This document shows, one piece after another, positions 1 through 64,000 of a DNA stretch of 64,000 nt (position 1 is its first letter; each line of letters opens with the position of its first letter). The stretch spans positions 62,001-126,000 of the forward strand of contig NZ_JAIUZY010000007.1 of NCBI RefSeq assembly GCF_020171625.1. Reading direction: 5' to 3'. Origin of the DNA: Salipiger bermudensis. GTDB taxonomy: Bacteria > Pseudomonadota > Alphaproteobacteria > Rhodobacterales > Rhodobacteraceae. Below the pieces are notes generated by a model, which worked only from the letters and a program-made list of their open reading frames with translations, had not been told where the DNA came from and ran no database searches. The position numbers were made by a program, and so were the translations under genes.

Positions 1-318
1 GCGCTGCACCTTGCTTATGTCGACGCCCAGCTTGCCGCCTACGAGATCCACGCCAACCGCCCCGAGGCGGCGCTGGCCCTGACCGCGCCGCATCTCAAGA
101 CCGCCATGCGGCACGAGAACGCGGCGCTGCTCTCGACGCTGCTGATGTTGCGCAGCGAGGCGCTCGTTCTCGCCGGGCGGGCCTCCGAAAGCCGTCTGCT
201 CAAGCTGGACTCCCTGGGCTGGGCACGATACGGCTTCGGCCCGGACTGGGCCGTGCGCGCCAAGGCGCGCGAGATCGGCTCGCTCAATCCGCTCAAGGGA
301 GGCAGGGGCGCAGGATGA
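1..318 (+). CDS. C-terminal fragment of an unrecognised protein
   Basis: Frame 1 is open from the first base to the TGA at 316-318, so the gene starts outside the window. The visible 105 residues are rich in Ala, Leu and Arg and look helical, with a tail reading WAVRAKAREIGSLNP. I recognise no catalytic motif or family. Its stop overlaps the ATG of the next small gene (ATGA), so the two are probably cotranslated. An internal ATG at 106 also opens this frame, but the coding pattern clearly continues upstream of it. Confidence 0.6.
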   Translation, partial: ALHLAYVDAQLAAYEIHANRPEAALALTAPHLKTAMRHENAALLSTLLMLRSEALVLAGRASESRLLKLDSLGWARYGFGPDWAVRAKAREIGSLNPLKGGRGAG

Positions 319-482
319 TCGTGATCGCTGGGGTTCTCATCGGGGCCATCATCGGCGGGCTGACCGCCAAGCGCCGCAAGGGCGACCTTGCCGATATCGC
401 GCAATTCGTGGTGGTCTATGCCATCGCCTTCGGGCTGGCCGGGCTGATCGCGACCATCGTGATCGAGAAGCTCGCAGCCTGA
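315..482 (+). CDS. Small two-helix membrane protein
   Basis: A 55-aa protein starting at the ATG that overlaps the preceding stop codon. It has a hydrophobic helix at residues 2-15 (IVIAGVLIGAIIGGLTA), a basic loop (KRRKG), and a second helix at about residues 27-50. Similar tiny proteins are common in Rhodobacteraceae and are sometimes mislabelled apolipoprotein acyltransferase, but it is far too small for that enzyme. The function is unknown; the ATGA coupling suggests it works with, or is dosed with, its upstream neighbour. Confidence 0.65.
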   Translation: MIVIAGVLIGAIIGGLTAKRRKGDLADIAQFVVVYAIAFGLAGLIATIVIEKLAA

Positions 483-695
483 GCCGCGCGCCTTGCGGCA
501 AAGTGAGGGAAGCAATCAGGGGCACTGCCCCTCTGGCGCCTGCGGCGCCATTCACCCCGGGATATTTTTGGCCAGAAGAAGACGGGGCCGCGCGCCAGCG
601 TGCAAGCGGCCTGCGATTTTCCGCGGGGTCGCATCGGGGGTGGTTGCGACCGGGGCCGCTTCGCGTAAGGTGAGCGCACCCGCAGCGGAGCCCGC
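483..695. other. Intergenic region with terminator-like repeat, no gene
   Basis: No convincing gene lies between the small membrane protein and the VWA gene. The left half holds the hairpin repeat annotated at 518-578. The right half precedes the VWA start, which has AGCGGAG about 5 nt upstream of its ATG. Confidence 0.5.
518..578 (+). repeat. Dispersed Rhodobacteraceae-type intergenic hairpin repeat, copy 1
   Basis: The unit comprises AGGGGC-act-GCCCCT (518-532), a second hairpin GGCGCC-tgc-GGCGCC (535-549), then a conserved segment ATTCACCCCGGGATATTTTT followed by GGCCAGAAG. A second copy, inverted, lies at 52041-52112 with the same order of elements. Both copies sit just past the 3' end of a gene and run in that gene's direction, so they probably act as, or travel with, transcription terminators. 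Confidence 0.6.
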
Positions 696-1880
696 ATGTT
701 CGTACCGTTCTTCGAAACCCTTCGCGCCGCGCAGGTGCCTGTCTCGCTCCGCGAGTACCTGACCTTTCTCGAGGCCATGCGCGCGGGGCTTGCGACCTAT
801 GACGTCGAAGGGTTCTACTACCTCGCGCGCAGCGCCATGGTGAAGGACGAGCGCCATCTCGACCGCTTCGATCAGGCCTTCGCCCACGCGTTCAAAGGGC
901 TCGACGAGATCGGGCTGGAGCAGATGCTCGAGGCGGTGGACCTGCCCGAGGAGTGGCTGCGCAAGATGGCCGAGAAGCACCTTTCCGAGGAGGAGAAGCG
1001 CGAGATCGAGGCGCTCGGCGGGTTCGAGAAGCTGATGGAGGCGCTGCAGGAGCGTCTGCGCGAGCAGCAGGGCCGGCACCAGGGCGGCAGCAAATGGGTC
1101 GGCACCGCCGGGACATCGCCTTTCGGCGCCTATGGCTACAATCCCGAGGGCGTGCGCATCGGCCAGAACGAGAGCCGGCACCGGCGGGCGGTCAAGGTCT
1201 GGGACAAGCGCGAGTTCCGCAATCTCGACGACAGCGTCGAGCTTGGCACCCGCAACATCAAGGTGGCGCTGAAGCGCCTGCGCCGCTGGGCCCGCGACGG
1301 GGCGCAGGACGAGCTCGATCTCGACGGCACCATCCGCGCCACCGCCGAGCACGGCTATCTCGACGTCAAGACCCGGCCCGAACGCCGCAACGCGGTGAAG
1401 CTGTTGTTGTTCTTCGACATCGGCGGCTCGATGGACCCGCATATCAAGGTGGTCGAGGAGCTGTTCTCGGCGGCGCGCTCGGAGTTCAAGCATCTCGAGC
1501 ATTACTACTTCCACAACTGCCTCTACGAGGGCCTCTGGCGCGACAATCGGCGGCGCTGGGACCAGCAGACCGCGACCTGGGACGTGCTCAACACCTATGG
1601 CTCGGACTACAAGTGTATCTTCGTCGGCGACGCCTCGATGAGCCCCTACGAGATCGCCTATCCGGGCGGCGCCAACGAGCACTGGAACGAGGAGGCCGGG
1701 CAGGTCTGGCTCGAGCGTGCCCGAACGCAGTGGCCCGATCACCTGTGGATCAACCCGGTGCCCGAGCGGCACTGGCCCTACACCCAGAGCATTGGCATGA
1801 TCCGCGAGATCTTCGACGACCGCATGGTGCCGATGACGCTGGACGGCATCGAGCGTGGCATGAAGGAGCTGTCGCGATGA
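696..1880 (+). CDS. CoxE-like VWA-domain protein
   Basis: A 394-aa cytosolic protein with no signal peptide. The N-terminal half is helical and charged. The C-terminal half is a von Willebrand A fold of the CoxE type with a MIDAS-like motif FFDIGGSM at about residues 240-247. CoxE/VWA proteins normally act with a MoxR AAA+ ATPase to insert metals or remodel complexes; no MoxR gene is visible here, so a partner, if any, is outside the window. The start has a good SD (AGCGGAG). The stop overlaps the next gene's ATG by 4 nt (ATGA). Family assignment is firm, substrate unknown. Confidence 0.85.
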   Translation: MFVPFFETLRAAQVPVSLREYLTFLEAMRAGLATYDVEGFYYLARSAMVKDERHLDRFDQAFAHAFKGLDEIGLEQMLEAVDLPEEWLRKMAEKHLSEEEKREIEALGGFEKLMEALQERLREQQGRHQGGSKWVGTAGTSPFGAYGYNPEGVRIGQNESRHRRAVKVWDKREFRNLDDSVELGTRNIKVALKRLRRWARDGAQDELDLDGTIRATAEHGYLDVKTRPERRNAVKLLLFFDIGGSMDPHIKVVEELFSAARSEFKHLEHYYFHNCLYEGLWRDNRRRWDQQTATWDVLNTYGSDYKCIFVGDASMSPYEIAYPGGANEHWNEEAGQVWLERARTQWPDHLWINPVPERHWPYTQSIGMIREIFDDRMVPMTLDGIERGMKELSR

Positions 1881-2722
1881 TCCTGGCGGTGGATGGCGGC
1901 GGGTCGACCTGCCGAGTGGCGCTCGAGCATGCTGGCAGCCGCCACGTGGTGAGCCTTGGCGCCGCCAACGTGACCAGTGATTTCGACGGCGCGGTGGCGC
2001 GCATCAGCGACGGTCTGAAGGCGGTGGCCGAGGCCGCCGGTCTGGGCGTCGAGGACCTGCGCGGCTGCCCGGCCTATCTCGGGCTGGCCGGGGTCACCGG
2101 GACGGCGCTGGCGGACGCGGTGGCGCGTGCCCTGCCCCTCGATCACGCGGTGGTCGAGGAGGATCGCCGCGCGGCGGTGGCGGGCGCGCTGGGGCCGGCG
2201 ACCGGCTGCGTGGCCGGGCTTGGCACCGGCAGCTTCCTCGCCCGTCAGGACGGCGACGGCGTCCGCAGCATCGGCGGCTACGGGCTCGTGCTGGGCGACG
2301 AGGCGTCGGCGGCGTGGCTGGGGCGCGAGCTCTTGATCTACACGCTGCGCGCGCATGACCGGCTCGAGGCGCACACCCCGGTGTCGGAGGCCCTGCTCGC
2401 CGATCTGGGCGGCGCGCCCGGTCTGATCGCCTTTGCGGCGAGGGCGACGCCAGAGAGCTTCGGCCAGCTCGCACCGCGGGTGACGGAAGCCCCGGACGAT
2501 CCGGCGGCGGCGATGCAGATGCGGCGTGGCACGGCCTACGTGGCGACCGGTCTCAACGCGCTCGGCTGGCGCCCCGAAGAGCCGATCTGCCTGATCGGCG
2601 GTGTGGCCGGCGCCTATGCCGACTGGCTGCCCAAGGAGATGGCCGAGGCGCTGCGGCCCGCCGAGGGCAGCGCGCTCGACGGCGCGCTGGCGCTGGCGCG
2701 GCGGCTGGCCCCGGAGGTCTGA
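1877..2722 (+). CDS. BadF/BadG/BcrA/BcrD-type ATPase (N-acetylglucosamine-kinase-like)
   Basis: A 281-aa ASKHA-fold protein. It begins MILAVDGGGSTCRVAL, the phosphate-1 loop of BadF-type sugar kinases. It continues with GLAGVTG, VAGLGTGSFLA (phosphate-2) at about residues 113-123, IGGYGLVLGDEASAAWLG (typical of GlcNAc kinases), and an adenosine motif CLIGGVAGAY near residue 240. This family phosphorylates amino sugars or activates CoA-dependent reductases; the IGG..LGDEAS block favours a hexosamine kinase. It is coupled (ATGA) to the VWA gene, an unusual partner, so the physiological substrate is uncertain. Confidence 0.8.
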   Translation: MILAVDGGGSTCRVALEHAGSRHVVSLGAANVTSDFDGAVARISDGLKAVAEAAGLGVEDLRGCPAYLGLAGVTGTALADAVARALPLDHAVVEEDRRAAVAGALGPATGCVAGLGTGSFLARQDGDGVRSIGGYGLVLGDEASAAWLGRELLIYTLRAHDRLEAHTPVSEALLADLGGAPGLIAFAARATPESFGQLAPRVTEAPDDPAAAMQMRRGTAYVATGLNALGWRPEEPICLIGGVAGAYADWLPKEMAEALRPAEGSALDGALALARRLAPEV

Positions 2723-2935
2723 GCAGCGGAGCATGTGAGTTTTGGCGGCTGATACGTACGGCTGATGGATCGCAAACGCGTGGCGAAATGATGTAGAGCG
2801 CGGCCCGGGTGATCCGCTTGAAGCCCGGCCACGGTCAACGCGCTGGCGCGGGCTACGTCGCGAGGCCGGGTCAAGCGCAGCGCGGCCACGCCCGCCCCCG
2901 GCGCGCTGCCGCGCTCGACCACGCTGTCGCGGAAA

Positions 2936-2957
2936 GGCGCCCGGCGAACCGGGCGCC
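2936..2957 (-). terminator. Hairpin downstream of the PepSY gene
   Basis: Perfect stem GGCGCCCGG-cgaa-CCGGGCGCC ending 10 nt past the stop of the leftward PepSY gene. On the minus strand it is followed by only a short T run (TTTCC). The rest of 2723-2935 shows no gene. Confidence 0.6.
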
Positions 2958-2966
2958 AGAGAAGCC

Positions 2967-4316
2967 TCAGGCCAGCGCCCTGCGCCTCTGGCGAAAATGG
3001 ACCACGATCTCGACCGCCACCAGCACCAGCATCGACAGGCCGACCAGCGGGAAGAACACCCCCGCGACGACCGCCATCAGCATCAGCGTGCGCGGGATGC
3101 GCCAGTCTGCCGGCACCTGCGGCACCCCGAGCGCCCCCGAGGGGCGGCGCTTCCACCACATCACGGCCCCGGAGACGCAGAGCCCGACCATCGCGACACA
3201 GGCCAGCAGCAGCATGATCTGGTTCAGCAACCCGAACTCCTGCCCCATGTGGACCGAGATCCCCCACTCGGCCCAGCGGCCCAGCGTGCCGAGATCGGCA
3301 AGCCCGGCATCGTAGAGCACCTCGCCGCTGTACTGGTCGAGGTGGATCACCCGCTCATCGGTGATGTCGTCGGGATAGACCGAGGCGGTAAAGACCCCCT
3401 CCGCCCCGCGCGGCATCGATACCGCGTAGCCCGGCACGAGGCCAAGCTCCTCGACCGTCGCGACCACCTGGTCGAGCGTCCGCGGCACGCCCTCCGCCGA
3501 TCCGGATTGCGGCACCGGCTGCTGCTCGATGATCCAGGGCGCGCGGTCGGTGGCCTCGGAAAGCGGCACGCTCGAGAGCGGCAGCCCGGACCAGTAGCCC
3601 TCGGGCATTCCGAGGCCCAGCTCGTTGGCATACTCGTAGAACTTGCCCCCCCAGACCGCGGACCACGGCAGGCCGGTCATGGCGAGGAACACGATGAACC
3701 CGGCGGTATAGATCCCGGTGACCGCGTGCAGATCGCGCCACCACGGCCGGCCGCGGCTTGCCTTGATCGACACGGTACCGAGCTTCTTGTTGCGCGGCCA
3801 CCAGAGGTAGGTGCCGGAGGCCACGAGCAGCACCATCCAGCCTGCGGCCATCTCGATCAACCGGTTGCCGAGCCAGCCAACATATTCCAGCGAGTGCAGC
3901 TTCCGCACGATGTACATCGCCGGGCTGCCGGCGGCGCCCGCGTCCCACAGCGTACCGAGCACCGTCCCGGTATAGGGATCGACATAGACCGTGTTCTTCA
4001 GTCCGCCGGGACCGAGGATATCGACCTCGGCGCTGCGGTTCTCCGCCGCCGGGGGCGTGTAGGCCTTGATCTCGCCGGGATGGGCGTCGAGCGCGGCGCC
4101 GGCGATCGCGGTGGGTGCGAGTTGGCTGGCCGCCGGCTGGACGAAGCGAAGCTTGCTGTGGGCGGCGTCGTTGATCTCGTCCTTGAAGAGATAGATCCCG
4201 CCGGTGAGCGCAAGGATCAGGACGAAGGGCAGGATCAGCAGACCCGCGATGAAATGCCAGCGCCAGACAGCGCGGTAGAGCGCGGCAGAGCCCGCGCGAG
4301 AGGTGGTTTCCGTCAT
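2967..4316 (-). CDS. PepSY-associated transmembrane protein
   Basis: A 449-aa inner-membrane protein with four predicted helices: residues about 20-42 (WHFIAGLLILPFVLILALTG), 163-183 (GWMVLLVASGTYLWWP), about 212-230, and about 378-400, with a final hydrophobic stretch at 415-440. Periplasmic PepSY-type regions lie between them (VYVDPYTGTVLG and VIHLDQYSGEVL). This family (PiuB-like) accompanies TonB-dependent siderophore receptors and is thought to act in ferric-siderophore reduction or release. The neighbouring DUF2946-like gene upstream on the same strand is a usual companion. No receptor gene is in view. Confidence 0.85.
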   Translation of the reverse strand: MTETTSRAGSAALYRAVWRWHFIAGLLILPFVLILALTGGIYLFKDEINDAAHSKLRFVQPAASQLAPTAIAGAALDAHPGEIKAYTPPAAENRSAEVDILGPGGLKNTVYVDPYTGTVLGTLWDAGAAGSPAMYIVRKLHSLEYVGWLGNRLIEMAAGWMVLLVASGTYLWWPRNKKLGTVSIKASRGRPWWRDLHAVTGIYTAGFIVFLAMTGLPWSAVWGGKFYEYANELGLGMPEGYWSGLPLSSVPLSEATDRAPWIIEQQPVPQSGSAEGVPRTLDQVVATVEELGLVPGYAVSMPRGAEGVFTASVYPDDITDERVIHLDQYSGEVLYDAGLADLGTLGRWAEWGISVHMGQEFGLLNQIMLLLACVAMVGLCVSGAVMWWKRRPSGALGVPQVPADWRIPRTLMLMAVVAGVFFPLVGLSMLVLVAVEIVVHFRQRRRALA

Positions 4317-4332
4317 GAGGCATATCCGATTG

Positions 4333-4351
4333 GCCCGGCGGCCTGCCGGGC
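4333..4351 (-). terminator. Hairpin between the DUF2946-like and PepSY genes
   Basis: GCCCGGC-ggcct-GCCGGGC in the 104-bp gap between the two leftward genes. It may reduce readthrough from the upstream gene, but there is no clear T tract. Confidence 0.4.
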
Positions 4352-4420
4352 ACGTTAAACAAGGGCCGGGCGGACGCGCCGCCGCGGCGAGATGTCGGAA
4401 GGGAGGACGGCGTAGAGCCG

Positions 4421-4786
4421 TCAGACGGAGACCGGTGGCGCCCTCGTGGAATGACGCAGGTTGCGGGCCTGCGCGTTGCGATGCAGATCATCGCGGCGCT
4501 GCCACGCCTCGTGCGGCTCAAGCAGGGTGTGACGCTCGGGCCGGGCGCTCTCGGGGGCGTCGGGAAGGCCATGACACAGCGGACAGTGGTGATCGTGCCC
4601 GGCGTGCCCGTCGTGTTCGCTATGATCGCCGCAAAGATCGGCGGGGTCGTCCCCGTAGACGAGCGCGTATGCCTCGTAACCGGCGGAGGCGCGCTCAGGG
4701 CTCATGAGCATGGCGGAGAATACGCTCGACAGTGCCAGCAGCACGCCGAGAGAGAGACCCACCGAAAGAGACGCCCGTTCACGCAT
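4421..4786 (-). CDS. DUF2946-like secreted small protein with His/Cys motif
   Basis: A 121-aa protein chosen from the ATG at 4786 because it gives an n-region (MRER) followed by a hydrophobic signal segment (SVGLSLGVLLALSSVFSAML). The mature part has a His-rich, Cys-containing cluster HSEHDGHAGHDHHCPLCHG at about residues 63-81 that looks like a metal site (CPLCH). DUF2946 proteins sit beside copper- or siderophore-related membrane genes, consistent with the PepSY gene downstream. Upstream in-frame codons to 5050 do not look coding. Confidence 0.65.
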   Translation of the reverse strand: MRERASLSVGLSLGVLLALSSVFSAMLMSPERASAGYEAYALVYGDDPADLCGDHSEHDGHAGHDHHCPLCHGLPDAPESARPERHTLLEPHEAWQRRDDLHRNAQARNLRHSTRAPPVSV

Positions 4787-5255
4787 GACAGGCTTTTTGC
4801 ACAGCCCAGGCCCGGACGGAAGCGGCGAAATGTCTCCCTGTCGGTGGGCCAACCAAGGTCGGTGTGCCAAGGCAGTGGTTGGAGCTGAGAACCCTCTCCT
4901 CCCGCCCATCTTCTGTGACACCGAACCGGCCACGCGCCCGGCGGGTGGCACGTGCTCCGAGAGATCCACTCGGCAACCAGCGCTCTTCTCGCGCAACGGA
5001 CCCGGCCTCGCGCGACGGCTGTCGGCGCGTCCGAACCGCCCTCCCGCCAAGCGACCGAACTAGCCGCCATCCGCTTGCCCGTCGTCCGCATTCCGCGCAC
5101 CGACCCCGCGACAGATCGCGCGCCATCCGAACGCCGCCATCTCGCAGTCGATCCATGCGCGGGTTTAACCCGTGCATCGGGGGTAGCGGCAGCACCCTTT
5201 CGGCCCTGTGACCCGAGGCGCATTTCGGTTAGGCCACGCAAATATGTGGAAATGC
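4787..5255. other. Intergenic, no gene seen
   Basis: Open frames crossing this 469-bp stretch on both strands are Arg/Pro/Ser-rich and lack a ribosome site, so I do not call a gene. It presumably carries the promoter for the leftward DUF2946-like gene. The sequence at 5256 is the old 3' end of the tRNA-Val gene. Confidence 0.5.
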
Positions 5256-5301
5256 TGGTGGGTGATGAGAGACTCGAACTCCCGACATCTTCGGTGTAAA
5301 C
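5256..5301. repeat. attL: 46-bp direct repeat (tRNA-Val 3' end)
   Basis: Bases 5256-5301 are identical to 41889-41934. The segment corresponds to the tRNA-Val(UAC) gene from position 31 (anticodon stem) to the encoded CCA, on the minus strand. The match stops sharply: C versus G at 5255/41888, and A versus G at 5302/41935. This is the displaced chromosomal 3' end of the tRNA gene; the prophage supplies the replacement at the other junction. Confidence 0.95.
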
Positions 5302-5345
5302 AAACCGACCGCTCGCCAAGCTATTGGCATTTGGTCATGTGAACA

Positions 5346-5427
5346 CTTCGTAAAAAGGCGATGTTCTCGGTTTGGCCAAGGTTTTCAGGTTCACTCAGGT
5401 TCAATGAACTTTGGCGCGCTTCGTAAA
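5346..5427 (+). promoter_or_regulatory. Candidate integrase arm-type sites beside attL
   Basis: CTTCGTAAA occurs at 5346-5354 and 5419-5427, and again at 41835-41843 just inside attR. Between the first two lies a phased direct repeat CAGGTTCA (5386-5393 and 5396-5403, 10-bp period). Repeats inside both ends of a prophage, and helically phased, are what Int/Xis arm sites look like. The role is inferred. Confidence 0.4.
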
Positions 5428-5627
5428 TCTCCGCCCGCCGACCAGCCGAACCGAACCTCATCCGGTCGCCCCACCCGCCCGCAGGCCGAGCACCTGAGAC
5501 GGGCCAGCGCAGCGTCGGTCATCACCCACCCGGTCGCGTCCCTGTCGGAGCGCGGCAGGTCTGCCATCATCAGGACCGTGTGACGCCCGCAGGCGCAGCT
5601 GAGAAGGGCGTAGTGACCGCGGCGCAT
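5391..5627 (-). CDS. Hypothetical protein with two CxCG-type zinc-knuckle pairs
   Basis: A 78-aa protein containing CACGRH near the N-terminus and CSACGRVGRP about 30 residues later, a plausible four-cysteine zinc ribbon. It ends with the sequence RFGWSAGGDLRSAP. It is the last leftward gene before attL. The start at ATG 5627 follows a 34-aa gene by 7 nt. Function unknown; late leftward cargo genes in this position are often lysogenic-conversion or packaging accessories. Confidence 0.6.
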   Translation of the reverse strand: MRRGHYALLSCACGRHTVLMMADLPRSDRDATGWVMTDAALARLRCSACGRVGRPDEVRFGWSAGGDLRSAPKFIEPE

Positions 5628-5634
5628 GGGGATC

Positions 5635-5739
5635 TCAGATCACCACCATCCAAGGGCCGACCTGCACCCAGAAGCCACCAAGCGCTTTGCTGACGCCCAT
5701 GCCGATCGCCAGGGGCTCTGGGGACTTGAAGAACTTCAT
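5635..5739 (-). CDS. 34-aa phage micro-protein
   Basis: Begins MKFFKSPEPLAIGMGVSKAL and ends in a hydrophobic stretch (FWVQVGPWMVVI). GGGAGC precedes the ATG at a workable distance, and the stop lies 7 nt before the next gene. Too short for firm prediction; it could be a small membrane-associated peptide. Confidence 0.4.
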   Translation of the reverse strand: MKFFKSPEPLAIGMGVSKALGGFWVQVGPWMVVI

Positions 5740-5755
5740 CGCCTGCGCTCCCAAG

Positions 5756-6112
5756 TCATACCGCGCTGACAGCGGTCAAACCGATCGCACTGCGCGCTTC
5801 CCTGACACTCACTTGGCCAGAATTGATTTTGAAGATCAGATCATCACTACCCAATGACGAGATGATCTCGCGACGATAGGCGTAGGCCTTCATGGCGAAG
5901 ACTGGAGCCATGCCTTGCTGCACCATTCCTTCGACCGCAGCCACTGTACTTTCCGGGTAGGTGATCTTGGCGTTGCTTCCCCTGGCAATCGACGACCCAC
6001 CCTTGTCGCGACCGAGCGCGGAAAGGACCTCTTCACCCAGGCAACGCTTTGAAAATACGGAGCTACATACCCCGACCCGTTTCGCAAATTCCGTTTGAGA
6101 AACCCTTTCCAT
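5756..6112 (-). CDS. Hypothetical phage protein, HTH-like N-terminus
   Basis: A 118-aa protein starting MERVSQTEFAKRVGVCSSVFS, which resembles the first two helices of a helix-turn-helix (SQTEFAKRVGV, then a turn). The rest is helical and ends SVREARSAIGL. The start at 6112 is favoured over upstream frame codons by AGGAGCGAAG just before it. It may bind DNA; no closer family is recognised. Confidence 0.55.
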   Translation of the reverse strand: MERVSQTEFAKRVGVCSSVFSKRCLGEEVLSALGRDKGGSSIARGSNAKITYPESTVAAVEGMVQQGMAPVFAMKAYAYRREIISSLGSDDLIFKINSGQVSVREARSAIGLTAVSAV

Positions 6113-6123
6113 CGCCTTCGCTC

Positions 6124-6261
6124 CTATTCGTGTTCGGCCGCAAATGCGAACGGCCCCGCGCACCACCAGGTCACCAGCCTGTTCCCCGCCGCGTCCTCAC
6201 GGACCTGCTGGCCGATGCGCCAATGCTTTGGGTTGAGGCAAAACGCTATCATGATCCACAT
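6124..6261 (-). CDS. 45-aa hypothetical protein
   Basis: Starts MWIMIAFCLNPKHW and ends WWCAGPFAFAAEHE. A strong AGGAGGAAGAGCC-ATG ribosome site lies inside the end of the upstream gene, whose stop overlaps it (6249-6261). Expression from this SD looks likely; function unknown. Confidence 0.5.
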   Translation of the reverse strand: MWIMIAFCLNPKHWRIGQQVREDAAGNRLVTWWCAGPFAFAAEHE

Positions 6262-6515
6262 GGCTCTTCCTCCTGACTGGAATGTCGCGGGGCATGGCAA
6301 TAGCGAACGCCGGTCAGGCTCTCGCCGCAATCCCCGCAGAACTTGTAGCGCCCCTCGGCGATCACCAGATGGTCGCCGCCGCCTCTAACCTCGCATCCTC
6401 CGCCGAGGCGGCGGCGGAGCTCTTCAATTTCGTCAGCGGCGCGGATCATGCATTCCCCGACGTGCGTCCCCGGCAGTGCCGAGGCGCGGAGCTCAGAAAT
6501 CAGATCAATCGCCAT
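6249..6515 (-). CDS. Hypothetical protein with CxxC and helical N-terminus
   Basis: An 88-aa protein from ATG 6515 (MAIDLISELRASALPG), preceded by GCGAGGCG. An amphipathic helix (IRAADEIEELRRRLG) is followed by a small ribbon with FCGDCGESLTGVRYCHAPRH, three cysteines and a histidine that could bind zinc. Longer upstream frame is unlikely because it overlaps the divergent promoter region for the rightward gene at 6562. Confidence 0.5.
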   Translation of the reverse strand: MAIDLISELRASALPGTHVGECMIRAADEIEELRRRLGGGCEVRGGGDHLVIAEGRYKFCGDCGESLTGVRYCHAPRHSSQEEEPCGS

Positions 6516-6561
6516 CGCCTCGCTGATTTCGACACGTCCAAATAGACCGAAAGGAATAGGC

Positions 6562-6804
6562 ATGGCACGACTCGAAACCGGCAAGGTCCAAGAGGGCGAC
6601 GACTGGCCTGGCATTTTCATTCGCGGTGACAATGCGCTGATGGCCTTTTCCCCCGCCCTCAAGGCGCTGATAGACGGCAGCGCCAGTCCGATCGAGATGG
6701 CCTACTGCGAAAGCCTTCTGCGGCTCCTGAATAGCGCCGATGTTGCGGTTGGCGAAAACGCCGTCCAGCGCGTCACGATCACCCAGTCCGAACAACCCCG
6801 GTGA
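6562..6804 (+). CDS. Hypothetical protein, opposite strand to the late genes
   Basis: An 80-aa protein (MARLETGKVQEGDDWPGIFI) with AAGGAATAGGC before its ATG. It runs rightward among leftward late genes, so it should have its own promoter in the short gap at 6516-6561 and may be expressed in the lysogen (a moron candidate). Acidic N-terminus, helical centre; no recognised family. Confidence 0.5.
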   Translation: MARLETGKVQEGDDWPGIFIRGDNALMAFSPALKALIDGSASPIEMAYCESLLRLLNSADVAVGENAVQRVTITQSEQPR

Positions 6805-6870
6805 TGCCCGGCCCGCCCACCGCCGGCACCGCGCCGTCGGATCTGGCGAGGCGCGGAAACACTCGATTGC

Positions 6871-7266
6871 CTACCTGCGGGCGCGCGAGGGCGTCGGATC
6901 TGCCGGGATCTGGAGGCCCGCGTGGGCCATCGCCTCGCGGTAGTAGCGCAGCACCAACCTGTCGAGGACGCCATCGCCGGGCACGAGCTGCTCGATCTTC
7001 TCCGGAATGGAATGCTGGGCGTGGTGGATCGCGAACGCCTTGATCTCTTCGAACCCCGCCTCCGGCCCGCGGGCGAGCGCAGCTTCAACACCGCTCTTGA
7101 TCGCGGAATGCAGCGCCTCGCGTGCATCACGCTCGATTGCGATCCCTGTGGCGGCGGTGAAGGCACCGGCGGCGCGGTTGATGATGATGGTCAGGATGAT
7201 GCCGAAGAGGCCGAGGAGCGCTTCCTGCAGCCCCGCATCGGCGAGGATCGACTTCAGGATGTCCAT
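6871..7266 (-). CDS. Holin-like phage membrane protein
   Basis: A 131-aa protein with one clear transmembrane segment at residues 13-38 (LQEALLGLFGIILTIIINRA), followed by an amphipathic helical region (AIERDAREALHSAIKSGVEAAL) and a charged C-terminus. Its position directly downstream of the endolysin and its single N-terminal membrane anchor resemble phage holin-6/LL-H type proteins. It could assist holin or anchor release; the assignment rests on context. Confidence 0.55.
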   Translation of the reverse strand: MDILKSILADAGLQEALLGLFGIILTIIINRAAGAFTAATGIAIERDAREALHSAIKSGVEAALARGPEAGFEEIKAFAIHHAQHSIPEKIEQLVPGDGVLDRLVLRYYREAMAHAGLQIPADPTPSRARR

Positions 7267-7344
7267 GAGGGTTTCCTTTTATGGAAAAGCGGCACAGCGC
7301 CGCGGAGAGGACCAGCGCGAGGCGCCAGTCGGTGATGGGGAGGA

Positions 7345-7896
7345 TCATTCGCCGGCCAGCGCGCGGTTGGCGGTGTCGCGGATCTCGGCCAGGCGCCAGC
7401 GGAGCTTGGTCGCAGCGGTGCAGTCCGGGTCGACCGCCGGATCAGCCTCGGCCGGCGGCAGCGCGCCTGCGAGCCACTTCGCCACATTGAAGCCCGGGCA
7501 GGCCTTGGCCGCGTATTCGTTGTGGCCACTGATTTTGAGTTCCGGCCCGTAGGTGCTGTCGAGATCCGCAAGCAGCTCGCGCAGCGCCGCATCCTGCGCC
7601 TCGGTGAAATGATCCGAGAAATCGTCCGTCTCCGCGCTGCCGTGGCCACCGAACAGCGAGACGCCGATGGTCCCGGTGTTGTGGCCTTTGACATGCGCGC
7701 CAGTGCGCTCGATCGCGCGCCCGGTCGCCACCGTGCCGCCGCGATCGATCAGGAAGTGATAGCCGATGTCAGACCATCCGTTGTCCTCGACGTGCCAGCG
7801 TTTGACCTCCGCCACCTTGTCGGCGGTCGAGTGGCCATCCATCCAGTCGGCCCGTGTCGCCGTCGCGTGAACAATGATCTCTGTGATGGGGCGCAT
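7345..7896 (-). CDS. Endolysin, N-acetylmuramoyl-L-alanine amidase (Amidase_2)
   Basis: A 183-aa enzyme that cleaves the bond between muramic acid and the stem peptide. Zinc ligands are visible: the first His in IIVHATAT near the N-terminus, and GHNEYAAKACPGFNV with the His and Cys at about residues 125-135; GYHFLIDRGG lies between. GGAGATGAAG precedes ATG 7896, so this start is preferred over the ATG two codons upstream, which would sit on the SD. No signal peptide, so a holin is needed. An intrinsic terminator stands immediately upstream. Confidence 0.85.
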   Translation of the reverse strand: MRPITEIIVHATATRADWMDGHSTADKVAEVKRWHVEDNGWSDIGYHFLIDRGGTVATGRAIERTGAHVKGHNTGTIGVSLFGGHGSAETDDFSDHFTEAQDAALRELLADLDSTYGPELKISGHNEYAAKACPGFNVAKWLAGALPPAEADPAVDPDCTAATKLRWRLAEIRDTANRALAGE

Positions 7897-7910
7897 CTTC
7901 ATCTCCAAAT

Positions 7911-7936
7911 AGAAAAGCCCGGCGCGATGGCCGGGC
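7911..7936 (-). terminator. Intrinsic terminator directly upstream of the endolysin
   Basis: On the minus strand GCCCGGC-catcgc-GCCGGGC (arms 7930-7936 and 7917-7923) is followed by TTTTCTATTT, then the endolysin SD. Transcripts from the tail and membrane genes must pass it before reaching the lysis enzyme. The upstream gap 7937-8073 shows no gene. Confidence 0.7.
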
Positions 7937-8073
7937 ATTAGGGTTGTCTTCAAGTTGTCGATCTGCTCATGTCCGCGGGCGAGTGCTGCGGTAGGCCTTC
8001 TTTCCCCAGGTCATGCCGCCTACCCCAGGCGGGCGCAGCGCTCGCGCCTAGCCTTACCAGCAAAGGGGTTAGG

Positions 8074-8466
8074 TCAGCGCCTGCGGAAGATCGAAGAGAG
8101 CCGGAACGGCTCGGGATAGGTCACGCAGGTCAGAAGGTTGTAGAACGGACGCTCGTTCTCGGGGATCGCAAGCAGCCGCGCACGCAGAACCATGAGCAGC
8201 CCGGCGATCAGGCATAGCTCGAAGGCGATGTTGAGGTTCAAACCGCCAAGGGCATCGCGCACCGCCGCCCAGTCCTCTCCGAGGAAGACACGACCGAAGC
8301 TCCAGTAGACAGCGCGCCCGATCGAGCCGAGGGCGAAGAAGAAGAACCCCCACGCGAGGGAGGCGGCCGGCGGGGTCATTTGCGCCAAGAGGTTCGGGAT
8401 ATAGGCACGGGCCACCCACAGCCCCAAGATCAGCGTCACCAGCGCCGAGATGTGGTGGAAGTCCAT
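8074..8466 (-). CDS. Three-helix phage membrane protein
   Basis: A 130-aa protein with hydrophobic segments at about residues 6-26 (ISALVTLILGLWVARAYI), 35-57 (AASLAWGFFFFALGSIGRAVYW) and 78-96 (IAFELCLIAGLLMVL). A GTG two codons upstream is an alternative start overlapping the previous stop. Topology and position among the lysis genes suggest a holin or superinfection-exclusion protein. Confidence 0.5.
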   Translation of the reverse strand: MDFHHISALVTLILGLWVARAYIPNLLAQMTPPAASLAWGFFFFALGSIGRAVYWSFGRVFLGEDWAAVRDALGGLNLNIAFELCLIAGLLMVLRARLLAIPENERPFYNLLTCVTYPEPFRLSSIFRRR

Positions 8467-8468
8467 CG

Positions 8469-8648
8469 TCACTCGTTCCTCTTCGGCCGTGTAATTTCAC
8501 CCAGAGCGAGGGCGAGCTCTTTCTCGACAGCCTCCCGCTTCAGACGCAATTCCGCGAGGGTGCGCTCACGCGCTGCGATCGCGGGCGCAGCTTCCCTCAC
8601 CCGGTCCGGCGGCGGCGAGCAAGGCTTCTTGAACGGCCACAGCTGCAT
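8469..8648 (-). CDS. Small coiled-coil phage protein
   Basis: A 59-aa protein (MQLWPFKKPCSPPPDRVREA) whose second half is a heptad-rich helix (ERTLAELRLKREAVEKELAL). GGGGAG sits 6 nt before the ATG, which overlaps the upstream stop. It lies between two membrane-protein genes and could be part of a spanin-like pair, but it has no lipobox or signal peptide. Confidence 0.45.
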   Translation of the reverse strand: MQLWPFKKPCSPPPDRVREAAPAIAARERTLAELRLKREAVEKELALALGEITRPKRNE

Positions 8649-8893
8649 CAGGAACTCCCCCCGATCTTGCGCAGACCCTCGGTGATCCGCTCGAGCGCCG
8701 AGAGCGTGCTCACCTCGCGCTGGATCGCGCCATCGAGGTGCTTTTCGGATGCCTCGATGAGGCGGTCGGTGAGCTGGGCGGTCTTCTCGCGCTCTTCGGC
8801 CAACTCCTTCCGGATCAGCTTCCGATCGTAGATCAGCGCGCCCAGCATCAGGCCGAGCGCGCCGAACTGCTCGAAGAACCATTGGAGATCCAC
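8648..8893 (-). CDS. Membrane-anchored coiled-coil protein (spanin-like or holin-associated)
   Basis: An 81-aa protein with an N-terminal hydrophobic helix (FFEQFGALGLMLGALIY) and then a long charged helix (RKLIRKELAEEREKTAQLTD) with heptad spacing. GTG start 5 nt after the fibre stop, with GAGGGG upstream. Architecture matches an inner-membrane spanin (anchor plus periplasmic coiled coil); sequence family not recognised. Confidence 0.45.
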   Translation of the reverse strand: MDLQWFFEQFGALGLMLGALIYDRKLIRKELAEEREKTAQLTDRLIEASEKHLDGAIQREVSTLSALERITEGLRKIGGSS

Positions 8894-8898
8894 GATCT

Positions 8899-11800
8899 CT
8901 ACCCCTCGTAATCCCGCACATCACTGCCCGCCTCGATCACGCCGTCTGTGACCGTCTGGTACGTGCGAATAATTGAGCCACCCGTCGCGCAGAGGTCGCT
9001 CTCGTTGTCACGTGAAATACAGGTGTCCAACCACATCAGGGAGGCGTCAGAACCGCCGGATGCGACACCGGCCCGGTAGCCACAGCCATTCTCCGGATCA
9101 CCCCGGCTTGCAGAGGAAAGACACCCCAAATTCAGGGACTGGCTGTCGTTGATGTCGTGGACGTTGCGGATATTGAGCGGATAGCTGCACCCGACACGAA
9201 CAACAGCCCCCTGATCGTGCATTGTGCTGCCGTTGTTCGCCGCCCCGCCATCATGACCGTTGTTTCTGCCGACGCAGCCCACTTCCAAGGCGTATGGGCT
9301 GCTGCCATGGTAGTTGAAGCCGTCGGCAATGTTGACCGCTGCAATGCAGTCCTTCAGGAGCCACGTCTGAGAGCCTGTTGCGCAGTTGAGACCATTGGCC
9401 TGCAACGTGCCGGCGCCGCTGCTGTACTTGACCGTGCAGCGATCTAGTACCGACGCTGCCCTCGCGCCCGTGGCCCTGACCCGGAGCGGCCCCGATCCTC
9501 CCTCAAAATCAACATCCTGCGCCCATAGCACCGGCGATGCCTTGTCGATAACCAGATTGTCCGCTTGCACTAACGCCAGGATGGCATCGTCGGCCGCGCG
9601 GCCGTCTACGGTATGGACGTAGAGAACATGGGTTGAACTGTCGTAGAAGTAGCTGCCAGCCGTCGCATCGCAGTCCGCCACGTCACTGGCAGCGGTTAGT
9701 CGGCGGTAGTCGCCACGATCATAGGCCGGACGCTTCATAGACAGTGTGTCGATATCGATCACCGATGCGTCGAGGATCGACAGAAGATCATAGCCGCTCG
9801 AAGGGCGATAATCGACCTCGACAGAAGCTTGGTAGACGCTGGTCTGGCCCGAGGTCTTGGTCCATGTCCGCGGGGGCATCCTCATGGACGAGACGATGCG
9901 CGCACCGTCCCATGAGCGGATCACCAGCGCATCGGCTGCGACCGTGGCCCCGGCGAAACTCAGCGCATGGGGATAGACACCGCCCTTGGCGATCACCATG
10001 ACGTTGCCGGTGCGACCATCTACGGCAGCCGAAAGAGACTGTAGAGGCGCGGCCTTGGTGCCCGCGTCCGCATCACTTCCGGCCACCGGATCGACGTAGA
10101 GGACAGCGTCGGCGTCGGCCTTGGCGAAAGGCGCCGCCAGCGCAGGATCGAAGTCGCAAAGGAAAGACCCGTCATCTTGGCGATAGACGGAATACGGAAT
10201 TACCCACCTGTTGAAGCTCGCAGGCACGCTTACGGCTGCGGATGCTACTGCGGATGCGGCCACGCCGGTCAGCGCCCCGATGCTGGCGTGCTGCACCGAC
10301 TGAAATTCAACGATCTCTTGAACGCCTCCGGACCCGTTGCGCACCGCGCACCAGACCGGCCCAACGGGGATATCATCAAGATCGACCGTTTCACCCGTTG
10401 TGCTGATCGTCAATGTCCCCGTGCCATCAGCCTCACGGCGCAGTCGCATCGAGATAACATCGTCTTCGAGGATGGCTCGCTCGATAGCGGCAGCGAGCAG
10501 CTCTATCGAGTCAGAGCCTTGACCCTCGCCCTCGAAGCGCTGCACACGACCATCAGTCTGCCAGACATACATCTTGCGGCTTCGGTTGTCTTTGCCGCCG
10601 GGCCCCACACCGATGCCAATGCGGCCCGAGCCGGCGCCAAGCTTCTTGGCGGTAATGGTGACCTCCGAGGTGCGACCCTCCTCAAAGACAACATCTGACG
10701 CCCGCATGACATACCAGTTCTGACCGGAAGCCCCCAGAGCCACCCCTGTTTCAGTAAGCCTCGGTCGCGGATCGTAGGTGTCGTTTGCGATCGATCCGAA
10801 ATCGATCACGACCCGAGGCATATCACGCAGATTCTCGGACAGGCCGCGTGCACGAGTTCGCTCAGCAGCTGCACGATCGGCATTTGTCGGGCGCGGCCCG
10901 GCGAGAGGCCCGGAAGCAACAACGAGGCCCGCAATCTTCATGGCGCCACCGTCACGTCGAACCCGGATGTCGATCCATTCGCAATCCGGGTGAAGAGAAA
11001 TGCCTTCAACCCGGTATTCCCCGGGCGCATCTACGGCTGCCCCTGGAATTGCCACCTCGTCCACCTGCACCGAAACATCGTTATCCGACGCGGTTTGCCT
11101 GATCGCGAGGAACCGCTCCTCTGCCGGGTCGACTTCCTCCGCCGACAGCACGACCACCGAGGCCGACACAACACCCGCCGCCTCAAACAGATGGCGAGGG
11201 AAGCAGCGAAGAGACATGTAATTCCCACCACCCGGCGTCGGCTCAAGCAAAAGGGTGGCCTGACCGCCCTCGATCGAAACGGTTTGCGCCGACCCTACCG
11301 GGAAAACCATCTTGGCAAGGTCAGAAAACGCCGCTTCCGCCGGGGTCAACAGTGATACCCCAGACGGCTCAGAGAGCCGAAAACGCGTTTCAACATCAGC
11401 GGCAACGCGAGCCGTGGTCTCTGCCGCGTCATCCGACGCACGCGTTTCAGCTTCTGTTGCAACAGCCGCCGCCAAAGCATCATCAGCCTCAACACGCGCT
11501 TCGGCCTCTGTCGCGATCGTCGCCACAAGGTCTTCGGTGTTGGCCTTGCCGTCCAGCGCGGCCTGCTGCGCGGTGCTGACCGGCTTGTCGGCATCGGACG
11601 TATTGTCGACCGCACTCAGGCCAAGATCAGCTTTCGTAAGGCCTTCCTTTTCTTTCACCCAGAATGCGTCGAATGCTTGCTTCACCCGTAGCGCAGACCA
11701 CGCGCGACGCTGATCCGCTGCGCCCTCTTCAGCTTCACCCTGAGGCACCGGCGTTAGCCTATCGGTCACGTCGCGCAGATCGATCACCGCCACGTCGGTT

Positions 11801-13239
11801 TCGTGGTCACCACCGTAGACGCGCAGATAAGGGAGCGCGTATCGCGCCGTCGCCGGGGCCCGATAGTCCGCGCCGACCTCGGTCGAGAAGGTGAAGCTCG
11901 CGCTCTGCACACCATCAGAAGCAACAATCGGGCCGAGATCTTCGATCCGCACGTTCGACACATTCGCACGCGCGGCCGAGAGGTTCTGCATCCTGATCTC
12001 GACCGTGTGCCCCGACGGGTCGGCCGGGTTCGTTGCGCGGATCAGGCTGAACCGCGCCTCGTAGGTACGGCCCGCCTCGAGCGCCACCTCATGGCGCGGC
12101 GCGATGTCCTGGTATCCGCCCACCGCGTCCGCGCCATCGAGACGCCAGACACCGCCAAGCGTCGGGTTGGTCGCAGCCGAGCCGGCCGTGATCGCGGCAC
12201 GATCCGCGCCCGTCAGTGCCGACGAGAAGGCCCCGCTAAGCTCCGGTCGCGCAGGCTGGCGCTGCAGAAGCCGGCCAGCCTCCTCACCGAGCGCGCCCTG
12301 CGCCAAGCTGGCCTTCGCGTCGAGCGCCGCCTGCAGGCCAGAGACGGTGCTGATCGCCTGCGTGCCGGTGTGGTTCGAACGGCCAAGGAAAAAGGAGACG
12401 AACACCTTCTTCAGCGCGAACCCGTCGGCGCTGTCGGAGATCGGGATCACGTCCGCACCCACCGGGCTCGCCTTCGCGCCGCGGTTGCTCAGCGTGATGC
12501 CGAAGTTTTCCTGCACCCATGCATTGATTGCCTGCCAGACGCGAACGGCGGTCCAGGCGCGGCGTGTGGTCTCGGCCCCTCCCTCGGCCTCGACCTGCGA
12601 AACAGTTTCAAGATCGGCGATCGAGACCTTACCCGCGAGCTCGGCCGTCATGGTCGAGGCAAAGTTGGGGTCATCGCCAAGCGCCGACGCCAACTCGTTG
12701 AGCGTATCAAGCTGCCCGGGGGCCGCATCGATCAAAGCGGCGAGGGCCGACTGCACGAACGCCGTGGTCGCGATCTGCACGCTATCATCGCCAGCAGTGG
12801 CGGTCGGCGCAGTGGGGATACCCGTCAGCGCCGGGCTCAGAAGCGGTGCAAGGCTGGTGAGGCCAGTATCACCGATCCACACCCAGCGGCCCCAGCTGTC
12901 ATTCCAGCTGTAGCGGCCCGCATTGCTGACCGAGGCGCCGTCATAGCCCGTCGCTGTCGCTGCGCTATGGGTGCCGCCATCGCTGTCGAGCACCTCGCCG
13001 CCGACGCCGTCCTCGGTCGGCGTGATCGCCTGAAGGTCGGCCCAGGTCGCCTTGGCGACATAGCCACCGGTGATCTGCGCCGTCAGCTCGGCAAACTTCT
13101 CCGCGACCGCGCCGCTCCCGGCCAGCTGGGTGGCAAGGCTGGCGATCAGGTAGAGACCGACCGTGCCGTCATGCACCGCAAGGAACGAGTCAGCCGAAGA
13201 GAGCGCAGCCTTGTCAGGCACGCGAATACCATCTGGCAT
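8899..13239 (-). CDS. Large tail fibre / receptor-binding protein
   Basis: 1446 aa, the largest gene of the prophage and the last of the tail block. The N-terminal third has phage-fibre repeats (PTAPTATAGDDSVQIATTAF and GQLDTLNELASALGDDPNFA). The middle holds repeated Ala/Glu-rich coiled coils (TEAEARVEADDALAAAVATE). The C-terminal third looks like a right-handed beta-helix of the pectate-lyase type (APLQSLSAAVDGRTGNVMVI onward), a fold used to bind or cut surface polysaccharide. Start MPDGIRV at 13239 follows the tail-tip stop by 10 nt. It probably sets host range. Confidence 0.8.
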   Translation of the reverse strand: MPDGIRVPDKAALSSADSFLAVHDGTVGLYLIASLATQLAGSGAVAEKFAELTAQITGGYVAKATWADLQAITPTEDGVGGEVLDSDGGTHSAATATGYDGASVSNAGRYSWNDSWGRWVWIGDTGLTSLAPLLSPALTGIPTAPTATAGDDSVQIATTAFVQSALAALIDAAPGQLDTLNELASALGDDPNFASTMTAELAGKVSIADLETVSQVEAEGGAETTRRAWTAVRVWQAINAWVQENFGITLSNRGAKASPVGADVIPISDSADGFALKKVFVSFFLGRSNHTGTQAISTVSGLQAALDAKASLAQGALGEEAGRLLQRQPARPELSGAFSSALTGADRAAITAGSAATNPTLGGVWRLDGADAVGGYQDIAPRHEVALEAGRTYEARFSLIRATNPADPSGHTVEIRMQNLSAARANVSNVRIEDLGPIVASDGVQSASFTFSTEVGADYRAPATARYALPYLRVYGGDHETDVAVIDLRDVTDRLTPVPQGEAEEGAADQRRAWSALRVKQAFDAFWVKEKEGLTKADLGLSAVDNTSDADKPVSTAQQAALDGKANTEDLVATIATEAEARVEADDALAAAVATEAETRASDDAAETTARVAADVETRFRLSEPSGVSLLTPAEAAFSDLAKMVFPVGSAQTVSIEGGQATLLLEPTPGGGNYMSLRCFPRHLFEAAGVVSASVVVLSAEEVDPAEERFLAIRQTASDNDVSVQVDEVAIPGAAVDAPGEYRVEGISLHPDCEWIDIRVRRDGGAMKIAGLVVASGPLAGPRPTNADRAAAERTRARGLSENLRDMPRVVIDFGSIANDTYDPRPRLTETGVALGASGQNWYVMRASDVVFEEGRTSEVTITAKKLGAGSGRIGIGVGPGGKDNRSRKMYVWQTDGRVQRFEGEGQGSDSIELLAAAIERAILEDDVISMRLRREADGTGTLTISTTGETVDLDDIPVGPVWCAVRNGSGGVQEIVEFQSVQHASIGALTGVAASAVASAAVSVPASFNRWVIPYSVYRQDDGSFLCDFDPALAAPFAKADADAVLYVDPVAGSDADAGTKAAPLQSLSAAVDGRTGNVMVIAKGGVYPHALSFAGATVAADALVIRSWDGARIVSSMRMPPRTWTKTSGQTSVYQASVEVDYRPSSGYDLLSILDASVIDIDTLSMKRPAYDRGDYRRLTAASDVADCDATAGSYFYDSSTHVLYVHTVDGRAADDAILALVQADNLVIDKASPVLWAQDVDFEGGSGPLRVRATGARAASVLDRCTVKYSSGAGTLQANGLNCATGSQTWLLKDCIAAVNIADGFNYHGSSPYALEVGCVGRNNGHDGGAANNGSTMHDQGAVVRVGCSYPLNIRNVHDINDSQSLNLGCLSSASRGDPENGCGYRAGVASGGSDASLMWLDTCISRDNESDLCATGGSIIRTYQTVTDGVIEAGSDVRDYEG

Positions 13240-13249
13240 GGTGAAGACC

Positions 13250-16200
13250 TCAGATAATGGTGGTGGTAAGAGCGCCAGAGACGCTGGATACGATGCTGTT
13301 CGCGCCGACAGCCGCGAAGCGGTATTCGTGCGCCCCCTGCGGCGCCGTGGCGGCGGTCCGCGCGTAGAGAACGACCTCGGTCGCCGAGCCGTCGAAGTCC
13401 GACGTCGCGACGATCTCGAGGCGGTCATTCCCGGAAATGGCCGTTAGACCGAACAGCGTCCGGCCGTCGGCGTCGATCGCGGCTGTCGCGACTGGCGTCC
13501 CGCCTGCCAGCTGAACCGTAATGCTGCCTGCTGTTCGCCCTGAGACCGTGACCGCGCCCCGGTAGGTCGTACCCACCGAAAGGCTCAGCGGCTGCGACAT
13601 CGTGCTGGCCACCCCGGGCGCATGGGTCGCGGCGCCGCCGGAAATCATCCAGCCGCCTCCCGCCGCCCACTCGCCCGGGTCGCCCATGTCTCCGGCGCTC
13701 AGGAGGTCGGCGCGGGTTCGATCGCCGTCCGAGAAGGATGAGGTGACCCCGAGCTCGACCTCGAGATTCTTGATCAGGTCGGTCTTCGCGTCGAACGTGT
13801 CGCCCACCGAGGTTCGGAAGATCAGCACCGTGTCAGTGGCCGGGTCGCCGTTGGCATAGTCGATGCCGGCATATCCCAAACCGGAAGTCAGCAGGATGCT
13901 CTCGATATTGGGCGCGTCCGGAACGGTCTCGGTGTCTGCGACCGCATAGGTCAGGATCGAGCTCGTACCGCCGGCAGCACCGCCGACGCTGTAGGCCGTC
14001 AACCGAATCTCGATCTCGTCGCCGACCTCGTACTCAAGATCAACCGCCCCCTCGCGACCGTAGATCGTCGCACTGTCCCAGATGACCTCCCCATCGAGGC
14101 GATGCTGTACGAGGATCGAGCCGACCTGAACCGTCTCGGTGTCGGGCATCCGAGCCGAGACCCGCACAGCCCGGACAGTCGGATCTCTGTCCCCCCAACC
14201 GTCGATAATCGACAGGGAAAAGTCGACCGTGTCGTAGATCACGCTCACGCCGGAGAAGACCGGCGCGTTGGGCAGTCCCCCGGTGAGGATCGAGCCGACG
14301 ATCGGGTTCCAGTCCGGCGGCACGTAGGCATCGGTGAGCGCGTCAATCTCCTCTGCGTCGTTGGTGAGCGTGAGCCGGCAGGAGAAGTTCTCGCCTGGCT
14401 CGATCAGAAGCACCCGGCACGGGAAGCTGACCTCTTCTGACGGGCCGAAGAGGACAAGATCCCCCGGCGCCGGCAGCGCATCACCCTGCACCAGGAGCGC
14501 CTGTGTCGTGCCAGGGGCCGTTGTGACGGTCGCGATAGCACTGTCGCCCACCGTGTTCGCCTCATCATAGGCCATCCAGCGCAACGCGTAGCTCTGGCCG
14601 GCTTCCATCGTAACCGGCTCGTCGATCACCACGCGCGAGCCATCGACGGTCAGAACCTTGCCCGAGACCTGCACCGAGGACAGCACGTCATGCGACAGGA
14701 GTACCTTGTCTCCGCGCGTGGCGGCTCGGATAGCCCCCTCCTGCATGACGCGAAAGGTGTCACGCCGCTGGATCACCTCCTGCATGCGCCGATAGGTCTC
14801 GCGCGCCACCTCGTCGGGATCAGTCTTTCCCGGCATCTCCCACTCTTCGAGCAGGTCGATCGCGCCCTCATTGCCCGGCCACGGATGGATCAGCTCGGCC
14901 TCGCTGTAGTTGTTGGTCTCATCGAGGAAACGGACGCGAATGCCATCCGGCGGCTTGATGTAGCTACGCTCTCCCTCGAAGCCCCAGCTGTTGCGCGGGG
15001 AGATGTGGTCGACGACAACGTCCTGCGGTCGGTCGATCACGACACCCCACTTCTCACCATCATGGCGCGGGGATGCCCGGCCCGCCGCAGCGATCTCCGC
15101 CAGCATTTCGCCGAAGCTCATCTGCGAGGTGATCGTGGCGTCGTAGCGAAGCCCCTTCTGGTCGCAGAACAGCCACCACTCCTCGAGCATGTCCCAGTCG
15201 ATCTCGGCGTCTGGGACAGGTCGCGCCTGATAGGCACCGCGCAGCGCATCAGCGAAGATGTCGGCCGGGTTACGGCTCAGCGCCTCGGCCCATGTGTCGA
15301 CCCCGTCGAAGGCATGGACGTAGCGCTCGACGAGGGCGTTTAGGCGCGAGATCGTCCCGTTGATCTGCTCGGTTGCCTTGACCCGGGCCTCGACAAGGGC
15401 CAGCGGCGCCGCATCGAAGTTGATCGGGTATTCCGGTCGGATCGACTGGAATGCGAAGAGAGTGGTGGCATCGCGGAACCGCGCGGCAGTCAGCGACTCG
15501 GACAGCCTGGTGATCTCAACCTCCCACGACCCGCGCGATGGTAGTGACCATCGGAACTGCCGGAAGAACGGGGTGATCGTCCTCTCCGAGTAGGTGACCT
15601 CTTGAACCTCATCCCACTCCGTTGCGCCGCTCTCGCGCTGACGAATTCGCAGCCGCACCGACCGACCATCCGGGTCGCCGTCGCTGTCGATCCTCGTCAG
15701 GCCCTGCGGGAAATGCACGATGATCGACGCCTCGGTGGCGTTCGCGCAGGTCTCATAGACACTCGTCTGCAGCTCTGCCGGATCGCCTGTCGGGTTCCCG
15801 TACTCATCCAGCGGCTCCTGCGGCCCCTTGAGCTCGACGTTGACGTTCTCCTCGAACACCTGCTGCGTCACGATCTCCATCGGGTCATCGCCAACAACAC
15901 CCTCCCGCGTGCGGTAGAGCACGTTGGTGAACTCGTCGATCGACGTGTCGCCGATCCGGATGTCTGAGATCTTCAGCCGGCCATAGCCGAAGGTGAAGGC
16001 GGCGCAGACGTACTGCTCGCCGTTGATGATCTGGCTGTAGGGCAACGCGGCATAGACAGGCGCCATGCGCTTCTTGCCGAGCACCAGCGGGATCGGCTTG
16101 CCCGCGGGCAGATCGTTGCTCCAACCGTTGATCGAATAGCGGCTCTCCGGACCGTCAGGCGAGTTGAGGGACGGACGCGGGATCAGGGCATTCATTGCCG

Positions 16201-16585
16201 CACCGATCAGCAGCGTCGTAGCGACGGCAGTCCCGACCCAAATCGCGTTCAGAGCGAACGCTCCCAAGCTCGCGCCTGTGGCAAAGTAGAAGGACGTCCC
16301 GATGGCGCTCGACACCCACGTGGCGATGGAGATGGGATCCCCCTCCACCACGCGGATGATGACCGTGGTACCGGGGTGCGGGCGCACGTTCCCCCACCAG
16401 TCGCGCGGTATGATTTGGAATTTCCCATCGCGGCTGATCGCGACCCGGGTCCGGCTCAGCACCGCCTCGGACGCGCCGGGCAGCTGCGCCGCGACGATCT
16501 CGGCAACGGTCACGGTCGCCGCAAGGTCGAAACTCTTACGCGCCTCGGGCGCGACACCGCGCGTGATCAGAACAGGGATGGTCAA
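13250..16585 (-). CDS. Tail-tip / host-specificity protein J-like (TipJ family)
   Basis: 1111 aa from a TTG that overlaps the upstream stop (TTGA), with GAGG nearby. An N-terminal beta-grasp-like region (ISRDGKFQIIPRDWWG) precedes a short hydrophobic stretch (FYFATGASLGAFALNAIW) and the conserved TipJ core (GKPIPLVLGKKRMAPVYAAL). Later fibronectin-like segments follow. The family forms the distal tail hub that contacts the host surface. It sits between the NlpC/P60 gene and the fibre, as in lambdoid K-J order. Confidence 0.85.
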   Translation of the reverse strand: MTIPVLITRGVAPEARKSFDLAATVTVAEIVAAQLPGASEAVLSRTRVAISRDGKFQIIPRDWWGNVRPHPGTTVIIRVVEGDPISIATWVSSAIGTSFYFATGASLGAFALNAIWVGTAVATTLLIGAAMNALIPRPSLNSPDGPESRYSINGWSNDLPAGKPIPLVLGKKRMAPVYAALPYSQIINGEQYVCAAFTFGYGRLKISDIRIGDTSIDEFTNVLYRTREGVVGDDPMEIVTQQVFEENVNVELKGPQEPLDEYGNPTGDPAELQTSVYETCANATEASIIVHFPQGLTRIDSDGDPDGRSVRLRIRQRESGATEWDEVQEVTYSERTITPFFRQFRWSLPSRGSWEVEITRLSESLTAARFRDATTLFAFQSIRPEYPINFDAAPLALVEARVKATEQINGTISRLNALVERYVHAFDGVDTWAEALSRNPADIFADALRGAYQARPVPDAEIDWDMLEEWWLFCDQKGLRYDATITSQMSFGEMLAEIAAAGRASPRHDGEKWGVVIDRPQDVVVDHISPRNSWGFEGERSYIKPPDGIRVRFLDETNNYSEAELIHPWPGNEGAIDLLEEWEMPGKTDPDEVARETYRRMQEVIQRRDTFRVMQEGAIRAATRGDKVLLSHDVLSSVQVSGKVLTVDGSRVVIDEPVTMEAGQSYALRWMAYDEANTVGDSAIATVTTAPGTTQALLVQGDALPAPGDLVLFGPSEEVSFPCRVLLIEPGENFSCRLTLTNDAEEIDALTDAYVPPDWNPIVGSILTGGLPNAPVFSGVSVIYDTVDFSLSIIDGWGDRDPTVRAVRVSARMPDTETVQVGSILVQHRLDGEVIWDSATIYGREGAVDLEYEVGDEIEIRLTAYSVGGAAGGTSSILTYAVADTETVPDAPNIESILLTSGLGYAGIDYANGDPATDTVLIFRTSVGDTFDAKTDLIKNLEVELGVTSSFSDGDRTRADLLSAGDMGDPGEWAAGGGWMISGGAATHAPGVASTMSQPLSLSVGTTYRGAVTVSGRTAGSITVQLAGGTPVATAAIDADGRTLFGLTAISGNDRLEIVATSDFDGSATEVVLYARTAATAPQGAHEYRFAAVGANSIVSSVSGALTTTII

Positions 16586-16983
16586 AGCATGGCCTCGTGT
16601 CGGTGGGCGCGGACGAAACGGTCGCGCCACATGGGGTCTTTGCGCGACACGATCACCGCGCTGGATCTGGCGTGGACGTGCAGCATTCGCGTCCGGTCCA
16701 CCGCCACGGCGACGTGGCAGTCGTGCCGACCGACGCGGAACACCAGCGCATCGTAGGGCTGGATCTGATCGACCGGCGCCCACGGCCCGGCCATAGACTC
16801 CCCGGCCACCATAGCGGCCAGGCGGGCGTGCTCTGCGCAGGTGGCATAGCCCTCGGTGAAGCTCGGCAGGTCGATCCCGAGATCCTCGGCGTACACGAGG
16901 CGAAGAAGCCCGTAGCAGTCGACCCCGGCGCGGTCCCGACCGAGATCCGCATGAGGCAGGCCAACGAAGTCAGACCAGCTCAA
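16582..16983 (-). CDS. NlpC/P60 family tail peptidase
   Basis: 133 aa. The NlpC/P60 catalytic Cys is in GVDCYGLLRLVY at about residue 23. The paired His lies in CHVAVAVDRTRMLHVHAR at about residues 89-104. These papain-like enzymes at the tail tip cut peptidoglycan cross-bridges during DNA entry. ATGA overlap upstream and TTGA overlap downstream show tight coupling with the neighbouring tail genes. Confidence 0.85.
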   Translation of the reverse strand: MSWSDFVGLPHADLGRDRAGVDCYGLLRLVYAEDLGIDLPSFTEGYATCAEHARLAAMVAGESMAGPWAPVDQIQPYDALVFRVGRHDCHVAVAVDRTRMLHVHARSSAVIVSRKDPMWRDRFVRAHRHEAML

Positions 16984-17510
16984 CGGTAGAGCCCCGGGAA
17001 ACGGTGCTTTCCGACGACATGCATCGGCGCCCCCTCATCCTCGATCGGCTCGCGGCTCATCTGGACTGCGATTTGAGATCCGAACCGGGCGGTGACGACC
17101 TCGAGACCGAGCCAGGCTTGCTCTACCAAGTTAGGTGTCGACGCCATGACCACCGCCGCGTTTGCCTTCGCGCGGGTCTCGAAGCTCCGCAAAAGAGCCG
17201 GAAGCGTGGCGTCGAAGAGGTCGATGACGATGCGCATCTGCGCCGGCACGTCGTCTTCGTCGCCTGGCATCTCGAGGCCCATCGGAACCCACAGGAAGAA
17301 CTCATTCTCCTGGTTTGCCCCGCGCCAGCTCGAGCGCGTGCCGCGGATCTGCGCCTCTGCGCTCTGCGAGATCAGATCAGCGTTGTCGCTGCTCAGGCGA
17401 ACAGGCGCGTCGAGATCAGGGTGCGAGACCTCTAGAAGCACGACAGGAAGGTCATCGGCGAATGCAGCGTCCTGCTGCGCCCGCGCGTTCAGCGAAAGGA
17501 CGCGGCTCAT
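16980..17510 (-). CDS. DUF1833 family tail protein
   Basis: 176 aa starting MSRVLSLNARAQQDAAFADD. The pattern VVLLEVSHPDLDAPVRLSSD matches DUF1833 proteins, found just upstream of the tail NlpC peptidase in many phages and gene transfer agents. Role probably structural at the tail tip. ATGA overlaps on both sides. Confidence 0.7.
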   Translation of the reverse strand: MSRVLSLNARAQQDAAFADDLPVVLLEVSHPDLDAPVRLSSDNADLISQSAEAQIRGTRSSWRGANQENEFFLWVPMGLEMPGDEDDVPAQMRIVIDLFDATLPALLRSFETRAKANAAVVMASTPNLVEQAWLGLEVVTARFGSQIAVQMSREPIEDEGAPMHVVGKHRFPGLYR

Positions 17511-17935
17511 GTGGGTAGCTCCACAACGGAGAAGCTTACGACTTGCCGGCGCAGGACCGGGTTCGCCGCGACGGGTGGCGCATCGCCCCACTGGCACAGC
17601 ATCATCTTCGCAGTGAGCAGCGGCGCGTCGTTCTCATCAAGGAGAGAAAGGCCGGCCTCGTCCAAAAGAAACGCGCCGTCGACCGCATAGTCCGGCATCC
17701 AGAAAAGACGGGAGCCCTCTGCGCAATCATCGATGTAAAACCGGTCGAACTTTGCCTTCTGCCAAAGTTCAAGAAGCACCTCCAATTGAACGGTCCGGGC
17801 GACCGCAGAATAGCGGCGCGAAACCTTCGGCGGCCCAGCATCGAAACTCGACTGACGCCGCCCATCCATGCGCTGCGATCGATAGCCCGAGAAACGAGGC
17901 GCAGGCAGATCTGCCGGGAATGTGGGGATCGTCAT
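17507..17935 (-). CDS. Hypothetical tail protein
   Basis: 142 aa, MTIPTFPADLPAPRFSGYRS, with an aromatic-rich centre (LELWQKAKFDRFYIDDCAEG). Located between the tape measure and DUF1833 genes and overlapping both by 4 nt. By position it corresponds to a distal-tail or minor tail protein; I recognise no domain. Confidence 0.6.
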   Translation of the reverse strand: MTIPTFPADLPAPRFSGYRSQRMDGRRQSSFDAGPPKVSRRYSAVARTVQLEVLLELWQKAKFDRFYIDDCAEGSRLFWMPDYAVDGAFLLDEAGLSLLDENDAPLLTAKMMLCQWGDAPPVAANPVLRRQVVSFSVVELPT

Positions 17936-20115
17936 CGGCGGGGCCTCGGAGCTGCTGCGCCACGCGACTGCAGGAACCTCTTGCCAGGAGCTTGGCTGAG
18001 CGCCTGCACGGCCTCCTCAGACACACTGATTCGCGCCGAGACCTGCCCGCCATCCTGGACCCGCTCCACGTTCACGAAGCCCGCGGCCTCATTGATGATC
18101 GGCATGTTGACCACCGGCGCCGCTCCACCGATCTGGTGGTTTGGCACGACAAAGCCAGACGAGCCCGGAACCATCACCTCCGGCCCCCGCTCACCGACCA
18201 CGTAGGCACGGCCCGCTGACACCGGCCCACCTGCGGCGCGGAAGCCACCGAAGACAGCCCGCAGGATGCCTCCGAACCCGCCGCCACCCGAAAGCCCGCT
18301 GAACAAGCTGGTGAAAATGTCCGAGACCCCGGACGAGATAAAGTCGCTCGCGATCCGCTGGAATACCCCGCGCATCGCCTCCCCGAAGTCTTGGCCCTGC
18401 GTGATCGCCCCGGACACAGCGCTGCCAATGTCGTCGAAAATGCCCGACACGCTTTGGCTGCCACTTTGCACAGCCTCGCCAGCCGCATCCGTGACCTGCT
18501 TTGCCGCACCGGCGGCGGCGTGCGCCGCCGCCTGGGCGTTGCCGGCGATGCCAATACCCAGACCAGACATGAGATCCGCGCCGATCTTCATGAACTCACG
18601 TGACGGCGATCGCGTGTCAGTCTCATCGCGGACAGCATCGATCGCACCGCGTGCGACATTCCGCCCCGCCGACGAAACCTTCGACCGGCCACCAAGAAGG
18701 CCCTCGACTAGACCGTCGATGATGTCGGACCCAGCCTGTCTCGCGGACTCCCAAACACGTCCTGGGATCGCCTTGATCCATTCGATCAGGCTGGTCACAA
18801 GCTCGTCTATCGCGCCGCCCACCGAGGCGATCTTTTCGCGAATGCCGGCGCAAATGGCCGAGATGATATCCCGCCCGGTCTGCACGGTATCTGTGAAAAC
18901 CCGCGTGACGGTTTCGACGACGCCGGGGAAAGTGTCGCGGATGTAGGAAACGAAGGTGTCGGTGATCCGCTGCGAGGCCTCCAGCGCGCCCTTAAAATCA
19001 CCCCGCATGAGCGCAGCGAAGACCTCGATATAGCTCACGGCGATGTCGAAGGCGGCTTTTCCGGTGTTGCTGAATACTTCCCAGACGCGTTTGGCCACTG
19101 AGCCGACCGTATCGAGGGCGGTCTGCAGGAACGGATATTTCTCGACCAAACTGTCCCACTTGAGCGCGACATAGGCCACTGCGCCGGCGACGGCGCCGAA
19201 CGCCAAAACAGCAAGACCGATCGGCGAGGCGAGAGCCGCGAGACCGGTGGCAACAAAGCCAAGCGCCACCGCCATCGGACCGATCGCGACGGCAGCAGCC
19301 CCGACTGATGCCACGAAGGACTTCATGCGCGGCGACAATCCCGAGAACCACTCAGCGACATTGGCGATGCCTTCTGAGATCGACCTGAGCGCTGGCGCGA
19401 GCGCAACCGCCATCTGGTTGCCGAGCCCCTTGGTGACGAGCCCCAGCGCGCTCATCGCGTCGTTGGCCTCTTCGATCTTGTCCGCATCGACATCAGAAAC
19501 GGACACGCCGAAGCGCTCGATTTCATCGGTCGCCTTGTCGATCGTGGCGGCGTCCAGGCGCAGCATCGCTAGACCGGTCTTGTCACCGAAGACCTGAGAG
19601 GCGACCGCGGCCTGCTCTGCCGCCGGCACCACCGCCGCGATGCGCTCCTGGATCAGCTTGATGCGCTCGGCCGCATCGAGCTCCGCCAGATCAGCCGCCT
19701 CGATACCGAGCCGCGCAAAGGCTTTCGCCCCAGCACCGGCCCCCTGCTCTGCAAGGCTGATCCGGCGGGTCATGCGGCGCAACGACCCCTCCAGATCACC
19801 CTGCGAAATGCCGGCCATATCGGCAGCGCGGGTCAGTGCCTGGATGCTGCTGGTGGTCGTTCCGAGCGACTGAGCAAATTTCGCCTGCGCGTCGACGGTC
19901 GAAAGCGACGAGCGAACGAGAAGACCGGTTGCGGCCACAAAAGGCGCAGTAACACGGGTGGACATCGTCTTGCCCACCTTACGCATGTGCCCCGCCGCCT
20001 TCGTCAGAGAGCGCTGTAGGCCATTCATGCTGGCCTGCGCGCGCTTGGCACCTTTTTCGAACGCCGCGCTATCGAGGCTGAGGAGGGCGCGCAGCGCGCC
20101 GATTTCAACTGCCAT
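17932..20115 (-). CDS. Phage tail tape measure protein
   Basis: 727 aa. The N-terminal third is coiled coil (AFEKGAKRAQASMNGLQRSL). A hydrophobic block at about residues 270-325 (ASVGAAAVAIGPMAVALGFV) is the usual membrane-active part. The Ala/Gly-rich C-terminus ends with YVVGERGPEVMVPGSSG, a signature of tape measure proteins. It sets tail length and is ejected with DNA. Start at 20115 overlaps the end of the chaperone frameshift product by 11 nt. Confidence 0.9.
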   Translation of the reverse strand: MAVEIGALRALLSLDSAAFEKGAKRAQASMNGLQRSLTKAAGHMRKVGKTMSTRVTAPFVAATGLLVRSSLSTVDAQAKFAQSLGTTTSSIQALTRAADMAGISQGDLEGSLRRMTRRISLAEQGAGAGAKAFARLGIEAADLAELDAAERIKLIQERIAAVVPAAEQAAVASQVFGDKTGLAMLRLDAATIDKATDEIERFGVSVSDVDADKIEEANDAMSALGLVTKGLGNQMAVALAPALRSISEGIANVAEWFSGLSPRMKSFVASVGAAAVAIGPMAVALGFVATGLAALASPIGLAVLAFGAVAGAVAYVALKWDSLVEKYPFLQTALDTVGSVAKRVWEVFSNTGKAAFDIAVSYIEVFAALMRGDFKGALEASQRITDTFVSYIRDTFPGVVETVTRVFTDTVQTGRDIISAICAGIREKIASVGGAIDELVTSLIEWIKAIPGRVWESARQAGSDIIDGLVEGLLGGRSKVSSAGRNVARGAIDAVRDETDTRSPSREFMKIGADLMSGLGIGIAGNAQAAAHAAAGAAKQVTDAAGEAVQSGSQSVSGIFDDIGSAVSGAITQGQDFGEAMRGVFQRIASDFISSGVSDIFTSLFSGLSGGGGFGGILRAVFGGFRAAGGPVSAGRAYVVGERGPEVMVPGSSGFVVPNHQIGGAAPVVNMPIINEAAGFVNVERVQDGGQVSARISVSEEAVQALSQAPGKRFLQSRGAAAPRPRR

Positions 20116-20730
20116 TTGCCGCCTTTCCGCTCACCGCACGCATCCAGGCACGCGCCTCAACGAGATCCGCCTCGCGGTTCTCGCCCTCTTGGCGCTCAAA
20201 GCCCGGCCTATCCGGCATGTCGTTTGGTTGGTGCACCGCGAAGCGGTGGTATTGCGCAGCCTGCCAGGCAAGGCGCGCATCACGGAGGGACGCAGCCTCG
20301 ATGATCAGCTGCGCCTCTCGCATCGTGGTATTGGCCCACTGCTCGGGATCCCGCCCTGCCAGCGCCCACGCTCGAAGATGGGCAGCCCAGTCTACTTCGA
20401 CCGGGCTGCCCTCTTCGCGTTTTTTCCTGCGCCACCATTCTTGGATTCGGGGAAAGCCGCTTCTGCAACCTCGCCGAGAAGCTCACCGGCCCCTTCTACG
20501 CCAAGGCCGTCGACAAGTTCCGCAGCCGCGTCGAGGTCGACCCCTTTGCCGTCGTCTGCGCATTCCGCGACGATCTTGACGAGGTCGCCGATGCGGAAGC
20601 CATCTTCGAGGTCACGCATCACGTCGACGATGCCCTTCCCGTAGATGTCCTCGATCGCCATCATGGCACGCGTCGTCATTCGGAAGGTCCGCGATCCACC
20701 GCCGATTTGCTTCGTGACACCACTGATCAT
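20105..20730 (-). CDS. Tail assembly chaperone GT, -1 frameshift fusion
   Basis: Reading the upstream chaperone frame to AAC at 20421-20419 and slipping back one base gives an open continuation to 20105. The result is 208 aa: 104 residues of G, then REEGSPVEVDWAAHLRAW and on to the C-terminus. The downstream frame is coding-like well upstream of its first ATG (20323), which shows that the ATG is not its real start. This matches the G/GT arrangement just before the tape measure in siphoviruses, where GT recruits tube subunits to the tape measure. Slippery site and hairpin are annotated separately. Confidence 0.85.
20380..20425 (-). promoter_or_regulatory. Programmed -1 ribosomal frameshift signal
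   Basis: On the minus strand the heptamer A AAA AAC (20425-20419) is in the correct X XXY YYZ phase of the G frame. A 7-nt spacer (GCGAAGA) follows, then a stem-loop: GGGCAGCCCGGTC (20411-20399) pairs with GACTGGGCTGCCC (20392-20380) through 13 pairs including one G-U, around a 6-nt loop. Slippery heptamer, spacer and stimulator all have canonical form. Confidence 0.9.
20392..20730 (-). CDS. Tail assembly chaperone G (unshifted product)
   Basis: 112 aa, MISGVTKQIGGGSRTFRMTT, with an acidic helical body (GDLVKIVAECADDGKGVDLD) similar in layout to gene transfer agent gp10 and lambda G proteins. Most ribosomes should stop at TAG 20394-20392, which lies in the loop of the downstream hairpin. ATGA overlap with the tail tube gene. 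Confidence 0.8.
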   Translation of the reverse strand: MISGVTKQIGGGSRTFRMTTRAMMAIEDIYGKGIVDVMRDLEDGFRIGDLVKIVAECADDGKGVDLDAAAELVDGLGVEGAGELLGEVAEAAFPESKNGGAGKNAKRAARSK

Positions 20731-21167
20731 GCGACGGTTGCCTCGGTGAAGGTCGGCGCACCGCTGGTACGCACCACCAGGTTCATGCCGATGATGGCAC
20801 CGACCTCGTTCTGCTCCAACTGCGGGACCACGTAGCCGGTGAATTCGAAGATGTCTCCGGTTGTCTGCCCCCCTTCGAGCGGCATGGTGGTCCGGAAATA
20901 GACCAACGTGCCGGCGGCCATGTAGCCGTGCGCGGCAGCATAGCCGGCGCTCGAGTAGCCGCAGGGTATCGTGATCGAGCCCGCATCCTTCAGGCCTGCG
21001 ACATATTCACGATAACCGCCCGGGCTCTGAAAATGCGTGGCATCTTGGTACTCGACTTCGACGGTCGGCACCCCGAGGCCCTTACACTCGGGCACGTTCT
21101 CCAAGTTGTTGCCGTCGGTGCCCCATTCGGTGGTGGCACCGTAGACAATACGCTGCTTTGTCGCCAT
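20727..21167 (-). CDS. Major tail tube protein
   Basis: 146 aa, MATKQRIVYGATTEWGTDGN, preceded by AAGGAGTGATCGCC. Central Gly/Tyr-rich beta region (CGYSSAGYAAAHGYMAAGTL). Position just upstream of the tail chaperone and after the connector genes fits the tail tube subunit of lambda V/GTA type. Confidence 0.8.
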   Translation of the reverse strand: MATKQRIVYGATTEWGTDGNNLENVPECKGLGVPTVEVEYQDATHFQSPGGYREYVAGLKDAGSITIPCGYSSAGYAAAHGYMAAGTLVYFRTTMPLEGGQTTGDIFEFTGYVVPQLEQNEVGAIIGMNLVVRTSGAPTFTEATVA

Positions 21168-21215
21168 GGCGATCACTCCTTTTCAGCGTTGGATGAATGC
21201 CGGTCGCCCGGCGGT

Positions 21216-21569
21216 TTAGTCGCGGTGCCAGACCGCGAACGTCAGGGAGACACGCTGCAGAAGCTGCGTATCTTCCGTGAACCCGTCGCGGGTCGCCTCA
21301 AGGAATGCTCCTTGGATCGGCCCGCCGCGGTAACCTTCAAGCACCGCCCGGATTTCAGCCTCGGCGGCATGGGCGTCTTCGACCGTCGCGCCGTAGCAGT
21401 CGATCTGCACACGCGTCTGCATCAGCCCCTTGCCTTGCAGGTGCATGTCGCGCACGCCGCTGGTCCGGTAGATCGAGGCCCGGGGCAGCCCGACGCCATC
21501 GCCGAGAGAGCCCCATGCGATGGTGAAGCTAACTGCGCCCGAGAGCAGTGAGTAAAGGTGCTCTTCCAT
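21216..21569 (-). CDS. DUF3168-type tail completion protein
   Basis: 117 aa, MEEHLYSLLSGAVSFTIAWG. The DUF3168 pattern is visible: QGKGLMQTRVQIDCYGATVE then EIRAVLEGYRGG and a terminal LTFAVWHRD. These proteins cap or terminate the tail tube. ATG overlaps the upstream stop (TGATG). Confidence 0.75.
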   Translation of the reverse strand: MEEHLYSLLSGAVSFTIAWGSLGDGVGLPRASIYRTSGVRDMHLQGKGLMQTRVQIDCYGATVEDAHAAEAEIRAVLEGYRGGPIQGAFLEATRDGFTEDTQLLQRVSLTFAVWHRD

Positions 21570-21802
21570 CAGCAGACCGGATTCAGGCCGTGCCGGTTGA
21601 GCACGGCGAACAAGGAAGGGCCGGCCATGCACTCGAAAGCCTGCCGTTCTGCGTATACCTGGATGCCATCGTCAAGGGCCGCGACTAGTTCGATCCGGAG
21701 CGCTTCGATCTTGCCAGCGGGCCAACCCCGCACGGCCTCGGCCACATATTCGACCAAAGCGTCGAGATCTGTCATATCGATTTTCATCTCGAAGCAGGCC
21801 AT
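21569..21802 (-). CDS. Hypothetical phage protein
   Basis: 77 aa, MACFEMKIDMTDLDALVEYV, mostly helical, with Cys near both ends. Start at 21802 overlaps the upstream stop (TAATG). An in-frame ATG five codons in is an alternative. Lies among head-tail joining genes; function not recognised. Confidence 0.5.
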   Translation of the reverse strand: MACFEMKIDMTDLDALVEYVAEAVRGWPAGKIEALRIELVAALDDGIQVYAERQAFECMAGPSLFAVLNRHGLNPVC

Positions 21803-22014
21803 TAAGCGGCGACCACCGCGATATGGCCGTCGACCCGACGGTGCTGAATGGAACCCTCGACAACGAGGATATCGCCCGTCTGGTCTCGGTCTATGACAAT
21901 GGCGTATCCGGATTCATCATCAGCTTCGACAACGTCCTTGATTTCGACACCATCACACAATACGCGCACCGGCTTGCCGGCGAGACACGTGTTCTCAGGG
22001 GTGTACTTCGCCAT
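21802..22014 (-). CDS. Small beta-rich phage protein
   Basis: 70 aa, MAKYTPENTCLAGKPVRVLC, with alternating hydrophobic residues suggesting beta strands (SGYAIVIDRDQTGDILVVEG). Four nt downstream of the HK97 gp10-like gene. Structural or accessory; family unknown. Confidence 0.5.
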   Translation of the reverse strand: MAKYTPENTCLAGKPVRVLCDGVEIKDVVEADDESGYAIVIDRDQTGDILVVEGSIQHRRVDGHIAVVAA

Positions 22015-22018
22015 CCCA

Positions 22019-22498
22019 TCAACCCTTCGCCGCCCGCTTCGCGCGGCGCGCTATCGTCTTCTCGATCTCATCCCAGAGCCGAGCGCCGAGACCTTCGAGA
22101 AGACTTTGTTTGTGAATATCCCAAGCCGGCTGAAGCATTGGTTGTGGCGCCACCGACCCGGTGAACCGCCCGTTCTTCTGGAAACGCGGTCCGGTGCCGA
22201 ACTCAACCAGATGCGCATGCGGTGTCCCATTTGCGCCCCCAGGAGACCCGACGAACATATTGATCACGCTGCGACCCCGCTTTGCGTAGCTATCGCCCAG
22301 CTGCCCGGCAGCAATGCGAGAGGTGATCTGAAAGACATCATCACGCGATCCCGGCCAGAACGCGTTCGCGGTGTCGGCAATCGGCTTCAGCTCTTTCTTC
22401 ATCGCCCTGCGCGCCACCCCCTTTGCAGTCCCTGCTGGAAGTTGAGCAAGGGCCTTTTCAATCTCCCGGAATCCCGTCAATTTGAGCGACACTGACAT
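22019..22498 (-). CDS. HK97 gp10-like head-tail/tail completion protein
   Basis: 159 aa, MSVSLKLTGFREIEKALAQL. The HK97 gp10 hallmarks are present: an N-terminal GF.EIEKAL.QLP segment, AHLVEFGTGPRFQKNGRFTG near residue 100, and PMLQPAWDIHK toward the C-terminus. It terminates or joins the tail. Opposite-strand gene 22536-22838 interrupts the cluster immediately upstream. Confidence 0.8.
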   Translation of the reverse strand: MSVSLKLTGFREIEKALAQLPAGTAKGVARRAMKKELKPIADTANAFWPGSRDDVFQITSRIAAGQLGDSYAKRGRSVINMFVGSPGGANGTPHAHLVEFGTGPRFQKNGRFTGSVAPQPMLQPAWDIHKQSLLEGLGARLWDEIEKTIARRAKRAAKG

Positions 22499-22535
22499 CT
22501 GGACCACCCTCGATTAAGATTGGGATTTTTCGTTT

Positions 22536-22838
22536 ATGACCGAACCGAAGAAGCAAAGCCTCGTTGATGAAGCTCGCGCTGATAACGCCGAAAGAGATCT
22601 GCTGATAGAAACCTACAAGGAAAGCACCGGCCTAACCTGGCTTTGGTCTCTACTCTTCGGACCAATCTATTTCTGGGTGCATGGATTCGTCGGAATGGGC
22701 TTTATCGTGCTCATCGTCAGCATTGCCACCTTCGGCATTGGCATCTTGGCGGCGCCTTTCCTAGCGTATTACGCTTGGAGAAAACGCGCAGAGAAAAAGG
22801 CCTCGAACATGGTCGCAGTATCAAAGTTGCGCCGCTAG
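22536..22838 (+). CDS. Small membrane protein, inserted moron
   Basis: 100 aa on the strand opposite to all surrounding head genes. A charged N-terminus (MTEPKKQSLVDEARADNAER) is followed by hydrophobic segments at about residues 33-52 (WLWSLLFGPIYFWVHGF) and 54-80 (GFIVLIVSIATFGIGILAAP), then a basic tail. Base composition is visibly more AT-rich than its neighbours. It has its own short upstream gap with AT-rich sequence. The layout is that of a moron expressed from the lysogen, for example in superinfection exclusion; that role is inferred. Confidence 0.65.
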   Translation: MTEPKKQSLVDEARADNAERDLLIETYKESTGLTWLWSLLFGPIYFWVHGFVGMGFIVLIVSIATFGIGILAAPFLAYYAWRKRAEKKASNMVAVSKLRR

Positions 22839-23251
22839 GCGACCACCATCCCCTCAACCGTGAGATAGACCCACTCTCGGTCGGTGATGGCGTCCACCTC
22901 TTTCACATCCCACCGGTTGCCCGGCAGAGCGTCACCGCCAACACCGTCGGGCAGCCCGCGGCGCACATCGCGCATCCGGTAGGCCGTGGTGATCGCCCGC
23001 GTGGCAGCGCTGGACCGGACTTTGATCTTGAAGACATGGCGCCCCGCGAGGCGCGCGGCTTGAACAGCCTCATTGCCGCTCTGGTAGATCCACTGAGCCC
23101 GGCAAGCGTGGCGTTCCTCCCACGCGAACGTCGTGCCGCCGAGGCTGCCGGTGGTGCCGACGTTCTCGTCGAAGGCGACAGCTTCTCGCAAGTTGCCCGC
23201 CGGCCCCTTGAGGCGCGTCTCATCCCGCCGCCCGATCACACGCGCACCCAC
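22835..23251 (-). CDS. Head closure (head-tail joining) protein
   Basis: 138 aa from a GTG start inside the end of the connector gene. It has the SPP1 gp16/Phage_H_T_join pattern: VIGRRDETRLKGP, a central WIYQSGNEAVQAARL, and VFKIKVRSSAATRAI. Closes the packaged head and docks the tail. Its last codons overlap the 3' end of the opposite-strand moron by 4 nt. Confidence 0.7.
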   Translation of the reverse strand: MGARVIGRRDETRLKGPAGNLREAVAFDENVGTTGSLGGTTFAWEERHACRAQWIYQSGNEAVQAARLAGRHVFKIKVRSSAATRAITTAYRMRDVRRGLPDGVGGDALPGNRWDVKEVDAITDREWVYLTVEGMVVA

Positions 23252-23796
23252 CGGTAGGGTGAGATCAGCCGATCATAGAAGGGCGCCGAAACAGAGACCC
23301 CTTCGCGCTCAACGTACTGGTGCGCGACCATCTGCATAATCGCGACCTTGAGTGCCTGCGGCACCGCATCGGCGCCACCGAACCCGCAGACGAAATCCAC
23401 CCGGATCGCCGCGATCGAATCCGATGCGAGCGCGGGAAGGCCCCAGTTCTTCGGCAAGACCACCCGCGTACCTGCCGCAACAGGCGCGAGCTTGACCTCG
23501 GGTCCCAACTGCACCTCGCCGTCCGCATTCTCGTAGGAGATCGCGACCGAAGACACATCCGGCACCGGCAGAACGAAATCGCGCGACCAAGCATCGAGAA
23601 CAAGACGCCATGTCTGATCCACAATCGCCCTCCCGAGAATGCCCCGGAAGCCGTCGAGGTGCGACACGCTCGCTTTGATCATCGTCTCGATAAGCGCATT
23701 GTCCTCATCGTGCTCCACGATCGCGTGAGCCTTGCACTCCGCGGCTGTCACCGGCAACTCTAACGGCGCCTCGATCAGGGTTGGCCGAAATGTCAC
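23236..23796 (-). CDS. Head-tail connector protein (gp6-like)
   Basis: 186 aa from GTG. Typical gp6/YqbG start: LPVTAAECKAHAIVEHDEDN then ALIETMIKASVSHLDGFRG. It ends with AIMQMVAHQYVEREGVS, the helical part that contacts the portal ring. GTGA overlap with the upstream gene. Confidence 0.8.
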   Translation of the reverse strand: MTFRPTLIEAPLELPVTAAECKAHAIVEHDEDNALIETMIKASVSHLDGFRGILGRAIVDQTWRLVLDAWSRDFVLPVPDVSSVAISYENADGEVQLGPEVKLAPVAAGTRVVLPKNWGLPALASDSIAAIRVDFVCGFGGADAVPQALKVAIMQMVAHQYVEREGVSVSAPFYDRLISPYRWVRV

Positions 23797-23987
23797 TGGT
23801 CGGCCTTGTTGCTGGGCACCTGCCGCGCCTTGTTCTTGGCAGCGGGCTCAGCTTTCTTCTGCGGCTTCGCCTGCGCGAGAACGCCGCGCTCAACGAGGTG
23901 CGCAACATCCGCCTCGCGCGCCTCGCGCTCATCGCCTTCATCATACCATTTGTCGCCCTGATGCGGGCGCAGGACCGTGAACTTCAT
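23793..23987 (-). CDS. Small charged head-region protein
   Basis: 64 aa: MKFTVLRPHQGDKWYDEGDE, then a Lys/Ala-rich C-terminus (KPQKKAEPAAKNKARQ). Similar short proteins follow capsid genes in GTA-like clusters. Function unknown. Confidence 0.5.
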   Translation of the reverse strand: MKFTVLRPHQGDKWYDEGDEREAREADVAHLVERGVLAQAKPQKKAEPAAKNKARQVPSNKADQ

Positions 23988-24052
23988 GGCTCAATCCTCC
24001 ATCGGCTTACTGAGAGGGCGGGGAAGCCCGCCCTCCTGAGAAAACCGAAGCC

Positions 24053-25255
24053 TTATGCGACGAAGCCGAGGTCGCCGTAGATGAAGGCCTCGGGGCGGTA
24101 GACCGCCAGGGCGAGGCGCTCCTCGGCGAGCAACGTCACCATGTTGCGGGTGAAATCGTCGTTGACGTAGCCCGCCTCGACGCGCGCGTCCCAGCGATCG
24201 AAGATCTGGGCGCCGAGCTTGAAGGCGCCGGTCAGGAACTTGTCGACACCCATCGCTTGCGTCGCCACCACCGGAAGGTTCCAGAGGGTCGGCGAGAGCG
24301 TGCCCTGCGGGTTACCGATGATGTAACGCCCCTCCGAATCCTTGGTCAGCTCGATGCGCGCCCAGTCGACCGGGTTCATCACGTGACCGGTCGCCGGATA
24401 CTCGGCCAGCGCCGCCTGCAGCATGGCCAGGCGCATGGTGTCGATGGCCGTCGCGGCCGCCGGCGCGAAGGGCTCCGAGTAGGCCGTAGCGTTGGTGATG
24501 AGACCCGAAAGGTTCTGGCCGGTGCCGTCACCGTTCAGCAGCTGATTTTCTTCGGCGTAGGAGAGGCCATAGATCAGGCGCTGGTCGATCATCGAACGCA
24601 GGAAGGACACGTCATCGAGCGCCTGCCGGCTTGCCTTCATCCAGTGCGCGATCACCTTGGCGGTCGAGCTCTTCAGGTCGAGCTGGATGTCGGACGACGG
24701 CTTGGCACTGCCCTCCGCGACGGGCGCGGCGTTGTTGTTGAAGCCGGTTTCCTGCACGTATTCGATGGTGTTGCCGTCCATGCGGCCCTGCGAGAGAAGA
24801 TCGCGCACGGTCATGCGGCGCTGCGCCTGCTCCTGCACGCCCGGAAGGCGGGTCGGCGCGGCGCCGTCGCCGACCGAGCCATCGGCATCGGTGGTGAGCG
24901 TGGTGAGGTCTGCTTTGACCCGCAGATCGGCCTTGCCGCTGCTCGGACCGCTTTCGAGCCAGGCCTTGACCCGCTCGTCCTCGACGAAGCGCTGGCCCAG
25001 CGACTTGCGCTCCTCCTGGTCACCATCGCCGCGGCGCGCCATCTTCTGCTCGAGCTCGGTCATCTGGCCGGTGAGCTCGTTCATCTTCAGAAGCGCTTCG
25101 TCGGCGGTTTCCTTGATCTTGGAGGTCAGCTCTTCGCCGGACTTGGCCTTGCCAAGCGCCTCTTCCGCAATCTCCTTGACCGCGTTGATCGACTTCTCGT
25201 GCGCAGCTTTCATCTCGGCGGCAAGCTGCTCCGCCGTTTTCTTATCTCCCGACAT
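24053..25255 (-). CDS. Major capsid protein, HK97 family
   Basis: 400 aa. The first ~100 residues are a coiled-coil delta/scaffold domain (AEEALGKAKSGEELTSKIKE). The mature HK97 fold follows, with RRMTVRDLLSQGRMDGNTIE, VAHWMKASRQALDDV-like E-loop/spine region and LLNGDGTGQNLSGLI. The prohead protease gene is directly upstream and should remove the delta domain. AGGTTCCC precedes the ATG. Confidence 0.95.
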   Translation of the reverse strand: MSGDKKTAEQLAAEMKAAHEKSINAVKEIAEEALGKAKSGEELTSKIKETADEALLKMNELTGQMTELEQKMARRGDGDQEERKSLGQRFVEDERVKAWLESGPSSGKADLRVKADLTTLTTDADGSVGDGAAPTRLPGVQEQAQRRMTVRDLLSQGRMDGNTIEYVQETGFNNNAAPVAEGSAKPSSDIQLDLKSSTAKVIAHWMKASRQALDDVSFLRSMIDQRLIYGLSYAEENQLLNGDGTGQNLSGLITNATAYSEPFAPAAATAIDTMRLAMLQAALAEYPATGHVMNPVDWARIELTKDSEGRYIIGNPQGTLSPTLWNLPVVATQAMGVDKFLTGAFKLGAQIFDRWDARVEAGYVNDDFTRNMVTLLAEERLALAVYRPEAFIYGDLGFVA

Positions 25256-25284
25256 GGGAACCTCCGATTTTTAGGGGTTGGCCT

Positions 25285-25962
25285 TCAGGCCGTCATGGCG
25301 CGCAGGAATGCGAGCCCGTCATCCGCTTCAGCAGGTTCCCCCTGCCCTTTCAGGTGGACGCGCGCGGCACGCTCCGCCTGCGAGTTCGAGAGCCCCAAGG
25401 ACCCCTTGAGCAGCTGCTCGAACTCGCGCTCAGTCAGCCGGTCCCCGGCCTTGAGCTTTTCCGTGATCTCGTGAACCGCCTTCGCCGCCTTGACGCTGGC
25501 GATGGTGGCGTTCTCGTTGGCACCGATCGAGACCACCGACACCTCGAGCAGGTCGAGCTTCTCCAGCGTCCAGACATGGGTATCGGTATCGACCGAATAC
25601 TCGCGGATCCGGTAGCCGATCGACAGCCCGTCGATGTCGCCTTCCTTGAGGAGCGCATAGGCCTCCTTCGCCTGCTGCACTCCCATGTTCAGCTTTCCGA
25701 CCATCAACAGGCCATGATCGTCCTCTTCGGCCTCCAGCCACTTGCCGATCGGGCGGCTGGCGTCGTGCTGCCAGAACATCTTCGGCATCGTGCCCTTTGC
25801 CCGGTGATCAGCGAGGCTTTCCATAAACGCGCCGGCCGCCACGACATCGCCATAGCTGTCCGGCTCACCGCCGAAGGTCGAGCCGTACCCCTCGAACTCG
25901 CCGGTCTCCTTCAGCGCCTTGATCTCGAGGATCGGGTTGGCAACCTTATTGATCGGGTCCAT
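25285..25962 (-). CDS. HK97-family prohead protease
   Basis: 225 aa from ATG 25962 with GGAGACTGGCG before it, overlapping the portal 3' end by 17 nt. Family features: FEGYGSTFGGEPDSYGDVVA, the catalytic His in FWQHDASRPIGKW, and the catalytic Ser in GLSIGYRI. A C-terminal segment continues beyond the protease core and may act as scaffold. Matures the capsid protein encoded next. Confidence 0.9.
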   Translation of the reverse strand: MDPINKVANPILEIKALKETGEFEGYGSTFGGEPDSYGDVVAAGAFMESLADHRAKGTMPKMFWQHDASRPIGKWLEAEEDDHGLLMVGKLNMGVQQAKEAYALLKEGDIDGLSIGYRIREYSVDTDTHVWTLEKLDLLEVSVVSIGANENATIASVKAAKAVHEITEKLKAGDRLTEREFEQLLKGSLGLSNSQAERAARVHLKGQGEPAEADDGLAFLRAMTA

Positions 25963-27175
25963 CGCCAGTCTCCATGTTCGAACCTGCTTCGGTGATCGGC
26001 ACGTTCTGCATCTGCAGCCGCGGCACATCTCCGCCCGCGACCGGGCTGAGGTTCTCCCGCTGGCGAACCTCGTTGATCGTCAGCCAGCCGTTGCTCAGAC
26101 CGGACTGGTAGAAGGTCGAGCGGCTGGCGCTGTCACCGCGCAGCAGCCCCTCGATGTTGAACTCGACGTACATGCCCCGCGCCCGCTCCGCTGCCGTGAG
26201 CAGCTGCTTGTTGACCGCCTGCTCGATCCTCTTGAGGCGGCGGCGCAGGGTGAACTTCTGGAAGGCCAGCGTCTGCTGCTCGAGGCCGGTTCCCCAACTG
26301 CTGCTCTTCTCGGTGTGACCCACCATGTGCGGCGGCACTCCGAAGAACCGGCAGACCTCTTCCACCGAGAAGCGGCGGCTCTCCAGCATCTGCGCGTCTT
26401 CCGGGTTGATCGTGAATGGCACCCACTGTGTGTCACCCTCGAGCACCATCGGGCGGCCGGCGTTCTGCGCACCGATGAACTTCTCCGCGAGCCTGGTCTC
26501 AGCAAGCTCGCGCTGCTCGGGCGTCAGCCAATCCTTGAACTTCAGCCCCCCGGACGGGCGCAAACCGTTCTTGAACGTCGTGGCCGCGGAACGGTCGACC
26601 GCCCGCGCCAGTCCGAACGCCTGCCGCCCGAAATGCAGCGTCGACATGCCGCCGAGGGGATTCCCGCCGAATCCCCGGATGTGCAGCACCTCTGTATCTG
26701 TTCGGACGTGCGACTGGCCGCGCTCGGTCCAGCGATACTCCAGCGCGCCATCGCTCCGGCGGCGAACCGAGACGAGGTCGGGCCGGATCGGCACGAGCGC
26801 GCCCAACTTCCCCTGGCTATCCAGGTCTTTCGCCGCATAGGCATTGCCCCAGAGCTCCAGCGAAGCCGCGATGAACTCCCAGAAGTCGAGCGCCGTCTGA
26901 TCATAGTTCGGGCTGTCGTGCAGCAGCCGGAAGAGCGGATGCCCCCGCTCCACCACCCGACCGTCCTGCCCTGCGCTGTAAACCATCATCGGCAGCGATC
27001 CGATGGTGCCTGCGAGCAGGTTGGTGCAAGCCCAGACAGCCGACAGACCGAGTACAGTGCTGTCGCTGACAACCTCTCCGCTGTCGGTCGCCTGCGCCGA
27101 GGGGCGCCAGGTCTCGGCCTCGGTGAGGGAGACCGGACGAACGAGTGCCGACTTGATCCATTGCTTCAGTTTCAA
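25946..27175 (-). CDS. Portal protein, HK97 family
   Basis: 409 aa. Starts at a TTG overlapping the terminase stop (TTGA), with GGAGGCCGCGAC upstream. Hallmarks: AVWACTNLLAGTIGSLPMMV, HPLFRLLHDSPN, LELWGNAYAA, and the C-terminal VCRFFGVPPHMVGHTEKSSS. Forms the dodecameric DNA gate and docks the terminase. Confidence 0.95.
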   Translation of the reverse strand: MKLKQWIKSALVRPVSLTEAETWRPSAQATDSGEVVSDSTVLGLSAVWACTNLLAGTIGSLPMMVYSAGQDGRVVERGHPLFRLLHDSPNYDQTALDFWEFIAASLELWGNAYAAKDLDSQGKLGALVPIRPDLVSVRRRSDGALEYRWTERGQSHVRTDTEVLHIRGFGGNPLGGMSTLHFGRQAFGLARAVDRSAATTFKNGLRPSGGLKFKDWLTPEQRELAETRLAEKFIGAQNAGRPMVLEGDTQWVPFTINPEDAQMLESRRFSVEEVCRFFGVPPHMVGHTEKSSSWGTGLEQQTLAFQKFTLRRRLKRIEQAVNKQLLTAAERARGMYVEFNIEGLLRGDSASRSTFYQSGLSNGWLTINEVRQRENLSPVAGGDVPRLQMQNVPITEAGSNMETGDGPDQ

Positions 27176-28890
27176 GTCGCGGCCTCCAATGCGGCGAAGT
27201 AATCGTTGATGCGACCATCGTCGCTCGGGACCGGGTTCCAGCTCATCAGCATGACCGCGTTAAACATCGCCATGAGCGGGTCGATCTTCGCGCTGCCGCT
27301 TTGCGCCTTGGTCACGATAACTGCGTTCCCGCGCGCCTCTGTCTTCGCGTTGCCAACGCACCAGGTCATGAGCCTCTGGCCACTGTGGACCATGCTGCCG
27401 TTCTTGAGCTTCACCGGCGCGGTCTTGATCGCTGCGTTCAGCTTGTAGCCCTGGCTGATTGCGCGGATGTCGTCGATCGCGAACCCCTCTGCGACCAGAT
27501 CATCAATGATCGAGCCGACGCCCTCAGGGTCCATGCCGATCCCGTCCTGCGAGGGAAACAGTCCGGCATCCCTGATCCTCGCGCAGATCTCGACGATCTC
27601 CGGGTTCGCCTCCTCCTCGATGTTGTCGACGAGGATCAGCTCTCCGGCGGCCTCGAGGGCCTCCAGCTCGGGCGCGATCTGCTTTCGGAGCGTGAGCACG
27701 TCCCGATCCGCCCAAGCGCGGCCCCAGCCTTGCCAGCGACTCGTCTCGGCGTGGCGCCCCAGCACATAGAGCCCGAGGAGGTCGTCGAGACCTCCACCGT
27801 CGACGCCGACGACGCAGACCTCCGAGGTCGCGAGGATCTGCTCGAAATCGATCTCTTTGCGCTCGGCCTTCGCCCAGTAGTCGGCGCCGACCCAGCGGCC
27901 TGATTTCAGGCCAAGCCCGATCTGCACGTTCAGGTGCTGGCTGGCGAACAGCGCCAGCGCCTCGGGCCCGCCCTCTTCCGCCTTGCGCATCTCACGCTGC
28001 AGGTACTCGCGCGACACCGAGCGCTCGAGGTTCGGGTTGACCATGCCCCAGGTCTTCGGATCCCGCCACTTCTCGGCCTCGGCCATCTTCGTCGGCAGCT
28101 CGTAGAGGATGGCAAGCATTGGGAAATCGAGCTTGCCGTCGCGGACCGCGCGCGCGGTCTCGAGCTCTTTCTCCCACTGCCCGGTCGGCCGGTCCTTCGA
28201 CTGGGTCGTGATCTGCAGCAGAAACCCCTCGGGCCTCGAAGCGAGCCCGCCGCGAAGCTCGACGAAGATGTCCGGGGCCTTCTGCTTCGTCCCGAGAACG
28301 TGGGTCTCATCGACCAGGATGAACGTGCCCTTCGAGCCGGTGACCACGTCACCGTCTGCCGACAGGATCATGATGACCGCGCCGGTGACGTGGTGGGTGA
28401 TTTCCTTCTGGTGGTTCTGCACCCGAAAGAGCCGCACCAGGTCCTCGTCGAGCGCGATCATGTTCTTCGCCTGCTTGAACGCGATGCCGGCGATCTTCTG
28501 AGTCGGCGCGATCAGCAGCAGCTCGGCTTGCGGGCGCTCGTTCATGATCGCCGCGGTGACGATGATCGCCGCCGCGATCGCCGACTTCCCGTTCTTCTTC
28601 GGCACCAGCAGGAAAAACTCCTGCAGCATGCGCTTCTTCAGCTCGGGGTCGTAGCTCCCGAAGATGACCCTCACCAGGTCGAAGACCCATTCCTCGCAGA
28701 CCTCGCCATAGGTCGGCGTGCCGATCAGGTCCGGCACCCGGAGCCGCTTGAAGATCCGAAGCGCCTTGTCCGCGACTGCGTCGAAGAGCGGCAGGTCCGG
28801 GATCAGCGAGCGACCCTCGACGATCCGCTGCTCCCAGTCCGGAATCGCGGTCGACCATGCGTCGTCGAGAAAGCCTGCGCCGCCGTCCAT
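27172..28890 (-). CDS. Terminase large subunit
   Basis: 572 aa. The ATPase domain has Walker A VPKKNGKSAIA at about residue 98 and Walker B FILVDETHVL near residue 190. The C-terminal RNase H-like nuclease has VVGVDGGGLDDLLG at about residue 355. Cuts and pumps DNA into proheads. The WSTAIPDWEQRIVEGRSLIP start resembles phiC31/HK97-type terminases that make cohesive ends, but the end type cannot be settled from sequence alone. Confidence 0.95.
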   Translation of the reverse strand: MDGGAGFLDDAWSTAIPDWEQRIVEGRSLIPDLPLFDAVADKALRIFKRLRVPDLIGTPTYGEVCEEWVFDLVRVIFGSYDPELKKRMLQEFFLLVPKKNGKSAIAAAIIVTAAIMNERPQAELLLIAPTQKIAGIAFKQAKNMIALDEDLVRLFRVQNHQKEITHHVTGAVIMILSADGDVVTGSKGTFILVDETHVLGTKQKAPDIFVELRGGLASRPEGFLLQITTQSKDRPTGQWEKELETARAVRDGKLDFPMLAILYELPTKMAEAEKWRDPKTWGMVNPNLERSVSREYLQREMRKAEEGGPEALALFASQHLNVQIGLGLKSGRWVGADYWAKAERKEIDFEQILATSEVCVVGVDGGGLDDLLGLYVLGRHAETSRWQGWGRAWADRDVLTLRKQIAPELEALEAAGELILVDNIEEEANPEIVEICARIRDAGLFPSQDGIGMDPEGVGSIIDDLVAEGFAIDDIRAISQGYKLNAAIKTAPVKLKNGSMVHSGQRLMTWCVGNAKTEARGNAVIVTKAQSGSAKIDPLMAMFNAVMLMSWNPVPSDDGRINDYFAALEAAT

Positions 28891-29438
28891 CAGTGATATT
28901 CGCCCGGGCTCAGGTCACCGCCCCAAAGATCTCCGCCGCCGGTCTTCGTGACCTCTTTGGCATCCCGACGCGCGCGCTCCTTTTTCCCGATCTGCTCATC
29001 CGCCTTGTCTTTCTCGGCCGCGCGGTTGACCCGCGCGGCGGCCAGGCGGCGCTCGTTGTCGTCGATCATCTGGCGCACTTGGCGGATCGCTCCCATGTCG
29101 CCTTCGATCGACTTCCGGACGGCTGTCGAGAAGATCAGCAGGCGCAGCCGGTCTGGCATCTGATCCCGCATCCGGAGCAGAGGCCCAAAATTCCGCTTCA
29201 GCGTCGAGACACCGACCCCCAGCGCATCGGCCACGCGCTGATTGCTCCAGCCCTGCATCAGGCCAGCTTCCAGCATATCCAGGTCTTTCGAGGTCAACTC
29301 CTTCGGAGGCCTCCCACGCTCGCCCTTACGGGCTCTCACTGGGTTGCCGAAAAGGTCCGTTTCGCGGGTGTCGTTCAAAAACCCGATCTCCAGAAAAAAA
29401 TCTCTCGGTGGCGGTGTGACGGGTTTCCGCCCATCCAC
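28890..29438 (-). CDS. Probable terminase small subunit
   Basis: 182 aa from GTG 29438 (VDGRKPVTPPPRDFFLEIGF); no ATG gives a better start. A helix-turn-helix is visible at about residues 60-85 (WSNQRVADALGVGVSTLKRN) and long charged helices follow. TGATG overlap with the large subunit. DNA recognition plus position support small-terminase function. Confidence 0.75.
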   Translation of the reverse strand: MDGRKPVTPPPRDFFLEIGFLNDTRETDLFGNPVRARKGERGRPPKELTSKDLDMLEAGLMQGWSNQRVADALGVGVSTLKRNFGPLLRMRDQMPDRLRLLIFSTAVRKSIEGDMGAIRQVRQMIDDNERRLAAARVNRAAEKDKADEQIGKKERARRDAKEVTKTGGGDLWGGDLSPGEYH

Positions 29439-29470
29439 CCCCTGAACTTTCGACCGCCCCCCTGCTCGGG

Positions 29471-29827
29471 TCAGGCGAGGCCGCGCTTCTCGAGGCTCTG
29501 CTTGGTCCGGTCGTGCCAGACCTTGCTGACCGCCTGCAGGTTCTTCGGATCCCAGAAGAGCTTCGGGTCCCCGCGATGCGGCTTGATGTGGTCGACCACC
29601 GGGCTGTGCGGCGCCGGGTAGACGCCAACCAACAGCACGCCGGTCTGCCGACAGGTGAACTGATCGCGCTCGAGGATCTCCAACCGGAGCCGCCGCCACC
29701 GCGCGGTGTTCAGCCAGTCCTTCGAGCGCCTGCCGTCGTCGCTCGTCTTCGGAGCAGCGCGGCGCTCGAATCGGGGCTTGGCATGACCCAGCCTTGGCGG
29801 CAGTCCGCGCCCCTTCAGTTTGCCCAT
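29471..29827 (-). CDS. HNH endonuclease, terminase-associated
   Basis: 118 aa, MGKLKGRGLPPRLGHAKPRF. The HNH core is clear: VVDHIKPHRGDPKLFWDPKN then LQAVSKVWHDRTKQSLE, preceded by LEILERDQFTCRQTG. HNH proteins adjacent to HK97-type terminases are needed for specific DNA cleavage at cos, so this is likely part of the packaging machine rather than a homing enzyme. Confidence 0.85.
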   Translation of the reverse strand: MGKLKGRGLPPRLGHAKPRFERRAAPKTSDDGRRSKDWLNTARWRRLRLEILERDQFTCRQTGVLLVGVYPAPHSPVVDHIKPHRGDPKLFWDPKNLQAVSKVWHDRTKQSLEKRGLA

Positions 29828-29849
29828 GTCGTGATGCTCCAAACGAGAA

Positions 29850-29878
29850 GCGCCCGGAAGCATCTCTGCTCCGGGCGC
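29850..29878 (-). terminator. Strong hairpin upstream of the HNH/terminase genes
   Basis: GCGCCCGG (29850-29857) pairs with CCGGGCGC (29871-29878), with an inner AGCA/TGCT stem. On the minus strand it is followed by TTCTCGTTT. It separates the replication/unknown genes from the packaging module; it could be a terminator or part of a packaging site. Confidence 0.55.
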
Positions 29879-29919
29879 GGTTCGGTTCGCTGGCAATCTG
29901 TCAACGATCCTACATTTGG

Positions 29920-30585
29920 TCAAGAGGATTTCCGCCACGGCGCCGACGGCGGCATCTCATCGGTCACCGCGAAGGCCGTAAGATCGCACCCCAGACGGAA
30001 GGTGATCTGCAGCTCCAGGAGCGCAGACCACCACTGCAACCACCCTCTCCGCATCCGCGCCTGCTCAGCCACGGTGCCGGTGAAGACGACACGGCAGCAG
30101 TACCCATCGTCACGGCCAAGCTGATGGGAAGGCCAACGACCGAGACCGTCCCAGATCGACTTCTCCGCGAACCGGCCACGCCAATGGCTTTTCCACGCGA
30201 CCGGCTCGCAACGAGAGACGACGCCCTGCCCCCAATCCGGAACGCGCCCTTGCCGCGCGAGCTCCGCAATCCAGACCGCCATGCGCCTACCGCCGCAGCC
30301 CTCGGGCAGACACGAGACAGCCGAAGCAACGAGGTCCGCATCCGGGTGCGGCTCAGAGCGCCCGCCGCCATCGATCGAGCAGCCGAGGTTCGCCCGCTGC
30401 ATCATCACCCATTCCATCGACACGCCCGGCCGCTCGCCCGCCGCGCTGGCCAACTCGTCGAAGTCCAGCGACACGCGCTCGGACTGGAACGCCCAGACCA
30501 GCAGATCCCAGATCGCGACCGGCGTCTTGCCGGCGCGGCCCGGCCGCACACGGGGAACTCGGAATTGCGCACCCATCACACTCAT
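29920..30585 (-). CDS. Hypothetical phage protein
   Basis: 221 aa, MSVMGAQFRVPRVRPGRAGK, with several Trp-rich segments (WLQWWSALLELQITF) and CxxxxCC residues scattered. ATGA overlap with the upstream gene. Lies between replication and packaging modules. No motif recognised. Confidence 0.6.
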   Translation of the reverse strand: MSVMGAQFRVPRVRPGRAGKTPVAIWDLLVWAFQSERVSLDFDELASAAGERPGVSMEWVMMQRANLGCSIDGGGRSEPHPDADLVASAVSCLPEGCGGRRMAVWIAELARQGRVPDWGQGVVSRCEPVAWKSHWRGRFAEKSIWDGLGRWPSHQLGRDDGYCCRVVFTGTVAEQARMRRGWLQWWSALLELQITFRLGCDLTAFAVTDEMPPSAPWRKSS

Positions 30586-31172
30586 GCCGCACCCCGCCCT
30601 TGCTCGGGCAACAGCGCCATCGCCCGCGCCTCGAGCTTGGCGTACCAGGCCAGCCATTGCCGATCATCTTCGTCAGCCACGCCGCGGCGCGCCCGATCCT
30701 CGCGCACCCGCTTGTTGCTGTCGTGCTCGGCGGCGCGCTGCCGGACCATTCGCCAGTCGCCATCATGCAGCGGCGGGCGCTTGAACTTCGTGACGAACTG
30801 GAACTCGGCGACGAGCGTGCCTTCCTCCAGCGCCTGCGGCCCGCGCGCCGAGCCGAACCAGCTTGCGATCACCGGGACCTCTTCGAGGGGGCGCGGCGCG
30901 ACGGCCTCGGCCAGCGGCGTGATCGTCGCCATGCGCGGCCAGCCCCGGCGGTCCTTGCCCTCGCCCTTGGTCTTGAGGAACTCGCGCAGCCGCTCGAGCT
31001 GTTCGTCGCTGAGGTAGGCGAGCCCATCAGCGAGATCGACGAGGAACTTGCCGTGCTTCTCCTCGGTCACGTTGCCCGGCTTGCGGAAGCCCCACTCGGT
31101 CAGGGGATGGATCAGGATCCGGCGCACCCGGTCACGCTTGGTTTCGGTCTTCGTCGTCTGCTCGTCGGTCAT
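30582..31172 (-). CDS. Hypothetical phage protein near the replication module
   Basis: 196 aa, MTDEQTTKTETKRDRVRRIL, strongly charged with helical ends and a central aromatic patch (EVPVIASWFGSARGPQ). First gene left of the iteron-like region. Function unknown; may be a replication accessory by position. Confidence 0.55.
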   Translation of the reverse strand: MTDEQTTKTETKRDRVRRILIHPLTEWGFRKPGNVTEEKHGKFLVDLADGLAYLSDEQLERLREFLKTKGEGKDRRGWPRMATITPLAEAVAPRPLEEVPVIASWFGSARGPQALEEGTLVAEFQFVTKFKRPPLHDGDWRMVRQRAAEHDSNKRVREDRARRGVADEDDRQWLAWYAKLEARAMALLPEQGRGAA

Positions 31173-31285
31173 GGCCTGTCCCTTCTCAGCAATCGGCGTT
31201 TTCGGCTTGCCCCAGCGCTTCGGCCCGGGGCGGTATCAGGGTGTTTTTTCTTGTTCTGTTTTTTCTTGTCTTGTCCTGTAGGGCA

Positions 31286-31379
31286 GTCACACTTCCGGCC
31301 TTTAAAAAAAGGCAGTTCACAGGTGTGACGCACTGTGCCGTCACAGTGACATCACTGTGACCGTCACACGCTGTCACAC
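31286..31379. repeat. Iteron-like array of GTCAC motifs, candidate phage origin or operator
   Basis: The noncoding gap 31173-31384 carries six GTCAC(A/C)-type motifs in 94 bp: GTCACAC at 31286, 31363 and 31373, inverted GTGTGAC at 31323, and the arms of a palindrome GTCACAGTG-acat-CACTGTGAC (31340-31361). To the left lies a T-rich stretch (31238-31276). Iterons beside an AT-rich segment and next to a DUF1376-like initiator gene suggest a replication origin. Confidence 0.55.
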
Positions 31380-31384
31380 TCGGA

Positions 31385-32041
31385 TCACAGATCGCCATCG
31401 GCACCTCCGGCGCTGCGCAATGTGGTGACCTCGCGAGGAATGCCGACAGCATCGGCCATGGCGATCCGCAGGTTCTCGTCGGTGCAGTAGAGCCCCGCCT
31501 GATCGAGGAAGTCGGCGACGGTCTCGACGATCTGCCGGCTGTCCCAGATGTGCTTCGGGTATTTCATCGAGTGCAGCTTGGCCCTCACGCGGCTCCGCAG
31601 GCTCGACATTCGACTCGCGGCGCGCGCCTGATCCCGGCCCTTCTTCCGCTTGTGCATGTCGAAGGCGATCTCGGCGATGACAGGGTGTGCAAGGCGCGCC
31701 GTGCGGCCCGGCTCCTCACCCTCGATCTCCGCCGAGCGCCACCCGTAGAGCGCCCCGGCTCGCGCTGCCCGCCAGCCATCCAGGTCAGCACCGAACCGCG
31801 CGATCTGCGCGAGCTGGATGTCGTCATCCGGGAGCGTTCCCGCCGGGTCCTGCTTGAAGCTCTCTGCCCAGAGCAGGAGAGCCGTGCCGAGATCGGCCCG
31901 CCGGCCTTCCGCAATCGCATGAGCCACGAACCGCGAGGTCAGCAGCCGGTTGATGTAGAGCGGAATCCAGTCGTGGTTCGACAGCGTGTCGCCGTAGCGA
32001 AGCGGATACCACCATGTGTCCGAGACCTTCGTCGTCTCCAT
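31385..32041 (-). CDS. DUF1376-like phage replication initiator
   Basis: 218 aa, METTKVSDTWWYPLRYGDTL. The DUF1376 pattern is present: WWYPLRYGDTLSNHDWIPLY, then LLLWAESFKQDPAGTLPDDD and QLAQIARFGADLDGW. The second half is basic (RVRAKLHSMKYPK). Such proteins are winged-helix-type phage initiators. GAGGGACG precedes the ATG. The iteron-like array lies just past its 3' end. Confidence 0.65.
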   Translation of the reverse strand: METTKVSDTWWYPLRYGDTLSNHDWIPLYINRLLTSRFVAHAIAEGRRADLGTALLLWAESFKQDPAGTLPDDDIQLAQIARFGADLDGWRAARAGALYGWRSAEIEGEEPGRTARLAHPVIAEIAFDMHKRKKGRDQARAASRMSSLRSRVRAKLHSMKYPKHIWDSRQIVETVADFLDQAGLYCTDENLRIAMADAVGIPREVTTLRSAGGADGDL

Positions 32042-32104
32042 TTCGTCCCTCACCTTCAGGTATTTGCGCAGACCTCCCCGCGCCGCCCGCACTGCGGCGG
32101 GCAC

Positions 32105-32401
32105 TCAATTCGTTGCCGACATCCCCAGCGCGCGACCGGCCCAGTATCGGGCCAGCTCACGCCACAAGCGCATCTTGGCATCGTCGAAAGCCGCCACGTC
32201 GCCATCGAGGCGCGCATCGCACATCGCGCGACCGGCGCCCGCGATCTCGCTCAGATCATCATCCGGTCCGCCGCCCATCGACCGCAGAACGGCGTCGAGC
32301 CGCACCAACAGGTCCGGGCACAGATCCATGCCGCCGCGGAACAGGGCGACAGCCGTCGCGATCGTCACAAGCCGCGCGCGCGGCCCCGGGGCGCCGCTCA
32401 T
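32105..32401 (-). CDS. Hypothetical early protein
   Basis: 98 aa, MSGAPGPRARLVTIATAVAL, helical and acidic in the middle. ATGA overlap with its upstream neighbour. Part of the leftward replication operon; function unknown. Confidence 0.5.
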   Translation of the reverse strand: MSGAPGPRARLVTIATAVALFRGGMDLCPDLLVRLDAVLRSMGGGPDDDLSEIAGAGRAMCDARLDGDVAAFDDAKMRLWRELARYWAGRALGMSATN

Positions 32402-32658
32402 TCCGCACCCCCGACATCCTCGATGAAGCCCCGAAGCAGCGCCGCGGCGACCTCGAGGTCGGCCAGAAAAGACACGGCGGCGCGCCCGTCGAGCGTTCCA
32501 TTCACGATCGGAAGCGCCTCCGCCTCATCGAACCCACTCGGACGCAGAGACCATCCGCGCGTGCCGCATTCGAGCTGGTTCATCCGAAGATCCAGATGCC
32601 CAAACTTCGTCTTAACCGAGTGCACGATCGGCACCCTCTTTGCGCCCGAGCCGCTCAT
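32398..32658 (-). CDS. Hypothetical early protein
   Basis: 86 aa, MSGSGAKRVPIVHSVKTKFG, ending in an acidic amphipathic helix (FLADLEVAAALLRGFIEDVG). ATGA-coupled on both sides. Function unknown. Confidence 0.5.
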   Translation of the reverse strand: MSGSGAKRVPIVHSVKTKFGHLDLRMNQLECGTRGWSLRPSGFDEAEALPIVNGTLDGRAAVSFLADLEVAAALLRGFIEDVGGAE

Positions 32659-33044
32659 GTGGCCCCCAGCGCGCCGACCGTCGCGGCTACCAGTTGAGAC
32701 CGGCGCTGCGCCGCGCCCTTGGCACCCCGCATAGCGAAGAGGATGGTGGTGTGGTCGCGGCGGAAGAACCGCGCGACCTCTGAGGCCGAGAACTCCGCCC
32801 GGAGCATCAACTCATAGGCCTCGCGACGCGCCTCGACGAGCGCCGAGCGGCGGCAGTGCCCGCGCATGTCCTCGCTCGAAACGCGGTGGCGCGCCGCCAC
32901 CTCCTCGCAAAGAAGCTCGAGCAGATCGGACGCGGTAACCGCCGCACTGCAAGCCTCAGCATCCGAATCCAGCAGGATGGTGCGCAGTAGTTCAACCCGC
33001 TCTCGCGCGTGGCGCTGCTGCTGTTCTGACCAGCTTTCGGCCAT
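32655..33044 (-). CDS. Stand-alone DnaA domain IV-like protein
   Basis: 129 aa from ATG 33044 (AAAGGAGCAACGCTC upstream). The C-terminal half matches the DNA-binding domain IV of the replication initiator DnaA: RRSALVEARREAYELMLRAE, FSASEVARFFRRDHTTILFA, with the RDHTT signature at about residues 96-100 that reads DnaA boxes. There is no AAA+ domain. It could bind DnaA boxes to steer or block host initiation, or act in phage replication. Family call from the signature is good; role is inferred. Confidence 0.75.
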   Translation of the reverse strand: MAESWSEQQQRHARERVELLRTILLDSDAEACSAAVTASDLLELLCEEVAARHRVSSEDMRGHCRRSALVEARREAYELMLRAEFSASEVARFFRRDHTTILFAMRGAKGAAQRRSQLVAATVGALGAT

Positions 33045-33294
33045 GAGCGTTGCTCCTTTCCTGAATTGCCCGGCGCCATCGGCCATAGACCGCCGCCGGA
33101 TCGAGGCCCGCCAACAGGCAGACCGTCGCGAAATCATCGGAACCCATCCACTGCCGGGCCTGCTCGACCGCCAGCGCCTCGGTTCCCTTCCAGCTTGAGT
33201 AGCTGCGCGCGCCGAAGCTGTCCGACCAGGCGCGCTCAAGCACGGCCGCCCAGAGCGCGCGGCAGGCGGCGCCGAGGTCGTGGCCCCCTGACAC
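32992..33294 (-). CDS. Hypothetical early protein
   Basis: About 100 aa from GTG 33294 (VSGGHDLGAACRALWAAVLE); start uncertain because no clear SD precedes it. Helical, with W-rich middle (WSDSFGARSYSSWKGTEALA). Its 3' end overlaps the DnaA-IV-like gene by 53 nt. Function unknown. Confidence 0.5.
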   Translation of the reverse strand: MSGGHDLGAACRALWAAVLERAWSDSFGARSYSSWKGTEALAVEQARQWMGSDDFATVCLLAGLDPAAVYGRWRRAIQERSNAHGRKLVRTAAAPRARAG

Positions 33295-33316
33295 GTCACA
33301 TAACCCCGACGAAAGA

Positions 33317-33342
33317 CCCCGGCGCCGAAAGCGACACCGGGG
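33317..33342 (-). terminator. Terminator-like hairpin ahead of the leftward replication operon
   Basis: CCCCGG at 33317-33322 pairs with CCGGGG at 33337-33342. On the minus strand it is followed by TCTTTCG. It sits in the 234-bp gap 33295-33528, which holds no gene. It would attenuate leftward early transcription entering the replication operon. Confidence 0.5.
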
Positions 33343-33528
33343 CAAGGTTCAACAGGGAGGTGCGCCGGGGCCCCGCGGCGCTCGGGATGAAAAAGGGTGC
33401 GCAGGACATGCTGACATCTGGGGAGGAGACAACCAGCTCGGGGACAGCCCCGCGCACCAGTTGGCGAGGTTGGACCCCCGCCAGGCAGGCCCGAACAGGT
33501 CGGGCATTCGAATTCTGAAGCGAGCGCG

Positions 33529-33732
33529 TCACGCCGAGACCTCCCACGGCGCCGTCGGCATCGTGATCGGCGCGGTAAGACCGACAGCGCTGGTGGTCCC
33601 GACGCGCGGGACATGCGCGATGGTCACGCCGTCGCGGGTTTCGCGCGGCAGCGGCCTGCGGTCCTCACGCGGGGCGCGCTCGAACGGGCGCATCATCGGC
33701 GGGCGGCCGAGGAGATCGCTCTCGAAGCTCAT
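33529..33732 (-). CDS. Hypothetical early protein
   Basis: 67 aa, MSFESDLLGRPPMMRPFERA, proline- and arginine-rich, likely poorly structured. AAGGCGGC precedes the ATG, which overlaps the upstream stop (ATGA). Function unknown. Confidence 0.45.
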   Translation of the reverse strand: MSFESDLLGRPPMMRPFERAPREDRRPLPRETRDGVTIAHVPRVGTTSAVGLTAPITMPTAPWEVSA

Positions 33733-34058
33733 GCCGCCTTGCGCCCATTGACTTCGATATAGCTCTCCAGATGTTCTAGGAACCCGGGTAGCTCGAGAAC
33801 GGCGATCATGATCTTGTCGGCAGACGGCCGGTTGGTTGCGAGCCACCAGTTGCAAGCCGTCTGAAACCGAACCTCAAAGAATGCCGCCACTGCCTCTTGG
33901 TTGCGAAAGTTCCGACGGAGGAAATCCGACCAGAGCTCGGCCGAAATTACTCTGACACGGCGCCGATCCAAAGTTTTGGTCCACGACGATGCAGGCTGTT
34001 CCAGCGCAGCGTTCAGACATGCGCCATTTGACACCACAAGCTTCGGAAACTCGCTCAC
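33729..34058 (-). CDS. Hypothetical early protein
   Basis: 109 aa from GTG 34058 with GGAGGAATGCAGC upstream. The middle reads FRNQEAVAAFFEVRFQTACN then WWLATNRPSADKIMIAVLEL, reminiscent of a HTH that recognises DNA through a QTACNW-type helix. Second gene of the leftward early operon; may be a Cro/CII-like regulator. Confidence 0.5.
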   Translation of the reverse strand: MSEFPKLVVSNGACLNAALEQPASSWTKTLDRRRVRVISAELWSDFLRRNFRNQEAVAAFFEVRFQTACNWWLATNRPSADKIMIAVLELPGFLEHLESYIEVNGRKAA

Positions 34059-34318
34059 GCTGCATTCCTCCCGTCTGCACTGCCATCGGGCCGCTTAAAG
34101 CTGAAGAGATACCGCGGGGTCTGAATTCCCTCCTCTTTGCAGAGCCTGTCGATTACCTCAAACCACGCGGCCGGGATCGCCCCTTTCGCAGCGTAGAGGG
34201 CGACGGTTTTGAAACCCTTCGCCTCGGATTCGTTACCCTCAAACGGGCCAAAGAGCGCCTCTCGCACCCTCGGGCGGCCCAAATGATCGAAGAGTTCTCT
34301 GACTGTCCATCTCTGCAT
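34055..34318 (-). CDS. Cro-like regulator, first gene of the leftward early operon
   Basis: 87 aa, MQRWTVRELFDHLGRPRVRE. The segment VALYAAKGAIPAAWFEVIDR resembles a Cro/YdaS-type recognition helix region. It is the first leftward gene from the operator at 34329-34347 and is divergent to the XRE gene, the classical cro position. Sequence similarity is weak; context is good. Confidence 0.55.
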   Translation of the reverse strand: MQRWTVRELFDHLGRPRVREALFGPFEGNESEAKGFKTVALYAAKGAIPAAWFEVIDRLCKEEGIQTPRYLFSFKRPDGSADGRNAA

Positions 34319-34328
34319 GCAGTCATAA

Positions 34329-34347
34329 AATCCAGATTTTCTAGATT
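34329..34347. promoter_or_regulatory. Lysogeny operator between divergent regulators
   Basis: AATCCA-gattttc-TAGATT, a near-palindrome with 7-bp spacer, in the AT-rich gap between the leftward cro-like gene and the rightward XRE gene. The 13-mer ATTTTCTAGATTT (34336-34348) recurs inverted at 36297-36309, and AATCTA-N7-TAGATT recurs at 36328-36346. Confidence 0.65.
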
Positions 34348-34405
34348 TCGTCAATGGCGCGATACTTAGATGGATGTAAAATTTTTTAGACTGGATAATG
34401 CGCGC

Positions 34406-34687
34406 ATGAACGAAAACGCGTCATACCGCTTCGCGGACATCGGCAAACGCCTGAAGGCTGTCCGAAAATTCTACGACCTCGGCTCGAAAGAGTTCGCCGA
34501 GCAGGCAGACGTGTCCCCGAAGTCCTACTCGCAGTGGGAGCGCGGAAGTGGGCGCGTCTCGGTGGATGGAGCGATGAAGCTGCAAGCGCGGTATGGAATA
34601 TCTTTAGATTTCATATACCTGGGCAGAGTTGACACATTGCCCAACAGCTTAGCAGAGGCGGTCTCATCGAGACCGTCCAGCAAGTGA
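34406..34687 (+). CDS. XRE-family repressor-like protein
   Basis: 93 aa, MNENASYRFADIGKRLKAVR. Canonical HTH_3: LGSKEFAEQADVSPKSYSQW then ERGSGRVSVDGAMKLQARYG. The C-terminus is short and lacks a LexA-type peptidase, so it is not an RecA-cleaved CI. Divergent from the cro-like gene over a shared operator. Confidence 0.75.
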   Translation: MNENASYRFADIGKRLKAVRKFYDLGSKEFAEQADVSPKSYSQWERGSGRVSVDGAMKLQARYGISLDFIYLGRVDTLPNSLAEAVSSRPSSK

Positions 34688-34860
34688 ACGAGAACATCGA
34701 TCGGAACGCCGCTCATGCGCGCGGCCTCGATCACATCATCCAGATTTCCCTCTGTAAGCACTTTCCCCTCCGATAACTCACTCAACCAAGAGGGGACTGT
34801 TGCTCTTTCGCGTCATCCATGCAATTCAGAATGGGATGTATACAGTTTTCTGGATGTAGC

Positions 34861-35556
34861 ATGTCGATACACACGCAGATTAAGTGCCTTATCGAAGCTT
34901 CGGGTCGATCGATGAGGGATGTCGCAAAGTCAGCGAACATTCCTTACACGCGCCTTCACGGCGCATTATCGAACGGCAGCAGCATGCGCTTTGAGGACGT
35001 CGCCAGCCTCTCGCTCACTCTAGGCGTAAGCCTCGACGACCTTGCACGAACACCCCCATCAGTTCGCGAACAAGAGGCCGCCAGGCGCATACTGTCACTC
35101 GCCCTCGAACTCGGTGACACCGCAAAGATCTACCAACCCACGATAGGGCTGGAGAGCTTTCTTGACTGGTGGCACGCCCACGGCGGACGCCTTGAGAACT
35201 GGGATTCCGTGAAGCTGAACGTCGACCTATTCGAGCCACCCCAAAGTGCAGCTCGCACGATACAACCGCTCAAATCGGGACCAAACAGCCTAGCCAGCGT
35301 CGCATTTCACGTGACTGACGCAGCGCAGCTTTCCAAGACCTTGGAAGGGTTTAGCGGTGAGTATAACGACGCGCTTATCGAAGCACATCTTCAAGCGTTT
35401 CGCGCCGGGGAGCCAATCCTGTCGCACACCGCGATCGACCAGACCCTACCAAACGGAGAGCGCTGCATCAGACGCTATCGCAGGGTCCTAGCCCCGGTCG
35501 TGAACGAGGCGGGGAAGAAGCTGATCATGAACTTTTCACAAGACCTTCGCGTCTAG
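34861..35556 (+). CDS. HTH regulator with C-terminal sensor-like domain
   Basis: 231 aa, MSIHTQIKCLIEASGRSMRD. XRE-type HTH in residues 1-65 (RSMRDVAKSANIPYTRLHGA). The C-terminal ~130 residues resemble a PAS-type sensor (AFRAGEPILSHTAIDQTLPN and ending KLIMNFSQDLRV). No LexA-like catalytic residues seen. It could be the true prophage repressor with a ligand input, or a transcription activator. It overlaps the convergent gene at its 3' end by 21 nt. Confidence 0.65.
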   Translation: MSIHTQIKCLIEASGRSMRDVAKSANIPYTRLHGALSNGSSMRFEDVASLSLTLGVSLDDLARTPPSVREQEAARRILSLALELGDTAKIYQPTIGLESFLDWWHAHGGRLENWDSVKLNVDLFEPPQSAARTIQPLKSGPNSLASVAFHVTDAAQLSKTLEGFSGEYNDALIEAHLQAFRAGEPILSHTAIDQTLPNGERCIRRYRRVLAPVVNEAGKKLIMNFSQDLRV

Positions 35557-36207
35557 AGAAAAAATGTGATCGAGCTCCTCTCGCGAAGCACCAACAAACC
35601 ACTCTGACGACGAACGAACCGCTGGAACTGGAGATGCCCAGACTTGCGCAGAAGGTAAAGCGCGAGTGAAGCCGTAAACCAGATCGAGCCTCGCGCGCAT
35701 GTGCCGCTCTGGTATGAATGCGTATGACCACGCCACGCGCCACTCCACCACCGCCATGCACTGCAACAGCCGCATGAAGTTCTGAAGAACTTCCCTTCGC
35801 CCCCGATGGCCGGTCGCGAACCGCAGTTCTCCGATGTAGGCAATGCGCCCGGTAATTGCGCTTAAGGGTTGCGCGACCGACTTAAGTGTCGGCCCGTCCT
35901 GTCGCGGAAATTGATGGCTTGCGGTACGCAGCAAATAGCGATCAAGAGGCTCACCCCCCAAGTCCTGAAGCTGCACTGCCGCCCCACCGACAGCCTCGCC
36001 ACGGTGAATCAGGAAGAGCCAAAAGGCGCGACCGGCGGTCAGGTCCGTTCGCCCAATATCGAATTGAGGCATCTGGAAATCCCGACCGCTGAGCAATGCC
36101 AAATCAGGGATCCGCTCAAAGTCCGTGCACACCTTCACATCGTATCCAGCAGCCATGATGGCCGCGAGGTAGCGAGCCATGGCCAGATGCCGTGTCCAGT
36201 TTTCCAT
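35536..36207 (-). CDS. Conserved hypothetical, possibly acyltransferase-like
   Basis: 223 aa from ATG 36207 (MENWTRHLAMARYLAAIMAA). Pattern FLIHRGEAVGGAAVQLQDLG, IAYIGELRFATGHRGRREVL and YGFTRALPSAQVW suggests a GNAT-like alpha/beta fold, and it looks like a family found in roseobacters. Convergent to the HTH regulator and divergent to the rightward early operon, i.e. an accessory position that could confer a lysogen trait. No catalytic call is made. Confidence 0.5.
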   Translation of the reverse strand: MENWTRHLAMARYLAAIMAAGYDVKVCTDFERIPDLALLSGRDFQMPQFDIGRTDLTAGRAFWLFLIHRGEAVGGAAVQLQDLGGEPLDRYLLRTASHQFPRQDGPTLKSVAQPLSAITGRIAYIGELRFATGHRGRREVLQNFMRLLQCMAVVEWRVAWSYAFIPERHMRARLDLVYGFTRALPSAQVWASPVPAVRSSSEWFVGASREELDHIFSLDAKVL

Positions 36208-36297
36208 AAATCTCACCACGACCTGACGCCTTCGAAGGCACGTTAGCAAGCTACCGAGGCAGAGGCACGCACTTCCCCGGCGTTGATGGTCAGCAAA

Positions 36298-36346
36298 AAT
36301 CTAGAAAATTTTCCAACGCGGATTGAAAATCTAAATTTACTAGATT
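36298..36346. promoter_or_regulatory. Operators for the rightward early operon
   Basis: A half-site AATCTA followed by GAAAATT (36298-36310) and a full palindrome AATCTA-aatttac-TAGATT (36328-36346). They match the operator at 34329-34347 and lie 32 nt and more upstream of the ATG at 36378, so one repressor can silence both early directions. Confidence 0.65.
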
Positions 36347-36377
36347 ATCGTCAGGCTATCAATCAACGGAGGCAACC

Positions 36378-36707
36378 ATGCCGAACAAGTACGTTCTCCC
36401 CGAAGAGGCGGCCTTCCTGACAGACCCGGAAGCCGCCGCCGCCGATCGAGTGACCCGCCAAGACTTCTGGTTTCATGCGAAGCAGCGTCAGGGACACCCG
36501 ATTTGCAACGAAGCAGGAAATCGACTGCATGATCTCGAAGCTCGTATCTCCGGGCGCCCTACTTTCATTCACGTTGTCACGGAAACCGACCCCGATCCGC
36601 TGCCGCCTGCGCCGGCACTGACAGAGGTTGAGGTTGGCCGTTTGCACGCCATGCCGGCGATCCGCGCGGCGGTGGCAAAGCTCGCTCGCGGCGGAGACGC
36701 GGCATGA
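36378..36707 (+). CDS. First gene of the rightward early operon, hypothetical
   Basis: 109 aa, MPNKYVLPEEAAFLTDPEAA, GGAGGCAACC before the ATG. Helical, charged. Followed by ATGA-coupled genes. Function unknown. Confidence 0.6.
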   Translation: MPNKYVLPEEAAFLTDPEAAAADRVTRQDFWFHAKQRQGHPICNEAGNRLHDLEARISGRPTFIHVVTETDPDPLPPAPALTEVEVGRLHAMPAIRAAVAKLARGGDAA

Positions 36708-36982
36708 GCAACCCCAGCATTGCCCTCGGACCAACCAGCGGCAGCCTCGAGATCCAGATGCACACGGATGCGCTGGTTCGCCTCGACGGTCCAGTCGAGG
36801 CCTCGCCCCCGATCGACCCCGCCCATACCGGACGCATGTGCCAAACCTTCGAGCCGGAGACCGGCGATGATCTCACCTGGCGCCCGACACTCGTCGTCGC
36901 GCTCGCAATCCTGCTGGTCTGGGTATGGATCGTTTTCGAGGCCTACCAGATGGTCCACCGCGCCCCCGGGCTTTTCGAATGA
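36704..36982 (+). CDS. Small single-helix membrane protein
   Basis: 92 aa, MSNPSIALGPTSGSLEIQMH, with one transmembrane segment at about residues 60-82 (PTLVVALAILLVWVWIVFEA). ATGA-coupled to both neighbours. Possible superinfection or host-membrane modulator; unknown. Confidence 0.55.
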   Translation: MSNPSIALGPTSGSLEIQMHTDALVRLDGPVEASPPIDPAHTGRMCQTFEPETGDDLTWRPTLVVALAILLVWVWIVFEAYQMVHRAPGLFE

Positions 36983-37230
36983 CAGCGCCCACCATCACTC
37001 ACGGACCCGCGCCTGTCCCGCTGCCGGGCGACCACCTGTGGTATGCTCGGCAGCTTCTGGCCCTGCCCGGCTGGCAGCTTGGCGAGATCCCGGACGACGT
37101 GATGCTCGAGGCCTGCAGCACGGTGATCGCGCTGTCGCACGCGCCCGAAGAGGTCGTCTCGGCGCGCAAGCTCGCCGCTGTCCTGATCGGAGAGATGGCC
37201 AGCGCCGGAGGCGAGCATGACAGCTTCTGA
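36979..37230 (+). CDS. Hypothetical early protein
   Basis: 83 aa, MTAPTITHGPAPVPLPGDHL, helical after residue 20 (LWYARQLLALPGWQLG). ATGA overlaps the membrane-protein stop. Function unknown. Confidence 0.5.
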   Translation: MTAPTITHGPAPVPLPGDHLWYARQLLALPGWQLGEIPDDVMLEACSTVIALSHAPEEVVSARKLAAVLIGEMASAGGEHDSF

Positions 37231-37474
37231 CACCCCGCTCGCGCAGCGCGCCGGCATCCTCTGCAACGACGCGCGCTTCCAGCGCTTCGCCGCGGCCCGA
37301 TCGGGCTTCGAGGATGGCCAGTTCTGCACCAGAGCCGCCGCCGAGTTCCTGCGCAGCTTCTGCCGCATCGAGAGCCGCCGCGAGCTCGACTCGAACGAGA
37401 AGGCCCGCGCCCGCTTCAGAGTGCTGAACACCGAGTTCGACGCCTGGACGGGGCGGATTGCGACCCACCGATAA
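37217..37474 (+). CDS. Hypothetical early protein
   Basis: 85 aa, MTASDTPLAQRAGILCNDAR, ending FRVLNTEFDAWTGRIATHR. The layout (QRAGILCNDARFQRFAA, then FLRSFCRIESRREL) resembles small phage proteins encoded near replication genes, but no function is known. Overlaps the previous gene by 14 nt. Confidence 0.55.
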   Translation: MTASDTPLAQRAGILCNDARFQRFAAARSGFEDGQFCTRAAAEFLRSFCRIESRRELDSNEKARARFRVLNTEFDAWTGRIATHR

Positions 37475-37565
37475 CCGAATGCCGGGCATCCCGCCCGCAT
37501 CCCCCTGCCGCACATATCTTGGCCGGTGCGCGCGGCAGGGGGCCACTCATCAGACGGAGGGCCTC

Positions 37566-38759
37566 ATGCTCCACCATCGCAAGGAAATGACAGCGACAAA
37601 GGCGAGTGCGACGATCCAGATCGACGCCCTCAAGCGCGCCACCAGAATCCTTAACAAGGTCGTTGAGCTCAGAAACACCATCCCGGTGCTGTCTTACGTC
37701 AAGATCACGATCGCATCCAACAGGGTCACCCTTGAGGCCACAGATCTGGACAACGCCCTGACCATGGAGCTTGAGGCGGAGACCACAGGCGATGCAACTT
37801 TCATGGTCGGGAAATCCGTGCTCGCCGGGCTCACCTCCATTGCATCGGGCGCCATCACGGTATCGATCACAGCGAATGACCCGAGGCGCGGCGTGAGCAG
37901 CGCAGATACGATCATTCTTACCGACGGCGAAACGCTGATCCGGCTGAATGTCCATATGCCGGTGGAGGATTTCCCTCGGCTTGAGGCGCCGGAGAGCCTT
38001 CAACGCGGCACCGCACACCTGAGCCTCAGCCAAGATCAAGTCGAACGGCTTCTCAGCCTGAGCAGACACTGCGTGAGCACTGAGCTGACGCGCTATTACC
38101 TGACTGGCATTTACCTCACCAACAGGCCGGAGGAGATCTCTCTGCGCGCGGTGTCGACGGACGGACATCGCATGGCGGTGATCGATTCAGAGGCCGAGGT
38201 CGACTTCAGCAGCACCGGCAGTCCGGGCCTGATCGTTGCCACCAAGACCGCAGACCTCCTCAGCCTGATCATCGAGAAGGGTTGCAACGAACCCGTCACC
38301 TTCAGGTTCGCGAAGACCTTCCTCTCCGCTGAGGTCGCCGGCGTTTCACTTCGCGCGAAGACGATCGACGGCACATATCCAGATTACACACGTGTCATCC
38401 CCCCTCAGAGCAAGGCTCTAGTGGCGCACCTGAGCGGCAGCGCACTTCGCCGGATGCATAAGGCGGCAAAGGCCATGAACAACAACTACCGGCCAGTCGC
38501 GGAAATGAACTTCGAGGAGGGAAAAATCAGCGCTCGAGGCCCGAGCATTACAGATGGCACCTCAATCACGATGCCCCTGCAAGCCAGTCGAGAGGAGGGC
38601 TGCACGCACCAGTGCGCAGGTTTCAACCTCAACTACTTGCGCGACCAGGGGGCTGTTACGCCAACTTTCACGCTTGCCACCATGAGCCCCGGTGATCCGG
38701 CAACGATCCAATCGGATGACCCCGACGCGCTCTGGGTCATCATGCCCATGCGCCTTTGA
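37566..38759 (+). CDS. Phage-encoded DNA polymerase III beta clamp (DnaN-like)
   Basis: 397 aa from ATG 37566 after GGAGGGCCTC. Three clamp domains can be traced: TIPVLSYVKITIASNRVTLE (domain 1), the mid-protein segment with STDGHRMAVIDSEAEVDF (domain 2) and IDGTYPDYTRVIPPQSKALV (domain 3). It ends with MPMRL, the terminal motif of bacterial clamps. The clamp tethers polymerases to DNA. A phage-borne copy could replace the host clamp or redirect its binding partners. Confidence 0.9.
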   Translation: MLHHRKEMTATKASATIQIDALKRATRILNKVVELRNTIPVLSYVKITIASNRVTLEATDLDNALTMELEAETTGDATFMVGKSVLAGLTSIASGAITVSITANDPRRGVSSADTIILTDGETLIRLNVHMPVEDFPRLEAPESLQRGTAHLSLSQDQVERLLSLSRHCVSTELTRYYLTGIYLTNRPEEISLRAVSTDGHRMAVIDSEAEVDFSSTGSPGLIVATKTADLLSLIIEKGCNEPVTFRFAKTFLSAEVAGVSLRAKTIDGTYPDYTRVIPPQSKALVAHLSGSALRRMHKAAKAMNNNYRPVAEMNFEEGKISARGPSITDGTSITMPLQASREEGCTHQCAGFNLNYLRDQGAVTPTFTLATMSPGDPATIQSDDPDALWVIMPMRL

Positions 38760-38772
38760 ACGGAGAGATGAA

Positions 38773-39132
38773 ATGCTGGACGAAATCGCAAACACCGCGG
38801 CAACCGAGATGCGCCGGGCCGACGAAGCCAGGAAGAAGAAGCGTGGTGCCCCGCCCATGAAATCCGACCCGGACTTCGAACAGGCCGCAACAAGCGCATA
38901 CGGCGTGGCCGCCGGCGAACTTCGGAGCTTCGTCGAGCGCTTTGAGCGTCTCGAGGCCGAGAAGAAAGAGATCGCCGACCAGCAGAAGGAAGTCATGGCC
39001 GAGGCGAAAGGCCGCGGCTACGACGTCAAGGTGCTGCGCAAGGTGATCGCGCTGCGCAAGCGCGACAAGGAAGACATCGCCGAGGAAGAGGCCGTGCTCG
39101 AGATGTACAAAGCCGCTCTGGGGATGGAGTGA
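38773..39132 (+). CDS. GapR-like (DUF2312) nucleoid protein
   Basis: 119 aa; CGGAGAGATGAA precedes the ATG. The DUF2312 core is plain from residue 43: LRSFVERFERLEAEKKEIAD, then KGRGYDVKVLRKVIALRKRD and EEAVLEMYKAALG. GapR clamps overtwisted DNA ahead of replication forks in Alphaproteobacteria. A prophage copy next to a clamp gene points to support of phage replication. Confidence 0.85.
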   Translation: MLDEIANTAATEMRRADEARKKKRGAPPMKSDPDFEQAATSAYGVAAGELRSFVERFERLEAEKKEIADQQKEVMAEAKGRGYDVKVLRKVIALRKRDKEDIAEEEAVLEMYKAALGME

Positions 39133-39135
39133 GCC

Positions 39136-39993
39136 ATGCCCCTGCCCGACCTTGAACCGATCATCGAGAGCCCCGAACTCGCCCGCATTGGGAAGCCACA
39201 AGGCCCGGAGGCCCCGCCAGCCGGGGAAGCCATTCGCCTGGAGTTCATCCCCGTGTCGGCACTCACGGTGGATAGGCGATACCAGCGCCGAACCAGCGAT
39301 GGCTCACGCTCGCGCATCCGCAAGATCGTGAGCGACTTCTCCTGGTCGAAGTTCGGTGCGATCGCCGTGACCGAGGTGCATGAGGGGCTCTATGCCATCA
39401 TCGATGGCCAGCACCGCGCCCTCGCCGCCACGCTGATTGGGGCCGACGCCGTACCTGCCGTGATCGCGCGCGGAGATCTCGCCGCCCAAGCCAAGGATTT
39501 CGTCGGCATCAACTCGGTTCGCACCTCAGTGGCCGCGATCGACAAATTCCGCGCCCGGGTCGCTTCCGGCGACGTGGTTGCCATCGCCGTCGACGAGATG
39601 CTGAAGGAGCTCGAGATCAGCACCGACGTTCCGGCCGGCGCCGGGATCCGACACAAAGAGACGCGCGCGGTTAGCACACTAGAGAAGCTGCAGAAGCGCC
39701 TCGGCCGAGGCGTGGTCTTCACCACGCTCGAAACCATGCTCGACGCCCAGCCCGGCCAGAACAACCTGCTCACCGCCTTCGCGATCGACGCCACCGCTAC
39801 GGTGGTCGGCAAGATGCTCGACGCGGGACGCGAGCTCTCGCGCCTGGACAGCGTTCTGGCCGAGACGGATTTCGAGACCCTCAAGGAGGAGGCCCAGCAG
39901 CTGCAGAAGCTCACCGGCGGGCAGACCTCAGCAAAGGGCGCGCAGCTGCTCCTGCAGAAGGTGAATAAGGGGCTTAGGGAGAAGATCGCATGA
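39136..39993 (+). CDS. ParB/Srx-fold protein (DUF6551-like)
   Basis: 285 aa. N-terminal ParB-type nuclease/CTPase fold: VDRRYQRRTSDGSRSRIRKI then YAIIDGQHRALAATLIGADA, with the conserved DGQHR motif at about residue 92. The C-terminal half is helical. No partitioning partner is present, so it is more likely a phage DNA-metabolism or regulatory protein than a true ParB. 3 nt after the GapR-like stop. Confidence 0.75.
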   Translation: MPLPDLEPIIESPELARIGKPQGPEAPPAGEAIRLEFIPVSALTVDRRYQRRTSDGSRSRIRKIVSDFSWSKFGAIAVTEVHEGLYAIIDGQHRALAATLIGADAVPAVIARGDLAAQAKDFVGINSVRTSVAAIDKFRARVASGDVVAIAVDEMLKELEISTDVPAGAGIRHKETRAVSTLEKLQKRLGRGVVFTTLETMLDAQPGQNNLLTAFAIDATATVVGKMLDAGRELSRLDSVLAETDFETLKEEAQQLQKLTGGQTSAKGAQLLLQKVNKGLREKIA

Positions 39994-40295
39994 CCATGAC
40001 CCAATCCCGCCCGGTCACCCCTGAGATCCTGGCCGATCGCTGGCAATGCTCCGCGGAGACCGTCCGGCAGCTCTACAAGCGCGGCTCCTTGCGCGGCTTC
40101 CGCGTGGGCCGCATGATCCGAATCCCGTGGGAGGCCGTCGAGGAATACGAGAAATGTCAGCAATCAGCATCGGACGCCTGCGAGGCGGATACTGCGTCTA
40201 TTGGGATGACGAGGCGACAGGGAAGCGGCCCCGTCATAAGCCTTCGACATGCTCCTGTCAGGAGGCGAAAGAGTGAGCAAACCAACAAGAACTGA
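39990..40295 (+). CDS. Excisionase-like HTH protein
   Basis: 101 aa, MTMTQSRPVTPEILADRWQC. MerR/excisionase-type winged HTH: SAETVRQLYKRGSLRGFRVG then RMIRIPWEAVEEYEKC. The tail beyond residue 60 overlaps the integrase remnant (40154) and HNH gene in another frame, so the native protein probably ended near there. Position beside the integrase fits Xis. Confidence 0.7.
   Translation: MTMTQSRPVTPEILADRWQCSAETVRQLYKRGSLRGFRVGRMIRIPWEAVEEYEKCQQSASDACEADTASIGMTRRQGSGPVISLRHAPVRRRKSEQTNKN
40154..40276 (+). pseudogene. Orphan integrase N-terminal segment
   Basis: A 40-aa frame, MSAISIGRLRGGYCVYWDDE, ending TGKRPRHKPSTCSCQEAKE then stop. It aligns with the first ~39 residues of the intact integrase at 40835 (MAEITIGRLRGGFCVYWRDP) through the EA(K/E) segment, then stops exactly where the HNH gene begins. 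It appears to be a relic of an earlier integrase 5' end. Confidence 0.7.
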
Positions 40296-40842
40296 CCTAG
40301 CGCCAAATGAGGTCAAAGATCTGTTAAAGGCAGACTTCAAGACAGGCAAGCTGTACTGGCGGACACGTCCGATAGAAGCGTTCCCATCTGGCCTGAGGGC
40401 TTACAGATCATGGAACGCAAGGTTCGCAGGGGAGGAGGCATTCACGGCTACAAATAACCATGGCTATCGTGTTGGCTGCCTGTTCGGGAGGGTATACTCG
40501 GCACATCGCGTTCTCTGGTGCTTGGCAAAAGGTGGCTGGCCGGATGCCTCGTACCAGATCGACCACATCAACGGCAACCGAACAGACAACGCACTAGCCA
40601 ACCTCCGCCTCGTGTCGAATATCGAGAACCACATGAACACGAAGCGCCCAACTAACAATACTAGCGGATGTGTCGGTGTTTTCCTCGAGCCTCGCACTGG
40701 CCGTTGGGTTGCCCAGATCTACGCACAAGGAAGAAGAAGACACCTCGGAACGTTCATTGAGAAAGAAGAGGCGATAAAAGCGAGAAATTTGGCGGAGCGC
40801 GCCCATGGATATCACATCAATCACGGGCGGGCGAATGGCTGA
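40273..40842 (+). CDS. HNH endonuclease with C-terminal AP2-like domain
   Basis: 189 aa from GTG 40273; AGGAGGCGAAAGA upstream favours it over ATG 40249. HNH motif: HRVLWCLAKGGWPDASYQID then HINGNRTDNALANLRLVS and NHMNTK. The AP2-like DNA-binding module follows (NTSGCVGVFLEPRTGRWVAQ). This architecture is that of freestanding homing endonucleases. It sits precisely between an integrase N-terminal remnant and the working integrase, and is more AT-rich than the surroundings. Its stop overlaps the integrase start. Confidence 0.85.
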   Translation: MSKPTRTDLAPNEVKDLLKADFKTGKLYWRTRPIEAFPSGLRAYRSWNARFAGEEAFTATNNHGYRVGCLFGRVYSAHRVLWCLAKGGWPDASYQIDHINGNRTDNALANLRLVSNIENHMNTKRPTNNTSGCVGVFLEPRTGRWVAQIYAQGRRRHLGTFIEKEEAIKARNLAERAHGYHINHGRANG

Positions 40843-41842
40843 GATTACGATAGGACGACTTCGCGGCGGTTTTTGCGTCTACTGGAGGGACCCGAATACG
40901 GGAAATCGCGTTCGCTACCAATTGAAAAGCGGCACCAGAGCGGAAGCAGAAGCCGAGGGCCGCGACCGATACCTGAAGGAAACAGCCGGGCCGAGCGGCG
41001 CGACCGTCGAGCAAATCTGGACCGCCTACATCGTCCACCTCGGATCGAAGCCCACAGCCCAGACGATGGCCCACACCGGAAAAGCAGTTCTCGCGCACTT
41101 CGGCGCATTCCGACCGGACCAGATCACCGTCGCGGATTGCCGTGATTACATGGCGCAGCGCATGGCGGCAGGTCGGAAGGTCGGCAGCGTTCACACCGAA
41201 CTCGGCCACCTCCGATCTGCGCTTCGCTGGGCAGCGAAGGTCCGACTGATCGACCAGGCACCCCACATCGAGCAACCACCGAAGCCCGCCAGCGACGTCC
41301 GCCCTCTCACCGATCGGCAGATCACTGCCCTGCTCGACGGATGCGGCGCCCCACACATCCGGCTCGCCGTCATCCTGCTACTGGCCACAGGTGCCCGGGT
41401 CGGCGCTGTTCTGGATCTGGAATGGAATCGAGTCGACTTTGACCGCGGCGTGATCGATCTCCGCCTGCCCGACGGCATCACGCGGAAAGGCCGCGCCGTG
41501 GTTCCGATGAACCGCATGGCGCGCGCGGCGCTGGAGACGGCCTACCAGGCGCGCCTGACCGATCATGTCGTGGAGTGGGCCGGGAAGCGGGTGAAGTCGA
41601 TCCGGAAAGGCTATGCTGCGGCCCTTGATCGCGCGAAGCTCGAGGACGTCAACATCCACCAGATCCGGCATACGGTCGCGGTGCGGATGCTCAGCGCAGG
41701 CCAGCCCATCGAGGCGGTCGCGCAGTACCTCGGCCACTCGAACACCGCTATCACCTACAAGACCTATGCGCGGTTCATGCCAGAGCATCTGGCGGGCGCG
41801 GCGGAGGTTCTTGAGTTCAGCGAACTGAGGCGCACTTCGTAA
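40835..41842 (+). CDS. int: Tyrosine recombinase / phage integrase
   Basis: 335 aa. N-terminal arm-binding module IGRLRGGFCVYWRDP, SAM-like core-binding domain (residues ~65-150), catalytic domain with Arg in LLATGARVGAVLDLEW, HxxR in NIHQIRHTVAVRM, and the nucleophile region YLGHSNTAITYKTYARF with the catalytic Tyr. It recombines at the tRNA-Val att site 46 bp downstream. The ATG overlaps the HNH gene's end, so its translation depends on that insertion. Confidence 0.95.
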   Translation: MAEITIGRLRGGFCVYWRDPNTGNRVRYQLKSGTRAEAEAEGRDRYLKETAGPSGATVEQIWTAYIVHLGSKPTAQTMAHTGKAVLAHFGAFRPDQITVADCRDYMAQRMAAGRKVGSVHTELGHLRSALRWAAKVRLIDQAPHIEQPPKPASDVRPLTDRQITALLDGCGAPHIRLAVILLLATGARVGAVLDLEWNRVDFDRGVIDLRLPDGITRKGRAVVPMNRMARAALETAYQARLTDHVVEWAGKRVKSIRKGYAAALDRAKLEDVNIHQIRHTVAVRMLSAGQPIEAVAQYLGHSNTAITYKTYARFMPEHLAGAAEVLEFSELRRTS

Positions 41843-41888
41843 ATCGCGCCTCAGCAGATCAAAAATCTTTATATATCAATGATTTTCG

Positions 41889-41964
<76 letters not shown>

Positions 41965-41998
41965 GGCCCGCGCGGTTTAGCCAAGCGCGCGGCGCAGT

Positions 41999-42496
41999 TC
42001 AAGTCGCTTTGCGCACCCGGCGCTCACGCGCGATCCATGTGCGTGGCCCCGGCCCCTCACGGCCCTTGCTGTCACCGGGATTGTAGAGCGGGCAGGTCTC
42101 CATCGACAGGCAGCCACAGCCGATGCAGCCGTCGAGATCGTCGCGCAGCGCCTCGAGCCGGGCGATGCGCGCGTCGAGCTCGTGCCGCCAGTCCTCTGAG
42201 ACCGCCTGCCACTCCGCCTTGTTGGGCGCCCTGCCCTTCGGCAGGCGCGCCAGCATGGCGCGGATCTCGGCCAGAGGGATGCCCAGCGACTGTGCCACCC
42301 GGATCACCGCCACCCGGCGCAGCTCGCGCCGGTCGTAGCGGCGGTGGTTGGCGGGCGTGCGCCAGCTCTCGATCAGGCCCTCCGATTCGTAGAAATGCAG
42401 TGTCGAGACAGCGACACCCGCGCGGGTGGCCATCTCTCCGACCGAGAGATCGTTCGGGCGCACGGGCGCGCCGCGGCGGGAAGGCGATGAAGACAT
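41999..42496 (-). CDS. soxR: SoxR, redox-sensing MerR-family activator
   Basis: 165 aa. MerR HTH (LSVGEMATRAGVAVSTLHFY then ESEGLIESWRTPANHRRYDR), a dimerisation helix, and the 2Fe-2S ligand motif CIGCGCLSMETCPLYNP at about residues 124-140. Oxidation of the cluster by redox-cycling compounds lets SoxR activate a promoter with a long spacer. No soxS is adjacent; the divergent promoter with a SoxR box drives two tiny genes instead. Confidence 0.95.
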   Translation of the reverse strand: MSSSPSRRGAPVRPNDLSVGEMATRAGVAVSTLHFYESEGLIESWRTPANHRRYDRRELRRVAVIRVAQSLGIPLAEIRAMLARLPKGRAPNKAEWQAVSEDWRHELDARIARLEALRDDLDGCIGCGCLSMETCPLYNPGDSKGREGPGPRTWIARERRVRKAT

Positions 42497-42502
42497 GAGC
42501 GC

Positions 42503-42533
42503 TTGACCTCAAGTGAGCTTGAGGAAGCAGGCT
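42503..42533 (+). promoter_or_regulatory. SoxR operator/promoter of the divergent micro-genes
   Basis: TTGACC (-35, 42503-42508) overlaps the operator CCTCAAG-tgag-CTTGAGG (42507-42524), essentially the E. coli soxS SoxR box. A -10-like CAGGCT at 42528-42533 gives a 19-bp spacer, as in SoxR-activated promoters. The first rightward ATG is at 42570. Confidence 0.85.
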
Positions 42534-42569
42534 GGCCGATATCGAGAGAATCTTCAAGGAGACGAGCCC

Positions 42570-42770
42570 ATGTCGACCCCGACCCGCATCATCGGCGTGC
42601 GACCGATCCGGTCGCGCCTGCTCGCGCTGCTGCGCGACAGGTTGCGCGCCCGCCGCGCCCGCAAGCGTCTGGCGCAGCTGCGCCGAAACCCGGCGCTCGC
42701 GCGCGACCTCGGCCTTCCCGCCGAGCAGCCCCGGTGCGAATTGCCCCGCGCACCCCGAGGAGGCCTGTAA
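42570..42770 (+). CDS. 66-aa DUF1127-like basic protein, SoxR target
   Basis: MSTPTRIIGVRPIRSRLLAL with a strong AAGGAGACGAGCCC ribosome site. Very Arg-rich; RKRLAQLRRNPALARDLGLP resembles the DUF1127 helix with its terminal DIGL-type turn. DUF1127 proteins act in RNA or phosphate/redox regulation in Alphaproteobacteria. First gene after the SoxR promoter. Family call is tentative. Confidence 0.65.
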   Translation: MSTPTRIIGVRPIRSRLLALLRDRLRARRARKRLAQLRRNPALARDLGLPAEQPRCELPRAPRGGL

Positions 42771-42773
42771 TCC

Positions 42774-42902
42774 ATGCGACGCATTCTGACATTTTTTGCG
42801 GGGATCTATCGCGCGCCCACACGCTGCGATGCGCTCTGCCGCGCGGTGGCGGAGGAAACCGCCCTGATCGGGCGGGAGGCCGCCCGCGACACCAAGTCCT
42901 AG
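42774..42902 (+). CDS. 42-aa hypothetical protein, SoxR target
   Basis: MRRILTFFAGIYRAPTRCDA, then CRAVAEETALIGREAARDTK. GAGGAGG lies 10 nt upstream inside the previous gene's end, and the genes are 3 nt apart. An amphipathic N-terminus and two Cys (positions ~18 and ~22). A terminator follows 8 nt after the stop. No known family recognised. Confidence 0.6.
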   Translation: MRRILTFFAGIYRAPTRCDALCRAVAEETALIGREAARDTKS

Positions 42903-42910
42903 AACGGAAA

Positions 42911-42946
42911 AAGGGCGCGCTCGATCCTATCGGAGAGCGCGCCCTT
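42911..42946 (+). terminator. Intrinsic hairpin after the SoxR-regulated pair
   Basis: Perfect 12-bp stem AAGGGCGCGCTC / GAGCGCGCCCTT around a 12-nt loop, with A-rich flank on the left and no long T run on the right. It separates the pair from the convergent tRNA-Val gene. Confidence 0.75.
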
Positions 42947-42957
42947 CAGAAGAATGG

Positions 42958-43029
42958 TGGGTGATAAGAGATTTGAACTCCTGACATCTTCGATGTGAAC
43001 GAAGCGCTCTACCACTGAGCTAATCACCC
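42958..43029 (-). tRNA. tRNA-Val(CAC)
   Basis: Minus-strand cloverleaf with acceptor GGGTGAT/ATCACCC, anticodon loop TTCACAT (anticodon CAC) and T-arm CAGGAGTTCAAATCTC. CCA encoded at 42957-42955. Its 3' half differs from the prophage core at several bases, which explains why the phage uses the other tRNA-Val. Confidence 0.95.
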
Positions 43030-43138
43030 GGTAGCGGGTCTAATAAGAGAAGCCGCCGAGAGGTGCAAGAGGGCATTCGCAGGATTTTCGACGAAATCCA
43101 TGCCGCCCGCGCGCTGTCGTGGCGGCAGGCCCCCGGGC

Positions 43139-43558
43139 TCAGTCTTCGAGGGCCTCGGGCGCCCCATCGGAGCCTTCGGAAGGCGCCGCCGCGTTCTGTA
43201 GCAGCCGCGCGTGAACGACGCGCTTGTTGCCGCGGGGCTTGATCTTGCCCACCTTGAGTTTGCCGAAGGGCTCCAGTCGCAAGTCGCGGCCCTCGGCCAG
43301 CGCCTCGCCGAGAATCGCCAGCGCCGCCTCGATCGAGGGCTTGGCATCGCGCTTCTTGATCCCGCAGCGTGTGACGACGCGTTCGATCAGCTCTTTCTTG
43401 TCGAGTTCCCCTGGCGCCTCACCGGTGGGCGCATCGGGCACAAGGGCGAGATCCTCCGCGACCCCGGGGGACGGTGCTGGCGTGGCCTCCTGAACCTCGG
43501 CGGGGTCTATCGAAGGTGTCTCGGATGCGCTGCGCGGCGCCTTGGTGCTGTCTGTCAT
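43139..43558 (-). CDS. HU-family DNA-binding protein with N-terminal extension
   Basis: 139 aa from ATG 43558. Residues 1-55 are a disordered Pro/Ala/Glu extension (MTDSTKAPRSASETPSIDPA). The HU/IHF fold follows: DKKELIERVVTRCGIKKRDA, LAILGEALAEGRDLRLEPFG, KLKVGKIKPRGNKRVVHARL, then an acidic tail. The long upstream frame begins at a GTG and is not supported by an SD. A nucleoid-associated role is likely. Confidence 0.8.
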   Translation of the reverse strand: MTDSTKAPRSASETPSIDPAEVQEATPAPSPGVAEDLALVPDAPTGEAPGELDKKELIERVVTRCGIKKRDAKPSIEAALAILGEALAEGRDLRLEPFGKLKVGKIKPRGNKRVVHARLLQNAAAPSEGSDGAPEALED

Positions 43559-43732
43559 GGCGATCCGTTTCCGGTTGGGGGCGATACGTCCAGATAAATA
43601 CCATTGTGATATTATTAACCAATTGAGCCGCGTCTGAACAGAGGGCCATGTCACGGGCACGCCACGGGGTCCGCGTCGCGCGCTCTGGTGCCCGGTGCAG
43701 CGCTCGGCTACACCGAGTGCAAGGGGAGCGAC

Positions 43733-44431
43733 ATGTCAGAGATCCAACTCGTCATCTTCGATTTCGACGGAGTTGTCGTCGACAGCGAGGTCATCAGCGC
43801 CCGTATGCTCGTGGCGGAGCTGGCCGAGTACGGGGTCACCATCGACCTGCCCTACGTGGCGCAGCATTTTCTCGGCCGCAGTTACCCGGTGGTGCTCGAG
43901 CAGATCCGGCGCGAGTTCGCGATCACCCTGCCCCGAGGCTTCGAGGCCGATTACCGCGCCCGGCTGGTGGCTGCCTTCCGCGGCGGACTGCGCGTGATGC
44001 CGGGGCTGATCGAGACGCTCGGGGCGCTCCGCGTGCCCTACGTGATCGCCACAAGCTCGAGCCCGGCGCGGGTGGCGCAGTCGATGGAGATCGCGGGCCT
44101 CACGCACTACTTCGACGGCCGCATCACCACCGCCGCCGAGGTGACGCGCGGCAAGCCGGCCCCCGACCTTCCCCTCAGGGCGGCGGAAAAGGCCGGCATC
44201 GCGCCGGAGAACTGCCTGCTGATCGAGGATTCGCTGGCCGGGATCCGCGCCGGGCTCGCGGCGGGAATGCAGGTCTGGCAGTTCACCGGCGGCAGCCATT
44301 TCGACGGCATCGTGCCCCCCGCGGCGCCGGATGCCGTGCCACATCGAGCATTTGCCAAATTCTCGGAGCTCGCGCATCTTGCCCCGCAGCTTCTCAGGGC
44401 GGCACAGACGGAGGGACCGGCGCATGGCTGA
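43733..44431 (+). CDS. HAD-superfamily hydrolase linked to polyol catabolism
   Basis: 232 aa. HAD motif I FDFDGVVVDSE at about residues 9-19, motif II ATSSS, motif III lysine in GKPAPD, motif IV IEDSLAG. The CAP domain of the phosphoglycolate/sugar-phosphatase type lies between motifs I and II. AGGGGAG precedes the ATG. It overlaps the SorC-type regulator by 8 nt, so a sugar- or polyol-phosphate substrate is probable. Confidence 0.85.
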   Translation: MSEIQLVIFDFDGVVVDSEVISARMLVAELAEYGVTIDLPYVAQHFLGRSYPVVLEQIRREFAITLPRGFEADYRARLVAAFRGGLRVMPGLIETLGALRVPYVIATSSSPARVAQSMEIAGLTHYFDGRITTAAEVTRGKPAPDLPLRAAEKAGIAPENCLLIEDSLAGIRAGLAAGMQVWQFTGGSHFDGIVPPAAPDAVPHRAFAKFSELAHLAPQLLRAAQTEGPAHG

Positions 44432-45371
44432 CGACAGCGAGGCATCCACCGACGACATCGCGGCGCGGGCCGGCTGGCTCTACTACGTGGGCGGCCTGCG
44501 ACAGGACCAGATCGCGCAGGAGCTGGGCATCTCGCGGCAGCGCGCCCAGCGTCTGGTGGCCCGCGCCATGGCCGAGGGGCTTGTGCGGGTACGTATCGAC
44601 CATCCCATCGCCGATTGCCTTGAGCTCGAGCGCGCGCTGCGCCGCAGGTACGGGCTCGACCGGGTGCGTGTCGCGCCGGGGATCGGCACGGGACAGGATG
44701 CGCCGCGCGCCATCGCCCCCTTCGCCGCCCCCGAGCTGGAGCGCGTGTTTCGCGACCCCGAACCCAAGCTCGTGGCGCTCGGCACCGGGCGGATGCTGCG
44801 AGCGGTGATCGAGGAGATGCAGGTGCTCCCCGCCAGCCAGCACCGGGTCGTCTCGCTGATCGGCAATGTCTCGCCCGACGGGTCGGCCTCGTTCTACGAG
44901 GTCATCATGCGCATCGCCGACAAGACCGGCGCGCCGCACTACCCGATGTCGGTGCCGGTGATGGCCCGCGACGCCGAGCATTTCGAGATCTACCGCAGCC
45001 TGCCCCACGTCAAAAGCTCGCGCGCGCTCGGGGCACAGGCCGACCTGACCATCGTGGGGATCGGCCAGATGGCCGAGGACGCGCCGCTCTATCTCGACGG
45101 GTTCATCACCGCCGACGAGCTGCACGCGGTGCAGGAGGCCGGAGCGGCCGGAGAGATCTGCGGCCACATCTTCGACTCAGAGGGCCGCTATATCGACCAC
45201 CCCGTTAACAATTTCATGGTCGGCTCGCGGGTGCCCGTGAATGACAACCCGGTGATCTGCATCGCCGGAGGCCCCAGCAAGATCAAGGCGTTGCGCGCCG
45301 CACTCAAGGGCCGCCTCATTCACGGCCTGATCACCGACGAACACACCGCCGCCGCTTTGCTCGGCAGTTGA
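44424..45371 (+). CDS. smoC: SorC/DeoR-type regulator of the polyol operon
   Basis: 315 aa from ATG 44424. N-terminal HTH LRQDQIAQELGISRQRAQRL (residues ~24-43). C-terminal SorC sugar-phosphate-binding domain with VALGTGRMLRAVIEEMQVLP and the loop GVPVNDN-like VPVNDNPVICIAGG. It lies directly upstream of smoE with two palindromic operators in the gap, matching Rhodobacter SmoC, which controls sorbitol/mannitol genes. Confidence 0.85.
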   Translation: MADDSEASTDDIAARAGWLYYVGGLRQDQIAQELGISRQRAQRLVARAMAEGLVRVRIDHPIADCLELERALRRRYGLDRVRVAPGIGTGQDAPRAIAPFAAPELERVFRDPEPKLVALGTGRMLRAVIEEMQVLPASQHRVVSLIGNVSPDGSASFYEVIMRIADKTGAPHYPMSVPVMARDAEHFEIYRSLPHVKSSRALGAQADLTIVGIGQMAEDAPLYLDGFITADELHAVQEAGAAGEICGHIFDSEGRYIDHPVNNFMVGSRVPVNDNPVICIAGGPSKIKALRAALKGRLIHGLITDEHTAAALLGS

Positions 45372-45396
45372 GCCATGCATTGCACGCAAATCAGGC

Positions 45397-45452
45397 TTGA
45401 CACGACTCGCGCTCGCATGTGAGCTTTTACTCACTTCTTGAGCATATGCTCA
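45397..45452 (+). promoter_or_regulatory. smo promoter region with two palindromic operators
   Basis: TTGACA at 45397-45402 is a -35 candidate. Operator 1 is GTGAG-cttttа-CTCAC (45419-45434). Operator 2 is a perfect 14-bp palindrome TGAGCATATGCTCA (45439-45452). Their centres are 19 bp apart, about two helical turns, so a tetrameric SorC-family regulator could bind both. GGGAGGACCACC is the smoE ribosome site. Confidence 0.75.
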
Positions 45453-45476
45453 CCTTGAAGGTTTGGGAGGACCACC

Positions 45477-46781
45477 ATGTCTAATTCGATCCGCGCCCTC
45501 ATGGGCGCGTGCGCCATTGGTGCGCTTGCAACTGCCGCATCGGCGGAGACGATCACCGTCGCGACCGTGAACAACGGCGACATGATCCGGATGCAGGGGC
45601 TGATGGATGAATTCAACGCCGAGTACCCCGACATCGAAGTCGAGTGGGTGACCCTCGAGGAAAACGTGCTGCGCCAGCGCGTGACGCAGGACGTGGCGGC
45701 GAAGGGCGGCCAGTTCGACGTGATGACCATCGGCACCTACGAGGTTCCGATCTGGGGCGCGCAGGGCTGGCTGGTGTCGCTCAACGACCTGCCCGAGGAA
45801 TGGGACGCGGATGACATCCTGCCCGCGATCCGTGGCGGCCTCACCGTCGATGGCGAGCTCTATGCCGCGCCGTTCTACGGCGAAAGCTCGATGGTCATGT
45901 ATCGCAAGGACCTGATGGAAAAGGCCGGCATGGAGATGCCCGAGGCACCCACCTGGGACGACATCTCCGCCGCCGCCGAAGCGATGACCGACAAGGACAA
46001 CGAGATCTACGGCATCTGCCTGCGCGGCAAGGCCGGCTGGGGCGAGAACATGGCCTTCCTGAGCGCCATGGCGAACTCCTTCGGCGCGCGCTGGTTCGAC
46101 GAGGACTGGAACGCGCAGTTCGACAGCGAGGCCTGGGCCAACACGCTCAACACCTACATGGATCTGATGACCAACTACGGTCCTCCGGGCGCCTCGACCA
46201 ACGGCTTCAACGAGAACCTCTCGCTGTTCCAGCAGGGCAAGTGCGGCATGTGGATCGACGCCACCGTGGCGGCCTCCTTCGTGACCAACCCCAACGACTC
46301 TTCCGTGGCGGACCAGGTGGGCTTCGCCCTCGCCCCCGACAACGGCCTTGGAAAGCGCGGCAACTGGCTCTGGGCGTGGTCGCTGGGCATCCCCGCCGGC
46401 ACCGACTCCGAGGAAGCCGCCAAGACCTTCGTCGCGTGGGCGACCTCGAAGGAATACACCGAGCTCGTGGCCGAGAAAGAAGGCTGGGCAAACGTGCCGC
46501 CGGGCACCCGCACCTCGCTCTACGAGAACGAGGAGTACCAGAAGGTGCCGTTCGCCGAGATGACCCTCAACAGCATCGAAGCGGCCGACCCGAACCAGCC
46601 GACCGTCGATCCGGTGCCCTATACCGGCGTGCAGTTCGTCGCGATCCCCGAGTTCGCAGGCATCGGCACTCAGGTCGGTCAGGAATTCTCCGCGGCCCTC
46701 GCAGGCCAGCAGTCGGTTGAGCAGGCGCTCGAGAACGCGCAGGCGATCACCACCGACGAGATGGAAGCTGCCGGCTACTGA
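45477..46781 (+). CDS. smoE: Sorbitol/mannitol ABC transporter substrate-binding protein
   Basis: 434 aa. Signal peptide MSNSIRALMGACAIGALATA cleaved near ASA-ET. Mature family-1 (maltose-type) binding fold with KGGQFDVMTIGTYEVPIWGA, ELYAAPFYGESSMVMYRKDL, and KCGMWIDATVAASF. It captures polyols in the periplasm for SmoFGK. A stem-loop after the stop probably raises its level relative to the permeases. Confidence 0.9.
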   Translation: MSNSIRALMGACAIGALATAASAETITVATVNNGDMIRMQGLMDEFNAEYPDIEVEWVTLEENVLRQRVTQDVAAKGGQFDVMTIGTYEVPIWGAQGWLVSLNDLPEEWDADDILPAIRGGLTVDGELYAAPFYGESSMVMYRKDLMEKAGMEMPEAPTWDDISAAAEAMTDKDNEIYGICLRGKAGWGENMAFLSAMANSFGARWFDEDWNAQFDSEAWANTLNTYMDLMTNYGPPGASTNGFNENLSLFQQGKCGMWIDATVAASFVTNPNDSSVADQVGFALAPDNGLGKRGNWLWAWSLGIPAGTDSEEAAKTFVAWATSKEYTELVAEKEGWANVPPGTRTSLYENEEYQKVPFAEMTLNSIEAADPNQPTVDPVPYTGVQFVAIPEFAGIGTQVGQEFSAALAGQQSVEQALENAQAITTDEMEAAGY

Positions 46782-46806
46782 TCCTTCCGCAAGGTAGCCA
46801 CAGACC

Positions 46807-46834
46807 GGGAGGCGGCATCCTTCAGCCGCCTCCC
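46807..46834 (+). terminator. Stem-loop between smoE and smoF
   Basis: Perfect 10-bp stem GGGAGGCGGC / GCCGCCTCCC, 8-nt loop, 25 nt after the smoE stop. No T run, so it more likely stabilises the smoE mRNA or attenuates than fully terminates, as in malE-malF. Confidence 0.7.
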
Positions 46835-46921
46835 ACCGATCCCCCAAGACACAATGACCGGCGCCCCCCTGCCGCGTCGCATCCCGGCGGAGACGGTCTC
46901 CGCGCTCCAAGGAGGTATGCC

Positions 46922-47788
46922 ATGGCGACCCAGCACGCTCGATCTGCCGCCCGATTGATGTTGGCGCCCGCCGTGATCCTGCTGCTCGGCTGGATGCTGG
47001 TGCCGCTGACCATGACGCTGGTGTTCTCGTTCAAGCAGTACCTGCCCCTGCGCGGCGGCGACCTCGGATGGGTCGGGTTCGAGAATTACGTGCGCTTCGT
47101 CACCTCCTCGGCATTCTGGCCCAGCATCTGGGCGACGCTGATCATCGTCGGCGGAGTTCTGGTCATCACCATCGCCTTCGGCATCGCTCTGGCGCTGCTG
47201 CTCGATCAGCCGATGTGGGGACAGGGCATCGTCCGCATCCTCGTGATCGCGCCGTTCTTCGTCATGCCCACCGTCTCGGCGCTGGTCTGGAAGAACATGT
47301 TCATGGACCCGGTGAACGGCCTGTTCGCGCATCTGTGGCAGTTCTTCGGCGCCGAGCCGATCCAGTGGCTGAGCCAGGCCTCCCTGCCCTCGATCGTGCT
47401 GATCGTGTCGTGGCAGTGGCTGCCCTTCGCCACGCTGATCCTGCTGACCGCGATTCAGTCGCTCGACAGCGAGCAGATCGAAGCCGCCGAGATGGACGGC
47501 GCGCCGTGGCGCTCGCGCTTCATCCACATCATCCTGCCGCACCTGAGCCGGGCGATCACCATCGTGCTGCTGATCCAGACGATCTTCCTGCTGGGCATCT
47601 TCGCCGAGATCTTCGTCACCACCCAGGGCAGCTTCGGCACCCGCACCCTCACCTACCTGATCTACCAGCGCGTCCTCGAGAGCCAGAACGTGGGCCTCGG
47701 CAGCGCCGGCGGCATCTATGCCGTGATCCTCGCAAACATCATCGCGATCTTCCTGATGCGGATCGTCGGCAAGAACCTGGACGCCTGA
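46922..47788 (+). CDS. smoF: Polyol ABC transporter permease
   Basis: 288 aa; GGAGGTATGCC before the ATG. Six transmembrane helices and the EAA loop EAAEMDGAPWRSRFIHIILP at about residues 185-204 that docks the ATPase. MalF-type inner-membrane permease pairing with SmoG. Confidence 0.9.
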   Translation: MATQHARSAARLMLAPAVILLLGWMLVPLTMTLVFSFKQYLPLRGGDLGWVGFENYVRFVTSSAFWPSIWATLIIVGGVLVITIAFGIALALLLDQPMWGQGIVRILVIAPFFVMPTVSALVWKNMFMDPVNGLFAHLWQFFGAEPIQWLSQASLPSIVLIVSWQWLPFATLILLTAIQSLDSEQIEAAEMDGAPWRSRFIHIILPHLSRAITIVLLIQTIFLLGIFAEIFVTTQGSFGTRTLTYLIYQRVLESQNVGLGSAGGIYAVILANIIAIFLMRIVGKNLDA

Positions 47789-47801
47789 GGAGGGACCAGA
47801 C

Positions 47802-48632
47802 ATGGCACGCGCAGTCACCACCCAACGCAAGGCGCTCAACACCCTCGCCGCATGGACCGTCGGTCTGCTGATCTTCTTCCCGATCCTGTGGACCATCCTG
47901 ACGAGCTTCAAGACCGAGGCAGCCGCCATCGCCGATCCGCCGGTCTTCCTGTTCTTCGACTGGACCACCGAGAACTACTCGGCGGTGATGCAGCGCTCGG
48001 ATTACGCGCAGTTCCTGTGGAACTCGATCGTCATCGCCGGCGGCTCGACCGTGCTCGGCCTGATCGTGGCGATCCCGGCGGCGTGGTCGATGGCCTTCGT
48101 GCCCTCGAAGCGGACCAAGGACATCCTGCTGTGGATGCTCAGCACCAAGATGCTGCCGGCGGTGGGCGTGCTCTACCCGATCTACCTGCTGTTCATCCGG
48201 CTGGGCCTGCTCGACACCAAGATAGGCCTGACGCTCGTGCTGATGCTGATCAACCTGCCGATCATCGTGTGGATGCTCTACACCTACTTCCGGGAAATCC
48301 CCGGCGAGATCCTCGAAGCAGCCCGCATGGACGGCGCCTCGCTGCGGGATGAGATCCTCTATGTCCTGACCCCGATGGCGGTCCCGGGCATTGCCTCGAC
48401 CCTGCTGCTCAACTTCATCCTCGCCTGGAACGAAGCCTTCTGGACGCTCAACCTCACTGCCGCCAAGGCAGCACCACTCACGGCCTTCATCGCGTCCTAC
48501 TCCAGCCCCGAGGGCCTGTTCTACGCCAAGCTCTCGGCGGCCTCCACAATGGCCATCGCGCCGATCCTCATCATGGGCTGGTTCAGCCAGAAACAACTCG
48601 TCCGCGGCCTGACCTTCGGCGCGGTGAAATAA
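47802..48632 (+). CDS. smoG: Polyol ABC transporter permease
   Basis: 276 aa, six helices, EAA loop [20 protein letters not shown] at about residues 169-188. MalG-type. 13 nt after smoF, with GAGGAGGGACC upstream. Confidence 0.9.
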
Positions 48633-48651
48633 GAAAACGGGAGGACCTCTC

Positions 48652-49649
<998 letters not shown>

Positions 49650-49653
<4 letters not shown>

Positions 49654-50423
49654 GCCGACTCGCCGGCAAATGCGCGCTGATCACCGGCGCCGCACGCGGC
49701 ATCGGGGCGGCCTTCGCCGAAGCCTACATCGCCGAGGGCGCCCGCGTGGCGATTGCCGACATCGATATCGCGCGCGCCCGCGACACCGCCGCCGCGCTCG
49801 GCAAGGCCGCCTTCGCGGTCGAGATGGACGTCACCCGGCAGGAGAGCATCGACGCCGCCGTGGCCGAAACCGTGGCGCGGCTCGGGCGCATCGACATCCT
49901 GGTGAACAATGCCGCGCTCTTCACCGCCGCGCCGATCACCGAGATCACCCGCGAGGACTATATCCGCGTCTTCGACATCAATGTCGGCGGCACGCTCTTC
50001 ACCCTGCAGGCGGTGGCGCGCCACATGATCGCGCAGGGCATCAAGGGCCGGATCATCAACATGGCCTCGCAGGCCGGACGCCGCGGCGAGCCGCTGGTGG
50101 CGGTCTACTGCGCCACCAAGGCGTCGGTGATCTCGCTCACCCAGAGCGCTGCGCTCAACCTCATCGGGCACGGCATCAACGTCAACGCCATCGCCCCCGG
50201 CGTGGTCGATGGCGAGCACTGGGACGGCGTCGACGCCTTCTTCGCCAAGTACGAGGGCAAGGCGCCGGGACAGAAGAAACGGGAGGTCGGCGCAGCCGTC
50301 CCCTATGGCCGGATGGGCACCGCCCGCGACCTGACCGGCATGGCAATTTTCCTGGCCTCCGACGAGGCCGAGTACATCGTCGCCCAGTGCTACAACGTGG
50401 ACGGCGGTCAGTGGATGAGCTGA
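49650..50423 (+). CDS. smoS: Sorbitol dehydrogenase (SDR family)
   Basis: 257 aa. NAD-binding [16 protein letters not shown], DxD-like IADIDIARA (NAD preference), NNAA, catalytic Ser in [10 protein letters not shown], and Tyr/Lys in [11 protein letters not shown]. Matches Rhodobacter sphaeroides SmoS, which oxidises D-sorbitol to fructose and also galactitol/L-iditol. Coupled to smoK. Confidence 0.92.
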
Positions 50424-50437
50424 CGGAGGCGATCTGA

Positions 50438-51904
50438 ATGAAACTCGATACCCAAACCCTCGGCACGCTGGACCAGCGTTTCGCCCGCCCCGGCTATGAC
50501 CACAGCGCCCTGAGCCACGGCATCGTGCATGTGGGGCTGGGCAATTTCCACCGCGCGCATCAGGCGGTCTATCTCGACGATCTCTTCGCCACCGGGCGCG
50601 ATCACGACTGGGCCATCACCGGCGCCGGCGTGCGCGCCCCGGACGCGCAGATGCGCGAGGCGCTCAAGGCGCAGGACTGCCTCTCGACGGTGATCGAGCG
50701 CGCGCCCGACGGCGACCGCCCGCGCATCATCGGCGCGATGATCGATTTCGTCGAGGTCGACCCGGCCAACGCGCCGCTGATCGCCAAGATGACGGATCCG
50801 GCCACCCGCATCGTCTCGCTCACCGTGACCGAGGGCGGCTATTACGTCGACCCGACCACCGAGACCTTCGACCCGAGCCATCCCGATATCGTCGCCGACG
50901 GCGAGTCCCCCGACGCGCCCAAAACCGTGTTCGGCGCCATCGTGGCGGCGCTCAGGGCGCGCCGGGCGGCCGGCCAGCCGCCCTTCACGGTGATGAGCTG
51001 CGACAACATCCCCGGCAATGGCGATGTCACCCGCGACGCGGTCACCGGCACCGCCCGCCGTTCGGACCCGGAGCTTGCCGAGTGGATCACCGCCAACGTG
51101 GCCTTCCCGAACTCCATGGTCGACCGCATCACCCCCGCCACCGGCGCGGCCGAGCGCGCGCTCGCCGCCTCCTTCGGGCTCGACGATCCGGTCCCGGTGA
51201 CCTGCGAGCCGTTCCGGCAGTGGGTGCTCGAGGACAATTTCCCGCAGGGCCGTCCCGCGCTCGAGGAGGTCGGCGTCACCTTCACCGACAAGGTGCACGA
51301 GTACGAGCGGATGAAGATCCGCATTCTCAACGGCGGGCACGCCATCATCGCCTATTCCGGCGCGCTTCTGGGCTGCGAGCTGGTCGACGAGGCGATGGCG
51401 CATCCGCTGGTGCACGCTTTCCTGCGCAAGGTCGAGGAGCAGGAGGTGTTGCCCCACGTGCACCCGGTGCCCGACTTCACCCCCGCCGCCTATCTCGAGC
51501 TCATCGAAGAGCGCTTCTCCAATCCCGCGGTGAAGGACACCACGCGGCGGCTCTGCCTCGACGGCTCGAACCGTCAGCCCAAGTTCATCGTGCCCTCGAT
51601 CCTCGACGGTCTCAAAACGGGCGCCTCCGTCACCGGACTGGCGCTCGAGTCCGCGCTCTGGTGCCGCTACTGCGCCGGGCAGTTCGAGGATGGCACGAAA
51701 ATCGCCCCCAACGATCCCGACTGGGACCGTCTGGTCGCGCTCTCGGCCGAGGCCAAAACCCGCCCCGTCGCCTGGCTCGAGCAACGCACGGTCTACGGCG
51801 ATCTCGCCTCGAACCCGCAATTCGCGGCGCTGTTCAGCGACTGGCTCGAACGCCTCTGGGCCGACGGCGTGCGGACAACCCTCGAAGCCTACCTCGCGGA
51901 CTGA
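50438..51904 (+). CDS. mtlK: Mannitol 2-dehydrogenase (long-chain polyol dehydrogenase)
   Basis: 488 aa. Rossmann start GIVHVGLGNFHRAHQAVYLD, and the polyol-specific catalytic block with conserved Lys and Asn/His: KIRILNGGHAIIAYSGALLG at about residues 292-311. Oxidises D-mannitol (also arabinitol/sorbitol) to the ketose. No fructokinase or xylulokinase follows, unlike some Rhodobacter operons; phosphorylation must be encoded elsewhere. Confidence 0.92.
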   Translation: MKLDTQTLGTLDQRFARPGYDHSALSHGIVHVGLGNFHRAHQAVYLDDLFATGRDHDWAITGAGVRAPDAQMREALKAQDCLSTVIERAPDGDRPRIIGAMIDFVEVDPANAPLIAKMTDPATRIVSLTVTEGGYYVDPTTETFDPSHPDIVADGESPDAPKTVFGAIVAALRARRAAGQPPFTVMSCDNIPGNGDVTRDAVTGTARRSDPELAEWITANVAFPNSMVDRITPATGAAERALAASFGLDDPVPVTCEPFRQWVLEDNFPQGRPALEEVGVTFTDKVHEYERMKIRILNGGHAIIAYSGALLGCELVDEAMAHPLVHAFLRKVEEQEVLPHVHPVPDFTPAAYLELIEERFSNPAVKDTTRRLCLDGSNRQPKFIVPSILDGLKTGASVTGLALESALWCRYCAGQFEDGTKIAPNDPDWDRLVALSAEAKTRPVAWLEQRTVYGDLASNPQFAALFSDWLERLWADGVRTTLEAYLAD

Positions 51905-52040
51905 CGGCCCGGCGCCACGGCCCGCCCGGTCTCCGGGCGGCGCTGTTCATCGGCAGGCCCGACCGTCTCCGGGCCAACGGCGTGCTGACGAGCCTAGAAG
52001 CCTAGCTCGCAGACTGACGGCCCCGTGCCACGGCCCGCCC
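51858..52040 (+). repeat. Imperfect tandem duplication of the mtlK 3' end
   Basis: About 70 bp ending mtlK (51858-51927, from GGGCCGACGGCGTGCGGACA through the stop and into CACGGCCCGCCC) recurs 113 bp downstream (51971-52040) with scattered substitutions; the second copy has TAG codons and is dead. It records an old slippage or unequal-recombination event. Confidence 0.75.
51922..51940 (+). terminator. Terminator hairpin after mtlK
   Basis: CCGCCCGG-tct-CCGGGCGG starts 18 nt past the mtlK stop. No T tract. It lies inside the duplicated segment's spacer. Confidence 0.55.
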
Positions 52041-52112
52041 CTTCTCTGGTTCAAAAATACCTCGGGGTGAATTGCCCCGGACACAGTCCGGGGCAAGAGG
52101 GGCAGCGCCCCT
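52041..52112 (-). repeat. Dispersed intergenic hairpin repeat, copy 2
   Basis: Read on the minus strand: AGGGGC-gct-GCCCCT, then an 11-bp stem TTGCCCCGGAC/GTCCGGGGCAA (52072-52096), then ATTCACCCCGAGGTATTTTT and GAACCAGAGAAG. Same order as copy 1 at 518-578. It follows the 3' end of the DUF1513 gene. Confidence 0.7.
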
Positions 52113-52130
52113 GCCCCGTTTCCCGCCGAG

Positions 52131-53204
52131 CTAGAGAGCGATCGGCACCAGGTGGTTGTCCCAGGCCGCCTCTGCCCGCGCCAGCGGGCGCGCGCCCTCC
52201 GGCCCGACCAGCAGCACGCCGCCCAGCCCGTCGCTCGCCATGTAGCCCCCGGCGTGGGGGGCGAGGCCGCAGACATCGGCGCGCGACACCGCGCCGAGGA
52301 AGCGCCCGGCGTCCGAGAAGCGGTGGATGCGCCCGCCACGCGGCGAGGTGATGGCGATCTCCGAGCCGTCGCCGGAGAACGCCACCGATCCGGCATAGCC
52401 GTCCATCGCCAGCTCGTCCCCGAGCGGGGCTTCGCAGATCACCGGCTCTTCGCCGCGCCGGTGCAGCGCCAGCAGCGGTGGGGCCATGCCCGGCTCGCCC
52501 TCCCACTGCATCGCGAAGCCCACCAGACCGTCACCGCGCAGCGCCAGATGGCGGATCGAGTTCTGGTGGAACTCCGGCAGCTCCTGCGCCTCCAGCAACT
52601 TGCCGTCGAGCGCGGTATAAACAAGGCTCGGGCGCATCGTGTCGGTGTTGAGCTTGGCGCGGTCCCACCGGTCGGTCTGAATGCCGCCATTGGCGATCAC
52701 CAGCGTCTGGTGATCGGGCATCACCCGCAGGTCGTGCGGGCCGACCCCGTGGCTGGGGAACGCGCCGATGCGCGCGTAGCCCGCCGCCGCGTCCCAGATG
52801 CCGATATGGCCGGCGCTGTCCTCCACCGCCTGCTCGACGGTGTAGAGCAGGCTGCCGTCTGGCGAGAATGTGCCGTGTCCGTTGAATTGCCGGTCCGCCG
52901 GGGGCGTGAGCCGATGCAGCACCGCGCCGTCGCGGCAATCGATCACCAGCGCATAGGTGCCGGGCCGGCGGGCAAAGCCCACCGCCTCGGCGCGCTTCGG
53001 GTGGCCGCAGGCGGCGTGGCCCCTCGCCGGCAAGGGCACGCTGAAGGCGGTGGAGCCGTCCTCGCGCAGCCCCGCCAGCACGTAGCTGTCATCGGCGAGC
53101 CGCGCGGCGGCGAGGTAGGTCGGATCTCCCACCGCCGCCCAGCCCACCGCAGGCGTGGCCGAGGCGGCAAGCAGGCTGGCGAGGAAGGTGCGGCGGGTGG
53201 TCAT
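52131..53204 (-). CDS. DUF1513 protein of the imelysin operon
   Basis: 357 aa. Twin-arginine-like N-terminus MTTRRTFLASLLAASATPAV, then a seven-bladed-propeller-like series of repeats (GHGTFSPDGSLLYTVEQ, GPHDLRVMPDHQTLVIANGG, GSVAFSGDGSEIAITSP). DUF1513 proteins are periplasmic and always accompany imelysin and di-haem oxidoreductase genes; role in iron uptake not defined. Last gene of the operon, 4 nt after the second imelysin. Confidence 0.8.
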   Translation of the reverse strand: MTTRRTFLASLLAASATPAVGWAAVGDPTYLAAARLADDSYVLAGLREDGSTAFSVPLPARGHAACGHPKRAEAVGFARRPGTYALVIDCRDGAVLHRLTPPADRQFNGHGTFSPDGSLLYTVEQAVEDSAGHIGIWDAAAGYARIGAFPSHGVGPHDLRVMPDHQTLVIANGGIQTDRWDRAKLNTDTMRPSLVYTALDGKLLEAQELPEFHQNSIRHLALRGDGLVGFAMQWEGEPGMAPPLLALHRRGEEPVICEAPLGDELAMDGYAGSVAFSGDGSEIAITSPRGGRIHRFSDAGRFLGAVSRADVCGLAPHAGGYMASDGLGGVLLVGPEGARPLARAEAAWDNHLVPIAL

Positions 53205-53208
53205 GGGG

Positions 53209-54192
53209 TCAGTCTCCGTCCTGCGAGTTGAAGCCCGGCGTCAAGCCGAGCGGCACGCCGACCTCCTGCTCGATGGCGTCGTGCAGGGCGCGGACCTGCT
53301 GCTGCACGATCTCCAGCCGCAGGCGGGCCGAGGGGTCCTCGATGTCCTGCAGCGCCGGGTCCTCGACGCGGTCGGCGACATCGTGCAGCCGCGCCAGCGC
53401 ATCCTCGGTGAGCGGCAGTTCGCGGTCGGCCAGCGCGCGCGCGAAGCCGCTCGCCGCATCCGCGTAGAGCCGGACATTGCGCAGCGCGCGCTCGGACCGC
53501 CACGCTTCCGCGCGGGTCGGACGCGGGCGCTCGAAGGTGCCGAGCGGACGGCCAAGCCGGCTGTCGGCGGTGAACTCGAGGCTCGAGAGCACCTGCGTAT
53601 AAAGCGCGGTCAGCGCCTCGTCGCGGCTGAGATAGGCGGCGTTGCCCTCCTGCCCGGCGCTGCGCAGCACCTCGGCATAGCCCTCGCGCCAGCCGGCCTC
53701 GAGTGCCTGCGCCTGATTGGCGAGATCGGCGCTGATGGTCTGCACCAGCGTGCAGGCATAGCTGTCGGCCTCGTAGCCTGCGAAGTCCTCGTCATAGAGC
53801 ATCTGCTCGAGCGCGAAGAGCCCGCGCGCGGCGATCGACACCTCGGCAAAGGTGACCGGATCGGTGCCGGCCTCTTCCTGCGAGGAGATCAGCCGCGACA
53901 GGGTCTTCGGCGTGAACCCCCGCGTGTCGGGCCAGAACGCCACCGACAGCGCCCCGGTCTCGGACGGGCCCATGCGGATATCGCCGATCTCGGTCCAGGC
54001 GTCGAAGGCGGCGTTCCACGGATCGCGCAGCGCCGCGGGCGTGCAATCGGCCTCGGCGGTCACCGCCAGCACCTCCGCCGCCTCGGCAAAGCCCGCATAG
54101 CCGGGCAGGATGTGATCGCTCAGCGCCTCTTCGACCCCGGCCACCGCTGGGGTGGCGGACAGGAGGGCGCAGCACAGCAGGGAATAACGCAT
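53209..54192 (-). CDS. Imelysin-family periplasmic iron-uptake protein (second copy)
   Basis: 327 aa. Signal peptide MRYSLLCCALLSATPAVAG. Imelysin helical domains follow (WNAAFDAWTEIGDIRMGPSE). The usual GxHxxE metal motif appears as GLFALEQMLYD, with Phe for His, as in EfeO-like secondary imelysins. It abuts the di-haem gene with no gap. Confidence 0.8.
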   Translation of the reverse strand: MRYSLLCCALLSATPAVAGVEEALSDHILPGYAGFAEAAEVLAVTAEADCTPAALRDPWNAAFDAWTEIGDIRMGPSETGALSVAFWPDTRGFTPKTLSRLISSQEEAGTDPVTFAEVSIAARGLFALEQMLYDEDFAGYEADSYACTLVQTISADLANQAQALEAGWREGYAEVLRSAGQEGNAAYLSRDEALTALYTQVLSSLEFTADSRLGRPLGTFERPRPTRAEAWRSERALRNVRLYADAASGFARALADRELPLTEDALARLHDVADRVEDPALQDIEDPSARLRLEIVQQQVRALHDAIEQEVGVPLGLTPGFNSQDGD

Positions 54193-55737
54193 TCAGAGAC
54201 TTTCCAGGTAGCGGATCAGGTCGGCGCGGGCCGCGGGCGTCATCGAGACGACCGCATCGCGGGCCGCCTGCGCCTCGCCGCCATGCCAGAGAATGGCCTC
54301 GAGAAGCGACCGGGCGCGCCCGTCATGCAAGAACGTGGTATGCCCCGAGACCCGCTCGGTCAAGCCGATGCCCCAGAGCGGCGGCGTCTTCCACTCGCGC
54401 CCGGTGGCCCGGCCCTCGGGGCGGTGATCGGCAAGCCCCTCGCCCATGTCGTGCAGCAACAGGTCGGTATGGGGCCAGATCAGCTGGAAGCTGTGCTCGG
54501 GCCGGTCCTCGAGCCGGGCGGTGACGAATTTCGGTAGGTGGCAGCTGGCGCAGCCGCTGTCGTGGAACACCTGCTTGCCGCGCAGCACCTGAGGGTCGCC
54601 GATGTCGCGCCGGGCCGGCACACCGAGATTGGCGGTGTAATAGACCACCGTCTCGACGGCCTCGGCCGAGATCTCGAACCCGTCCATGTCGCCGCCGTGA
54701 GGCGCGCGGCGGCAGGCGCGCTGCGCCTCGGTGCAATCGCCCCAGAGCGCCGGGCGCAGCGGCGCGGCGATGCCGATATCGCTGGCAAAGGCCGAGGCGG
54801 TCTGCTCGCGCACCGTAGGCTCGCCGCCCTTCCAGCCGAACCGGCCCAGCATCGCGCGGTCATGCTCGCGCGACCAGACGATCGCCGGCCGGCCGGAGAT
54901 GCCGTCACCGTCGGCATCGTCGGGGTCGGCACTGGCGAGGATGTCGGCGACCGGGATCGCCTCGAGCAGGCCAAGCCCGATCATCTGAGGTGCCACGCGC
55001 GGACTCAGCATCGCGCCCTCGGCCAGAGGGCCATAGCCCAGATCCGCGGCCTCGTAGCTGGGCTTGCGCAGCGAGACGGTCTCTCCGCCCGCGAGCGCCA
55101 CCTCGATCTCCTGGTAGTCCACCTCGAGCCGGTATTCCGCCGGGCGCCCGACGGTGGCGATGTCCTGCAACTGCGCGCCGTAGACCGGGTCCGGCGCGGT
55201 GGCGATCCAGTCGGCGATGGCCGGCATCTCGGCCCCGGGATCGGCGGGCACCGAGACGCGCAGGAACATCGACAGCGCCGTGTCGTCGCGCCCGTCCGGG
55301 GCGTGGCCGCGCCCCTCGCGCACGTGACAGGCCTCGCAGCTGCGGGCGTTATAGAGCGGCCCCAGCCCGTCAGACGCCAGCGTCGAGGACGGCGACGAGG
55401 TCCAGAGCTTCTGGAACAGCGCCTCGCCCAGCGTGAACTCCATCCGACGCGCCTCGGGCAGGTTCGTCGCCGGCTGCGAAAAGCCGCGATCATCGCGGCG
55501 CACCGGCACGGTGCCGGCGCCGGCGGGCAGCGTTTCGTAGGGTTCGGAGGCGCTGAAATCACGCGGCGGAGCGGTCACATCGGCGATGCGGACGCGCTCG
55601 GCCTGCGTGCGAGGAACGAGGCGCAGATGCGGATCGCCAAGATCCTGCGGTTCCGTCTCGGCGGCGAGGCACGCGCCGCCCCAGATCAGGGCGACGCAGA
55701 GGGCAAGCTTACTCGGCCTCGTCCATCCGTGTGGCAT
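54193..55737 (-). CDS. Di-haem oxidoreductase family protein
   Basis: 514 aa from ATG 55737 inside the bfr 3' end (29-nt overlap); start chosen because it gives a signal peptide ([20 protein letters not shown]). Two c-type haem sites: CEACH (in [12 protein letters not shown]) at about residue 130 and CASCH (in [11 protein letters not shown]) at about residue 400. Periplasmic electron-transfer protein of the imelysin cluster, probably oxidising Fe2+ or reducing Fe3+ during uptake. Confidence 0.85.
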
Positions 55738-56194
55738 TGATGACCGCATAGCGTTCGTCACCGACCCGTGCATAGAGTTCCAGTTGTGTCTCGAGGAAGT
55801 CGATATGGCCTTCCTCGTCGGCAATCAACTCCTCGAACAGGTTCTTGCTGACGTAGTCGGCGACCTTTTCACAATGCTCGCGGGCCTCGATATAGAGCGC
55901 GCGGGCCTCGTACTCGGCGGCCAGATCGGCCTCGAGCGTCTCTTTCGGGTTCTCCCCGATGCGCAGCGGGTCAAGCTTCTGAAGATTCGGGTGCCCGCCG
56001 AGAAAGATGATCCGGGTGATCAGCTTGTCCGCGTGGTTCATCTCCTCGATGCTCTCCTCGCGGCTTTTCTTCGCCATGTGGGCGAGGCCCCAGTCATCCT
56101 GAAGACGGTAGTGCAGCCAGTACTGGCTGACGGCGGTGAGCTCGGAGCGGAGTGCCCTGTTGAGGTACTCGATAACCTTTTCGTCACCCTTCAT
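55709..56194 (-). CDS. bfr: Bacterioferritin
   Basis: 161 aa. All ferroxidase ligands visible: Glu18 ([10 protein letters not shown]), Glu51 and His54 in EEMNHADK, Glu94 region ([10 protein letters not shown]), Glu127/His130 in ADEEGHIDF. Met52 in EEMNHADK is the haem ligand. Stores iron in a 24-mer. Overlaps bfd by 11 nt. Confidence 0.95.
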
Positions 56195-56438
56195 TGCGCT
56201 TTTCCTTTACGTTTCCGCGGCATCTAAGCCCACGAAGTTCCATGGGTACTTCGAGATTGTCGTTTGAGCGCATGGTTTGCAAGAAGAGCGGCATACAGCC
56301 TCCGCAATCGGCCGCTTTTCCGAGGGCATGATAGATCTTGCCGGGGGTGATGATCGTCCGCGCGTCAGACGCGCGCATCCAGTCGATCGCGGCGTGAATG
56401 TCACGATCCGAGATGCCCTGACAGCTGCAGACGATCAT
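56184..56438 (-). CDS. bfd: Bacterioferritin-associated ferredoxin
   Basis: 84 aa with the [2Fe-2S] ligands MIVCSC at the N-terminus and CGGC at about residues 45-48. Reduces Bfr to release iron. Coupled to bfr, 12 nt after the imelysin gene. Confidence 0.92.
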
Positions 56439-56450
56439 CGTCGAGTTCCC

Positions 56451-57710
56451 TTACTGGAAGACGGCGTTCGGGTCGTCGAGGCTGTCGGAGCCTTCGAAGT
56501 CGACACCCGACAGGTCCAGCGTCGAAACCACCCGCTCGATGCTGCGGGTCTGGTCGATGAGCCCGTCGACACCGCCCATGATCAGCGCCTCGCCCTTCTC
56601 GTCGCCGAGCGCGAGCATCTGGTCGTAGGCAAAGCCGCCCTCGGCCGCCTCCTTGATGTCGCCGAGCGCCGCCATGGTGGTGTCGAGCTTGGCCTTCATC
56701 TCCTCGTCGAGCGCGGCATCGGTCTCGGCCACGAGATCCGACAGCGACGCACCCTCGACGGTCGAGCCGTCGATGCGAGTGTAGGAGCCCAGATAGACGT
56801 TCTGGATGCCCTTGCCGTCGTAGTAATGCGAGTTGTGGGTGTTGTCCGAGAAGCAGTCGTGCTCTTCCTCGGGATCGTTGAGCATCAGGCCGAGGCGCAT
56901 CCGCTCACCGGCCTGCTCGCCATAGGACAGCGAGCCCATGCCGGTCAGCATCGCCACGATGCCGGCATCCTCGTCTTCCATCACCGCCTCGCGCGCCTCG
57001 CCGCCCTCGCCCCAGGCTGCGACCATCTCTTCGAGGTCCGAGACCAGCAGGTCGGTGGCCGCCTTGAGGTAATCGGCGCGGCGGTCGCAATTGCCGCCGG
57101 TGCAGTCCTCGCCGGTCACGTAGTCGGTATAGGGGCGCTCACCGGCGCCGGGCTCGGTGCCGTTGAGGTCCTGCCCCCAAAGCAGGAACTCGATGGCGTG
57201 ATAGCCGCGCGCCACGTTGGTCTCGATGCCGTCGGCCTCGTTCAGCGTGTCGGCGATCAGCTCGGGGGTGATCTCGGAGGCGTCGACCTCCTGCCCCGCC
57301 AGCGTCACGCTCGGGTTGGCGATGATGTTGAGCGCGGCGTATTCGTTTTCATCGGTGGCACCGCCGTACTCTTCGTCCACGTAGTCGATCAGCCCCTCGT
57401 CGAGCGGCCATGCGTTCACCTTGCCTTCCCACTCGTCGACGATCGGGTTGCCGAAGCGGTACACCTCGGTCTGCTGGTAGGGGTTGCGCGACTTCAGCCA
57501 CGCCTCGCGGGCAGCGGACAGAGTCTCTTCCGACGGCTCTGCGATCAGCGCGTCGACGGCCTCGGCCAGCGCCTGCGCGGTGATCAGGCTGTCCTCGTAG
57601 CCGGCATGAGCGATGTCGGCATAGGTGTCGAGCACGGCGGATTTCTCGGTCGCGGCAAAGGCGGGCGCGGCGAGCAGCAGGGCAAGCGCGGTGGAGGTGG
57701 TGAACTTCAT
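56451..57710 (-). CDS. irpA: Imelysin-family iron-regulated protein
   Basis: 419 aa. Signal peptide MKFTTSTALALLLAAPAFAA. Canonical GxHxxE motif in VARGYHAIEFLLWGQ at about residues 164-178, and DVEGKVNAWPLDEG-type segment WEGKVNAWPLDEGLIDYVDE. Secreted iron-binding lipid-like peptidase-fold protein. GAGGACAGATA before the ATG. Confidence 0.9.
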   Translation of the reverse strand: MKFTTSTALALLLAAPAFAATEKSAVLDTYADIAHAGYEDSLITAQALAEAVDALIAEPSEETLSAAREAWLKSRNPYQQTEVYRFGNPIVDEWEGKVNAWPLDEGLIDYVDEEYGGATDENEYAALNIIANPSVTLAGQEVDASEITPELIADTLNEADGIETNVARGYHAIEFLLWGQDLNGTEPGAGERPYTDYVTGEDCTGGNCDRRADYLKAATDLLVSDLEEMVAAWGEGGEAREAVMEDEDAGIVAMLTGMGSLSYGEQAGERMRLGLMLNDPEEEHDCFSDNTHNSHYYDGKGIQNVYLGSYTRIDGSTVEGASLSDLVAETDAALDEEMKAKLDTTMAALGDIKEAAEGGFAYDQMLALGDEKGEALIMGGVDGLIDQTRSIERVVSTLDLSGVDFEGSDSLDDPNAVFQ

Positions 57711-57766
57711 TATCTGTCCTCGTTGGCGTGTCGTTCTGAAACGGAGTCTTGTTGGCTTACGATGGC

Positions 57767-57928
57767 TTACTTGGTCAGGATCAGCTTGCCAGCCTTGGTG
57801 ATCCGCAGCGTGTAGACCTGCCCGTCGAGTTCGATCTCGGCGATGTTGCCACCGTCGGTGAGCGACCGGGCGACGTGACGCGGCAGCGCGGGCACTGCGG
57901 ACTCGGCGTTGAACTTGGTTTCCATCAT
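57767..57928 (-). CDS. hemP: Hemin uptake protein HemP
   Basis: 53 aa, MMETKFNAESAVPALPRHVA, with the HemP core LTDGGNIAEIELDGQVYTLR then ITKAGKLILTK. In alphaproteobacteria HemP activates haem-uptake genes and works with the outer-membrane receptor. GAGGGA lies 9 nt upstream. The start overlaps the stop of a 49-aa leader, implying coupled translation. Confidence 0.85.
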   Translation of the reverse strand: MMETKFNAESAVPALPRHVARSLTDGGNIAEIELDGQVYTLRITKAGKLILTK

Positions 57929-58074
57929 TTTGAAAATTCCCTCGTTTCGATCTGATCGAGCAGCGTCTCGAGGCTTGCTTCCGCGGGCCAGAGCCCCGCG
58001 AACGCCAGAGAAATCAGGTCCTTGCGATCTTGGCACGAGGCTGGTGCCTCGGCGTTGGCTCGGGTCTGGGACAT
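57925..58074 (-). CDS. 49-aa leader peptide coupled to hemP
   Basis: A frame from ATG 58074 (MSQTRANAEAPASCQDRKDL, then LAFAGLWPAEASLETLLDQI, ending REFSK) with GAGGCGAGA upstream and its TGA inside the hemP ATGATG. It is hydrophobic in the middle with a Trp. Too short for confident family assignment; it may regulate hemP by translation coupling. Confidence 0.5.
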   Translation of the reverse strand: MSQTRANAEAPASCQDRKDLISLAFAGLWPAEASLETLLDQIETREFSK

Positions 58075-58159
58075 TCTCGCCTCGGTGTGTCGCTACTCTA
58101 TCGGGCTGCCCCGACGCGAAAGCAGGGTGGCTGGACAGGACCTTTTCTGAGCAAAAGAA

Positions 58160-58177
58160 TCGGATAAGTCAATCCGA
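58160..58177. promoter_or_regulatory. Candidate iron-response operator upstream of hemP
   Basis: Perfect inverted repeat TCGGAT-aagtca-ATCCGA, about 85 bp before the leader ATG, within an AT-rich promoter-like stretch; TGACTTA occurs twice on the minus strand. The rest of 58075-58274 shows no gene. The regulator (Fur, Irr or RirA) cannot be told from the sequence. Confidence 0.5.
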
Positions 58178-58274
58178 CAAATTAAGTCAGCTTTCGGAAG
58201 GCGGGAATTTTCTTGGATTTGCCGGAGGTTTGCGCGGAACCGTGAAGCCGCATGCCGGGGCCCGGACGTGCGAA

Positions 58275-58306
58275 GGGCGGAGCGCCGGTTTCCGACTGCT
58301 CCGCCC
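58275..58306 (-). terminator. Hairpin after the small membrane gene
   Basis: GGGCGGAGC / GCTCCGCCC with a 14-nt loop, 24 nt beyond the stop of the leftward 34-aa gene. No T tract. Confidence 0.5.
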
Positions 58307-58330
58307 CTCAAAGATGGACCGGTCCGCTGA

Positions 58331-58435
58331 TTAGCGCGTGTCCCTGTCGCGATCCCGCGTACTTGTGAGCGCGTAGATCAATACCGCTATCACCGTGAGA
58401 CCGGCCATCGCCGCAACGAATATGTCTGCGGTCAT
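58331..58435 (-). CDS. 34-aa single-helix membrane peptide, EcfG-type promoter
   Basis: MTADIFVAAMAGLTVIAVLI then YALTSTRDRDRDTR: one transmembrane helix and a charged tail. Strong GGAGGCAGCC ribosome site. Its promoter (58490-58465) has the same GGAAC-N16-GGGTT form as its divergent partner. No known family; likely a general-stress membrane peptide. Confidence 0.6.
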   Translation of the reverse strand: MTADIFVAAMAGLTVIAVLIYALTSTRDRDRDTR

Positions 58436-58464
58436 GGCTGCCTCCATTCGATGTTCACGTCACC

Positions 58465-58516
58465 AACCCGTCATGGACGGAGTCGGTTCCGGAACATTTA
58501 TTCCTCATCACGGGTT
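58465..58516. promoter_or_regulatory. Back-to-back EcfG-type promoters
   Basis: The two -35 boxes form the palindrome GTTCCGGAAC (58486-58495). Rightward: GGAAC (58491-58495), 16-bp spacer, GGGTT (58512-58516). Leftward: GGAAC (58490-58486), 16-bp spacer, GGGTT (58469-58465). Both have ACGGGTT at the -10. The alphaproteobacterial EcfG consensus is GGAAC-N16/17-CGTT. Confidence 0.75.
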
Positions 58517-58549
58517 ATTTAAGCGAATTGTAGCCGAAGCGGAGGCACC

Positions 58550-59236
58550 ATGCTCTTCAGCCTGACCGACCTGCTCTCATGGCCCGTGCAGACGGGCGAT
58601 CAGTCCGGGACCCTGAGCGACGTCCTGTTCGATCCCGAGACGCGCCAGCTCACCCATCTCGCGCTTCATACGCGCGGCGCATTAGACGGCGCGGCGCTTG
58701 CCAATGCGTCGCGGCTCGAGGCCCCCGACGCGGAGAACCGCAGGCTCGCGGTGGCGATCAGCGACGAAGAGCTGGCGGCAGCGCCGCATTGGCAGGGCGA
58801 TACGCGGGAGCTCGACGCCCTGCTCACCGCCATGCCGCCGCTGGTGGTGGGCCCGTTCGGCGCCACCCATGCGCCCCTCGCACTCGGCGGCTTTCTCGGC
58901 ACCCGGCCCGACGGCACCGAGACAGACCCGCGCGCCGAGGCGGTGATCGACCGCCACCAGCGGTTCAGCCGCTGGCGCGACCGCGCGGTGTTCACCCGCG
59001 ACGCCGAGATCGGCACGCTGCGCGACATGCTCTACAACGCGGAGGCGAACCGGATCGATTATCTCGTGGTGGATGACGGGAAGTGGATCGGAGGCAAGAA
59101 GTACGCGCTGCCCTTCTCGTCGCTGGCGCACCGCGCGCCGGGCAACAAGGGCGGGCATCTGGTGCTTGATCTTGCCGAGCACGACCTTGTCGCCGCCCCT
59201 GCCCCCGAGGATCTGCTGGACCCGGCCCGCAGCTGA
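58550..59236 (+). CDS. PRC-barrel domain protein
   Basis: 228 aa. First PRC-barrel at residues 5-70 (SGTLSDVLFDPETRQLTHLA), second at about 140-205 (IGTLRDMLYNAEANRIDYLV). PRC-barrels are electron-transfer or RNA-processing-associated structural modules and are common in general stress regulons. AGCGGAGGCACC precedes the ATG. It shares a divergent EcfG-type promoter with the 34-aa peptide. Confidence 0.8.
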   Translation: MLFSLTDLLSWPVQTGDQSGTLSDVLFDPETRQLTHLALHTRGALDGAALANASRLEAPDAENRRLAVAISDEELAAAPHWQGDTRELDALLTAMPPLVVGPFGATHAPLALGGFLGTRPDGTETDPRAEAVIDRHQRFSRWRDRAVFTRDAEIGTLRDMLYNAEANRIDYLVVDDGKWIGGKKYALPFSSLAHRAPGNKGGHLVLDLAEHDLVAAPAPEDLLDPARS

Positions 59237-59259
59237 GGTGCGTGGCCGGCGTTCGGCTC

Positions 59260-60003
59260 CTATTCGACGCCGCCCCAGAGAGGCTCGTCCGCCTCGCGCG
59301 CTTCCTTCTCGGCCGCGGCGACCTGCGCGTCCTTGCCGCGTCCGGCCTTGGCCGCCGCCACGAGCGAGCGGAACAGGCGGCGATGGGCGCGCCGGTAGAT
59401 CAGGTGTTCCGGGTGCCACTGCACCCCGAGCGCGAACGGGTCGCTCATGCGCTCGATCGCCTGCACCATGCCGCCCTCGTCACGCGCGGCCACCCGCAGC
59501 CCGTCACCCAAACGGTCGACGGACTGGCTGTGCAGGGCATTGACATAAAGACACTGCGCCTTGGCAGAGCGCGCCAGAAGCGTGTCGTTGCCGATCTCGA
59601 CCTTCTTACGCGGCAGGATGGTGCGGTAATGGCGCGAGTCGTAGACCTGATAGGCGTCCTGATGCAGCGTCCCGCCGAGCACGATGTTGAGCATCTGCGA
59701 GCCGCGGCAGATGCCTAGGATTGGCAGGCTGCGCTCGAACGCGCCGCGCAGCACACCGGATTCGAGATCGTCGCGCGCAGGATCGAGCCGCACGCCGAGG
59801 CGCAGCTCGCCGCCGTAAAGCGTCGGCGCGATGTCGTCGCCGCCGCCGATCACCACGCCCTGCACCGCGCCCAGATCGACGTTGCGATACCCCGCCTGCC
59901 AACGCAACGCGCGTCCACCCGCGAGCCAGATGGCCAGCGCCATCAGCGGAAACACGCGCCAGCCAGAGCGGCGTGAAACGGTGACCCCGATCAGCGGCCT
60001 CAA
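59260..60003 (-). CDS. Class-I glutamine amidotransferase (peptidase C26 type)
   Basis: 247 aa. Starts at TTG 60003, overlapping the amidoligase stop (TTGA); no ATG exists before the first conserved strand RPLIGVTVSRRSG. Catalytic Cys in PILGICRGSQMLNIVLGG at about residue 98, oxyanion region VIGGGDDIAPTLYG, His/Glu in FALGVQWHPEHL. C26 enzymes hydrolyse gamma-glutamyl bonds; paired with an amidoligase it should reverse or process the product. Confidence 0.85.
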   Translation of the reverse strand: MRPLIGVTVSRRSGWRVFPLMALAIWLAGGRALRWQAGYRNVDLGAVQGVVIGGGDDIAPTLYGGELRLGVRLDPARDDLESGVLRGAFERSLPILGICRGSQMLNIVLGGTLHQDAYQVYDSRHYRTILPRKKVEIGNDTLLARSAKAQCLYVNALHSQSVDRLGDGLRVAARDEGGMVQAIERMSDPFALGVQWHPEHLIYRRAHRRLFRSLVAAAKAGRGKDAQVAAAEKEAREADEPLWGGVE

Positions 60004-60971
60004 GGCGACGCGCTCATGACCATGCTGGAAACGCGGCGGGCCCAGTCCGAGCGGATCGAGGTCAGCGAGTCGCGATGATCGCGCCACGCTTCCTTGAGCG
60101 CCTGCAAGAGCCCTTCATCGGCGGCGACACGTTCGACCAGCACCCAGCGGTTCCACTCCAGCGCCAGCGACCAGCCCGGCTCGTCTATGCGGCAATCAGG
60201 CAGGCGCCAGTGATAGGTCGGGCGGGGCTGGATCTGCTCCATGCTCATCACGCGCGCCACACGATCCTTGTCGATATGCGCGAAGAGGCAGAGCATATCG
60301 AGGCCGTGGTTCCGCGACGGCGCGAGCTTGAGATAGGTGTCGATGAGGCTGGTCATGTCGGAGGGCGCATCCTCCGCCGCGAGACGATCGATCAGGTTCC
60401 GCGGATACGGATCGACCCAGGGCAGCATCCGGCGCGAGATGTCGATGCCGGCGCTGCGGCGCAGGTGATCCTCGAGCAGCGCATAGGCGGTGAGCACCGG
60501 CGCGATGGCTTCGAAGGTCGGCGCCGAGACCTCGGGATTGAAATGTACCCCGAACCCCAGCAGCACGCCCCGGCTGGTACCGGTCGCCCCGGCCTTCGCC
60601 AGCGCCGCGAGCGCCTCGTCGAGCGCCGGGATCTGGTCGATCTCGACGGGATCGGTGACGATCTCGACAGGCACCACCGACCGGGCCAGCTCGCGCAGCG
60701 GTTTGCCGATGCCGTCGCGGTCCATCTTGTTGAGCGGCGCGCTGTCGAGATAGCATTCGAAATCGCCAAGGCCGGTGCCGGTCACGGACCACTCCCCCGG
60801 CTTCTCCTCGCTCGCGGCGCCGCCGAGCGTCTCGGCGAGCACACGCGCGGCCTTTTCCTCGGTCAGGCCTGAAAACTCCACCTCGACACCCACCCGCCGC
60901 GGGTTTCCCTCGGCGTTGCGGGGGTGCGGCAGCGGCATCAGTTCCGGCGGGGTCTCAGAAGTCTGGGACAT
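60000..60971 (-). CDS. Amidoligase (glutamine-synthetase-like, PF12224 type)
   Basis: 323 aa. The GS-like ATP-binding start is clear: RVGVEVEFSGLTEEKAARVL at about residues 27-46 with the conserved GxExEF. Also LGFGVHFNPEVSAPTFEAIA and LDMLCLFAHIDKDRVARVM. Amidoligases form amide or isopeptide bonds on amino acids, peptides or proteins (Iyer and colleagues). It overlaps the stress kinase by 17 nt and the amidotransferase by 4 nt, so all three are one unit. Substrate unknown. Confidence 0.8.
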   Translation of the reverse strand: MSQTSETPPELMPLPHPRNAEGNPRRVGVEVEFSGLTEEKAARVLAETLGGAASEEKPGEWSVTGTGLGDFECYLDSAPLNKMDRDGIGKPLRELARSVVPVEIVTDPVEIDQIPALDEALAALAKAGATGTSRGVLLGFGVHFNPEVSAPTFEAIAPVLTAYALLEDHLRRSAGIDISRRMLPWVDPYPRNLIDRLAAEDAPSDMTSLIDTYLKLAPSRNHGLDMLCLFAHIDKDRVARVMSMEQIQPRPTYHWRLPDCRIDEPGWSLALEWNRWVLVERVAADEGLLQALKEAWRDHRDSLTSIRSDWARRVSSMVMSASP

Positions 60972-62745
60972 CGGGCACCTTGGTCGGGACGGTCTCGTCG
61001 GCTTCGAAATCCTTCAGCACAAAAGACACGTGAACGCGGTAGATATCCGCCTCGCGCTTTTGCGACAGGACGCCTCCGAGCTGCGTCGTGAAGGCCTGGA
61101 TCAAACGCGAGCCGAGCCCCTCGGGTTCCACCCGCATCTCGGGCTTCGACGGGCCGTCCGGTGCCACGCTGTTGCCGATCTCGAGCATCGCGCGTCCCCC
61201 GCCTTGGTAACGGAAATGGACCCACACCTCGGCCTGGCTTGCCCCGACTGGCGGAGACGCATATTTGAGCGCGTTGGTCAGCGCCTCGGCCGTGAGCAGA
61301 GACAGCGGCACCGCCTGATCCGGCACCGTCTCGATATGTTCCAGATCGGTGGTCACCTTGATCGGCTGGCCGGCAACCTCGGTCATGTCGGTCATCTGCC
61401 CGACCAGATCCACCAGCAGAGCGCCCGCGTCCACGTGGCCGAGATCCTCGGTCTGGTAGAGGTTGCGGTGAATCGTCGCGAGGCTGCGGATCCGGTCCTG
61501 AAGGCGCTGCAGCACGAACTTCGTTTCGGGTTCGCGCGCCTGTCGGATCTGCATGTTCATGATCGACGAGATGAGCTGAAGGTTGTTCTTCACCCGGTGA
61601 TGGACTTCCTTCAACAGGATGGTCTTTTCACGCAGGGCGTTCTCCTGCTGCGCCTCGTCGCGCAGGATGGCGTCGGCCATGTCGAGGAAATCGTCCTCCA
61701 TCTCGGCCAGTTCCGCCGGCATCTCGAGGTGAATGCGGTGCTCGGGAATACGGCGTGTGCGGGCAAAGATCCGCATCCGGCGCGACAGGCGCTTGATATG
61801 GCGGATCACCAGCCGGTTCACGGCAAGGAACGCCACGATCACCGACGCCGCCCACATCAGCAGCGGCAGCGCCTTGGCAATGCCGTTGACGGTGACGGTG
61901 ATCGCCTCGGCCTCGGCATTGGTCGAGCTCCAGATACCAAGCGCGTAAACCAGCCCGGGCACCAGGGGCGCCGCCGCGAAGACACGGGTTTCCCCGTCCA
62001 CGCTGCGCGCGGCAAAGCTCTGGGTCTTGCCGCCCGCCAGCGTCGCGAGATTGAGGTCTGCAGGCAGGTGCTCGGCCGCCTGCATCACCCCGCTGCGCGC
62101 CGTCAGGATTTCACCGTTCTGATTGAAGGTCACGATGTCTTCGAAGCCGTTGCGCCCGGTCGCGTCCCCATCCCTGTCGCCCGCGAATAGCTCAGCGGGG
62201 ACCGAGAGAAGCACGTGGCCGGCAAGTTCTCCGCCAAGGAAGAAGGGCTCGGCCACCACGATCACGGGGCGCCGGCTCATCGGCCCGTTCGGGTTCAACC
62301 AGGCGCGCGAGCCGGGATTCTCTACGATGGCCTGCATCCGCGGGAAATTCTCGACCTCGAGATCCTCGTCACCCGAACGGCAAGGGATCTCTCCGTCGAC
62401 GGTCAGAACGAGTCCGAAGGAATATCCCGGCGAGGCAGCAAGGTAGGAGGACAGTCGCGTCGAGCAGCTTTCAGGATCGCCACCAAGAATCGCTTCTTGC
62501 CCGATCGTGGCGCCAAGCGCCTGCGCGCCGCCTTGCGCTCGCAGAATCGTCTCGCGCTCGGCCAATGCGCCGGCCTCGGTCAGCGCCACCAGCGACAGCT
62601 GCGACCGTAGCCGGGTTTCCTCCTGCAGCTTGGCAGTCTGGAAATAGGCCACCACACCGATCGGCACCAGCGCAAGCGACAAAAACAGGATTATGCGCGC
62701 TGCCAGCCCCATCGGGCGCAGGCGTGGCGAAGCTTTGTCGATCAT
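60955..62745 (-). CDS. HisKA_2/HWE-type sensor histidine kinase of the general stress response
   Basis: 596 aa. TM1 about 15-34 (IILFLSLALVPIGVVAYFQT), periplasmic sensor ~35-285, TM2 about 287-307 (ALPLLMWAASVIVAFLAV), HAMP-like linker, HisKA_2 with phospho-His in LLKEVHHRVKNNLQLISSIM at about residue 378, and HATPase N-box AEALTNALKYA. This class phosphorylates PhyR. Gap of 62 nt to ecfG carries a GC hairpin. Confidence 0.88.
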   Translation of the reverse strand: MIDKASPRLRPMGLAARIILFLSLALVPIGVVAYFQTAKLQEETRLRSQLSLVALTEAGALAERETILRAQGGAQALGATIGQEAILGGDPESCSTRLSSYLAASPGYSFGLVLTVDGEIPCRSGDEDLEVENFPRMQAIVENPGSRAWLNPNGPMSRRPVIVVAEPFFLGGELAGHVLLSVPAELFAGDRDGDATGRNGFEDIVTFNQNGEILTARSGVMQAAEHLPADLNLATLAGGKTQSFAARSVDGETRVFAAAPLVPGLVYALGIWSSTNAEAEAITVTVNGIAKALPLLMWAASVIVAFLAVNRLVIRHIKRLSRRMRIFARTRRIPEHRIHLEMPAELAEMEDDFLDMADAILRDEAQQENALREKTILLKEVHHRVKNNLQLISSIMNMQIRQAREPETKFVLQRLQDRIRSLATIHRNLYQTEDLGHVDAGALLVDLVGQMTDMTEVAGQPIKVTTDLEHIETVPDQAVPLSLLTAEALTNALKYASPPVGASQAEVWVHFRYQGGGRAMLEIGNSVAPDGPSKPEMRVEPEGLGSRLIQAFTTQLGGVLSQKREADIYRVHVSFVLKDFEADETVPTKVPDVPDF

Positions 62746-62807
62746 TCTGCCCGTTCGTCTTTTATTGTGCGCCCCGGCCAGAGCCCTCTGCCCGGGGAAT
62801 TATTGCT

Positions 62808-63362
62808 CTAGCGGGCCGCCGGGCGAGCACCCGTCACGACAGCCATGGTCGCCTGATCGGTCATCTCGAGGTTGTCGTCATCGTCAAGCTTAAGCAGCTC
62901 GCTGAGCCGGGCACGTGCACGGTTGACGCGACTCTTGATGGTGCCGACGGCGACGCCGCAGGTCTCGGCAGCATCTTCATAGGAAAATCCCTGCGCGCCG
63001 ACAAGGATCAGAGCCTCGCGCTGTTCGTCGGTCAGCTTCACGAAGGCACGCTGGAAATCTGCCATTTGGAGGCGGCCGTCATGGGCCGGCTTCTCCGACA
63101 GGCTCTCGGTGAACACGCCCTCGGCGTCCGAAACCTCGCGCCCCGCCTTGCGACGGTTCGAGTAATAGGTGTTGCGCAGAATCGTAAAGAGCCACGCGCG
63201 CATGTTGGTGCCGGGCTCGAAGCTGGAAATCTTGGACCACGCCTTGACCAGCGTATCCTGAACCATGTCGTCGGCGACCGCGCCGTTGCGCGTCAGCGAC
63301 AGGGAAAACGCCCTGAGGGCCGGCAGGTGCTCGACGAGCTCGTCCCTTGGATCACCGGTCAT
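62808..63362 (-). CDS. ecfG: EcfG-type general stress sigma factor
   Basis: 184 aa. Region 2: LVKAWSKISSFEPGTNMRAW then LFTILRNTYYSNRRKAGREV. Region 4: EQREALILVGAQGFSYEDAA then ETCGVAVGTIKSRVNRARARL. ATGA overlap with nepR; NepR sequesters it until PhyR is phosphorylated. The alphaproteobacterial general stress sigma factor. Confidence 0.95.
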   Translation of the reverse strand: MTGDPRDELVEHLPALRAFSLSLTRNGAVADDMVQDTLVKAWSKISSFEPGTNMRAWLFTILRNTYYSNRRKAGREVSDAEGVFTESLSEKPAHDGRLQMADFQRAFVKLTDEQREALILVGAQGFSYEDAAETCGVAVGTIKSRVNRARARLSELLKLDDDDNLEMTDQATMAVVTGARPAAR

Positions 63363-63529
63363 TTGGCGTCTCCGCCAGCGGCACTGCCATCATCATCCTG
63401 TGACTTGAGCTGTGCGATAAGGTCGAGGAATCGGTCCGGCACCTTTTCGTCCAGCATATCCTGGTAGACCCGACGCAGGTTCTCATCGATGACCTCTGCC
63501 TCTTTGTCTTTACTCCGCGTATGACCCAT
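63359..63529 (-). CDS. nepR: Anti-sigma factor NepR
   Basis: 56 aa, MGHTRSKDKEAEVIDENLRR. Diagnostic core ENLRRVYQDMLDEKVPDRFL followed by LIAQLK. Binds EcfG and, in stress, phosphorylated PhyR. AAGGATCAC precedes the ATG. Confidence 0.95.
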   Translation of the reverse strand: MGHTRSKDKEAEVIDENLRRVYQDMLDEKVPDRFLDLIAQLKSQDDDGSAAGGDAK

Positions 63530-63583
63530 GTGATCCTTGCTCTTTATTCTCTGACGCGCCGTGCATTATTTTAAGCTCATGCT

Positions 63584-63615
63584 GGAACCAATGCACCGAT
63601 CAGACGTTTGGTTCC
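63584..63615. promoter_or_regulatory. EcfG promoter of phyR with an overlapping inverted element
   Basis: Rightward GGAAC (63584-63588), 16-bp spacer, CGTT (63605-63608): a perfect EcfG promoter 37 bp before phyR. The element is bracketed by GGAACCA (63584-63590) and TGGTTCC (63609-63615), so a leftward GGAAC with CATT 17 bp away faces nepR-ecfG. Confidence 0.8.
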
Positions 63616-63644
63616 CGAAAAATCGAAAAAAAAGGACGTTCGAT

Positions 63645-64000
63645 ATGTCAAAAGGCGACCTGAGCCAGGCCATCGGAACAGCGCTTCCTTATCTCCGCCG
63701 CTACGCGCGTGCGTTGACGGGCAGCCAGACGACGGGCGACAATTACGCCGCTGCCACGCTCGAAGCGATCCTGACCGATCGCAGTGCCGCCTCCGATGCC
63801 AGCTCGCCCAAGGTCGGGCTGTTCAAGGTCTTCCACGGGATCTGGGTCAGCACCGGTGCCCCGGTGGTCGAAGAGAACACCGGCGCCCTTGCCAAGGCGC
63901 ATGACCGACTCTCCAAGCTGACCACCAACAGCCGCGAGGCCCTGCTGCTTCACACGATCGAGGAATTCTCGATCCCCGAGCTGGCGGAGATCATGCAGAT
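63645..64000 (+). CDS. phyR: PhyR response regulator (partial)
   Basis: The first ~118 residues are visible; the 3' end is beyond the window. MSKGDLSQAIGTALPYLRRY then ARALTGSQTTGDNYAAATLE and LTTNSREALLLHTIEEFSIP match the N-terminal sigma-like domain of PhyR, which draws NepR away when the receiver domain is phosphorylated. AAGGACGTTCGAT precedes the ATG. Confidence 0.9.
   Translation, partial: MSKGDLSQAIGTALPYLRRYARALTGSQTTGDNYAAATLEAILTDRSAASDASSPKVGLFKVFHGIWVSTGAPVVEENTGALAKAHDRLSKLTTNSREALLLHTIEEFSIPELAEIMQ

Follow-up and report, generated by a model that had tools for sequence, protein, structure and literature searches.

We observe, at the end of the short tail assembly chaperone gene of a Salipiger bermudensis prophage, a slippery heptamer followed by a hairpin, which is conserved in relatives with heptamer swaps and stem covariation, together with a coding −1 frame that crosses the stop of the short gene, in the gene order and protein family of a tail assembly chaperone. 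Because the conservation of the heptamer with its swaps, the stem, the selection on the −1 frame, the family and the gene order all agree, we consider it about 95% probable that a −1 frameshift of the lambda G/GT type makes both a short chaperone and a 208-residue G-T fusion, with the ratio of the two setting tail assembly. Tail chaperones made by frameshifting have long been known as a class, and Xu, Hendrix and Duda reportedly described the lambda-type G/GT frameshift family in 2004. All coordinates below refer to the window, which is the whole stretch of DNA analysed (64,000 nucleotides).

The frameshift signal

The signal lies on the minus strand, within the zero-frame gene that starts at ATG 20730 and ends at a TAG (20394-20392), encoding the G-like short form of the chaperone (112 residues; 20392..20730). 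Codons 102-104 of this frame read GGA AAA AAC, which places the slippery heptamer A AAA AAC (20419..20425) in the right phase for a −1 slip, as the first-pass annotation had claimed. The heptamer is followed by a spacer of 7 nt, GCGAAGA (20412..20418), apparent both from direct reading and from folding, and by a stimulatory hairpin (20380..20411), formed by the 5′ arm GGGCAGCCCGGTC (20411-20399), the loop GAAGTA (20398-20393) and the 3′ arm (20392-20380). Direct reading bears out the spacer of 7 nt, the 13-pair stem with one G-U pair and the loop of 6 nt described in the same annotation. Its statement that the loop holds the zero-frame stop is correct for the TA and incorrect for the G, with which the 3′ arm begins.

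In the free RNA about six further pairs (CGAAGA/TCTTCG, with one bulged A) extend the stem into the spacer, where bases 20417-20412 and 20378-20373 are able to form a lower stem. The 7 nt are therefore the distance to the upper stem. According to the section of PMC4066793 consulted, the stimulatory structure begins 5-8 nt after the heptamer; the 13-bp stem described here begins at 7 nt.

The folding z-score is −7.0 for both the 69-nt and the 38-nt stretches and −5.1 for 101 nt, and none of 200 dinucleotide shuffles at each of these lengths was as stable as the native fold. Among 9,977 windows of 38 nt sampled from the minus strand of the structural module (20 kb), none matched the 38-nt hairpin stretch in stability, and the three most stable all overlap the chaperone hairpin. 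The runner-up spot of the module lies inside the tape measure gene, in 38-nt stretches starting at 18546-18532 (minus strand), which reach −29.6 kcal/mol.

The heptamer is also rare in its phase. From codon use, 0.04 in-phase copies of A AAA AAC are expected in the 16 genes of the module (6,263 codons), and one is observed; the chance that a Lys-Asn pair has this exact spelling is about 0.8% under module codon use. In-phase strings of the general form X XXY YYZ number 15 in the same 16 genes, so that phase alone is insufficient as evidence. A second such string, TTTCCCC, lies within the chaperone gene itself.

Conservation of heptamer and stem in relatives

Loss of the heptamer and stem in otherwise conserved relatives had been named in the first-pass annotation as an outcome that would speak against the frameshift, and the comparison shows the heptamer to be kept in all relatives and the stem core to be kept over 14 aligned sequences. 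Relatives of the short form were collected from a protein database and from viral and genome contigs, and those of the −1 extension from viral contigs. After removal of repeats, the gene end is readable in 23 non-identical relatives, among which near-duplicates remain (L011/L012 and L016/L017); L068, L073 and L074 were retrieved through the T part only. L019, whose sequence stops inside the gene, was left out, as were L003, L005, L007, L022, L064 and L119 (here the same sequence as the window or as another locus) and L053-L061, L065, L066 and L069-L072 (contigs identical to earlier loci).

All 23 relatives carry an in-phase heptamer, which is A AAA AAC in 16, G GGA AAC in six (L016, L017, L018, L068, L074 and L004) and G GGA AAG in one (L073). 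The −1 frame is at least 103 codons long in each of them, and in L015 it reaches the contig end. Several relatives have additional X XXY YYZ strings close by. At the protein level, Lys-Asn is kept in the tail of the short form in 57 of 63 database rows, including the row of the window itself. In the loci of 22 relatives (17,832 codons), in-phase A AAA AAC occurs 15 times, always 9-11 codons before the end of the chaperone gene; when four heptamer types are considered there are 26 matches, 21 at the chaperone gene end and five elsewhere, in a scan that lacks the heptamer of L062, whose gene frame escaped detection.

The stem was evaluated by pair counts in 14 of the 21 aligned sequences, which have equal length. 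L011, L012 and L020 (loop length) and L016, L017, L018 and L068 (G GGA AAC) were excluded from the counts, and L004, L073 and L074 are absent from the alignment. The 10-bp stem core is paired in 95.7% of the cells and the full 13-bp stem in 89.6%, with six core pairs invariant and the upper three stem pairs less conserved; sliding the partner strand by one column lowers core pairing to 61% or 51%. Changes on both sides occur at three core pairs, a number reached by 8 of 500 shuffles, and they include A-U in place of G-C (the window and L021) and U-A (L013). The third is the seventh core pair, which occurs as several pair types, yet is unpaired in 5 of the 14 sequences. The covariation score of the stem was attained by none of 500 shuffles, which ignore relatedness, and the same helix is independently recovered by RNAalifold. 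The stretch is partly coded in two frames; the pairing and covariation figures are supportive, not exact. In a slightly shifted register without the bulge, the lower stem is paired in 78.6% of the cells of the 14 sequences, versus 70% when slid by one column, which is modest support. The relatives with G GGA AAC or G GGA AAG have weaker folds.

The chaperone lineage is rare among sampled genomes: its own genome is the only match at 1e-8 among 385 genomes of the class, and one of two matches at 1e-12 among 394 genomes of the family. In a set of 50,697 phage records the short form has no relative at E 1e-3, and the short form of L016 and the L073 stretch have none at 1e-2. L004 is a second phage-type locus on the contig of the window (at about 32.7k, outside the window). 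Its chaperone is distantly related to that of the window (26% identity), its heptamer is G GGA AAC, and its −1 frame has 122 codons.

The −1 frame and the apparent 72-residue gene

The −1 frame forms a T-like extension on the minus strand (20105..20419), with 104 codons (20419-20108) followed by TGA (20107-20105), and is characterised as such by its openness, by dN below dS ahead of the ATG at 20323 and by a profile link to g10.1 / PF09550 Phage_TAC_6. Residues 1-104 of the short form plus these 104 codons yield the predicted fusion of 208 residues. The first-pass annotation counted 104 codons before the apparent ATG; in fact this is the number from slip to stop, and the ATG is codon 33 of the −1 frame, with 32 codons ahead of it. 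Its total of 208 residues (104 + 104) is right. Its proposal that the apparent stand-alone frame of 72 residues (20105..20323, minus strand) is the C-terminal part of the fusion is supported by the start codon of that frame, whose column in 21 sequences holds ATG in three, TTG in six and neither in 12. As the ATG is not conserved, the 72-residue frame is most likely not a separate gene.

The −1 translation can be aligned over 18 sequences (the window and 17 relatives), with nine invariant residues. Between the stop of the short gene and the ATG, third codon positions differ more across the 21 sequences (0.535) than first (0.336) and second (0.331) positions, and dN is lower than dS in all ten comparisons with a computable dS, out of 11 made between the window and 11 of the 20 other sequences. 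The −1 frame is coding across the stop of the short gene, as in G/GT pairs, and, judged by these substitution patterns, its codons ahead of the ATG are under purifying selection.

Gene order, families and predicted structure

The genes are ordered as tail terminator, major tail (tube) protein (20727..21176, minus strand; phrog_158, E 1.2e-10), chaperone gene and tape measure protein (727 residues; 17932..20115, minus strand; phrog_8462, E 5e-80). The chaperone gene thus sits where G/GT genes typically do, with the major tail protein gene on one side and the tape measure gene on the other. The 112-residue protein matches PF11836 Phage_TAC_11 with 27.8 bits, which just reaches the gathering score of 27.8 (in a six-frame genome search the same place obtained 27.0 bits, under that score), and is also assigned to phrog_2115. 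The −1 part stays below the gathering score of PF09550 Phage_TAC_6, which is unlisted for the window; among the −1 parts of 18 members, two match this family, with a best E of 0.037. The Pfam text for PF11836 reads 'Phage tail tube protein, GTA-gp10'. This description misleads the annotation of 20392-20730 (minus strand), because the gene adjoins a separate major tail protein, which is a place for a tail assembly chaperone.

Searches of PDB sequences with the alignments of both halves gave rows only at E 0.34 and above, and with Foldseek neither half had a PDB match at E 0.001. Against viral models, one of the 360 Foldseek matches of the short form reaches 0.001, and it is an uncharacterised Caulobacter phage protein. 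In structure, the short-form model matches the tail assembly chaperone gp13 of HK97 (PDB 2ob9) at 9% identity, but two other matches score within 1 Z unit of this one, namely a chain of a BREX ATPase (9zdx, 4.0) and a protein that is uncharacterised (5ir0, 4.0). Confidence is low for residues 98-112 of the short-form model, and the model of the T part is weak (pLDDT 71, pTM 0.47). The predicted short-form fold is compatible with a G/GT chaperone, not decisive. The assignment to the siphovirus G/GT chaperones, also made from the first, is upheld by the gene order, PF11836 and phrog_2115, the heptamer with its swaps, the paired stem changes and the selection on the −1 frame.

The structural module is part of a prophage with a likely extent of about 36.7 kb (5256..41934). 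Its ends are marked by two identical 46-bp direct repeats, at 5256-5301 and at 41889-41934, and the second copy is the 3′ end of a tRNA-Val(tac) gene. A tyrosine integrase gene (40805-41842) adjoins the repeat at tRNA-Val(tac), and the repeats are likely the attachment sites of the whole prophage. Within these limits there is also a DNA polymerase III beta-clamp-like gene (37458-38759, plus strand; TIGR00663, E 7.3e-32, below cut-off), with a ParB-like gene nearby (39136-39993).

Alternative explanations

The arrangement could also be read as two genes with no frameshift, the downstream frame starting at ATG 20323 or by re-initiation past the TAG. This ATG is present, nine of the 21 sequences have ATG or TTG in its column, and in the homologous g10/g10.1 pairs the second half apparently starts separately. 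However, the remaining 12 sequences have neither codon, the earliest codon at which the −1 frame could start changes position between relatives, and by eye there is no AGGAGG-like stretch within 25 nt upstream of the ATG. The purifying selection on codons that precede this ATG is likewise at odds with a start there, and separate genes would give the heptamer and the stem no cause to persist, so that we regard two separate genes as very improbable.

Slippage of the RNA polymerase at the run of six A, instead of a ribosomal shift, would use the same slip site. Six A are, however, a short run for polymerase slippage, and seven of the 23 relatives have in the same phase G GGA AAC or G GGA AAG, with three A only. 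The conserved hairpin 3′ of the heptamer and the phase of the heptamer suit simultaneous slippage of two tRNAs, which leaves the transcriptional explanation with a minimal share of the probability. A similarly slight chance is given to the hairpin being chiefly a transcription terminator or a processing site beside an incidental heptamer. A stable palindrome might indeed terminate or stall, yet no T run follows the stem, the same strand continues into the tape measure gene, and the register between heptamer and stem is kept across relatives. In Rfam, the region 19500-21500 has no family at the gathering score, and the lone match up to E 1 (20268-20234, 21 versus 37 bits) falls outside the hairpin. 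On this evidence we rejected a separate start of the 72-residue frame, transcriptional slippage and a terminator hairpin.

Proposed mechanism

With a programmed −1 ribosomal frameshift, the majority of ribosomes would end at the TAG and release the 112-residue short chaperone (G). The hairpin would slow a minority of ribosomes, which would move one base back on A AAA AAC by simultaneous slippage, tRNA-Lys(UUU) from AAA to AAA and tRNA-Asn(GUU) from AAC to AAA. These ribosomes would then read 104 more codons and make the predicted G-T fusion of 208 residues as the minority product. Both tRNAs have one gene each among the tRNAs of the genome, in a survey that contains no tRNA-Tyr and may be incomplete. 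For an HK97-like chaperone cluster, a published assay gave 7% frameshifting, as reported in the part of PMC3711429 consulted.

By analogy with the lambda model, the G part would coat the tape measure protein, tail tube subunits would be recruited by the T part, and the ratio of G to G-T would set tail assembly. In lambda, the short part binds the tape measure, the extension binds the tube protein, and neither is found in the virion (PMC5009743, in the portion available). We infer the slip in the cell, its frequency and this division of labour of the G and T parts.

Comparison with known systems

Unlike lambda G/GT, which has a different heptamer, the signal described here combines A AAA AAC and a hairpin that is strong and simple. 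Lambda G and T were unlisted in the PDB and Pfam searches. The two systems share their layout, with a place before the tape measure gene, a −1 shift shortly before the short gene ends and a long form that is a C-terminal extension (PMC5009743, same portion). The haloarchaeal viruses HCTV-2, -1 and -5 are alike by their description in that portion of PMC5009743, and differ in having archaeal hosts. The phiCbK-like Caulobacter phages are alike in heptamer and gene place. For them the available text of PMC3556154 gives a chaperone frameshift before the tape measure gene at AAAAAAC, or in Colossus at GGGAAAC, and these are also the two main heptamers found here. For phages of Rhodobacter capsulatus, the consulted part of PMC8601537 implies that most have the usual frameshift.

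A description of the chaperone signal of this exact family was not found in the parts of PMC8601537 and PMC11409702 that were available. The signal in the window is a further instance of a known mechanism, the same heptamers being already published for alphaproteobacterial phages. It corrects the annotation, as the 72-residue gene becomes the end of a predicted fusion, and it records the signal for a lineage of phages in which the short form has no match in the phage records at the threshold given above.

Gene transfer agents

A search for PF11836 in 149 genomes of the family gave a match in 112, and 30 high-scoring loci (L023-L052), which are not a random draw, were examined. From their g10/g10.1 arrangement and their frequency we take them as putative gene transfer agents. 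The g10 and g10.1 of the RcGTA type (PF11836 / PF09550) are homologues of both halves of the phage protein: profile-profile comparison gave a probability of 90.8 (E 1.2e-6, 88 columns) between the phage G part and g10, and of 95.5 (E 1.3e-8, 51 columns) between the T part and g10.1, where each E-value refers to one pairwise comparison. PF09550 was found in all 22 g10.1 sequences scanned. The g10 counterpart of L004 and the g10 of the agent have weak matches only in the phage records (two and one records, respectively).

Unlike the phage genes, the agent genes in the loci examined appear to have separate starts and nearly always lack the heptamer. In the last 75 nt of g10, an in-phase X XXY YYZ string is absent in 28 of 29 loci (L043 was left out), on which ground we rejected that the agents also frameshift. 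The exception, L040, has an in-phase GGGGGGC located 3 nt ahead of the g10 stop, with a −1 frame of 73 codons that enters g10.1; it could be a chance G-run or a leftover slip site, and we take it as chance. A putative g10.1 start, defined as the nearest start codon upstream of the DW motif, was found in 25 of the 30 loci, and relative to g10 it is in the −1 frame in 15, in +1 in nine and in 0 in one. In 13 of these 25 loci the g10.1 start overlaps the g10 stop, beginning one base before it. In the putative agents, g10.1 therefore appears to be separately started.

The prophage of the window (A AAA AAC) shares its genome with L004, the phage-type locus that has G GGA AAC, and with L038, an agent-type locus that lacks a heptamer (at about 128.9k on another contig). 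The agents may descend from frameshifting phages and, as host genes, may have lost the frameshift, the fusion being split into separately started and often overlapping g10 and g10.1. We hold the odds of this history to be even, and the loss, including its direction, is proposed from the comparison of these loci. A statement of such a loss was not found in the consulted parts of PMC8601537, PMC11409702, PMC10783043, PMC10299305, PMC10721106, PMC9022992 and PMC3556154. If it is true, the control of the chaperone ratio by frameshifting and by separate starts would be comparable within one cell, and the contrast between phage and agent would offer a testable view of the changes that take place when a host takes over a phage tail module.
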